34,825 bases of DNA from NCBI GenBank assembly GCA_017477465.1, contig JAFUVU010000004.1:1-34825 (forward strand). The letters run 5' to 3'. Both the position numbers and the translations under genes were made by a program. Under the pieces are notes generated by a model, which was not told the DNA's origin, ran no database searches, and worked only from the letters and a program-made list of their open reading frames with translations. This DNA comes from Bacteroidales bacterium (GTDB taxonomy: Bacteria > Bacteroidota > Bacteroidia > Bacteroidales > UBA932). Shown here piece by piece: positions 1-34,825 of the stretch (position 1 is its first letter; every line of letters begins with the position of its first letter).

Positions 1-7
1 AAAAAAG

Positions 8-79
<72 letters not shown>

Positions 80-93
80 TTTTAATATCTTTG

Positions 94-166
94 AGCGGAA
101 AACGAGGTTCGAACTCGCGACCCTCAGCTTGGAAGGCTGATGCTCTACCAACTGAGCTACTTCCGC
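94..166 (-). tRNA. tRNA-Gly (anticodon TCC)
   Basis: The acceptor stem GCGGAAG pairs with TTTCCGC with one G-U wobble. The D-arm is GCTC/GAGC, the anticodon stem TCAGC/GCTGA closes the loop CTTCCAA (anticodon TCC), and the T-loop is TTCGAAC. The discriminator is T (position 94) and CCA is not encoded. It lies 14 bp from the downstream Thr tRNA and is probably processed from the same transcript. Confidence 0.95.
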
Positions 167-187
167 AGACCTTAATATAAAAAGGTG

Positions 188-268
188 TGGGAGGTGGTGG
201 ACTCGAACCACCGAACCCTGAGGGAGCGGATTTACAGTCCGCCGCAATTGCCACTATGCGAACCTCCC
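188..268 (-). tRNA. tRNA-Tyr (anticodon GTA)
   Basis: This is an 81-nt class II tRNA with a long variable arm, as expected for bacterial Tyr tRNAs. The acceptor stem GGGAGGT pairs with ACCTCCC, the anticodon stem GCGGA/TCCGC closes the loop CTGTAAA (anticodon GTA), and the T-loop is TTCGAGT. The discriminator is A. It is the second gene of the cluster in transcription order. Confidence 0.95.
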
Positions 269-301
269 AGAATAACTTTTCAATAATTCAAAGTTCCTTT
301 G

Positions 302-375
302 AGCCGATAGAGGGATTCGAACCCACGACCCCGAGATTACAAATCACGTGCTCTGGCCAACTGAGCTATATCGGC
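302..375 (-). tRNA. tRNA-Thr (anticodon TGT)
   Basis: The acceptor stem GCCGATA pairs with TATCGGC. The anticodon loop is TTTGTAA (anticodon TGT) and the T-loop is TTCGAAT. The anticodon stem, CGTGA against TCTCG, has a T-T mismatch at its central pair, which is unusual for this normally well-paired stem. It is the first gene of the Thr-Tyr-Gly-Thr cluster, about 30 bp downstream of a good promoter. Confidence 0.93.
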
Positions 376-408
376 AGCTCAATGAATCCTTCCTGGCTGA
401 AAGGACTG

Positions 409-440
409 CAAAGGTATGAAGTTTTTTTGAATCCGCCAAA
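409..440 (-). promoter_or_regulatory. Promoter of the tRNA cluster
   Basis: On the minus strand TTTG (437-440) is followed after exactly 20 bp by TACCTTTG (409-416). This matches the Bacteroides vegetative promoter pattern of -33 TTTG and -7 TAnnTTTG. Transcription would start near position 402, leaving a leader of roughly 27 nt before the first tRNA. It is the best promoter match in the window. Confidence 0.8.
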
Positions 441-495
441 CTTTTTGAAATATTTTTGCAGGAATTCGCAACATGCCCGGACATAAGCTTAAAAA

Positions 496-2370
496 TTACT
501 GCTTCATCATTCCTATCAGCATGTCAAGGATTGACTCCTCGTCCAGGCTGCAGCTTTCCCACTGGCCTTTCTGGCTGTCCTGGCCGATGAAGCGGTCCGG
601 AATGCCTATTCCTTTGATAATAGGAGCGTCCGGCCTGCCGGCAAAGTATTCGCTCACAGCGCCGAAGAGGCCGCCTTTCAGCGTTCCGTCCTCCACTGTG
701 AGGATGGCTCTGTACTTTGAGACTTCTTCCAGAATTTCTACGTCCAGAGGCTTCAGATAGCGCATGTCATAGACGGCCGGGCCGACCCAATAATCGGCCT
801 TATGGCGCTTTGCAGCGGCCAGTGCACGGTTTACAACAGGGCCGATGCCAAGCACCGCGACCTGCTTCCCGTCCAACAGTTTCTCCCCCTTGCCGACGGG
901 GAGTTCCTCATACTCGGCTTCTTTCCAAGGGGTGCCTTCCCCGCAGCCGCGCGGATAGCGGATGATGAATGGCCCGCCGGCACTATTCAATGCCGTGAAC
1001 ATGAGGCGTTTAAGCTCCACCTCGTTCCTTGGGGCGGAAATTGTTGCATTGGGGATGCTGCGGTAGGCGGCCAAGTCGAAGCAGCCGTGATGGGTGGCGC
1101 CATCCTCCCCTACCAGTCCGGCACGGTCGAAGCAAAGCACCACCGGAAGGTTCTGAAGGGCGACGTCGTGGATTATATTGTCGTAAGCCCTTTGCGAGAA
1201 AGAGGAGTATATGTTGCAGAAAGGCTTAAGCCCGGCAGCGGCAAGACCGGCCGAGAATGTAACGGCGTGCCCTTCTTCTATGCCGACGTCGAAAAAGCGA
1301 TCCGGGAAAGCTTCGGCAAAGATGTTCATTCCGCAGCCGCTGGCCATGGCCGGGGTTATGCCGACTACGCGTTCATCTTTTTGTGCAAGTTCCAGCAGCA
1401 CCTGGCCGAAGACGTCCTGATAACGGTCGGCCGTGCGAATCTGTTTGATGCGTTCGCCGCTTACCGGGTCGAATCGGCCCGGGGCATGCCAGACTGTGGG
1501 ATTTGCCTCAGCAGGTGCATAGCCGGCCCCTTTGCGGGTGTGGATATGCAGAAGCCTTGGGCCATGGAGGTTTCTCAAGCGCTGCAAAGTGGCTACGAGC
1601 TGCTCGAGGTCGTTCCCGTCGATGGGGCCGAAGTAGCGGAAGCCAAGGCTTTCGAACAGGGCGCCGCCGCTGGAGCGGACCAGGTTGGACTTTGTGTCGA
1701 TCACCCTTTTTTGCAGCCACTCGCGGGCCTTGCTTTCGCCCATGGAGTTCCATACCTTGTTTTTAAGGCGGTTGTAAAAAGGATGCGTCGTGAACTGCAG
1801 CAGGTAATTGTGCAGCGCGCCGATATTCTGGTCGATGGAGATGTTGTTGTCGTTCAGAATGACAAGTATGTCCGACTTTGAAGAGCCCGCATTGTTAAGG
1901 CCCTCCCAGGCAAGACCGCCGGTGAGAGCGCCGTCGCCGATAATCGCCACTGCCTTCTCCCCTGTGCCCATGAGACGGGCGGCCTCCGCAAAGCCAAGCG
2001 CTGCCGATATGGAAGTTGAAGAATGACCGGCGCCGAACGCGTCGTACTGGCTTTCTTTCCTGCTGGGGAAGCCGCTTATGCCATCCTTCTGCCTGTTTTT
2101 CCGGAATGCTTCCCTGCGGCCGGTGATGATTTTGTGCGCATAAGCCTGATGGCCGACATCGAATACCAGCTTGTCCTTTGGAGTGTCAAAAACCTTGTGC
2201 AAGGCAACCACAAGTTCAACAGTGCCAAGACTGGAGCCCAGATGGCCGGGATTGACGGCGCAGCATTCCACCATATATCGGCGAATCTCTTCGCAGAGTT
2301 TTTCGAGCTGCTTATCGCTTAATCGCCGCAGATCTGCCGGCGAATTCACTGTCTCAAGGATATCGTACAT
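496..2370 (-). CDS. dxs: 1-deoxy-D-xylulose-5-phosphate synthase
   Basis: DXS condenses pyruvate and D-glyceraldehyde 3-phosphate to 1-deoxy-D-xylulose 5-phosphate. This is the first step of the MEP pathway to isoprenoids, and the product also feeds thiamine and pyridoxal synthesis. The 624-residue length is normal for the family. Visible hallmarks are the N-terminal GHLGSSLG and GHSSTSIS segments around the active site, the thiamine-diphosphate/Mg2+ motif beginning GDGALTGG and ending in NN, and GIEEGHAV in the pyrimidine domain with the catalytic Glu. The transketolase C-terminal domain follows. The gene is cytosolic and housekeeping, and it is divergent from the neighbouring transposase. 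A TAnnTTTG box lies 22 bp upstream of the chosen ATG, which supports this start. No clear hairpin terminator is visible between dxs and the tRNA promoter. Confidence 0.97.
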   Translation of the reverse strand: MYDILETVNSPADLRRLSDKQLEKLCEEIRRYMVECCAVNPGHLGSSLGTVELVVALHKVFDTPKDKLVFDVGHQAYAHKIITGRREAFRKNRQKDGISGFPSRKESQYDAFGAGHSSTSISAALGFAEAARLMGTGEKAVAIIGDGALTGGLAWEGLNNAGSSKSDILVILNDNNISIDQNIGALHNYLLQFTTHPFYNRLKNKVWNSMGESKAREWLQKRVIDTKSNLVRSSGGALFESLGFRYFGPIDGNDLEQLVATLQRLRNLHGPRLLHIHTRKGAGYAPAEANPTVWHAPGRFDPVSGERIKQIRTADRYQDVFGQVLLELAQKDERVVGITPAMASGCGMNIFAEAFPDRFFDVGIEEGHAVTFSAGLAAAGLKPFCNIYSSFSQRAYDNIIHDVALQNLPVVLCFDRAGLVGEDGATHHGCFDLAAYRSIPNATISAPRNEVELKRLMFTALNSAGGPFIIRYPRGCGEGTPWKEAEYEELPVGKGEKLLDGKQVAVLGIGPVVNRALAAAKRHKADYWVGPAVYDMRYLKPLDVEILEEVSKYRAILTVEDGTLKGGLFGAVSEYFAGRPDAPIIKGIGIPDRFIGQDSQKGQWESCSLDEESILDMLIGMMKQ

Positions 2371-2391
2371 TAAAGGCTTGGCTTAGTCCTG

Positions 2392-2399
2392 CAAAGATA
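2392..2399 (-). promoter_or_regulatory. Probable -7 box of dxs
   Basis: The minus strand reads TATCTTTG, a full match to TAnnTTTG, 22 bp before the dxs start codon. No good TTTG is found at the -33 position; the nearest is TGTG about 21 bp upstream. The box is convincing by position, while the upstream element is weak. Confidence 0.6.
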
Positions 2400-2435
2400 C
2401 GTATTTTTCCCTTTATTTTCCACACCCCCTCTCCA

Positions 2436-2626
2436 TTCCCGCATTTTAGCCCAATTTTGACGGAACCGAAGAGAAACTTCACCGCTGTTCCTGCATTTTG
2501 GGCCATTTTTGACGGAACCGAAGAGAAACTTTACCGCTGTTCCTGCATTTTTGGCCGTTTTTGACGGAATCGGCGGGAATTTTAACCACTATTCCCGCAT
2601 TTTTGACCGATTTTGACGGAATCGGG
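2436..2626 (+). repeat. 52-bp tandem repeat array, upstream block (4 copies)
   Basis: Copies start at 2436, 2488, 2540 and 2592, an exact 52-bp period. Each begins TTCCYGCATTTT, continues with a GCC-containing stretch and TTTTGACGGAA, and the first two end in GAGAAACTTYACCGCTG. Copies 1 and 2 are nearly identical, copy 3 is diverged in its second half, and copy 4 is broken off after about 35 bp. The whole unit is conserved, so there are no variable spacers. The array fills most of the gap between dxs and the transposase gene. Confidence 0.92.
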
Positions 2627-2699
2627 GTACTGTATGTGGTTTTTTTCGGTTTAAACGTTTACGTTTTTTAAAACGGATAATTATTCTTTCATTTGCGAC

Positions 2700-3611
2700 A
2701 TGGATAAAAGAAATGAACGCATAGCCATCCGGGTCGGAGGAATGGGATATTACCATCTTTGTACAGATGGTCTTAAGGGGACTCTGCTTTTTAACAACCC
2801 CGCAGAGTATGCATTCGGTATGCTGATGATTGGGCTGCTGAGCATCAAGTTTTCAATTTCGGTCTATGCTTTTGTTCTGATGCCAAACCATATCCATATC
2901 ATACTCAGCGGAACGGGCGAAAACTGCCTTAACTCGTTCGATTATCTGAAAAGGAAACTATCGGCAAGACTCATAAAAGACGCTTATAGCCCTCTGCCGC
3001 CAGACTACTGGTTCAAACTGGTGAAAATCGAGACTCCGGAACAAATGCGGAGCGAACTGATATATGTTCTGAGAAATCCTTTGGAAAAAGGACTCGCAAG
3101 CGTGAGCGGCTATTTGTGGGGCTCCGGATGGCTCTACTATTCAGATATTCCTTCCGTTTTGGCAGGCACTCCCGTGGGCGAATTATCCAAACGGGCTTTG
3201 GCAAAAATGCTGTCAAGTGAAGAATCGTTGCCGGAAGACTGGCTCATCCACCCCCATTTGGGATTATTGCCCGGGTCGTTTGTCGATACCTCACTTGTAC
3301 TCAAGTTGTTTCCAACTCCAAAGGACCTGCAGACAGCTTTGGTCAAAGACTATGAAGTGTTCTTTCAAATTGCAAGCCGCCTGGGAGAGGTTGCAGAGTT
3401 CAGCAAACGAGAGATCGACAGTATCGTGGAGCAACTGCTCCAAAAGCGTTTTGGCGGCAAGCCCGTCAAAGAGCTTTCAGATAAGGAGAAAGCGCAACTG
3501 GCCCTTATCTTAAAGCGGGAATACGGTTTGACCACACATCAGATTTCAAAAAGCATTTTTGTGAAAGAGGTCGTCATCCGTCAACTTCTGAACTCAAAAG
3601 AACTCCGATGA
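2700..3611 (+). CDS. REP-associated tyrosine transposase (RAYT, Y1/HUH family)
   Basis: This 303-residue protein belongs to the TnpA_REP/IS200-like single-strand transposase group. The N-terminal nuclease domain (about 1-150) shows the metal-binding HUH motif as MPNHIHI (His64 and His66) and the probable catalytic tyrosine in IYVLRNP (Tyr122). The C-terminal part (about 230-303) is helical and ends in a segment that looks like a helix-turn-helix (around REYGLTTHQISKSIF), as in other Bacteroidetes RAYTs. RAYTs are single-copy domesticated transposases that act on REP-type repeats. Here 52-bp repeats flank the gene on both sides, one starting 6 bp after the stop codon. No terminal inverted repeats or target duplication are visible. 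The gene looks more A+T-rich than the neighbouring PUL, consistent with separate ancestry. No convincing promoter was found. Confidence 0.88.
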   Translation: MDKRNERIAIRVGGMGYYHLCTDGLKGTLLFNNPAEYAFGMLMIGLLSIKFSISVYAFVLMPNHIHIILSGTGENCLNSFDYLKRKLSARLIKDAYSPLPPDYWFKLVKIETPEQMRSELIYVLRNPLEKGLASVSGYLWGSGWLYYSDIPSVLAGTPVGELSKRALAKMLSSEESLPEDWLIHPHLGLLPGSFVDTSLVLKLFPTPKDLQTALVKDYEVFFQIASRLGEVAEFSKREIDSIVEQLLQKRFGGKPVKELSDKEKAQLALILKREYGLTTHQISKSIFVKEVVIRQLLNSKELR

Positions 3612-3616
3612 TAACG

Positions 3617-3700
3617 TTCCTGCATTTTGGTCCATTTTTGACGGAACCGACGGGAAACTTCACCGCTATTCCCGCATTTTGAGCCATTTTTGACGGGATG
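3617..3700 (+). repeat. 52-bp repeat, downstream block (2 copies)
   Basis: Copies begin at 3617 (full) and 3669 (broken after about 31 bp, near TGACGGGATGG). They have the same period, orientation and sequence as the block upstream of the transposase. Copy 5 joins features of the first copies (the ACTTCACCGCT end) with the CGGGAA of copy 3. The block ends 14 bp before the 3' end of the PUL operon. Confidence 0.9.
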
Positions 3701-3713
3701 GAGATGGGGGCCT

Positions 3714-5063
3714 CTATTCGGTTGGGTGTGAGAGGAGGTGATAGAGCCAGCCTTGTACTTGGCGGGCGGCGGTCCATTGGCCGAAATAGCCAAGGTGGAC
3801 ATCGTTTGCGCTGCAGTCCAGGCGGCCGTCGGGCAGCAGTTTTTCTTCATGCTGCGAAGCGGGGAACTGGGTGTGCCACACATCAAGGACATAGCGATCC
3901 GGGCGGCCTTCCAGAAGACGCGAAACGGCTTTCAAGATAGCCTCAACACGAGTATTGTTGCCGTTCATGCCGTACTGGCGGGGCACATACTCACTTTCCC
4001 ACAGTTCTTTCCGGCACACGCCCGGCCAGCGGTTCACAAACCACGCTACCGGAATTGAGCCGAACTCATCCATCAGGGCGACAATCCCCTCCGCAGCCAC
4101 GTCCACGGAGCAGGCGCTGTCACCGTCGTTGATGCCAAGGTTAATGACAACATGGGTCGGCCGACATACCCGGATACGCCCAAGAAGAGCCTGAGAAGTA
4201 ATTCGGGAACCGACCCTGTAGATTTTTCCGTCACTGCCGCGTACTTTCTCGCATGCTGGGTTCCGTCTTTTGGCCGGAAGCGGCTCTCCGGAGTCGTCAA
4301 GGGTGCGGTACCGTTCCAGATAAGTCTCCAGCGAAAAGCCTTCATCTTCACTGAAGAATTCATTCACAGGCTCTCCGGAAAGGGCTTTTTCCGGCCGATG
4401 TTTCCCATATCGTGTCCTGGCAATGAGGTCGTTCTGCCACTGGGCGCCTTCGTAGGCTTTTCCGCTCACTCTTTCAAGCCCGAGCGCTTCCCACATCTGA
4501 GGGGCCTTGAGGAAAGAATCGGGAGCCCAGGGGTCCATTTTGGCAGCAATCGGCCAGTTGAGAAATGTATAGGCGCTCCAGCCGCCATGGCCGGTATAAC
4601 ACGCGTCCACGCCACCGTCAGGCAAGGTTCCGGTTCCAAGGCAGCGTATGTCAACACCGTCCTGCAAAGCCTGAAAACGTAGCATGGAAGCCCAGTTCCA
4701 TCCCTCGGCGTAGCTGCCGGTGAACGGGTTGGCGTTCACAAGGTCGCAGGTGCTCTCGCCAATGCACAGAACAAGCGCTTTAGTCCCCGCAGGTACGGCC
4801 GACGGAGGCGTAATCATAACATCCAGGTTCACTATGGCCGATTCTCCGTCACGGTCGGCAATGGAAACAGCCGCAGGCCCGTCCAACAGGACTTCCCTGC
4901 CACCTTCAATGACAAGTTCCTGCCCAGGAGCCGCTACGAAGCCCTCCGGATACACGGCGACAGGACCGCTTCCGTAAAGCGTTCCGGCCGGGAAAAGAGG
5001 AATCTGGCCCTGTGCCATAAGCATACAGGGCCAGAAAAGCATCAGAATTGCAAGCCGCTTCAT
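3714..5063 (-). CDS. Secreted SGNH/GDSL-type esterase
   Basis: A 449-residue protein with a Sec signal peptide (about 1-18, ending MLMAQG). SGNH signatures are visible: block I as IGESTCD with nucleophile Ser104, the GHGGWSAY segment (158-165) as block II, block III as GIND (310-313, Asn312 for the oxyanion hole), and the C-terminal His423 in NDVHLG. The residue three before the His is Asn rather than the usual Asp, although an adjacent Asp is present. Family members remove acetyl or other acyl groups from sugars, so a periplasmic or surface glycan deacylase is the best guess. It is the last gene of the PUL operon and its start directly abuts the preceding stop codon. The substrate is unknown. 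Confidence 0.75.
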   Translation of the reverse strand: MKRLAILMLFWPCMLMAQGQIPLFPAGTLYGSGPVAVYPEGFVAAPGQELVIEGGREVLLDGPAAVSIADRDGESAIVNLDVMITPPSAVPAGTKALVLCIGESTCDLVNANPFTGSYAEGWNWASMLRFQALQDGVDIRCLGTGTLPDGGVDACYTGHGGWSAYTFLNWPIAAKMDPWAPDSFLKAPQMWEALGLERVSGKAYEGAQWQNDLIARTRYGKHRPEKALSGEPVNEFFSEDEGFSLETYLERYRTLDDSGEPLPAKRRNPACEKVRGSDGKIYRVGSRITSQALLGRIRVCRPTHVVINLGINDGDSACSVDVAAEGIVALMDEFGSIPVAWFVNRWPGVCRKELWESEYVPRQYGMNGNNTRVEAILKAVSRLLEGRPDRYVLDVWHTQFPASQHEEKLLPDGRLDCSANDVHLGYFGQWTAARQVQGWLYHLLSHPTE

Positions 5064-6701
5064 CTACTCTTCAACATGAAGAACAAAGCGGGCCGGATTG
5101 AAAGCAGTTGCCGACTGGCCTGCAGCGGAATAGAGATAATCGTAGTAGGCCTGCGAGCAGTAAAGCTGGCACTTTTTGGTATCATCACCGGCTGCATTTA
5201 TAGAAGTCTGCCGGGCAGCGTCGGTGAACATGTTGGTATTGACAACCCCGTCGGGCTGGGTAAAACCTGGACCCAGACGAAGTTCCTGCAGGTTCGGGCA
5301 GGAGTTAAACATGGCACGGAATCCCCATTCAGGGTCGCCTGCGGAGTTGTCCACTTTGGCAGTATTCCAGCCGGTCAGATTCACTCGCTTGAGACTGGTG
5401 CAGTTGTAGAACATCCATCCCATTGTTTTCACATTGGTGACATCCAAAGAAGTAAGGTCGATTTCTTCCAAAGAAATGCAGTCGTGGAACATACGTGCCA
5501 GCGTAGGTGTATTGCCGATAAGAATATTGCTGAAATCCACAGACTTAAGAGCCTTCATCCCACGGAACATATTGCGGGCGCCGGCGCCACCGGCCAGTTG
5601 GAGTTTGCCGGCGCGTGTATAAAGGGTGAGCACGCCTTCACGCAGGACAGCATGGATAGGATGCGGGCTTGTACCGGTATGGGAATTGGTGCCGGCACCG
5701 CCGTCAATGGTGTTGGTTTTAATCTCGATTCTGGTGATGATGTTATCATCTACAGTCCATGAGGAAACACCGGGGTCAGCCATCTTCTTCCAAATTGAGA
5801 GGACATCGGTTCCCGCTGGGAAGATTGCGTTGCCCTGGTATTTGACATACTGTCCTGCACCGGCGACCAAGCTGCCCAGATTCAGTACTTTGGAGCGCTC
5901 TACCAAGGCATCGGCAGTACCGGTTTTGGCACGCAGCAGATCTTCAGAGCCCTCGTTGGTAAGATAAGCCACGGTGAGGCCGCCTTCGTATTTTTTGTTA
6001 AGAACGCCGATGTAGTAAGTACCGGCGGCAAGATACTCGCCGGAAGCGGGCACCAGTGAAACGCAGGTCACTTTCTCGGCGGCGGCATTCAGGGTGTACA
6101 TGGGCACGTCTGCGGCAGAAGCCGGAGTTGTGATGTCAATGGTTCCGGCGATGGCGACGTTGCGACCGGCGCCGGTGGCCACCTGGATTTCCTTGACCTG
6201 GTTGTTATTGGGAACCGTAACCTTCAGCAGGCCGACCACGTTTTTAAGGTGAATTTCACCGGTGGAGCTGGTGCGGGCGACGGCCAGAAGGGCCCTCGGG
6301 TCGGCACCGCCAAGGACGGCGGTCTGCACTTTGGGGACGGTGGCAGTAATCACGTTGCCGCTAATTGTGGCGTTATCGTCGTAGGGGCTAAGGATGTTGT
6401 AAACCTCGGCCGATGCGGCGCTGCCGGAGAAATCGACTGCGCGGCCGGAAGCATCGGCAGTGAAGGGATTGTTGGCTACGCCGTCGAAGACGCTGATCCT
6501 CTCGCCGGCGGAGAAGGTGACATTGCGGTTTTCGTCCAGGGCGGCTTTGCTGGCCGACGGATCGACGCTCTGCTCCGCATTCACGCGGAAGGTCATAGGC
6601 TGAAGGAGGGGAGTGGTACGCTGCTCTTTTTCACAGGAAACCATGACGGCCACAAGGGTGGCGATTCCAAGGATATAACGGGTTTTCATAACTTTGCTCA
6701 T
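5064..6701 (-). CDS. Fimbrillin-like / BspA-type leucine-rich repeat lipoprotein
   Basis: A 545-residue surface lipoprotein with a lipobox ending at Cys23 (VMVSC). A second Met at residue 5 (position 6689) gives an equally plausible start. Residues about 30-290 resemble Mfa-like fimbrillin domains (a pattern such as AGERISVFDG, then YNILSPYDD). Residues about 310-540 contain BspA/DUF285-type repeats of the form MFxxCxSLxxIDLTSLDVTNVKTM, typical of adhesive surface proteins. A fusion of these two parts suggests an adhesin or glycan-binding protein on the cell surface. It follows the 61-aa small gene by 6 bp and abuts the SGNH esterase, so it is co-transcribed with the PUL. No catalytic function is apparent. 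Confidence 0.72.
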   Translation of the reverse strand: MSKVMKTRYILGIATLVAVMVSCEKEQRTTPLLQPMTFRVNAEQSVDPSASKAALDENRNVTFSAGERISVFDGVANNPFTADASGRAVDFSGSAASAEVYNILSPYDDNATISGNVITATVPKVQTAVLGGADPRALLAVARTSSTGEIHLKNVVGLLKVTVPNNNQVKEIQVATGAGRNVAIAGTIDITTPASAADVPMYTLNAAAEKVTCVSLVPASGEYLAAGTYYIGVLNKKYEGGLTVAYLTNEGSEDLLRAKTGTADALVERSKVLNLGSLVAGAGQYVKYQGNAIFPAGTDVLSIWKKMADPGVSSWTVDDNIITRIEIKTNTIDGGAGTNSHTGTSPHPIHAVLREGVLTLYTRAGKLQLAGGAGARNMFRGMKALKSVDFSNILIGNTPTLARMFHDCISLEEIDLTSLDVTNVKTMGWMFYNCTSLKRVNLTGWNTAKVDNSAGDPEWGFRAMFNSCPNLQELRLGPGFTQPDGVVNTNMFTDAARQTSINAAGDDTKKCQLYCSQAYYDYLYSAAGQSATAFNPARFVLHVEE

Positions 6702-6707
6702 CTTAAG

Positions 6708-6893
6708 TTAAAATGTCAATGTACCCATCCCGAAGGAGTCGAGCGCGGGGGTGGAGAAAATGTAGTCTGTCTCGTCGGGGAAGCCTTCCTGGGACGCTGC
6801 GCAGATGTGGCTTTCGGCCTGCAGCAGCTCTACGTGCACAGAAGGGGCTTCGTAGGCCTTCCGGACGCTGCTTTCGATTGTTTTTTTGTTCAT
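6708..6893 (-). CDS. Small 61-aa protein of unknown function
   Basis: A short protein with no signal peptide or membrane segment. It has the pattern KxYEAPSVHVELLQAE followed by HIC, the style of small proteins often encoded beside fimbrillin-like or SusCD lipoproteins in Bacteroidales; that comparison is from memory. It lies 21 bp after the GH92 gene and 6 bp before the fimbrillin/BspA lipoprotein, so it is very likely translated from the operon mRNA. A 14-bp palindrome lies directly upstream. No function can be assigned. Confidence 0.6.
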   Translation of the reverse strand: MNKKTIESSVRKAYEAPSVHVELLQAESHICAASQEGFPDETDYIFSTPALDSFGMGTLTF

Positions 6894-6895
6894 GA

Positions 6896-6909
6896 TAATA
6901 ACGTTATTA
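6896..6909. repeat. 14-bp perfect palindrome TAATAACGTTATTA
   Basis: This perfect inverted repeat fills most of the 21-bp gap between the GH92 gene and the 61-aa gene. It has no loop, so it is more like a DNA-binding site than an RNA hairpin. Chance occurrence in an A+T-rich gap is possible. Confidence 0.5.
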
Positions 6910-6914
6910 ATTGA

Positions 6915-9107
6915 TCAGTACTGTCTTTGTCCGGGATCGTCAGTCATTTCGAACACCAGCTCGCCGCCGGAGACGATATCGGCATGGGAGATGGTGAAGC
7001 CCTTGAGCGGGACGCCGTTCAGGCTGACTTTTTTCACGTATTTGTTGCTCGGGGAAAGGTTCAGCGCACGGGAAGTGAAGCTGCGCCCTCCGGGGAGCGA
7101 AAGAGTCATGGAAGGAATCTGCGGGGCGCCTATCACATAGGCGCAGCTCACGGGATCGACAGGATAGAAGCCCATGGCCGAGAAGAGGTACCAGGCGCTC
7201 ATCTGTCCGCAGTCGTCGTTGCCGCAAAGCCCGTCGGGAAGAGGCCTGTAGAAGCGGTCAAACACCTCTCTCACAAGAGCTTCCGTCTTCCAAGGCCGAT
7301 TTGCATACTCATAAAGGTACACGACGTGGTGGCTAGGCTCGTTCCCATGCGCATACTGGCCGATAAGGCCGGTGACATCGTCAACGAAACCCGAATTTGC
7401 ATCGCTCACGACATCCAGGAAGAAGAGCGAATCCAGCTTGGTTTCGAAGGAAGCGTCGCCGCACATGAGTTCGATGAGCTTTTCGGGTGCCTGCTGCACA
7501 TGCCAGGTATATTGCCAGGCGTTGCCTTCGGTGTAGTCGCCGCCTGCTGTGGCGGCATGGGAAAGGCGGAACTTGTCGAAGGGCGTCCGCCACTGTCCCT
7601 TGGAATCCTTGCCTCTGACAAGGGACGAGGAAGGATCGAAAAGATTCAGCCAGTTCTTCGAGCGGCGGGCAAAGAAGACGCTGTCTTCCTGTTTGCCAAG
7701 CGCACCGGCCAGAAGTGAGGCGCAGTAATCGTCATAGCAGCTCTCCATGGTGCGGGATACCGACTCCACCTCAACCAGGTCGAAGGGATAGTAGCCGTAT
7801 TTGTCGTATATTTCCCAATCGCTCTTGCGATGACTGGAGGTAAGGGACTGTTTCACAGCAGCATAGGCAGCCTCCTTGTCAACTCCTTCCACACCTTTAA
7901 GGCAGGCTTCCACCAAAACCGGAACGGCATGATTGCCGATCATGGCATAGGTCTCCTGCCCCCAGAGCGGCCAGATGGGAAGGAAGCCCTGCACCGAGCA
8001 CTGCTCTATCAGGCTGGACACGAAAGGTCCCACCTTATCGGGATTAAGGATTGTATAAAAAGGATGGGCAGCCCTGTAAGTATCCCAAAGCGAGAAAGTA
8101 GAGTAGAATTCACCGCCGGGGCCGTCGTGCACATTGCCGTCTATTCCACGGTATTTTCCGTCCGTGTCCGAAATGATATTGGGCTGGATATACAGGTGAT
8201 ACAGCGAGGTATAGACGTTCTTTTTCTCATCCGTCGAGCCTTCCATCGACACTTTTGACAAAAGGGCGTGCCATTTATCGTGAGCCGCCTGACGGGTCTT
8301 TTCGAAGTCCCAGCCCGGGATTTCGGCCTCAATTGAGGCTTTGGCGCCCTCGACGCTTACGCTTGAAAGGGCCACCTTGACACCCAGCGGAACATTCTTG
8401 GCGCCGAAGCTTAGGATCACTTTGTCGCCTTTCTCTTCCGGAGAGAGCGGAAGATTGTCCTTGATAAGGTAGGGCTCGGAGAACTTCAGCACAAAGAAGA
8501 CATCCCTCGTCACCCAGTTCTTCACTTTAAGGCTGCCGCTTATTGTGCTGCAGTCTTCATAGCGGATATCGGCCTTAAGGACGTGCTTGAGAAGGTTTTC
8601 CGGGGTGAAGACAATGCCGTTCTGGAAGTTCACCAGAAGGCGGCGCGAGGAGGCGTCGTCATACTGGAACTGGTACTGGGCCACGCGCTCGGTGGCTGTC
8701 ATCCTGGCTTGTACGCCGCCCAGGAGCTTTACGGCATAATATCCCGGAAACACTTCCTGTGAGGCCTTGTCGTAAGGCGCGCGGAAAGAGCCCGGCTCGC
8801 CGCTGAAAGGCAGCAGCAGGATGTCGCCGAGGTCCTGGCAGCCGGTTCCGTTCAGGTGGTTCTGGCTGAAGCCGATGAGGCTGTCGTCGGCAATGTTGAA
8901 GCCGGAGCAGTATTTCCACTCATCGTTGCCGGAATCGGGTCCCGGCTGCACCAGGCCGAAGGGAACGCAGGCGCCGGGGAAGGTATGTCCGTTATCGGCG
9001 GTGCCGACAAGGGCGTCCACATAAGCGCAGACATCTTCCTTTTTGGTGCATCCCAGCACGAGGGCCAGGGCCATAATGGCAAGCAATACTTTTCTCATAT
9101 TGTTCAT
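6915..9107 (-). CDS. GH92 alpha-mannosidase, lipoprotein
   Basis: Glycoside hydrolase family 92 enzymes are Ca2+-dependent, inverting exo-alpha-mannosidases acting on N-glycans and mannans. The 730-residue length is typical. The signal ends in a lipobox at Cys20 (LVLGC). Family landmarks are the start of the mature enzyme (YVDALVGTADNGHTFPGACVPFG), the GNEPSHH motif with the likely catalytic acid Glu (about 590), and CGNDDCGQMSAWY (about 628-640), which holds the acidic residues assigned to the catalytic base. The 4-bp ATGA overlap with the upstream FAD oxidoreductase gene indicates translational coupling. A second ATG (9098) could also be the start. The linkage specificity (alpha-1,2, 1,3 or 1,4) cannot be read from the sequence. 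Confidence 0.93.
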   Translation of the reverse strand: MNNMRKVLLAIMALALVLGCTKKEDVCAYVDALVGTADNGHTFPGACVPFGLVQPGPDSGNDEWKYCSGFNIADDSLIGFSQNHLNGTGCQDLGDILLLPFSGEPGSFRAPYDKASQEVFPGYYAVKLLGGVQARMTATERVAQYQFQYDDASSRRLLVNFQNGIVFTPENLLKHVLKADIRYEDCSTISGSLKVKNWVTRDVFFVLKFSEPYLIKDNLPLSPEEKGDKVILSFGAKNVPLGVKVALSSVSVEGAKASIEAEIPGWDFEKTRQAAHDKWHALLSKVSMEGSTDEKKNVYTSLYHLYIQPNIISDTDGKYRGIDGNVHDGPGGEFYSTFSLWDTYRAAHPFYTILNPDKVGPFVSSLIEQCSVQGFLPIWPLWGQETYAMIGNHAVPVLVEACLKGVEGVDKEAAYAAVKQSLTSSHRKSDWEIYDKYGYYPFDLVEVESVSRTMESCYDDYCASLLAGALGKQEDSVFFARRSKNWLNLFDPSSSLVRGKDSKGQWRTPFDKFRLSHAATAGGDYTEGNAWQYTWHVQQAPEKLIELMCGDASFETKLDSLFFLDVVSDANSGFVDDVTGLIGQYAHGNEPSHHVVYLYEYANRPWKTEALVREVFDRFYRPLPDGLCGNDDCGQMSAWYLFSAMGFYPVDPVSCAYVIGAPQIPSMTLSLPGGRSFTSRALNLSPSNKYVKKVSLNGVPLKGFTISHADIVSGGELVFEMTDDPGQRQY

Positions 9108-10990
9108 CTATACAGGTAATACAAAATCTCTTTGCGGGTGGCAAGGTTCCCGGGGATGTCCCTGCCGGAAAGCCTGCGCCACAGGCGCATGTCTTCGGCC
9201 GATGCCGGCTGGTCCAAATCGGCCTTCCAGCCATTCAGGTAGCCCTTCAGGGCCATTTTCTGGACCATTTTGAAATCCGGGGAGCCCGTCCTTATATCGG
9301 CAAAATATACAAGGGTGGCGCCGCCTTCCAGAAGGCGCTCCTGGAGGCTTTCCACGTCGAGGGCCTGCACGGGAAGACCGCGGTCCACCGCTTGCGCCGC
9401 CGCTATGCCCGCCGCCTGCCCGAGGGCCATCCAGCAGGGCTCCATGCGCATGGTGGAAAAACCCACGTGCGAGCCCGAGACAGGCACCGGGAACAGCAGA
9501 TTTTCCACTTCCCGAGGCAGCATCACTCCCAGCGGAATGGTGTACGGCACGCTTTCGTAGCCGAAGAAACCGTCCAGATGCACCCGGCCGTTTTCACGCT
9601 TGAGGACAGCATGGGAGTCCAGTGCGTAATGGCTTGCCGTAACGCTCTCCTTGTGAAGGGGCGGACGGCTGCCCGGCAGCACTTCAATGGCATCATTGGC
9701 GGTGAAGAAGTACATGCCCTCGAAGCGGCGGCCTTCCCTCACATACACCTGGCGGGGGAAATTGCCGTTGTCGGCATATTCAGTAGAGGATAGGCCCCAG
9801 CGGAGGCATTCTTTCCTGAACTGGGAAGGCAGCTGCTTATCGTTCTGGACAAACCAAAGCAGGCCTAAAGTATAGTCTTTGAGGCGTTTGGCAAATCTGT
9901 CACGCCACTCCCATGAGGCTGTGGGCCAGGGCCAGTTTTCCTCCGGCAGGTCGGTGGAAAGGAAAGCCATGTGCTGGTTGTTGGCGTCGGTCTTGCCGTT
10001 TGGCAGCTTCACCATATTGGTCACTTTGGCCATGCCCCAGGGGTCGCCGGGGATGGCGGTGACGCCGCCTTTTTGCAGCTGGGCGCGGTTGGCCTGCATA
10101 TCGGCCTCCGTCACGCCAAGCATTTCAACGCCGGTATTTCGGCCGGTCCAGACGTCCTCGACAAGGGAGGCGTATTCTTCACGATTGTAGTTTTCGGGCT
10201 TTTCAATCGGCCTGCTGTGACTCTTGTCCGTGGTAAGGCACAGGCGGTAATTATAGGCCTGGACTGCGTTGTCGCCCTGGTAGGTGGTACCTTCGCTCTC
10301 GTAGCCTTCGTATCCGTTGAAGCTGCTCTTCTCGCCTTTTCCGAACTGCACGCCCCAGCGGCGGTAGATTTTTCCGGCGCAGACTTCGCCGAATTCGGCC
10401 CTGGACTCGCGTCCTACCCTGAAAGGAACGCCTGCCGCGGCGGCAAGGTCCCCTTCGTATGTGGCGTCAACAAACACCTTGGCACTGTAGTGCTCCTCCA
10501 TCCCGTTTTCCCGGTTTAGGATGCGGATGGAGCTTATCCTGCGGCCCTCTTTCTCAATATATGCGGGGTCGCAGTCGAACTGCCTCATATACAGCACCTT
10601 TATGCGGGAGCCTTCGCCTTCTATCATGTCAAGGAAGGTGCGCTCCGCCACCGATGGCTCAAAGTGATAGCCGTCGCTGCAGTCCTTCAGCTGCTCGGAA
10701 CCGGGACCGTAAGTCTTTTCATAATAGGCCCTGTTGCGGCTGACGAACTCCTTGAAAAGGCCGGTCGTCGCCTCGCGCGTAGTGATATCGGTAGCGCCAA
10801 GGCCATTGGCGGGAAGGCCGCCGATATGGGCCGTCCGCTCAAGCAGCAGCACCTGCTTCCCTTCCCTGGCAGCAGATACGGCAGTCATAATGCCGCCGGG
10901 CGTACCGCCAACCACAACGACGTCCCACTGCCCATGGCAAGGCAGGAGCCATAGGCACATAAGGGCCGATATAAGCAGCTTCTTCACCAT
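9104..10990 (-). CDS. Secreted FAD-dependent oxidoreductase (PF12831-like)
   Basis: A 628-residue flavoprotein with a Sec-type signal peptide (about 1-20, ending PCHG). The N-terminal Rossmann fold for FAD is clear: VVVVGGTPGG (24-33), then Glu51 at the end of the second strand for ribose binding, then HIGGLPANGLG. A conserved second FAD contact (DATYEGDLAAAAGV) follows. A C-terminal FAD-closing segment (around GFSTMRMEPCWMALGQAAG) completes the fold. Members occur in many Bacteroidetes PULs, but the reaction is not established. It may oxidise a sugar in the periplasm. There is no twin-arginine motif, so FAD would have to be loaded outside the cytoplasm. The gene overlaps the esterase gene by 1 bp (TAATG) and GH92 by 4 bp. 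It is related to the oxidoreductase at 15955-17940 but lacks that protein's C-terminal domain. Confidence 0.85.
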   Translation of the reverse strand: MVKKLLISALMCLWLLPCHGQWDVVVVGGTPGGIMTAVSAAREGKQVLLLERTAHIGGLPANGLGATDITTREATTGLFKEFVSRNRAYYEKTYGPGSEQLKDCSDGYHFEPSVAERTFLDMIEGEGSRIKVLYMRQFDCDPAYIEKEGRRISSIRILNRENGMEEHYSAKVFVDATYEGDLAAAAGVPFRVGRESRAEFGEVCAGKIYRRWGVQFGKGEKSSFNGYEGYESEGTTYQGDNAVQAYNYRLCLTTDKSHSRPIEKPENYNREEYASLVEDVWTGRNTGVEMLGVTEADMQANRAQLQKGGVTAIPGDPWGMAKVTNMVKLPNGKTDANNQHMAFLSTDLPEENWPWPTASWEWRDRFAKRLKDYTLGLLWFVQNDKQLPSQFRKECLRWGLSSTEYADNGNFPRQVYVREGRRFEGMYFFTANDAIEVLPGSRPPLHKESVTASHYALDSHAVLKRENGRVHLDGFFGYESVPYTIPLGVMLPREVENLLFPVPVSGSHVGFSTMRMEPCWMALGQAAGIAAAQAVDRGLPVQALDVESLQERLLEGGATLVYFADIRTGSPDFKMVQKMALKGYLNGWKADLDQPASAEDMRLWRRLSGRDIPGNLATRKEILYYLYR

Positions 10991-11970
10991 TACAGATGCT
11001 GATAACAGGCGATAAGGATTCGCATCAGCGTGGGTTCAAGAAGGTCTGTTCCCAGGAAGCCGGAATGCGAATAATAGTCTTTGTACCAATAGTCGAAGGG
11101 CACTCCGGCCTTGCGGAGGGCGCGGTAGAAGGTCTTGACCTGCTGCTTGTCCACCAGGATGTCGCCGCCGCTGTAGGTAAGGATGGTATAAGGAGCGCCG
11201 GGATGCACGTAAGTGACCGGAGACACCTCCTTGCGGGACTCTTCGGAAGCCAGGTTGAAGTAATCGTCATGCCTGTGGGAGGGGACAAACTCATCGACCG
11301 TGTTCACCAGGTCGTAAATGCCGTTCATGGCAACCAGCATCTTGGTTTCCGGAATGCGCATTGCTGCATAAGCGGCAAGATGTCCGCCTGCGGAATGCCC
11401 GGCAAAGCCGAAGCGATCGACTGCCAGTCCCCATTCCTCGGCATGTTCACGTATGAACGCCACGGCATCCTGGATATCCTGCCAGGTGTCCTTGAAAGTG
11501 GCGCCCTGGGTGAGTAGGGAATAACTTATCCTGACCCCTGCAATTCCGTTGGAGGCAAGGAAACGGGAGTGGAGGCTGTGGGCACCGTAGTTTCCTTCGT
11601 GCCAGCCGCCGCCGTGAATCCAGATGATGTAGGGAACAGGACCGTCCTGCTTTTCAGGCAGGTCAACGGCCAGTTTCAGCTCATATCCGGGATAAGTCTT
11701 GAAGACAAATTCCTCCGTCCTTACATGATGGAAATCGTCGTCTTTCAGGAACACGCGCTTGCCGCTGTATGGCTCCAGCATGTCGCCGGGAAGGGCTTCC
11801 AGGTCGAATATCTGGTGGCGGGCAATCTTGGCCTCATCCTGCAGCTTGAAGCCACCCTTAACGCGGACAAGGTCAAGTCCGTAACGGTTCACAACCCTCT
11901 GTCCGCAAAGGGGAAGGGTGCACAAAACGGCCAGCAGAGCCGATGAGAGAATGTATTTCACTATTTTCAT
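10990..11970 (-). CDS. Secreted alpha/beta-hydrolase esterase (BD-FAE/carboxylesterase type)
   Basis: A 326-residue alpha/beta hydrolase with a Sec signal peptide (about 1-23). The oxyanion-hole motif HGGGW is at 119-123 and the nucleophile elbow GHSAGG holds Ser193. A C-terminal acid (Asp270 or Asp274 in GGDILVD) and His302 in SHSG complete a plausible triad. Proteins of this type remove acyl or feruloyl-like esters from plant glycans or act as general carbohydrate esterases. It is the second esterase of the operon besides the SGNH protein, suggesting an acylated substrate. The gene overlaps GH97 by 4 bp and the FAD oxidoreductase gene by 1 bp. The acyl group is unknown. Confidence 0.82.
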   Translation of the reverse strand: MKIVKYILSSALLAVLCTLPLCGQRVVNRYGLDLVRVKGGFKLQDEAKIARHQIFDLEALPGDMLEPYSGKRVFLKDDDFHHVRTEEFVFKTYPGYELKLAVDLPEKQDGPVPYIIWIHGGGWHEGNYGAHSLHSRFLASNGIAGVRISYSLLTQGATFKDTWQDIQDAVAFIREHAEEWGLAVDRFGFAGHSAGGHLAAYAAMRIPETKMLVAMNGIYDLVNTVDEFVPSHRHDDYFNLASEESRKEVSPVTYVHPGAPYTILTYSGGDILVDKQQVKTFYRALRKAGVPFDYWYKDYYSHSGFLGTDLLEPTLMRILIACYQHL

Positions 11971-13976
11971 AATCTTTCCAGTTTAATGGCGAATCCGCCG
12001 CCGGGAGCAAGGTGAATGGGCATCACGTCCCCTTTTTTCACCTCGAGGCAGCGCTTCCTGTAATCCTCCGCATTGCGGTTAGCATTTACTCCGTCCTCAA
12101 AAACAGTAGCCCTGTACTCCCCTTCCCCAAGGAAGGAAAAGTCAAGCTGCACATCCCTTTCTTCCCAGGAAGTGAGCCCGCCGACATACCAGCTGCCACA
12201 AGAGGCCTCGCGCGCAATGACAATATATTCACCCACAGCCGCTTCCAAAGGCAGCGTCTGCTTCCAGACAGTAGGGACTGCGGTCAGGAAATCCGTGCAC
12301 TCCTGCTCCTGCATATAGTGGGACGGAGTGTCGGAAAGCATGTTGAGGGGCGATTCAAACACAACATATTCGGCTATCTGGCGGCAGCGGGTTCCCTGGC
12401 TCATGGGGTTGGACCAGATCTGGCGGAAGCTGTCCTTAGTAGCATTGCGCATAGCGCCCTGCGTGTAGTCAACCGGACCGGCGATGCCGCGGATGAAGGG
12501 GAAGGTGACATCGTATGTGACAAGGTCGCAGCTGTAGGATGGATTCTTGAGCTGCTCCAGGCCGTGGACGCCTTCCACGTTGAGCACATTCGGCCATGTG
12601 CGGAAAATGCCGGCAGGCTTAGCCCCGCCGTGGAAATCCACCACCATGTGATAGCGGGAAGCAAGCTCCGCACTCTTGTAGTAGAACTCGTTCATCAGCT
12701 GGTCGTCCCTGCCGATGGCATCCAGCTTGAAACCGGCTATCCCGAGGGCGGCGTATTCGCTGAAAATGCGCTCCATATCCTTCTGGAACACATAATAGCC
12801 CAGCCACAGCATAAGGCCAACTCCCTTTTCCTTGCCGTAGGCCACGAGGGCGGGCAGGTCTATCTGTGGCACCACGGCGAAGGCGCTGCCGGCCATGGCA
12901 TCGTACCAGCCGTCGTCCAGCACCACATAGGGGATGCCGTTGGCGGCGGCGAAGTCGATATAGTACCTGTAGGTGTCGTTGTTAACGCCGGAGACAAAGT
13001 CAACGCCGGTAAGATTCCTGTCGCTGAGCCAGTCCCAGGCCACCATGCCGGGGCGTATCCAGGAAGTGTCCTCCAGGCGGGAAGGCTGAGCCAGAATATA
13101 AACAAGGTTATTGTCCAGCAGCTCTTTGTCATTTGCCGATACGGCCACCACCCTCCATGGCAGCACGCTGCCAGCAGGGACGCGGGCAAGGAACGGCTCG
13201 CGTGAGACAACCACCTGATTGTGACCGCCTACGGTGACATCGGGGTTGTGGCTTCCCTGCCTCATCACAGCCGGATAGCGGGCGAATACGCCCGAGAGGG
13301 CATCGGCCCCTTCAGTGGGGTACAGGTACATGCCGGGATAGTGCTGCAGGTCGCTTTCAGTGATGCATAGCTTCACACCGCCGGGGTATTCCACCATAAG
13401 CGGCAGGAAGGCCAGGCGGCCTTCTTCCCAATCGGCAAGCGGAGTATGCGAATAGGTGTTTTCGAAGGTGTTGAAGAACTGGGTTTCATAGTCGCCCAGT
13501 TTCCTTACGTACGGGATATAGGCGCTCCGGCCCTCTCCGATGCGGAAAGTGGCCGTCTCCGAGTTTACCGTGAGTTCCTTTTTCCTGCGCGGGACAAAGC
13601 GGTAGGCTGCGCCGTTGTCGTAGGCGCGCAGCACCACGTCATAGCCGTCGCGGCCTTCGAGGGTGAGCTCGTTGCAGAAGTCCCTTTCCTCGGCGCGTTT
13701 GTAAACAGGCGTGGAAAACACCTGGTCTATGCGCCTCACCTTTGCTTTTTTAACCCGCATTCCTGTTCCCATCGGCCCCCAGTCCGTATCCAGGGAAATG
13801 GGGCTCTCATGCAGGAGCACCCGGCCTTTGAAGGAGAGCTGCCAGGTAAGTTCCTGCGACACGCACACCTCAACGGACAGATTCCCGTCCGGAGAGCTTA
13901 CACGGTACTTCTTCTGCCCGCTTACGCTAATGGGCAGAAGAAGTACTGCGAGAAGGACAAAAATGCGGCTGCGCAT
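11967..13976 (-). CDS. GH97 alpha-glucosidase/alpha-galactosidase, probably retaining type
   Basis: A 669-residue enzyme with a Sec signal peptide (about 1-20). The order is N-terminal beta-sandwich (about 25-290), TIM barrel (about 300-570) and C-terminal beta-domain, as in the GH97 family. GH97 contains inverting alpha-glucosidases such as SusB and retaining alpha-galactosidases. The segment GFKLDAIGRDDQ places an Asp (419) where retaining members have their nucleophile, and Glu468 in NVEGVHG fits the acid/base. This favours the retaining alpha-galactosidase-like group over the SusB type. It is expected in the periplasm, removing alpha-linked Gal or Glc caps. It lies 3 bp after the 196-aa secreted protein and overlaps the esterase by 4 bp. 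Confidence 0.92.
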   Translation of the reverse strand: MRSRIFVLLAVLLLPISVSGQKKYRVSSPDGNLSVEVCVSQELTWQLSFKGRVLLHESPISLDTDWGPMGTGMRVKKAKVRRIDQVFSTPVYKRAEERDFCNELTLEGRDGYDVVLRAYDNGAAYRFVPRRKKELTVNSETATFRIGEGRSAYIPYVRKLGDYETQFFNTFENTYSHTPLADWEEGRLAFLPLMVEYPGGVKLCITESDLQHYPGMYLYPTEGADALSGVFARYPAVMRQGSHNPDVTVGGHNQVVVSREPFLARVPAGSVLPWRVVAVSANDKELLDNNLVYILAQPSRLEDTSWIRPGMVAWDWLSDRNLTGVDFVSGVNNDTYRYYIDFAAANGIPYVVLDDGWYDAMAGSAFAVVPQIDLPALVAYGKEKGVGLMLWLGYYVFQKDMERIFSEYAALGIAGFKLDAIGRDDQLMNEFYYKSAELASRYHMVVDFHGGAKPAGIFRTWPNVLNVEGVHGLEQLKNPSYSCDLVTYDVTFPFIRGIAGPVDYTQGAMRNATKDSFRQIWSNPMSQGTRCRQIAEYVVFESPLNMLSDTPSHYMQEQECTDFLTAVPTVWKQTLPLEAAVGEYIVIAREASCGSWYVGGLTSWEERDVQLDFSFLGEGEYRATVFEDGVNANRNAEDYRKRCLEVKKGDVMPIHLAPGGGFAIKLERL

Positions 13977-13979
13977 AGC

Positions 13980-14570
13980 TTAAGGGCGATATTTCTTGGG
14001 AGCTACGCACACATCGTCCAGACGGAAAACGCAGGCGTTGCCGTTCTGACGGAAGCGGATGCTCAGCTTTTCGGCATTGGGGAGCTTGGAGGTGACTCTG
14101 TAGGTGAAAGTCAGCTGCGAGCCTTCCTCGGTGGAGAGGGGTTCCCAGTCAAGGGCAGTCCAGCCGACGCCGTCTTTGGAGTATTCAACGACAAGGTCGG
14201 TACCGTCGAAGCGGCGGACGCCTTTCAGAAGGGCAAAGCCGACGACGGGCTTTTTCATGCCCATGGTGTTGATGCCGTTAATCTGGAAATAGGTGCCGTA
14301 GGAGTCGGAAATGCGGATGTTGCAGCCGCGGGAGGCAGGGTTGCCCACGAGGGTGGTGTATTCGGCATTCTTCTGGGTGGCGCCGGTGTACTGGACCTCG
14401 GCGTCGCCTTCGAAGGTGAATTTGGCGTTGTTGGCGAAACCGCCTTCCTCAAAGTAGTCGTCCACGCTCATGTTGGCGTTCATTTTACCCATGTTCTCTT
14501 CGAAAACCTGGGCGGAAGCAAGGGCGCTGACGCCCATAAGAGCCACAATGGCCACAAAAATCTTTTTCAT
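13980..14570 (-). CDS. Secreted 196-aa protein of unknown function
   Basis: There is a clear Sec signal peptide (1-20, ending LASA) and then a predicted all-beta protein rich in aromatic and small residues. The C-terminal half has the alternation of a jelly-roll module, for example VVEYSKDGVGWTALDW followed by LSIRFRQNG and FRLDDVCV. This resembles the ends of surface proteins that carry a carbohydrate-binding-like beta-sandwich. No enzyme motif is visible. Its place between the beta-helix protein and GH97 in a tight operon suggests a periplasmic or surface accessory binding protein. I do not recognise the family. Confidence 0.65.
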   Translation of the reverse strand: MKKIFVAIVALMGVSALASAQVFEENMGKMNANMSVDDYFEEGGFANNAKFTFEGDAEVQYTGATQKNAEYTTLVGNPASRGCNIRISDSYGTYFQINGINTMGMKKPVVGFALLKGVRRFDGTDLVVEYSKDGVGWTALDWEPLSTEEGSQLTFTYRVTSKLPNAEKLSIRFRQNGNACVFRLDDVCVAPKKYRP

Positions 14571-14581
14571 CTGTCAGTGTT

Positions 14582-15958
14582 TTATTTTACGTTTATATTG
14601 TTTACGAACTCGTTGACCGTGAGGTCTTTCTGCGTGACGGGCCGGCCGTCGATGGAAACATTCTCCAGAGTGACATTCTCTACCCTGTGATCTGCGTCAT
14701 ATCCCAGCATCTGAATAACCGGATGCACCACGCGGCGGGCATCCACGTTCTGAATGAGAACCCCGTCGATGTGGCCACGCTCGCTGCTGGAACTCCAGAC
14801 AGCCTTGTTTATCCACATGGAAATGAGCTGGTTGCTCTCTTCGATGCGGAGGTTCCGGAACACGATTCCCGACACGCGGGCCTGGTCGCAGTGATACACG
14901 CGTATGCTCCATTCGCGGCCCTTGTCGTGGATTATGTCGTTGTCTTCGAACACGACGCCAGTAATATCCTTCACAATCTCCGCCCCTACGCTCACTGCAT
15001 GGGCCACTTCATTCCAGAGGACATTGCCGTAAGCGTGGACGTTTTCGGTGGGGCCGCCGCCTTGGGTGGTCTTCACCACGATAAGGTCGTCCAGAGTGCG
15101 GATGAAGCAGTTACGCACTATGACATTCCGGCTGTTGCAGATATCCACGCCGTCGGAATTGGCCCTGTAGCCAAGGATCTTGACGCCGTTGATATCCACG
15201 TTCTCGCTGTTTTTCACGGGAAGCGTCCACACGCTGGCGTCCCTTAGGATAATGCCCTCGATGGAGATGTTTTTGCCGTTGACGAACAGGAGGTTAGTTG
15301 AGAGGGTTTCACAGAGCGAACCGTCCACGATTCCCCTACCGCGCACCTTTATATTATCGCCGATGAGGGAAATCACAGGAGAATAGGCCCCGCCTTTCTC
15401 ACGCTGGAACATCTCCCCGTAGAGGACGGCGCCTGGAGCCAGATACAAGGTCTGTCCGGAGCGCACCACGATACGGGAAACAGTATGCTCGCCGGGACCG
15501 TAGTAGATGACATTCGGGTCATCGGCACTATAGACTTCCGTTTCCGGGGCATTTGCGAAAATGTGCAGCGAGTGGTACTCGTCGCCGTCGATTTCCACGG
15601 TAAGCCTGTCGCCGGGACGGGCTTCGAAGCGCAGCTCCTTCCCCTTGATTTCTGGAACGATACCCCTTGAATAAGGCAAAACCTTGGCACTGCCGATATT
15701 ATGCCGCACCTTCACAGTTACACATGTCGGCTCCTCAATGTCGAAGGAGCAGAAAGCCGCCATCTCGAATATTGCGGCCGATCCCTTCTTGTCGTCCATC
15801 CCCCTCATCCTGAGAAGGCTGTCCTTGGGGGATACCTTCAAAGGATAGACGGTGGCCTTTTTCTTGCCGTAGCGCACCTGGAAGGGCACTTTGGGCGCCG
15901 CCTCAAGCGAAAACGCGAGGCATGCCAGAAGCAGTATGGATAATACTTTTCTCATCAC
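14582..15958 (-). CDS. Secreted parallel beta-helix glycosidase-like protein (GH28/GH49-type fold)
   Basis: A 458-residue protein with a signal peptide (about 1-20). Residues about 25-140 look like a beta-sandwich, and from about 145 a right-handed beta-helix starts (GEHTVSRIVVRSGQTLYLAPGAVLYG). GH28-type acidic residues are present with correct spacing: NSDG (267-270) and TLDD (288-291). The GH28 GHG histidine and the RIK motif are missing; the corresponding stretches read AVSVGAE and SIRVYH. It is therefore a divergent relative, closer in architecture to dextranase/isopullulanase-like (GH49) or unassigned helix enzymes than to true polygalacturonases. The start overlaps the preceding FAD oxidoreductase gene by 4 bp. 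Substrate and even hydrolase activity are uncertain. Confidence 0.75.
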   Translation of the reverse strand: MMRKVLSILLLACLAFSLEAAPKVPFQVRYGKKKATVYPLKVSPKDSLLRMRGMDDKKGSAAIFEMAAFCSFDIEEPTCVTVKVRHNIGSAKVLPYSRGIVPEIKGKELRFEARPGDRLTVEIDGDEYHSLHIFANAPETEVYSADDPNVIYYGPGEHTVSRIVVRSGQTLYLAPGAVLYGEMFQREKGGAYSPVISLIGDNIKVRGRGIVDGSLCETLSTNLLFVNGKNISIEGIILRDASVWTLPVKNSENVDINGVKILGYRANSDGVDICNSRNVIVRNCFIRTLDDLIVVKTTQGGGPTENVHAYGNVLWNEVAHAVSVGAEIVKDITGVVFEDNDIIHDKGREWSIRVYHCDQARVSGIVFRNLRIEESNQLISMWINKAVWSSSSERGHIDGVLIQNVDARRVVHPVIQMLGYDADHRVENVTLENVSIDGRPVTQKDLTVNEFVNNINVK

Positions 15959-17940
15959 TTTTTGATAAAGCGCACGCCGTCAACCACAACCACGCCGCCT
16001 TCCCCCTTGTTGGTGAAAGTGACCTTGATGGGCTTCTTGGGATCGTGCGAATAAGTTCCAAGGCTGTACCAGATGCCTTCAACCTTACCGCGCACCGTCA
16101 TGTCAACCGGGCATTTGTGATTGCCTTTCTTGTCGGACACCGTGATATCGGCCGATTTTACGCGGTTGTCGCTGGCGGAGTACATAATCTGCACCTCGTA
16201 CTTGCCCTTTTCCAGGGTGGGGGCGAAGACGGCTTCCAGTTTCCCGTTCGGGGAAGTGGGAGCGAAACGGTAGTTGTACTTGAGAAAGGGTCCCTGGCTT
16301 GTGGAATGGGCCCACAGGTCTTCGTGGAGGCCAAGTTCGCTGTCGTCCATCACAACGCCTTCCAGACGGGCGGGGTCGATGAACATGTCGCCGGGAGTCT
16401 TGTACTTGATAATCTGTTTCTGGCTCTTCAGAAGGTCCTGGAGGGCTTTTACGTCCACATCCTGCACTGCGGTGCCGCCGGCGATGGCAAGAGCCGCAGC
16501 ATCGGCCGAAGCCTGGCCCAGCATCATGTACACGGGTTCCATCCTGAGGGAAGCCATAATCACATGCGAAGCACTTAAACATGTGGGAACCAGCAGGTTC
16601 TCGCACTGAGCCTTCTTAGGCGTAAGGCTCCTGTAAGGAATCTCGTAGGGCCGATAGGGAGTGTACGGGAAGTTTCCCTCCTCCACCAGATCGCCCTTGG
16701 GCGTAAGAATGGAAGACACCAGATGGCAGTCCAGGAAATACGAGCCGATAGCAACGGCGTCCTTCTTGGTGGGGTTCTCCCAGGCGTCCTGCTGCACCAT
16801 CACATATTCGCCCTTCATCCTGCGGCCTTCGCGGATGTAAAGCTGATAGGGCCAGTTGCCGTTGTCGGCAAACTCGTCCTTCGCCAGGCCGTAGCGGGCG
16901 ACGTCGGCCCTAAGGTCGGCGGGGACACGTTCGTCGTGGCTGAGGAACCAGAGCATGCCTTCCTGATACGTGCGGTGGTACTGGTCCAAGGCGTCGCGCA
17001 GCTCATAGGAGCCTTCGGGATAGTTCCAGGAACCGTTGATATGGTCCATGTGGTTAAGGTCGTACTTGCGGCCAGGCAGCGGATACAGGGTGAGAATCTG
17101 GCCGAAGCGGTGCGCCCCGCGGCGCCTGATCCTGTCAAGGACGCGGAGGTAGCGGTCGGCCTTGTAATTGTCGGGCCTGCGGAACGGCACCATGTTGTCC
17201 GGATTGTCCGTGACGGTGAGCCGATAGACATAGGCCTGGGTCTTGCCGTCGGCGGCGCCTTCCTTCTCCTTGTCGGCAAAAATCACGTCCAGGGGGAAGT
17301 AGGCGGCCATTTTACGGATTTCGGCAACCTCGGCGGGAGTGTAGTGGGCAAGGGCTTTGTACTCGCTCACGCCGGCGGAAAATTCGCCGTACTCCTCGCG
17401 GCTTTCACGGCCGACGATGTAATCCACGCCGGCCCATGCCATAAGGTCGCCTTCATAGCCTGCGTCGATGAAAATCTTGCCGCGGAACACCCGGCCGCTC
17501 TCGTCGGTCAGGGAAACTATGCGGCTCCCTTCCTTCTGGACGCCGCCGCTTTCCTTCATCCTGGTGTTCAGGAACACTTCCACGCCGGCTTCTTCCAGCC
17601 ATTTATTGAAAATGCCTTCGGCAACAGAGCATTCCAGGGAAATCTGCATCCTGTGCGGAGCGCCGTAATGGGCACCCACCTCCCTGAGGAAGTCGGCAGT
17701 ATAGCCGCCCACAGTTTTAGACCAGCCGATGTCAACATTGCCGATGCCACTGGTCGTGAGTCCGCCGACGTGGGCGGTCCTTTCCAGCAGAGCCACCTTC
17801 AGGCCTTGCCGTGCAGCGGTGACGGCGGCAATGACGCCGCCGGCGTTTCCGCTGTACACGACTACGTCGTAGTCGCCTGCCTTGGCCGATGCCCAGACAG
17901 CCGACAGCGATGCGATAAGGGTCAGAAGTAATCTTTTCAT
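15955..17940 (-). CDS. Secreted FAD-dependent oxidoreductase with golvesin/xanthan-lyase-type C-terminal domain
   Basis: A 661-residue protein with a Sec signal peptide (about 1-20). The FAD Rossmann motif is VVVYSGNAGG (26-35) with Glu53, followed by HVGGLTTSGIG. A second FAD contact is DAGYEGDLMAWAGV, and the C-terminal FAD segment lies near MASLRMEPVYMMLGQASA. About 140 further residues (520-661) form a beta-rich module with the pattern GKYEVQIMYSASDN and VVVDGVRFIKK. This matches golvesin/xanthan-lyase CBD-like domains, which is why relatives are often named xanthan lyase. The domain could bind carbohydrate. The gene abuts the preceding lipoprotein gene with no gap. The reaction is unknown; oxidation of a sugar in the periplasm is inference. 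Confidence 0.83.
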   Translation of the reverse strand: MKRLLLTLIASLSAVWASAKAGDYDVVVYSGNAGGVIAAVTAARQGLKVALLERTAHVGGLTTSGIGNVDIGWSKTVGGYTADFLREVGAHYGAPHRMQISLECSVAEGIFNKWLEEAGVEVFLNTRMKESGGVQKEGSRIVSLTDESGRVFRGKIFIDAGYEGDLMAWAGVDYIVGRESREEYGEFSAGVSEYKALAHYTPAEVAEIRKMAAYFPLDVIFADKEKEGAADGKTQAYVYRLTVTDNPDNMVPFRRPDNYKADRYLRVLDRIRRRGAHRFGQILTLYPLPGRKYDLNHMDHINGSWNYPEGSYELRDALDQYHRTYQEGMLWFLSHDERVPADLRADVARYGLAKDEFADNGNWPYQLYIREGRRMKGEYVMVQQDAWENPTKKDAVAIGSYFLDCHLVSSILTPKGDLVEEGNFPYTPYRPYEIPYRSLTPKKAQCENLLVPTCLSASHVIMASLRMEPVYMMLGQASADAAALAIAGGTAVQDVDVKALQDLLKSQKQIIKYKTPGDMFIDPARLEGVVMDDSELGLHEDLWAHSTSQGPFLKYNYRFAPTSPNGKLEAVFAPTLEKGKYEVQIMYSASDNRVKSADITVSDKKGNHKCPVDMTVRGKVEGIWYSLGTYSHDPKKPIKVTFTNKGEGGVVVVDGVRFIKK

Positions 17941-19608
17941 TTATTCAACCACTTGTGCTTTGATGGAAATCACTACGTAGCAGGGCTTGTCGTTAGGCAG
18001 GGCGTTCTGGCCAGTGAACGAGTCGCGGCTGCCTTCAATCCTCTCGAAGCGGGCTATGCCGGTGCTGGAGGGGCAGGTGCTCAGAGGGCCTGTCTTGAAG
18101 ACGAAGCAGTCGCCTACCTTGTAGTTGATCCAGTCGGCATTCACCTTGCCCTGGTTAAGGTAAGTCTGCAGGGCGGGAGCCGTAAGGTCTTCTACCGTAA
18201 CATTGTCAAAGTCAAAGGCATAAGCATTGGTGAGCTTCTTGATCAAGGTGGCGTTGCGGCCGGTCCAGTCGCTGCTGGCGGCGCTCATCACCGGGATTTC
18301 GGTGACGCCCGCGTTCACGTAGGTGAACCAGGAGGGATCCTGGCCGGCGCGGTCTTCGCTGGCACGCATCAGACGGGTTCCGTTGTCGGAAGCGCCGCCG
18401 TTGTTCCAGGCAAAGTAGAAGAAGTCGATGTTGCGGCGCTGGGCTGTATCCCAGAAGTCGAAGAGGCTGTAGGTTTTGAAATCGCGCACCGAGAAGAAGC
18501 AGTAGGATTCCACTCCGGGATACTCTTCCAGCACCAGCGGTTCCTTGGTGTTGCGCTGGGCGGCGATTACGATGTCGGCCCCGTAGCGCAGGTCCACGAA
18601 GGTGGGGATGCGGAAGGTAACCGTGTGGTTGAGCCTGTCGGTGGCCGTGAATGCCACTGCGTGGGCTGCCTTGTCAAAGCTTTCGAAGGTGTAGCTGTAA
18701 TCCACTTCGAAGTCGGCGGAAGCGTCGAAGTAGTCGATGGCGATGCGGTTGCTGACATCGGCCCCCTGTATGTCCTTGGTGAACTTCACCACTTCGATGT
18801 TGGAGAGGCCGGTTTCGGCCTTCACGGTGAAGCTGAAGGTCTTGGAGTCGGTGCTGCGGACCACCAGAGGGTCGGCGGTGATGCCATCGGCCGGGAAAAT
18901 CTCGGGCGCGGGGGCAGGGATATAGTTCACCGGGAGGGTTTCGATCTTCATCTTGCCGTTGGCGTCGGTGGCGCTCACCTGCAGGCCGCGGTAGCCTTCG
19001 AAGTAGTCTATCTCCTGCTCGAAGCTGTAGCTGCTTTCGCCGCTGTGGAAGGCGGGATTCAGGGGCACGTCCACGATGCCGTCGGCAGTGAACATGCTCA
19101 CTTTCACGCTCTCAAGGGTGTTGGAGGAGGTCACTTCGAATTTGGTAAGGACGGTGCTGGGGTCTTCGGCGCGCTCGTCAATCTTGATGATTTCCTTTTC
19201 GAAGACGATCACGGGAGCGGGCTGCACGGGGGTCACGTCCACGGGGATAATCGCCTCGGCAGTGCGGCCGGCCTTGTCTTTCGCAGTCACTTTGAGAGAG
19301 GTGATGTCCAGATTCCAGGAAGGGGTTTCCTTGAGGGAGTACTGATGCTCATCCTTGAATTCGGTTATTTCCTTGAGGAGGGTTTCCTCTCCGGATTCCG
19401 TCTTATAGAGTTTTACGCTTTCCAGACCGGCTTCCGAGAACACGACGCACACGACGGGGGTGTTGTCCACCCTGTTAAGGTCGGGGTTGATGGTCTCGTA
19501 CATCAGCTCGATGCTGGGCTCGGCCATTAAGGAGTAGTCGGGGCCTTTCTTGTCGCAGGCGGTAAGGGCCAGGAGCACGGCGGCCAGGGAGAATATTATC
19601 TTTTTCAT
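17941..19608 (-). CDS. Ig-like surface lipoprotein, SusE/SusF position
   Basis: A 555-residue lipoprotein with a lipobox ending at Cys18 (LALTAC). The first about 330 residues contain several Ig/bacterial-Ig-like repeats with the phrases LESVKLYK, LESVKVSMF and LSNIEVVKF, and recurring endings such as LKVTAKDKAG, LQVSATDANG and VAFTATDRLN. This indicates three tandem modules. The last about 200 residues form a different beta-rich domain. No catalytic motif is visible. Genes placed after SusC/SusD and encoding such proteins are usually surface glycan-binding proteins. Its position two genes after SusD fits that role. It follows the FAS1 gene by 12 bp. Confidence 0.7.
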   Translation of the reverse strand: MKKIIFSLAAVLLALTACDKKGPDYSLMAEPSIELMYETINPDLNRVDNTPVVCVVFSEAGLESVKLYKTESGEETLLKEITEFKDEHQYSLKETPSWNLDITSLKVTAKDKAGRTAEAIIPVDVTPVQPAPVIVFEKEIIKIDERAEDPSTVLTKFEVTSSNTLESVKVSMFTADGIVDVPLNPAFHSGESSYSFEQEIDYFEGYRGLQVSATDANGKMKIETLPVNYIPAPAPEIFPADGITADPLVVRSTDSKTFSFTVKAETGLSNIEVVKFTKDIQGADVSNRIAIDYFDASADFEVDYSYTFESFDKAAHAVAFTATDRLNHTVTFRIPTFVDLRYGADIVIAAQRNTKEPLVLEEYPGVESYCFFSVRDFKTYSLFDFWDTAQRRNIDFFYFAWNNGGASDNGTRLMRASEDRAGQDPSWFTYVNAGVTEIPVMSAASSDWTGRNATLIKKLTNAYAFDFDNVTVEDLTAPALQTYLNQGKVNADWINYKVGDCFVFKTGPLSTCPSSTGIARFERIEGSRDSFTGQNALPNDKPCYVVISIKAQVVE

Positions 19609-19620
19609 ACCTTTCTCCGA

Positions 19621-20265
19621 TTAATAGGGTGTAACATCCGAATAGGTTTTCCGGAACATCGCATAGTCATTCATGATATGGATGACGCCGTTGGTGGGCA
19701 GGATGTTGGAAGCGACGGAACTGGAGCGGCGGCTGTTGAAGTTGCTGCCTTTCTCGTTGGCCACGATATTGCCGTTGGCAATGGGGAAGCCGATGGAGTT
19801 GGAGGACGACTTGTTCACCTTGAGGGTCATAAGGCCCCACTCCCCTTCCAGCAGGGTTTTCACGTAGATGGGCTCCACGGGAAGTTTCTGGTTTAGGGAA
19901 TGGTATTCGCCCACTATCATGTGGTACTGGAGGAGGCGGGTAACCTCGTCCCTGTCGCAGTAGTAGATTTTCTCCACCTGGGCATGGGCCGTCTTGAAGT
20001 TCATGATGGCGTCGTTGTTCAGGAAGAGGTAGGTTATGGTGCGGTCGGTCTGCGTGTAGTAGTCCTGCATCCCGGTGTATTCCACTGCCTCAACCATTTC
20101 GGAAAGGTCGTCGCGGGAGTTCATGTACTCCCAGGCGTTCATCCCGACATGGGGATCCAGCGGGCTGCTCTCGTACTTGTAGTCGGTCTGCAGCTTGAAG
20201 TTCTGGCAGGCGCCAAGCATAAGGAGGCTCAGCGCTGCGATGGCTATGTTTTTAACTTTTTTCAT
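19621..20265 (-). CDS. Fasciclin (FAS1) domain lipoprotein
   Basis: A 214-residue protein starting MKKVKNIAIAAL, with a lipobox ending at Cys20 (LMLGAC). The reading frame is open further upstream, to 20307, but that extension would overlap SusD and mask the signal peptide, so the start at 20265 (13 bp after SusD) is preferred. One FAS1 domain covers about 34-212: the AWEYMNSRDDLSEMVEAVEYTGMQ-like start of the fold, a TYLFLNNDA H1-like motif, the YHMI segment, and NGVIHIMNDY at the end. FAS1 domains mediate cell-surface adhesion and sugar or protein contacts. Beside SusC/SusD it may be an extra surface-exposed glycan-capture protein. The ligand is unknown. Confidence 0.78.
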   Translation of the reverse strand: MKKVKNIAIAALSLLMLGACQNFKLQTDYKYESSPLDPHVGMNAWEYMNSRDDLSEMVEAVEYTGMQDYYTQTDRTITYLFLNNDAIMNFKTAHAQVEKIYYCDRDEVTRLLQYHMIVGEYHSLNQKLPVEPIYVKTLLEGEWGLMTLKVNKSSSNSIGFPIANGNIVANEKGSNFNSRRSSSVASNILPTNGVIHIMNDYAMFRKTYSDVTPY

Positions 20266-20278
20266 GGTCGGCGCTCTG

Positions 20279-21778
20279 TTAATAACCGGGATTCTGCTGG
20301 TAGGCACCCTGGCAAAGATTGATGACGGACTGGTGGATGGGGAAGAGTTCCTCGTTCTCGCTGGACAGGCCGTTGATGGGGCCCATCACATCCACCACGC
20401 GGTGGTTGCGGACAAGGTCGAACCAGCGTTTTCCTTCGCCCACCTGCTCTATCTGCTTCTGGTCCAGGATGTAGTCGATAAGCTCGTCACGGGTGGCGAA
20501 ATCGGACACGTTGGGAAGGGTGGAGGCCACTCCGGCTCTCTGGAGGACGAACTGGACAAGGTTCAGGGCATCCTGCCATTTGTCCAGCCTGGCTTTCACC
20601 TCGGCCTGCATCAGGAGGACGTCGGTGTAACGGTAAACAGGGTAGGCCACCTGGCAGTTGATGTAGTCCTGATATTTGACGGAAGTGCCGTCGGCCATAT
20701 ATTTATGCACCTGATAGGTTTCGGCGCTGCTCTTGGAAGGGCAGAGGTAAGTGGCCATGCGCTTGTCGATGGGAGCGCGGGCGGCGGCCTTCTCGTAAAC
20801 CTGCTGAAGCTTGGGCGACAGCACGACGGTGGAACCCTGTCCCATGCCGCATCCGAGGATGCTCCAGATCATGGAGAAGTTGCTAAGGCCGGCCTCGTTG
20901 ATATTGTGGTGAATCACGAAGATGAACTCGTTGGGACCGCCGTATTCGTCCACCTGGGGGTTGTTGTCGGAGGACTTGTTGTTAAGGCCGTTCACGAAGC
21001 TGTTTTTCAGGTCGGCAAGGTCGCTCTGGAACACTACGCTGGAGTTGCGGATAGCGGCATCCGGGCTTCCGTTGGCCGACATGAAGCGGTCGATGGTGGC
21101 GTCGGCGGCTTCCCACTCGCCCAGCCACATCTGTGCATCGGCCAGGATGGCGTATATGGCATTGCGGCTGATGCGCTTGCGCTCGATATTGGAAGGGTCG
21201 ATGAGGCTTTCGGCAAGCTCCAGATCGGGGATTATTACGTCGCGGAGGACTTCCTCCTTGGGCGTGCGGCCTTTCACCTCGGCATTGGCCAGGTTGTCAA
21301 CCGGGCTCAGATACACAGGTACGTCGCCCCACACGCGCACTGCATAGAAATAGCAGAGGGCGCGCATTGCATAGGCCTGGGCAAGGTAGTCGTTCTTTAG
21401 GGTCTGGTCGGTGATATTGGCGTCCGGGATGTTCTGAATGGCGAAATTGGTGTTGCTTATCACCTTGTACAGGCTGGTCCAGTTGGTGGACGGCAGGTCG
21501 GTAGTCATCTGGTTAAGGATGAGCTTGCCGTACTCGGAGGGCAGTTCCTGATAGAGGACAAAGTTGTCGGAGCGCATCTCGCCCCAGCAGAACCAGTTGG
21601 TTCTAAGGGCAGTGCGGAACGAAGAGTAAATCTCTGCTATACCGGCGTTTACGTCTCTCTGGTTTTGCCACATCTCACCGGCGGGAATCTCACTGATGGG
21701 ATCCACGTTGAGCATGCTGCAGGAAAGAAGCGTTGCGCCAAGAACTGAGAGAACGGATATTTTTACAGTATTTTTCAT
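20279..21778 (-). CDS. susD-like: SusD/RagB-family surface glycan-binding lipoprotein
   Basis: SusD proteins sit on the outer surface, lid the SusC transporter and bind the glycan. This 499-residue lipoprotein has a lipobox at Cys20 (TLLSC) and the typical N-terminal pattern NVDPISEIPAGEMWQNQRDV. TPR-like helices follow (for example YAMRALCYFYAVRVWGDVPV), and the C-terminal family segment holds YRYTDVLLMQAEVKARL and the terminal GKRWFDLVRN. The gene starts 6 bp after SusC. The length is average for the family. The ligand cannot be predicted. Confidence 0.95.
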   Translation of the reverse strand: MKNTVKISVLSVLGATLLSCSMLNVDPISEIPAGEMWQNQRDVNAGIAEIYSSFRTALRTNWFCWGEMRSDNFVLYQELPSEYGKLILNQMTTDLPSTNWTSLYKVISNTNFAIQNIPDANITDQTLKNDYLAQAYAMRALCYFYAVRVWGDVPVYLSPVDNLANAEVKGRTPKEEVLRDVIIPDLELAESLIDPSNIERKRISRNAIYAILADAQMWLGEWEAADATIDRFMSANGSPDAAIRNSSVVFQSDLADLKNSFVNGLNNKSSDNNPQVDEYGGPNEFIFVIHHNINEAGLSNFSMIWSILGCGMGQGSTVVLSPKLQQVYEKAAARAPIDKRMATYLCPSKSSAETYQVHKYMADGTSVKYQDYINCQVAYPVYRYTDVLLMQAEVKARLDKWQDALNLVQFVLQRAGVASTLPNVSDFATRDELIDYILDQKQIEQVGEGKRWFDLVRNHRVVDVMGPINGLSSENEELFPIHQSVINLCQGAYQQNPGY

Positions 21779-21784
21779 CTTCTT

Positions 21785-24700
21785 CTACAGATTGAGCGTG
21801 AAACCAAGGCCGAACTCACGGTTGCGGGGGAAACGGTTGGTATCCATACCGATGGAGAGGGCGCTGTAATTGGAGAATTCGGGGTCGTAACCGCTGTAGG
21901 CGGTGAAGGTGAGCGGGTTGGTGCAGAAGGCATACAGGCTCAAACCCTTGAGGCCGAGCTTCTGGACCACCTGGGGCTTGAAGCGGTAAGTGAGACGGAC
22001 GTTCTTGATCTTGAGGAAGGAACCGTCTTCGATGTAGCGGGAGTTGACCGCACGGTCGTTCTGGAAACTGTCGGCAAACGGACGGGGATAATCCACCTCG
22101 TCACCCTGTCTCACCCAGAAATTGTCCACCCAGCCGATGGTGGGAGTGGTGGACCAGGCCGACATGGAGTTGCGGTCCTGGTTGTAGCGTGCGAAGTTGT
22201 AGATTTTTCCGCCGACGGAGAAGTAGGAAGCTGCTGTGAGGAAGAACTGCTTGTAGCGGAAGGTAAGGCTGAGACCGCCGCTGATGAAGGGCTGCGCATT
22301 GCCAAGGATCATGCGGTCCTGGTCGTTGATTACGCCGTCCTGATGTTCGGGATTCTCGCCCCAGTTGATGTCGCCGCCGCGGAACGGAACGCCGCTGGGA
22401 AGGGTTTTCTGCTTGACTTCCCCGTCGTAAACGGCGCCGTTAAGAGTGTAGTGGCTGAAGCTGCCGCCTTCGAAGACGGGGGTCAGCTGCTCCCAGTCGG
22501 GGGTGAAGGCATTGGACTCGTTGTAAGGGAAAACGCCGAGGAACTGGTATCCGTAGAAGTCGCCCAGGGGACGGTTCTCGGAGATGAACCAGTTGTCGCT
22601 GTGGATGTAACCGGTATGATTTGCAAGTTCCACCACCTTGTTGCGGCTGTAGGTGAGGTTGGCGTCGATGTGCAGATAATAGTTGCGCTTGTTGAGGAAG
22701 GTGCCTTTGAAAGCCACCTCGACACCCTGGTTGTCAATGGAGCCGATGTTCTTGCGGACAGTGTTGAAACCCCATTCCTTGGGAATCTCGTAATTGGCAA
22801 GGAGGTTGTCGGTGAACTTGTCGAAGTAATCCACGGTGAGCTGATATCGGCCCGACAGGAAGCTGAGGTCGGCACCTACGTTGAACTGGCGGGTGCGCTC
22901 CCAGCCAAGGTCGTTGACGGCTATGCGTGAAGCGGTTACGCCGGCAACGCCGTCATAGATGCCGCCGATGGCGTAGCTCAGCTGGGAATCGAAATCGCCG
23001 ATGGCTTCGTTACCGGTGATACCGTAGCTGACGCGGAGCTTGGCGTCGGAAAGCTTGATTCCACGCTTGATCGCACGCATGAATTTCTCGTCGGAAAGGC
23101 GCCATGCTGCCGATACGGAAGGGAAGAAACCCACCTTCTTGTCGGGGGCGAAACGGGAGGAACCGTCGGCACGGACATTGGCGGAGAAGATGTAGCGGGA
23201 CTTGTAATTATAGGTAAAACGCGCGAAGCCGGAGACCATGCTGTGCCGCGTCTCGGTGGAACCGGTGGCGGTGAGGTCGAAGTTGGCGGCGAAGGCGTTC
23301 ATGGTGTACACGGCATCGGTGGCGGAATCCTGGCCCTTGAAATAGTCCAGGTTGGTGCGCCAGCTCTGGAGAGAGAAGCCGGCCATGGCCTGGAAGTTAT
23401 GGACGTCGTTAACTGAATAATTGAAATTCAGGTAGTTCTCGTTCATAAGGTCGAAGGTCATGGTGTTGCGCTGCTGGCCGTTGTTGTGCAGGTACTGGTC
23501 GCTGAGGGCGGTGGGGCGCATGTAGGTGTAACGCACCAGGCCGAAGTTGGCGTTCAGGTTGGAGGTCCACTTCAGGTATTTGTTGAAGTTGAGGTCGGCA
23601 AACTGGAACAGCGACATGCGGAAGTACTCGTTGAAGTTGGTCTGCAGGTTCGCGGCAAGCGGGCTCATTCCCCAAAGCGTGCCGATGAGGGTGCCGTCGG
23701 GGTAATACAGGCTCAGGGTAGGCTTGCGGGAGAGGATGCTGTTGAGGTAGCCGGCCTCCTCCACGCCGTCCTTGCGGGCATAGCTGGCGTTTATCTTGGT
23801 TCCCAGGGAGAGCACCTTGTTGGCCGTATAGTCGGCGTTGAGACGGATGGAGGCGCGCTGGAAATCGGTGTTGCGGATAATGCCCTGCTCGTTGTAGTAG
23901 CCGCCCATCAGCATGTATTTCAGCTGTTTGCTGGCGCCGCCGAAGCTCAGGTCAACCTGGTCCTTGTTGGCCATGCGATAGGCTATCTTCTGATAGTCGT
24001 TGTCGTTGTTCAGGAGAGCGTTGTAAGGGTCGCCCAGCTGGGAGTTGAGGATGTTGATAACCGCCTGGGACACCATTCCGTCACCCTCGCCCATTGCATA
24101 GTCCAGATATCCGTGCTGCATGGCGCGGTACTGGTTGGCGTTGATCTGCGGCAGCTTGTGGGTAAGGCTGGCGAAGGAGTGCTGGTAGCGCACCTCCAGG
24201 ACGGGATTGCTCTCGTTACCTCTTTTAGTAGTGACCAGGATGACACCGTTTGCGGAACGGGAGCCGTAAATTGCTGCCGATGCCGCATCCTTCAGGACCT
24301 CGATGGACTCGATGTCGTAAGGGTTAAGCTGGTCGATGTCTGTGCTGGGGACGCCGTCCACAACCCACAGGGGGCCTACGCCGGCATCGTTCATGGTGGA
24401 AGTACCGCGGATGATGACCGAGGAGCCTTCACCGGGCTGGCCGGAACCGGAAGTGACCTGCACACCCGCGGCAGTGCCCTGCAGCACGTCGTAGATATTG
24501 GTAGGCATCTTGTTCTCGATGTCTTCCTTCGTCACTGACACGATGGAACCGGTGATGTCACGCTTTTTGGTGGTACCGTAGCCGATGACCACGGTCTCGT
24601 CCAGGACGTCGGAAGCGTCTTCCATTTCCACGTCCAGGCGATCATTCACGCCGGCAATGCGGTCGACGTCCTTGTAACCCATGAAACGGAACTGGAGGAT

Positions 24701-24952
24701 ATCGTCCGGTCCGGTAACGCGGATGGAATAGTTGCCTTCGGCGTCGGTGACAACACCTTGTTTGGTCTTGGTGTTAAGAACAGTGGCGCCGGGAAGAGGC
24801 CCCGGGAAGGGCTCGCCCGCAGTCACGGTACCGGTGAGGGTACGGGCGCCGGTTTTCTGGGCATAAGCTTCCACGGCGGATGCCGACAGCAGCAGCGCCG
24901 TCAGCATCAGCAGGGAAAGCAACCTGCCCCAGAGGGTTGGTTTTGTGTTCAT
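21785..24952 (-). CDS. susC-like: SusC/RagA-family TonB-dependent outer-membrane transporter
   Basis: A 1055-residue TonB-dependent receptor importing oligosaccharides into the periplasm with energy from TonB-ExbBD. It has a signal peptide (about 1-31), a carboxypeptidase-regulatory-like domain (about 36-112), a SusC TonB box region (DETVVIGYG, 118-126), a plug (about 130-240, containing the family pattern IEVLKDAASAAIYGSR), and a long beta-barrel ending in the aromatic-rich GLGFTLNL. There is no N-terminal STN domain, so it is not a classical anti-sigma-coupled transducer. It lies 9 bp after the CotH gene and 6 bp before SusD. Confidence 0.97.
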   Translation of the reverse strand: MNTKPTLWGRLLSLLMLTALLLSASAVEAYAQKTGARTLTGTVTAGEPFPGPLPGATVLNTKTKQGVVTDAEGNYSIRVTGPDDILQFRFMGYKDVDRIAGVNDRLDVEMEDASDVLDETVVIGYGTTKKRDITGSIVSVTKEDIENKMPTNIYDVLQGTAAGVQVTSGSGQPGEGSSVIIRGTSTMNDAGVGPLWVVDGVPSTDIDQLNPYDIESIEVLKDAASAAIYGSRSANGVILVTTKRGNESNPVLEVRYQHSFASLTHKLPQINANQYRAMQHGYLDYAMGEGDGMVSQAVINILNSQLGDPYNALLNNDNDYQKIAYRMANKDQVDLSFGGASKQLKYMLMGGYYNEQGIIRNTDFQRASIRLNADYTANKVLSLGTKINASYARKDGVEEAGYLNSILSRKPTLSLYYPDGTLIGTLWGMSPLAANLQTNFNEYFRMSLFQFADLNFNKYLKWTSNLNANFGLVRYTYMRPTALSDQYLHNNGQQRNTMTFDLMNENYLNFNYSVNDVHNFQAMAGFSLQSWRTNLDYFKGQDSATDAVYTMNAFAANFDLTATGSTETRHSMVSGFARFTYNYKSRYIFSANVRADGSSRFAPDKKVGFFPSVSAAWRLSDEKFMRAIKRGIKLSDAKLRVSYGITGNEAIGDFDSQLSYAIGGIYDGVAGVTASRIAVNDLGWERTRQFNVGADLSFLSGRYQLTVDYFDKFTDNLLANYEIPKEWGFNTVRKNIGSIDNQGVEVAFKGTFLNKRNYYLHIDANLTYSRNKVVELANHTGYIHSDNWFISENRPLGDFYGYQFLGVFPYNESNAFTPDWEQLTPVFEGGSFSHYTLNGAVYDGEVKQKTLPSGVPFRGGDINWGENPEHQDGVINDQDRMILGNAQPFISGGLSLTFRYKQFFLTAASYFSVGGKIYNFARYNQDRNSMSAWSTTPTIGWVDNFWVRQGDEVDYPRPFADSFQNDRAVNSRYIEDGSFLKIKNVRLTYRFKPQVVQKLGLKGLSLYAFCTNPLTFTAYSGYDPEFSNYSALSIGMDTNRFPRNREFGLGFTLNL

Positions 24953-24961
24953 AAGTTAGTA

Positions 24962-26566
24962 TTAATAAGTGTTCATTATTTCATTGTCCAGCCAGGTGTA
25001 TTTTTCCTGATAGGCCCGCTTGAGCCGGGCCACGGCGGCGGTATAGCTCAGGTCCACATCTTTGTTGGTGGTGCGGTCGATGGGCCACATCTTTATGTTG
25101 ATGGCATCCGAAGCGGCCAGGGAGGCTGCCAGGGCGTCGATATAGGCGGGGATAGTGGTAAGGGACTCACGGTAGCGCGTCCAGCGCTGCTTTACCAGAG
25201 AGCGGAAAGCGCTGTCGCGGCGGATGCGGTTCATGTAGAAGCGCGGTCCCGTGCAGTCGTAGTTGTAATTGCCGCCGGAGGTGTATTCAGCAGGGATGAA
25301 AGTGCCCCAGTCGAAGTCCCACACCGGGCCGGCGGTGAGAACGCCGCCAGGCTCTTTGGAGATGTAGATGCTCTTTGGCTGGTTCACGTCGCCGTTGCGG
25401 GCAAGTTCGTTGGCAAGCCACCAATCGGCAAAGGAGTTGGAGTCTATGAAGTTGCGGTATTCGCGGGCGGCAAAGCGCTCGTCGTCGTAAAGGGCCGATT
25501 CAAAGTTGTTTACGTATTCCTGCATGGAGGCGACGTCGGCATCTGTCACCTCGTCGGGGTCTTTGAACTGCCAGGGCACATTGTTTATTGCCGAGCGGAA
25601 CTTGAAGGACTCGTCGAACCACTCGTCAACCTCCATCAGGAAGCCCTGGTCCGACAGGTTCACGCGGTTTTTATCCACTTTCACCTGCTCGCAAAGGTAG
25701 TAGTTGCCGTTGTGCTTTCCGTTAAGCATCAGTTCCACGAACTCTCCGGAGGGGGTCCAGGCCAGGTCGGTCTTTCTGGCAATCTCGAAGGCCACGGCGT
25801 TGCGGATGAGGGTGCGGTCCATCCAGTTGGCGAGGAGGCACCAGCGCTTGTGCTTTGCCATGCCAAGAATCTCAGCCTTGGAGTCCAGTTTAAGGGCATA
25901 GGGTTTCTTGGGAAACTGCGTCCAGGTACTGTTGCCGCGGCCTTTCACGCTGGTCGTGCCTTCGTAATCCAGCGTTCCGTCGGCCTTGAAGATGCGGACT
26001 GTGGATTCCGCTATCCAGTCGTCCTTGCTGACGATGGGCTGCGCCTGAGGGGTGTCCAGGAAAACGACGGGCAGGCCGGTGGCAGGGCCCTCGAAGGCGT
26101 GGGACACTACCTCGAAAGCGTCGGAGCGGACCTGATGGATGCGGCCACGGCTGTCTTCCCTGGCATAGACCAGGACCACCCGCTCGCTATAGAAGCCTTT
26201 GCTTTTGCTGTCGGCAAGGCTTGCCGTAAAATCGCTGCCGACGTGGCTGATGCCGGTGAGGGTAAAACCTGCCGGCGTTCCTCCGGTGCTGCCTTCCAGA
26301 CGGATGAATCCTGACATCTCCTCCTCCGACAGTCCTTCAAGGGCCGATTCCGGCGTCACTTGGAAATTCAGCGTGAGGGAAGAGCCCCAGGAAAGTTCGG
26401 CCTGGCCGTTGATGGAGACGGTGACAGAACGCGGCATTGCGGGGACTTCCACCTCCGGCAAAACCGGCTCGGCGGGATCAGATTCACCAGGCTTGGTGCA
26501 GGCGGCCGAAAGAACCGCTGCAAATGCAAGAAGGGATAAAAACTTTGATGAAATGTGGCCAGTCAT
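24962..26566 (-). CDS. CotH-type (spore coat kinase-like) lipoprotein
   Basis: A 534-residue lipoprotein with a lipobox at Cys23 (LSAAC). Residues about 40-160 look like a beta-sandwich. The CotH kinase-like domain (PF08757) covers about 165-530, with KGRGNSTW (208-215), which resembles the ATP-contacting motif, and GPVWDFDW (413-420), the metal-binding aspartates. CotH proteins in Bacillus are atypical protein kinases that phosphorylate coat proteins; in Bacteroidetes their substrate is unknown. It is the first gene of the SusCD operon, 9 bp before SusC, and starts 18 bp after a TATATTTG promoter box. Extracellular phosphorylation of a surface protein or glycan is inference. Confidence 0.85.
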   Translation of the reverse strand: MTGHISSKFLSLLAFAAVLSAACTKPGESDPAEPVLPEVEVPAMPRSVTVSINGQAELSWGSSLTLNFQVTPESALEGLSEEEMSGFIRLEGSTGGTPAGFTLTGISHVGSDFTASLADSKSKGFYSERVVLVYAREDSRGRIHQVRSDAFEVVSHAFEGPATGLPVVFLDTPQAQPIVSKDDWIAESTVRIFKADGTLDYEGTTSVKGRGNSTWTQFPKKPYALKLDSKAEILGMAKHKRWCLLANWMDRTLIRNAVAFEIARKTDLAWTPSGEFVELMLNGKHNGNYYLCEQVKVDKNRVNLSDQGFLMEVDEWFDESFKFRSAINNVPWQFKDPDEVTDADVASMQEYVNNFESALYDDERFAAREYRNFIDSNSFADWWLANELARNGDVNQPKSIYISKEPGGVLTAGPVWDFDWGTFIPAEYTSGGNYNYDCTGPRFYMNRIRRDSAFRSLVKQRWTRYRESLTTIPAYIDALAASLAASDAINIKMWPIDRTTNKDVDLSYTAAVARLKRAYQEKYTWLDNEIMNTY

Positions 26567-26583
26567 CCGTTATTAATTTGCCG

Positions 26584-26591
26584 CAAATATA
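26584..26591 (-). promoter_or_regulatory. Probable -7 box of the PUL operon
   Basis: The minus strand reads TATATTTG, a full match to TAnnTTTG, 18 bp before the CotH start codon. No TTTG lies 19-21 bp further upstream; GTTG is only 15 bp away. A good -7 with a poor -33 is the arrangement expected for an activator-dependent PUL promoter. A 70-bp intergenic region separates this operon from the regulator gene. Confidence 0.6.
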
Positions 26592-26601
26592 CGCGCGTGC
26601 A

Positions 26602-26629
26602 ATTAACAACGGGATTAACGGAACAATTA
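26602..26629. promoter_or_regulatory. Phased ATTA repeats upstream of the PUL promoter (possible operator)
   Basis: ATTA occurs at 26602, 26614 and 26626, exactly 12 bp apart. The first and third are preceded by CA (CAATTA, period 24), and the first two continue as ATTAAC. They lie just upstream of the -7 box on the minus strand. SARP activators are known to bind direct repeats one helical turn apart next to the -10, so this could be the regulator's site. The region is A+T-rich and chance is not excluded. Confidence 0.3.
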
Positions 26630-26636
26630 TTAAAAA

Positions 26637-29063
26637 TTATTTTTTAACAAAATCCTTGAAATCCTGGCCGAAAGGCTCGCCCATTATCCTGCCGAACTCT
26701 TCCGTGAAACGGGTGAACACATTCTGGGCCGATCCCAGCTTTTTCTGCTCAATGAGGGCGCCGCACTTGAGGCGGATTGCCTCCTCGTCCAGGGAATCGA
26801 AGAGGAGGGCGGCATCGGCAAGCCTGATGGCGGTGTCGGGAGAAAGGGCTTCGTCGCGGTGCTTTTCCAACTCGCCAAGCACAAGGTTGGCGTAATCGGC
26901 CTTGAAGCTGTCAAGATAGTCTTCCTGAAGATCGGGGAGAAGGGGGCCTTCCTCGGCAAGGGTCAGCAGCTGGTCCAACGGCAGTTGGTGCTGCATGGCG
27001 GAGAAGGCCTGGAGGTAATCGCAGAGTCCGTTCGCATCGGTCACTTTCCACTGGCCGTTTTCGGAAACTATGTCTATGGGGCCGACCTGCTCCAGCGCAG
27101 TGCGGATTTTCTTCATGGTGACGCCGCGGTTGTTGTTGTAGCTTTCGTCCGACTTGTCGCTCCACAGGAGGCTCTTAAGTCTGGCATTGGAGATGCCGCC
27201 GGACTCCGCGGTGTGAAGGATGAGAATCATAAATAGGCGCTGGGCCTGGGGCGGGATGGATGCCGTGATGTCCTGCCCCTTTTCGTCCCTTACACGGAAA
27301 GCGCCCAGAAGCTGCACTCCGGGGCCGTTTTCGGGCCTTGCTGCGGGCTGCCAGACGGGTTGGGGTTCCTCCCTGCGCTTTCTGAGAAGCAGCCACAGCG
27401 CTGCGGCCAGGACGGCCACCCCTGCAAGGAGCAGCCACCACCATGCAAACGCCTGATCCTTAGGGATAACCGCCGGTTCCAGCACCGGGGAGCCCAGCAT
27501 GTAAACGCTTACGCGGAAGATGCCGTCGGCCCCTTTGCAGGAGATGGAGGCTATGTAGTTCTCCCCTTCCGCGTCGTACATAAGGCGGGCTTCCGACTCT
27601 ATGTCAAGGAAGGGATAGGGTATGCTGGAGCCAAGTTCCTCGGAGCCGCCGTCCCGCACGGAGAACCTGCGCAGCTGGAGGGCCGATTCGAAGACTTCGG
27701 GGTCGTATGTCAGGGTAAGTAGGCTGTCGCCTGCGAAGAGAAGGTCGTGGGCAGGGACTTCCTTTTCCATCACGGGGCTTTTCCACAGGCGGGAGACGGT
27801 GCCGTCGGCAAGGTTAAGGGAGAAAAAGTCGCTCCATACTCTTGTGCCTAGCTCCTGGATGCCCACTTCGTTGCCTTTTCCGCCGAGGACATAGACCAGG
27901 CCGTCCTTGTAGCCGGCGGCTGCAAGATAACGGGGGAAAACGCCCGGAAGATCCAGTTCCTCAGCTTTTTCCATGCCCAAATGCCATAGCCGGGCGCTTT
28001 TCTGATAACGGTAGTGGCCGTAGCCGAAAAGGTAGATGTAGCTGCTGTCGGCAGGGATGTACAGGGTGTTGTGATGCAGATACTGGGAGCTGCGGACGCG
28101 GGGGTTGTCGGCCTCCCATTCGCCGCGAGAGGCATCGTAACGGATTGGCCTTGAGACATCGTCCCCGTCCACATAGGCAAGGGTGCCGTCCGGGAGGATT
28201 ACGAGGTCGTTGACAGCGAGGCCAAGCTTCATCTTATGCTTGGGATAGCCCGTGAACGCCTTGCCGCTGCGGATATCGTACGAGAGCACCTTCCCCTCCG
28301 ACACAAACCAGATGCGCTTACGCAGCGTGTCCTGGCAGATATAGGATACCGAAGGCATTTCCGCCGTCCACACTTTACGCCATTCACGGTTGTAGTTCTG
28401 CAGCCAAACAGGGTTTGAAATCTGGGCCGACAGACGCTTTCCGCTCTTGAACTCGGTCTCTCCTTCCAGGGGCCAGAAGCTTGGACCATGGGAATCAGCC
28501 CTTATACGTAAGTTCTTGACTATCATTGGGGCGACGTCCGTGGAGGGGCTGCGGCCAGCATCGCCCCTGCCGAAGCTGACGGCCCCGTTGTGGCGCGGAA
28601 GCGACGTCTGGCTGCGATATACCTCCTGCCCGTTCACAAGCGCACGGAGGATGCCGTTTTTGCTTTCCACGACTATGCGGATATTCTGCCAGCCGGACAG
28701 TACAGCGTCTCCGGATCTGAGGGTGAGGATGTAGCGGTGGTCGCCGGTGGCGCCGAGGAATGTGGGCCCGCCCCAAGGGGTGGAAAGCAGCAGGTCCAGA
28801 GGGTCGTTATTGTCTATGAACAGGCGGCACACATAGCCGAAACGGCCGCGGGAGAGCTCCAGGCGAAGGTCGAAGCTTACTGATAGCGAGTCTTTGAAGG
28901 GGATGAGCTCGCCTGAAGAAGGGATGTCCAGGGAGGTGCGAAGGTCCGGCACTACCTCGTAGGAACGGAAAAAGAGGCCTTCCTCCACTTTGGCGGAAAG
29001 CTGCAGAGTCAAAAAAAGCAGGCACAGGGCCAGCCCTATTTTCCTTTTTACGGACATCTTCAT
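26637..29063 (-). CDS. Transmembrane one-component regulator: LamG-like + kelch-like propeller + TM + SARP-type winged helix + BTAD-like
   Basis: This 808-residue protein has a signal peptide (1-24), a concanavalin/LamG-like domain (about 30-190) and a kelch-like beta-propeller (about 230-530; blades such as LVYVLGGKGNEVGIQELGT). One membrane helix follows (about 540-560, LLLAGVAVLAAALWLLL then RKRR). The cytoplasmic part starts with an OmpR/SARP-type winged helix (about 583-675: VQLLGAFRVRD, then ISNARLKSLLWSD, then GVTMKKIRTAL, then NGQWKV), followed by a helical BTAD/TPR-like region to the end. This is the domain order of a SARP activator fused to a periplasmic sensor. No kinase or receiver domain is present. 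It lies next to the PUL and is divergent from the GH92-MFS operon. The frame is open upstream to 29108, but the start at 29063 gives a proper signal peptide (29057 is also possible). Confidence 0.8.
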   Translation of the reverse strand: MKMSVKRKIGLALCLLFLTLQLSAKVEEGLFFRSYEVVPDLRTSLDIPSSGELIPFKDSLSVSFDLRLELSRGRFGYVCRLFIDNNDPLDLLLSTPWGGPTFLGATGDHRYILTLRSGDAVLSGWQNIRIVVESKNGILRALVNGQEVYRSQTSLPRHNGAVSFGRGDAGRSPSTDVAPMIVKNLRIRADSHGPSFWPLEGETEFKSGKRLSAQISNPVWLQNYNREWRKVWTAEMPSVSYICQDTLRKRIWFVSEGKVLSYDIRSGKAFTGYPKHKMKLGLAVNDLVILPDGTLAYVDGDDVSRPIRYDASRGEWEADNPRVRSSQYLHHNTLYIPADSSYIYLFGYGHYRYQKSARLWHLGMEKAEELDLPGVFPRYLAAAGYKDGLVYVLGGKGNEVGIQELGTRVWSDFFSLNLADGTVSRLWKSPVMEKEVPAHDLLFAGDSLLTLTYDPEVFESALQLRRFSVRDGGSEELGSSIPYPFLDIESEARLMYDAEGENYIASISCKGADGIFRVSVYMLGSPVLEPAVIPKDQAFAWWWLLLAGVAVLAAALWLLLRKRREEPQPVWQPAARPENGPGVQLLGAFRVRDEKGQDITASIPPQAQRLFMILILHTAESGGISNARLKSLLWSDKSDESYNNNRGVTMKKIRTALEQVGPIDIVSENGQWKVTDANGLCDYLQAFSAMQHQLPLDQLLTLAEEGPLLPDLQEDYLDSFKADYANLVLGELEKHRDEALSPDTAIRLADAALLFDSLDEEAIRLKCGALIEQKKLGSAQNVFTRFTEEFGRIMGEPFGQDFKDFVKK

Positions 29064-29075
29064 TCCTTGGGTTTT

Positions 29076-29107
29076 CAAAAATACGCCTTTTTTTTTGAAA
29101 AAGCACA
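29076..29107 (-). promoter_or_regulatory. Probable promoter of the transmembrane regulator
   Basis: The minus strand reads TATTTTTG (29076-29083), a full TAnnTTTG match, with TGTG (29104-29107) 20 bp upstream in place of TTTG. Transcription would start near 29069, only a few bases before the 29063 start codon, which argues against the longer upstream reading frame. It interlocks with the divergent GH92 promoter. Confidence 0.5.
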
Positions 29108-29124
29108 TATTTCCGCTACATTTA
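29094..29124 (+). promoter_or_regulatory. Probable promoter of the GH92-MFS-MFS operon
   Basis: TTTG (29094-29097) is followed after 19 bp by TACATTTA (29117-29124), a 7-of-8 match to TAnnTTTG. The leader to the GH92 start at 29167 would be about 35 nt. Its two boxes straddle the -33 element of the opposite-strand regulator promoter. Confidence 0.55.
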
Positions 29125-29166
29125 CAAGGTTTTTATCTGATTCAGAACAACTTAAAAATCCTAATA

Positions 29167-31338
29167 ATGTCCCGTACAGCTTCCTGCGCAGTCTTGATTT
29201 CCGTTTTATTAGCCGCTTCATGCCAAAGAGGGAAAGAGCCTGTGGATTATGTAAACCCGTATATGGGCAACATCAGCCATCTGCTGGTCCCCACCTTTCC
29301 CACCGTCCAGCTCCCGGGCTCGATGCTCCGCATTTATCCTGAAAGGAGCGACTACACCTCGGAACTTCTGAACGGACTGCCGCTGGTAGTCACCAACCAC
29401 AGGGAAAAATCGGCCTTCAAACTGTCCGTCAAGCAAGGGGACAGTTGCCAGCCGGTATATCCGGTAAGCTATGACAATGAGCACCTTACCCCCTACTCCT
29501 GGGACGTAAGCATCGCCGACGGAAGCGTGGATGTGAGCTTTGCGCCTTCGCACCAGAGCGCCATATATAAACTGTCAGGGAATGAGCCGCTTACCCTTGT
29601 AATCGCCAGCCTTTGCGGGGATATATCGGCCGACGGAAACCTCATAAAGGGCAGGCAGAAGGTGAGCGGGGAAACCACCGTTTACCTGTGCCTGGAAAGC
29701 GCCCAGGAGCCCAAGACCCTCCGTACGGTTAAGACTGAGGAAGGCAGCTATGCCATTCTGGGCTACGCGGAAAGCACCGTGAACCTGCGCTACGGCGTTT
29801 CCTTCATCGGCGAAGACCAGGCCGAGGCCAACCTCCGCCGTGAACTCAGCCACTACAGCGTGGAAAAACTTGCCGCCGCCGGGCGCCGCGAATGGAACCG
29901 CGTGCTTTCCCGCATCAAGGTAAAAGGCGGCTCCGAGGACGATAAAACCGTCTTTTACACATCCTGGTACCGCTGTTTCGAGCGCCCCGTCTGCCTTAGC
30001 GAAGACGGCCGGTACTGGAGCGCCTGGGACAACGCCGTCCACAGCGACGAAGGCACGCCCTTCTACACGGACGACTGGCTCTGGGACACTTACCGGGCCA
30101 CCCATCCGCTGCGCATAATCACGGATCCCGCCACCGAAGAGGCCATCCTGGCATCCTTCATCCGAATGGCCGATCAAGGCAACGGCTGGATGCCCACCTT
30201 CCCCGAAATAAGCGGAGACACCCGCCGCATGAACTCCAACCACACCGTCGCCACCTTTGCCGATGCTGCAGTAAAGGGCCTTCACCTGGACCTGGACGCC
30301 GCCCTACAGAGCGCATATAAATGCCTGACGGAGAAAACATTGGCTCCTTGGTCCGACGCCCCGGCCGGCGCCCTGGACCGCTTCTTCTGGGAAAACGGAT
30401 ACTATCCCGCCCTCCCCCAGGGCGAGGCGGAAAGCGACCCCACGGTTGACAGTTTCGAAAGGCGGCAAAGCGTGGCCGTAACCCTTGGCACCGCCTACGA
30501 CTGCTGGTGCCTTTCGCGGCTGGCTTCTGCCGCCGGGAAAGACAGCCTGGCGCAGGAATACCTGGAAAAATCGCGCCGCTACGCTACTCTTTTCAATCCC
30601 GAGACGGGATTTTTCCACCCGAAGGACAAGGACGGGAACTTTATCCCGGACATCGATTACAACTTTCCTCCCGGGCTTGGCGCCAGGGACTATTACGACG
30701 AGAACAACGCCTGGATTTACCGCTGGGACGTTCAGCATGACATCCCCGGTCTTGTCGCCATGCAGGGCGGTCCCGAGGCCTTCTGCGTAGCCTTGGACAG
30801 CATGTTTGCAACGCCTCTCGGACGCAGCAAATTCGAGTTTTTCTCCCGCCTGCCGGACCATAGCGGCAACATCGGCCAGTTTTCTATGGCCAACGAGCCT
30901 TCGCTGCATATTCCCTACCTGTACAACTATGCCGGCGCTCCCTGGAAAACGCAGAAACGCATCCGCCAGATGCTGCGCACATGGTTCCGCAACGACCTCA
31001 TGGGTGTCCCCGGCGACGAGGACGGCGGCGGCATGTCGGCCTTCGTGGTGTTCTCTTCCCTGGGCCTTTATCCCGTCACTCCCGGGCTGGCGGAATACAG
31101 TATCGGCAGCCCTCTTTTTGAAGAGGCCTCCATACAGCTTCCTAACGGTAAACGCTTCACTGTGAAGGCCCCGGGCGCCAGTGCCGATGCAAAATACATC
31201 CAAAGCGCCGCCCTCAACGGCGAGGCGCTGGACAGGCCCTTCCTCTCACACAGCCAGCTGATGGCCGGCGGGGAACTGCGGCTGCAGATGGGCACACGGC
31301 CCAACTTTAGCTGGGGCCGTAGCGACGAGTCTGAATAA
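29167..31338 (+). CDS. GH92 alpha-mannosidase-like lipoprotein (second copy)
   Basis: A 723-residue GH92 protein starting MSRTASCAV with a lipobox at Cys19 (LAASC). The frame is open further upstream, to 28990, but that extension runs through the divergent promoters and lacks a signal. The catalytic-acid motif is ANEPSLH (Glu577) and the base region is GDEDGGGMSAF (616-626), at the same spacing as in the other GH92 but with different residues (ANEPSLH for GNEPSHH, GDEDGGG for GNDDCGQ). This suggests a different GH92 subgroup and linkage preference. It is separated from the first MFS gene by 50 bp and probably co-transcribed with it. It is a surface or periplasmic enzyme. Confidence 0.9.
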   Translation: MSRTASCAVLISVLLAASCQRGKEPVDYVNPYMGNISHLLVPTFPTVQLPGSMLRIYPERSDYTSELLNGLPLVVTNHREKSAFKLSVKQGDSCQPVYPVSYDNEHLTPYSWDVSIADGSVDVSFAPSHQSAIYKLSGNEPLTLVIASLCGDISADGNLIKGRQKVSGETTVYLCLESAQEPKTLRTVKTEEGSYAILGYAESTVNLRYGVSFIGEDQAEANLRRELSHYSVEKLAAAGRREWNRVLSRIKVKGGSEDDKTVFYTSWYRCFERPVCLSEDGRYWSAWDNAVHSDEGTPFYTDDWLWDTYRATHPLRIITDPATEEAILASFIRMADQGNGWMPTFPEISGDTRRMNSNHTVATFADAAVKGLHLDLDAALQSAYKCLTEKTLAPWSDAPAGALDRFFWENGYYPALPQGEAESDPTVDSFERRQSVAVTLGTAYDCWCLSRLASAAGKDSLAQEYLEKSRRYATLFNPETGFFHPKDKDGNFIPDIDYNFPPGLGARDYYDENNAWIYRWDVQHDIPGLVAMQGGPEAFCVALDSMFATPLGRSKFEFFSRLPDHSGNIGQFSMANEPSLHIPYLYNYAGAPWKTQKRIRQMLRTWFRNDLMGVPGDEDGGGMSAFVVFSSLGLYPVTPGLAEYSIGSPLFEEASIQLPNGKRFTVKAPGASADAKYIQSAALNGEALDRPFLSHSQLMAGGELRLQMGTRPNFSWGRSDESE

Positions 31339-31388
31339 TTTTTGCTAAATTAGCGGGCCGGAAAAGCTGATTATAACAATTTACAGAT

Positions 31389-33008
31389 ATGACAAGTACA
31401 ACCAAAACCCTTCGCGACTCTGCGGCCATGCGCTGGCTGGCGCTGCTTCTGCTGGCCCTCGCAATGTTCTGCGCATACATTTTCATGGATATCCTCTCCC
31501 CCCTCAAGGACCTGATGCAGGAAACCAGGGGTTGGGATTCCACCGCCTTCGGCACAATGCAAGGCTCGGAAGTGTTCCTGAACGTCTTTGTCTTTTTCCT
31601 TATCTTCGCTGGCATCATCCTGGACAAGATGGGGGTCAGGTTCACCGCCGTGCTGTCGGCCAGCGTAATGCTGGTGGGCGCCATCATCAAATGGTATGCT
31701 GTAAGCAGCTCGTTCATCGGCAGCGGCCTTGAGACCTGGTTCACCAACAACCTCAACTACATCCCAGTTTTTGACGAGCTGGGCGTATCTCCCTTCTACA
31801 GGGGGATGCCGGCATCGGCCAAACTGGCGGCCTGCGGCTTCATGATTTTCGGCTGCGGCTGCGAAATGGCCGGTATCACCGTTTCCCGCGGTATCGTCAA
31901 ATGGTTCAAAGGCAGGGAGATGGCTCTTGCAATGGGCTCCGAAATGGCCCTCGCCCGCCTGGGCGTTGCCACCTGCATGATTTTCTCGCCGTTCTTCGCC
32001 AAGCTTGGCGGCCACGTGGATGTTTCCCGCAGCGTCGCCTTCGGCGTAGTGCTCCTTTGCATCGCCCTCATCATGTGCATCGTGTATTTCTTCATGGACA
32101 AGAAACTTGACGAGCAGACAGGCGAAGCCGAAGAAAAGGACGATCCTTTCAAGGTGAGCGACATCGGCCGCATCCTCTCCGACGGCGGATTCTGGATTGT
32201 GGCCCTGCTGTGCGTGCTCTACTACAGCGCCATCTTCCCCTTCCAGAAGTATGCCGTGAACATGCTCCAGTGCAACCTTACGCTCACCGCCCCTGCGGCC
32301 GATTCTTACTGGGCAAGTTCCTCGGTTACCATCGTCCAGTACATAATCATGCTCGTGGTGGCCGCCGCCGGCTTTATCAGCAATTTCCAGAAGGACAAGA
32401 CCAAGAAGTACATTTTCCTCGGCATTTCCATAGTGGCTCTGATTGCATACTGCTACATGGGCTATATGCGCCAAAGCGCCGAATCCATCTTCGCAGTGTT
32501 CCCGCTGCTGGCCGTGCTCATTACCCCTATTCTTGGTAACTACCTGGATCACAAGGGTAAAGGCGCGTCCATGCTGGTGCTTGGAGCTATTCTCCTCATC
32601 GCCTGCCACCTTACCTTCGCCTTCGTGCTGCCCGCCTTCAAGGGCAATGCCGTCGGCGGCGTCATCGTGGCTTATGTCACCATCCTGGTGCTGGGTGCCA
32701 GCTTCTCGCTGGTTCCCGCAGCCCTCTGGCCCTCCGTTCCCAAGCTGGTGGACGCCAAGGTTATCGGATCGGCCTACGCGCTCATTTTCTGGATTCAGAA
32801 TATCGGCCTGTGGCTGTTCCCGCTTCTTATCGGCAAGGTGCTGGACAAGACCAACCCCGGCGTTACGGATCCCACCCAGTTCAACTACACCGCTCCGCTG
32901 GTGATGCTGGCCTGCCTGGGCGTTGCCGCACTGGCTCTGGGCCTCGTGCTCAAGGTAGTTGACCGCAAGAAGCATTTAGGCCTGGAACTGCCTAATATTC
33001 AGGAATAA
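31389..33008 (+). CDS. MFS transporter (MFSD1-like), first of a tandem pair
   Basis: A 539-residue protein with about 12 hydrophobic helices and MFS features: GIILDKMGVR after helix 2, VKWFKGREMALAMG in the first half, and SLVPAALWPSVPKLVDAKVIGSAYAL in the second half. These resemble the MFSD1 group. A loop of about 30 extra residues (around SGLETWFTNNLNYIPVFDELG) is probably periplasmic and is absent from the paralogue downstream. It likely imports the mono- or disaccharides released by the GH enzymes through the inner membrane. The substrate is unknown. It lies 4 bp before the second MFS gene. A weak TAnnTTTG-like box overlaps the GH92 stop codon, so an internal promoter is possible. Confidence 0.85.
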   Translation: MTSTTKTLRDSAAMRWLALLLLALAMFCAYIFMDILSPLKDLMQETRGWDSTAFGTMQGSEVFLNVFVFFLIFAGIILDKMGVRFTAVLSASVMLVGAIIKWYAVSSSFIGSGLETWFTNNLNYIPVFDELGVSPFYRGMPASAKLAACGFMIFGCGCEMAGITVSRGIVKWFKGREMALAMGSEMALARLGVATCMIFSPFFAKLGGHVDVSRSVAFGVVLLCIALIMCIVYFFMDKKLDEQTGEAEEKDDPFKVSDIGRILSDGGFWIVALLCVLYYSAIFPFQKYAVNMLQCNLTLTAPAADSYWASSSVTIVQYIIMLVVAAAGFISNFQKDKTKKYIFLGISIVALIAYCYMGYMRQSAESIFAVFPLLAVLITPILGNYLDHKGKGASMLVLGAILLIACHLTFAFVLPAFKGNAVGGVIVAYVTILVLGASFSLVPAALWPSVPKLVDAKVIGSAYALIFWIQNIGLWLFPLLIGKVLDKTNPGVTDPTQFNYTAPLVMLACLGVAALALGLVLKVVDRKKHLGLELPNIQE

Positions 33009-33012
33009 AGTT

Positions 33013-34491
33013 ATGGCTCAAAACCGTCCCTTCCTCAGGTCGGCCGCATGGATTGCGCTGGCCTGTTTGGTAGTGCCGATGTTCGCATCGTACTACTTCG
33101 ACGACATGTTCTCCAGCATATCGTATCTGTTCAGCGATCCCTCGCTCACCCTGCTTGGATGGGACGCGGCGGGCTACGGGCTCTACGCCAGCGGATACAG
33201 CATCCTCTGCGTATTCGGCGGACTGGTCGTCGGCGGCATTCTTCTTGACAAGTGGGGTGTACGCGTGAGCGGGTCAGTCTTCGTGGGGATGATGGCTTTG
33301 GGCGCAGGAATCGTGCTCTGGGCGCTGCTGAGCGGCGCTTCGTGGTCGCTGCAGGCGGCTTACGTCGGTGTCATGCTCTTCGGCCTTGGGTCGGAAATCG
33401 CCGGCACCGCGGTAACGCGCAGCATCGCCAAATGGTTCCGCGGCGGGCCGATGGCTCTCGCAATGGGCCTCCAGCTCGCCATCGCCCGTCTGGGCACGGC
33501 CGTCGCGCTGGTCCTCTCACCGATCCTTGTCCGCCAGCAGGCCGGTCACGTCTATACCCTTGCCGAAACCGCCAAACCCGCCATGGTCGGCATGGGCCTG
33601 ATGGCCTTAGGGCTCATCCTCTGGGCAGTCTTCGTCTGGCTGGACGCCAAAGCCGACAGCGCGGTCGTTGCTGGCGATGGTTCTGCCGTTCCGAGCGAAG
33701 TCGAGGAATCTCCATCGGCCTCTGACGATACCTTCCGCTTCCGAGACGTCCTGGGTGTACTGGGCAATAAGAACTTCTGGCTGCTGGGACTGCTCTGCGT
33801 GCTGTTTTACAGCTCCATCATCGCATTCAAGAAATTCGCCGGAGCCATACTCATTCCACGCTTTGACATCCCAGCATCGGCAGCCGGATGGATGGTGTCC
33901 ATGCTGCCGTTTTCCACTGTGGTCTTTGCGCCGCTGTTCGGCATGCTGGTCGATAAAATCGGCCACGGAACTCGCTGGATGGTCGTTGGCGCCGTCCTGG
34001 CCTTGGTCGCACATCTCCTCCTGGCCTTCGCCCCTCAGGGCGTGCCGTTCTGGGGATATCTGGCGATGGTCTTCCTTGGATTCGGCTATTCTCTGGTGCC
34101 CGCCGCACTGTGGCCATCGGTCCCCAAGATAGTTCCCGACAAAGTTCTCGGCACAACCTTCGCCCTCATCTACTGGGTTCAGAATCTGGGACTTCTGAGT
34201 TTCAAATGGATCGCAGGCGTCATCCTTGGCTCGCATAGCGCTAGTGCTGGTGCTGCCGCTGCCGGGACTTCCGGCGCTGCCGGTGCTGCTAGTGCCGGTG
34301 CTGCTGGCGCTGGTGTTGCGAGTGCTGGTGTTGCGAGTGCCGGTGCTAACGGTGTCAGCAGTATTTCCGGCCCGGTCGCCGTGGAACTCATGTTCGTGGC
34401 CCTCTGCGTGCTCGCCCTCGTAACCGCACTGGTCTTCGCCGGAGTCTCCCGCCGCCACCCCGACCTTCACCTCGACACCCCCAGCGCCTAA
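33013..34491 (+). CDS. MFS transporter (MFSD1-like), second of a tandem pair
   Basis: A 492-residue paralogue of the preceding protein. It shares GGILLDKWGVR, AKWFRGGPMALAMG and SLVPAALWPSVPKIVPDKVLGTTFAL. Two insertions stand out. The central cytoplasmic loop between helices 6 and 7 holds AVPSEVEESPSASDD, encoded by a sequence resembling a dispersed repeat. Between helices 11 and 12 a stretch of almost only Ala, Gly, Ser and Val (about residues 409-446) replaces the short loop of the paralogue. Both insertions are in frame, so the gene is likely intact. It is probably co-transcribed with its neighbour, and the two may transport different products or form a pair. The substrate is unknown. Confidence 0.83.
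   Translation: MAQNRPFLRSAAWIALACLVVPMFASYYFDDMFSSISYLFSDPSLTLLGWDAAGYGLYASGYSILCVFGGLVVGGILLDKWGVRVSGSVFVGMMALGAGIVLWALLSGASWSLQAAYVGVMLFGLGSEIAGTAVTRSIAKWFRGGPMALAMGLQLAIARLGTAVALVLSPILVRQQAGHVYTLAETAKPAMVGMGLMALGLILWAVFVWLDAKADSAVVAGDGSAVPSEVEESPSASDDTFRFRDVLGVLGNKNFWLLGLLCVLFYSSIIAFKKFAGAILIPRFDIPASAAGWMVSMLPFSTVVFAPLFGMLVDKIGHGTRWMVVGAVLALVAHLLLAFAPQGVPFWGYLAMVFLGFGYSLVPAALWPSVPKIVPDKVLGTTFALIYWVQNLGLLSFKWIAGVILGSHSASAGAAAAGTSGAAGAASAGAAGAGVASAGVASAGANGVSSISGPVAVELMFVALCVLALVTALVFAGVSRRHPDLHLDTPSA
33684..33712 (+). repeat. In-frame copy resembling a dispersed CATTCCGAGCGAAGTCGAGG-type repeat
   Basis: The stretch CGTTCCGAGCGAAGTCGAGG followed by AATCTC closely matches, from memory, a short repeat scattered between genes in many Bacteroidetes and other genomes. 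Here it lies within the coding sequence of the second MFS and is translated as AVPSEVEESP. The paralogue has a loop about 7 residues shorter at this place. Confidence 0.6.
34237..34353 (+). repeat. Coding low-complexity repeat (Ala/Gly/Ser/Val)
   Basis: The DNA is a run of degenerate GCT/GGT/AGT triplets, including a 15-bp tandem duplication GGTGTTGCGAGTGCY. It encodes alternating A-G-A-S residues between the last two helices of the second MFS protein. Length change by multiples of 3 would not shift the frame. Confidence 0.8.
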
Positions 34492-34568
34492 CCCATCCTT
34501 CTCCCCCCGCCACCCCTGGCTCTACTCCGTAACCAGTTCGGTTCCACCCACTCACCGCACTTGTCCCC
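34492..34568. other. Non-coding gap between MFS gene and repeat array
   Basis: A short C-rich stretch with no gene, promoter or hairpin terminator that I can see. Its last part (ACCGCACTTG) may be a decayed copy of the repeat unit that follows. Confidence 0.4.
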
Positions 34569-34825
34569 CCGCGAAGTGCGGATTTCGCGGTTTTCGCACC
34601 TGGGAGGGGCTTTCAACCACCTGCGAAGTGCGGTTTTGACGGTTTTCGCACCTGAGAGCCACTTTCAACCACCTGCGAGGTGCAGATTTAGCGGTTTTCG
34701 CACCTGAGAGCCACTTTCAACCACCTGCGAGGTGCGGTTTTGACGGTTTTCGCACCTGAGAGCCACTTTCAACCACCTGCGAAGTGCGGATTTAGCGGTT
34801 TTCGCACCTGAGAGCCACTTTCAAC
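34569..34825 (+). repeat. 52-bp tandem repeat array at the right edge (5 copies, continues outside)
   Basis: Copies start at 34569, 34621, 34673, 34725 and 34777, an exact 52-bp period; the last is cut by the window end. The unit begins CTGCGARGTGCGG (CCGCGAAG in the first copy), then GGTTTTCGCACCTGAGAGCC and ACTTTCAACCAC. Copies alternate between GGTTTTGACGG and a GATTTMGCGG version (M = A or C), giving a 104-bp higher-order period. Each unit contains the inverted pair GTGCG/CGCAC around a loop of about 14 bases, so it can fold into a hairpin. There are no unique spacers. No gene is present in this stretch. Confidence 0.92.

Follow-up and report, generated by a model that had tools for sequence, protein, structure and literature searches.

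Which protein controls the PUL carried by this stretch of a Bacteroidales genome (34,825 nucleotides, analysed as a whole and called here the window), and at which site does it act? As far as the available parts of the sources go, the PUL regulators named for Bacteroidetes are SusR-like proteins, HTCS and ECF/anti-sigma systems (PMC3878776), and hemicellulase genes are placed under the control of HTCS, ECF/anti-sigma and catabolite repression (PMC10766802). The preliminary description had seen no SusR-like, HTCS or ECF/anti-sigma regulator in the window, and the Pfam scan and a comparison with SusR agree: ECF sigma, FecR-like genes and a SusC STN domain were not found in the 20 window proteins scanned, and a Pfam search of the candidate regulator for kinase, receiver and AraC domains found none. 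The SusR of B. faecis, identified by synteny with susA-F, gives E 6.6 with the profile and E 1.9 in BLASTP; it is a DUF6377 protein, unrelated in sequence to the window regulator, and SusR identity was ruled out. Control had instead been ascribed to one protein combining a signal peptide, a LamG-like domain, a propeller, one transmembrane (TM) helix, a SARP-type winged helix and BTAD-like helices. Its gene and predicted domains are the following:

26637..29063, minus strand: membrane-tethered SARP regulator gene, 808 aa from M16 (likely start 29063; the longest ORF reaches 29108)
28989..29063, minus strand: signal peptide or N-terminal hydrophobic helix (about residues 16-40 of the 823-aa ORF; Kyte-Doolittle segment 24-42; model helix 20-36)
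28416..28976, minus strand: N-terminal beta-sandwich (about residues 45-231; strands in the model)
27474..28397, minus strand: kelch beta-propeller, presumed periplasmic sensor (residues 238-545)
27381..27455, minus strand: single transmembrane helix followed by RKRR (residues 552-576)
27036..27320, minus strand: OmpR/SARP-type winged helix (residues 597-691)
26643..27020, minus strand: BTAD-like helical domain (residues 697-822)

This architecture stands as first described, with LamG as a tentative label: no Pfam match to it was found in 30 family members, and in the full model the N-terminus of the window protein is a beta-sandwich. The cytoplasmic domain is modelled with a pLDDT of 94.5 as an OmpR-type winged helix plus BTAD, and a Foldseek comparison of this model with the PDB returns, at E <= 0.001, only two SARPs, AfsR and EmbR, both matched end to end. 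The winged helix claimed for the C-terminal part is therefore present in the structure prediction, and among the relatives Pfam recognizes BTAD in 13 of 79 (best 3.9e-6) and Trans_reg_C in two of 79. In the window regulator itself Pfam shows no BTAD and no DNA-binding domain, and the PDB sequence matches of the C-terminal profile are TPR-type chains, on the strength of which the protein could be taken not for a regulator but for a surface protein that joins a kelch part to a TPR-like tail in the cytoplasm; this is extremely improbable in view of the modelled fold with its end-to-end AfsR/EmbR match, of the domains recognized in the relatives and of the linked operator described below. Computation shows, at the level of models, a SARP/BTAD fold and a membrane-spanning topology. 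The TM helix and the Bacteroidota hosts set the protein apart from the usual soluble actinomycete SARP, a difference in a usual and not a defining trait.

Alone, the window regulator gave only weak membrane-anchor matches against Pfam, NCBIfam and, with phmmer, PDB sequences; as none was informative, a family of relatives was built. Among 149 genomes drawn from the family to which the window belongs, 12 gave a match, its own genome included, and four of these 12 hold short-sensor relatives only. A single-protein search of genome contigs with the window regulator returned no relatives, and an alignment of 11 sequences was too diverse for patterns; a 7-row alignment served for the pattern search, which found 131 relatives among 150 candidate stretches. 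The best 80 of the 131 were kept; they span Bacteroides, Dysgonomonas, Alistipes, Sphingobacterium, Chitinophaga, Algoriphagus and others, and all have ORFs of 789-911 aa, two being cut by the end of the locus. Pfam kelch is present in 28 of 30 sensors of the family, that of the window regulator not being among them. In a 39-sequence tree the window regulator groups with L019, L020/L002, L003 and L018 (support 1.0).

Other arrangements of these parts were met as well. ORFs of 442-456 aa at L009-L012 and L015 keep the same TM helix and SARP domain behind a short, unrelated N-terminal sensor, and represent sensor swapping on one output domain. L016:328-2046 has by eye a kelch-like part, one TM helix and an AraC-type HTH; it matches the window regulator at the TM helix only and is, on our reading, another output domain on the same design. 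In a draw of 296 genomes across the phylum, the C-terminal profile was matched at E <= 1e-5 in 10, strongly in six (E <= 6.2e-41) and weakly in four, the weak ones being partial genes with TPR-like or receiver-like parts by eye and no TM helix. At L113, L114, L115, L116 and L119 more remote SARP/BTAD-like proteins of Bacteroidota were noted, which have parts resembling TPR or receiver domains; soluble-looking SARPs seem to exist in Bacteroidota too.

The genes that surround the regulator in the window are:

24962..26566, minus strand: CotH-domain protein (PF08757, 3e-36), first gene of the predicted target operon
21785..24952, minus strand: SusC-like TonB-dependent transporter, no STN domain found
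20279..21778, minus strand: SusD-like glycan-binding protein
19621..20307, minus strand: fasciclin-domain protein
17941..19608, minus strand: operon protein without family assignment (weak lipoprotein-signal matches only)
15955..17940, minus strand: FAD-dependent oxidoreductase (FAD_oxidored, PF12831) with golvesin C domain
14582..15958, minus strand: GH28-like protein
13980..14570, minus strand: 196-aa protein, no family found
11967..13976, minus strand: GH97
10990..11970, minus strand: alpha/beta hydrolase, esterase-like, with a weaker Peptidase_S9 match too
9104..10990, minus strand: FAD-dependent oxidoreductase (FAD_oxidored, PF12831)
6915..9107, minus strand: GH92
29167..31338, plus strand: divergent GH92 gene (mechanical ORF listed from 28990)
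31389..33008 and 33013..34491, plus strand: two MFS transporters

The window PUL has two GH92 and one GH97, and GH76 is absent from it in the Pfam scan of the window proteins. An ortholog of the CotH gene (62% identity) occupies the same place in L019. Two FAD_oxidored (PF12831) proteins, at 9104-10990 and 15955-17940, lie within one glycan operon. Elsewhere in the window, within 2371-3713, the gene at 2700-3611 weakly matches REP-associated tyrosine transposases and is flanked on both sides by CATTTT...TTTTTGACGGAACCG-like repeat units.

The linkage of the regulator to a PUL extends through the family, as the survey of 80 loci bears out (neighbourhood within six genes plus flanks of up to 10 kb; neighbour families by Pfam on one representative per cluster). 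A SusD cluster is found at 60 of the 80, a SusC cluster at 58 and one or the other at 64; cluster counts were used because in another SusC count a 607-aa CarboxypepD_reg protein had raised the number. At 52/80 loci there is a GH76-like protein of about 480 aa, GH92 at 24 and either of them at 68; GH76 lies within 10 kb in 24 of 29 searched genomes, against a chance expectation of at most 0.67. From these GH76 and GH92 neighbours, alpha-mannose glycans are the likely target for many members. A DUF3823 protein occurs at 41/80 loci, and a 733-aa protein cluster (L025:17442-19640 and 35 others) at 36/80, with an operator site upstream in five; the one representative scanned belongs to no Pfam or NCBIfam family, and the protein is a candidate new enzyme of alpha-mannose glycan use. 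Four Sphingobacterium loci, among them L086 (14447-15802), carry on the regulator's far side, within a conserved row of genes, one for a HAMP-type histidine kinase. BT2628, from the mannan locus of B. thetaiotaomicron, was considered as a family member and dropped; the available part of PMC3878776 lists it as HTCS.

The site of action was sought in the DNA next to the regulator genes. In the 400 bp before 75 of them, exact 6-mer direct repeats with a spacing of 11 occur in 29, compared with 7.5 in shuffles, and GGGTTA is the leading repeated 6-mer. A three-box matrix, GGATTAA-GGGTTAA-GGGTTAA with spacings mostly of 12 and 11, was trained on the gaps of the 80 loci. In five-fold cross-validation, held-out sites scoring at least 13 lie in the gaps of 60/80 loci, against 3.8 in Markov shuffles and 1.4 in equal-length genic segments; at a score of at least 18 the figures are 59 loci against 0.4 and 0.0. 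Sites scoring at least 15 number 73 over 61 loci, 72 intergenic and one genic, with intergenic bases making up 8.7%, a count that is less fair than the cross-validation because the training saw gaps only. Eleven further loci lay outside the training (ten full-length, plus L136 with a 387-aa frame), and seven of them carry a site scoring at least 14; no such site is present at L123, L124, L126 and L134, nor at any of the five short-sensor loci. L130, which is the short-sensor L011 locus, has a TTAA triple upstream with a spacing of 12/11. At many loci (L019-L098) an inverted GGTTAAT-like (GG.TA) element precedes the three direct repeats, about 50 bp from where the proximal box ends, and it may hold a further protomer.

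The predicted sites are placed with respect to PUL genes. Each lies on the strand opposite to the gene it precedes, at a median distance of 86 bp from the mechanical start (quartiles 73 and 122, n = 68), and this gene belongs to the main PUL clusters in 60/73; 46 of these 60 have the regulator divergent and 10 have it co-directional with the site behind it, which means that the site goes with the PUL operon. It could be argued that the repeat serves only to autoregulate the regulator gene and that something else controls the PUL, since at divergent loci the site is also upstream of the regulator, by 65 to 715 bp, and one L065 site points toward it. This is very improbable: the ten sites behind a co-directional regulator (L029, L062, L063, L071, L072, L078, L079, L082, L095 and others), and likewise those of the window and L019, stand before a PUL gene, the -7 box described below is on the PUL side of the operator, and second sites precede second PUL genes (L046, L063, L049, L075, L094) or, in G041, lie 21 kb away.

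Counted from the PUL-proximal operator box, a TAnnTTTG-like box with at most one mismatch begins after 8 nt in 21 of 69 sites and after 9 nt in 19, compared with 0-6 sites at other offsets; exact TAnnTTTG boxes are found in 4/69 at 8-9 nt and in 4 at 20 nt. TAnnTTTG is given as the -7 element of the Bacteroides primary sigma factor in the available part of PMC7366714. Streptomyces SARP sites are described, in the sections available of PMC10936776, as direct repeats that follow one another at 11 or 22 bp, with 8 bp between the 3' repeat and the -10 element, and those of PMC10972967 describe some sites with three heptamers. The predicted sites resemble these, with three direct TTAAYCC-type boxes of 7 bp at a period of 11-12 bp, 12 being common.

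In the window the predicted elements are:

26600..26630, minus strand: predicted operator, three 7-bp boxes of 12-bp period (26600-26606, 26612-26618, 26624-26630)
26584..26591, minus strand: TATATTTG, predicted as the -7 box of the promoter (TAnnTTTG) and separated by 8 bp from the proximal operator box upstream of it

With the window left out of its training, the matrix scores highest in the 34.8 kb at 26600, with 13.3 against 8.7 for the next site; this position is in the 70 bp that separate the regulator gene from the CotH-SusC-SusD operon. The 364.5 kb of the window's own genome contain one further site of such a score (13.4). Among 20000 shuffles of the gap, 77 reach 13.3, and one of them also has an exact -7 box after 8-9 nt. 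At L019, L020 and L003 three boxes with a 12-bp period likewise lie behind the regulator, and 8 nt further on comes TAGCTTTG, TAAATTTG or TACCTTTG; in these three and in the window the -7 box is exact at 8 nt. L003, which was untrained, scores 14.6, the best in its 4.5 kb; L020 scores only 6.5, and L018 (as L123) has no site of at least 14.

From the sites of the window, L019, L020 and L003 a clade pattern was written, and their own matches to it are by construction. Its two matches in the window's genome are that of the window and C62:36598, which is taken as chance. Among 20 relatives, the two that have the clade regulator give two matches (G041) and five (G081), and the other 18 genomes (about 41 Mb, sizes rounded) give one; the reversed pattern gives 0, 0 and 5. 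The new G041 match is 21 kb away from the regulator, where the same PUL ends on its far side (about 1 kb between stretches is unread), and it precedes a gene, itself next to two GH92 genes, whose GDSL match is below threshold; it has three boxes of 12-bp period 8 nt before TAATTTTG, and the phylum matrix, not trained on it, scores it 15.0, the best in 16 kb (next 7.3). Four of the five G081 matches are away from its regulator; they may mark additional targets of a regulator of the L003 type or, in this incomplete genome, be due to chance.

Whether this operator belongs to the kelch protein has to be weighed separately, as adjacency is not binding and TTAA-rich boxes are simple; moreover 20/80 loci have no site, and the HAMP-type histidine kinase gene is close by at some Sphingobacterium loci (L086 and three others). 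Another transcription factor, with the kelch protein as a neighbour without a role there, is nevertheless improbable. The pattern GATTAA-N5-GGGTTAA occurs 17 times over 20 whole genomes, 14 times (in 14 genomes) at the operator of the regulator and 3 times elsewhere, six genomes having no exact match, whereas the reversed pattern has 7; the clade pattern follows the clade regulator in the same way; and the period and the -7 distance equal those reported, in the part available, for SARPs (PMC10936776), the family of the regulator's own DNA-binding domain. The control of the PUL that had been proposed for the window is supported by a predicted operator of SARP geometry before the neighbouring PUL operon, there and across the phylum.

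The window protein is very probably a one-component transmembrane transcription activator of a PUL. From the PUL linkage and the operator, both established by computation, we infer the following course of events. The periplasmic beta-sandwich and kelch propeller would sense a glycan imported by the neighbouring SusCD, and the signal would cross through the single membrane helix of the predicted topology; the cytoplasmic SARP domain would bind the three repeats, located by comparison, 8-9 bp upstream of the TAnnTTTG-like -7 box and, by analogy with Streptomyces SARPs at -35, would recruit RNA polymerase in place of the -33 contact. In the window the target would be the co-directional operon CotH-SusC-SusD-fasciclin-...-GH92 (26566 to 6915).

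The same regulator might instead act through regulated proteolysis, ligand or stress causing a cleavage near the membrane that frees the SARP domain as a soluble activator. The low-confidence linker between the TM helix and the SARP domain (residues 578-589, pLDDT < 50 in the model) would suit such a cleavage, and so would the fact that characterised SARPs are soluble. We consider it unlikely, although no result tells directly against it; the sole peptidase-type match in the window proteins scanned is Peptidase_S9 on the esterase-like 10990-11970 product, and the adjoining of the regulator gene by 62/73 sites suits a tethered factor, although it proves nothing.

The preferred activator, tethered in the membrane, recalls several known systems. 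It had been compared with CadC and SusR, a comparison that holds for the SusR-type topology and fails for the domain order: the window regulator begins with the signal peptide and the sensor and ends with the winged helix and BTAD, the opposite of the order in ToxR/CadC. With the SARPs AfsR, EmbR, ActII-ORF4 and DnrI it shares the OmpR-type winged helix plus BTAD, and the predicted sites resemble SARP sites as described in the parts available, with 11-bp direct repeats, some of them three, and the last 8 bp from the -10 box (PMC10936776, PMC10972967). Unlike SARPs, it would be anchored in the inner membrane of Bacteroidota with a periplasmic kelch sensor, at TAnnTTTG promoters, for glycan utilization rather than antibiotic genes and with periods of 12 as well as 11. 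According to the available part of PMC3878776, SusR of Bacteroides starch utilization is likewise a membrane one-component protein with a periplasmic sensor and a cytoplasmic DNA-binding domain beside a PUL, so that the topology is not new, and the SARP output and the operator are; predicted SusR sites have two boxes 67 or 77 bp apart, whereas those of the window family have three boxes 11-12 bp apart. HTCS, as described there, also join a large periplasmic sensor and a DNA-binding domain in one polypeptide, often beside SusCD, but the window regulator is without kinase, receiver and AraC domains in Pfam. The literature searched, which mostly leaves out subscription journals, yielded neither a membrane-bound SARP nor a PUL controlled by a SARP, in agreement with the preliminary description, which had no example for PUL control to name.

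These proteins probably form a further class of PUL regulators across Bacteroidota, inner-membrane SARP activators with a periplasmic glycan-sensing kelch propeller, which would work from sigma-ABfr promoters, sharing the repeat period and the 8-bp distance of actinomycete SARPs and replacing the -33 contact, and whose sensors would be swappable (kelch, short). The known PUL regulators would thereby gain a distinct class whose operator is predicted to the exact base, so that PUL regulation at many Bacteroidota loci may be assigned from sequence and directly tested. The comparison also suggests that SARP promoter geometry extends beyond actinobacteria, despite a different sigma factor and a different promoter.
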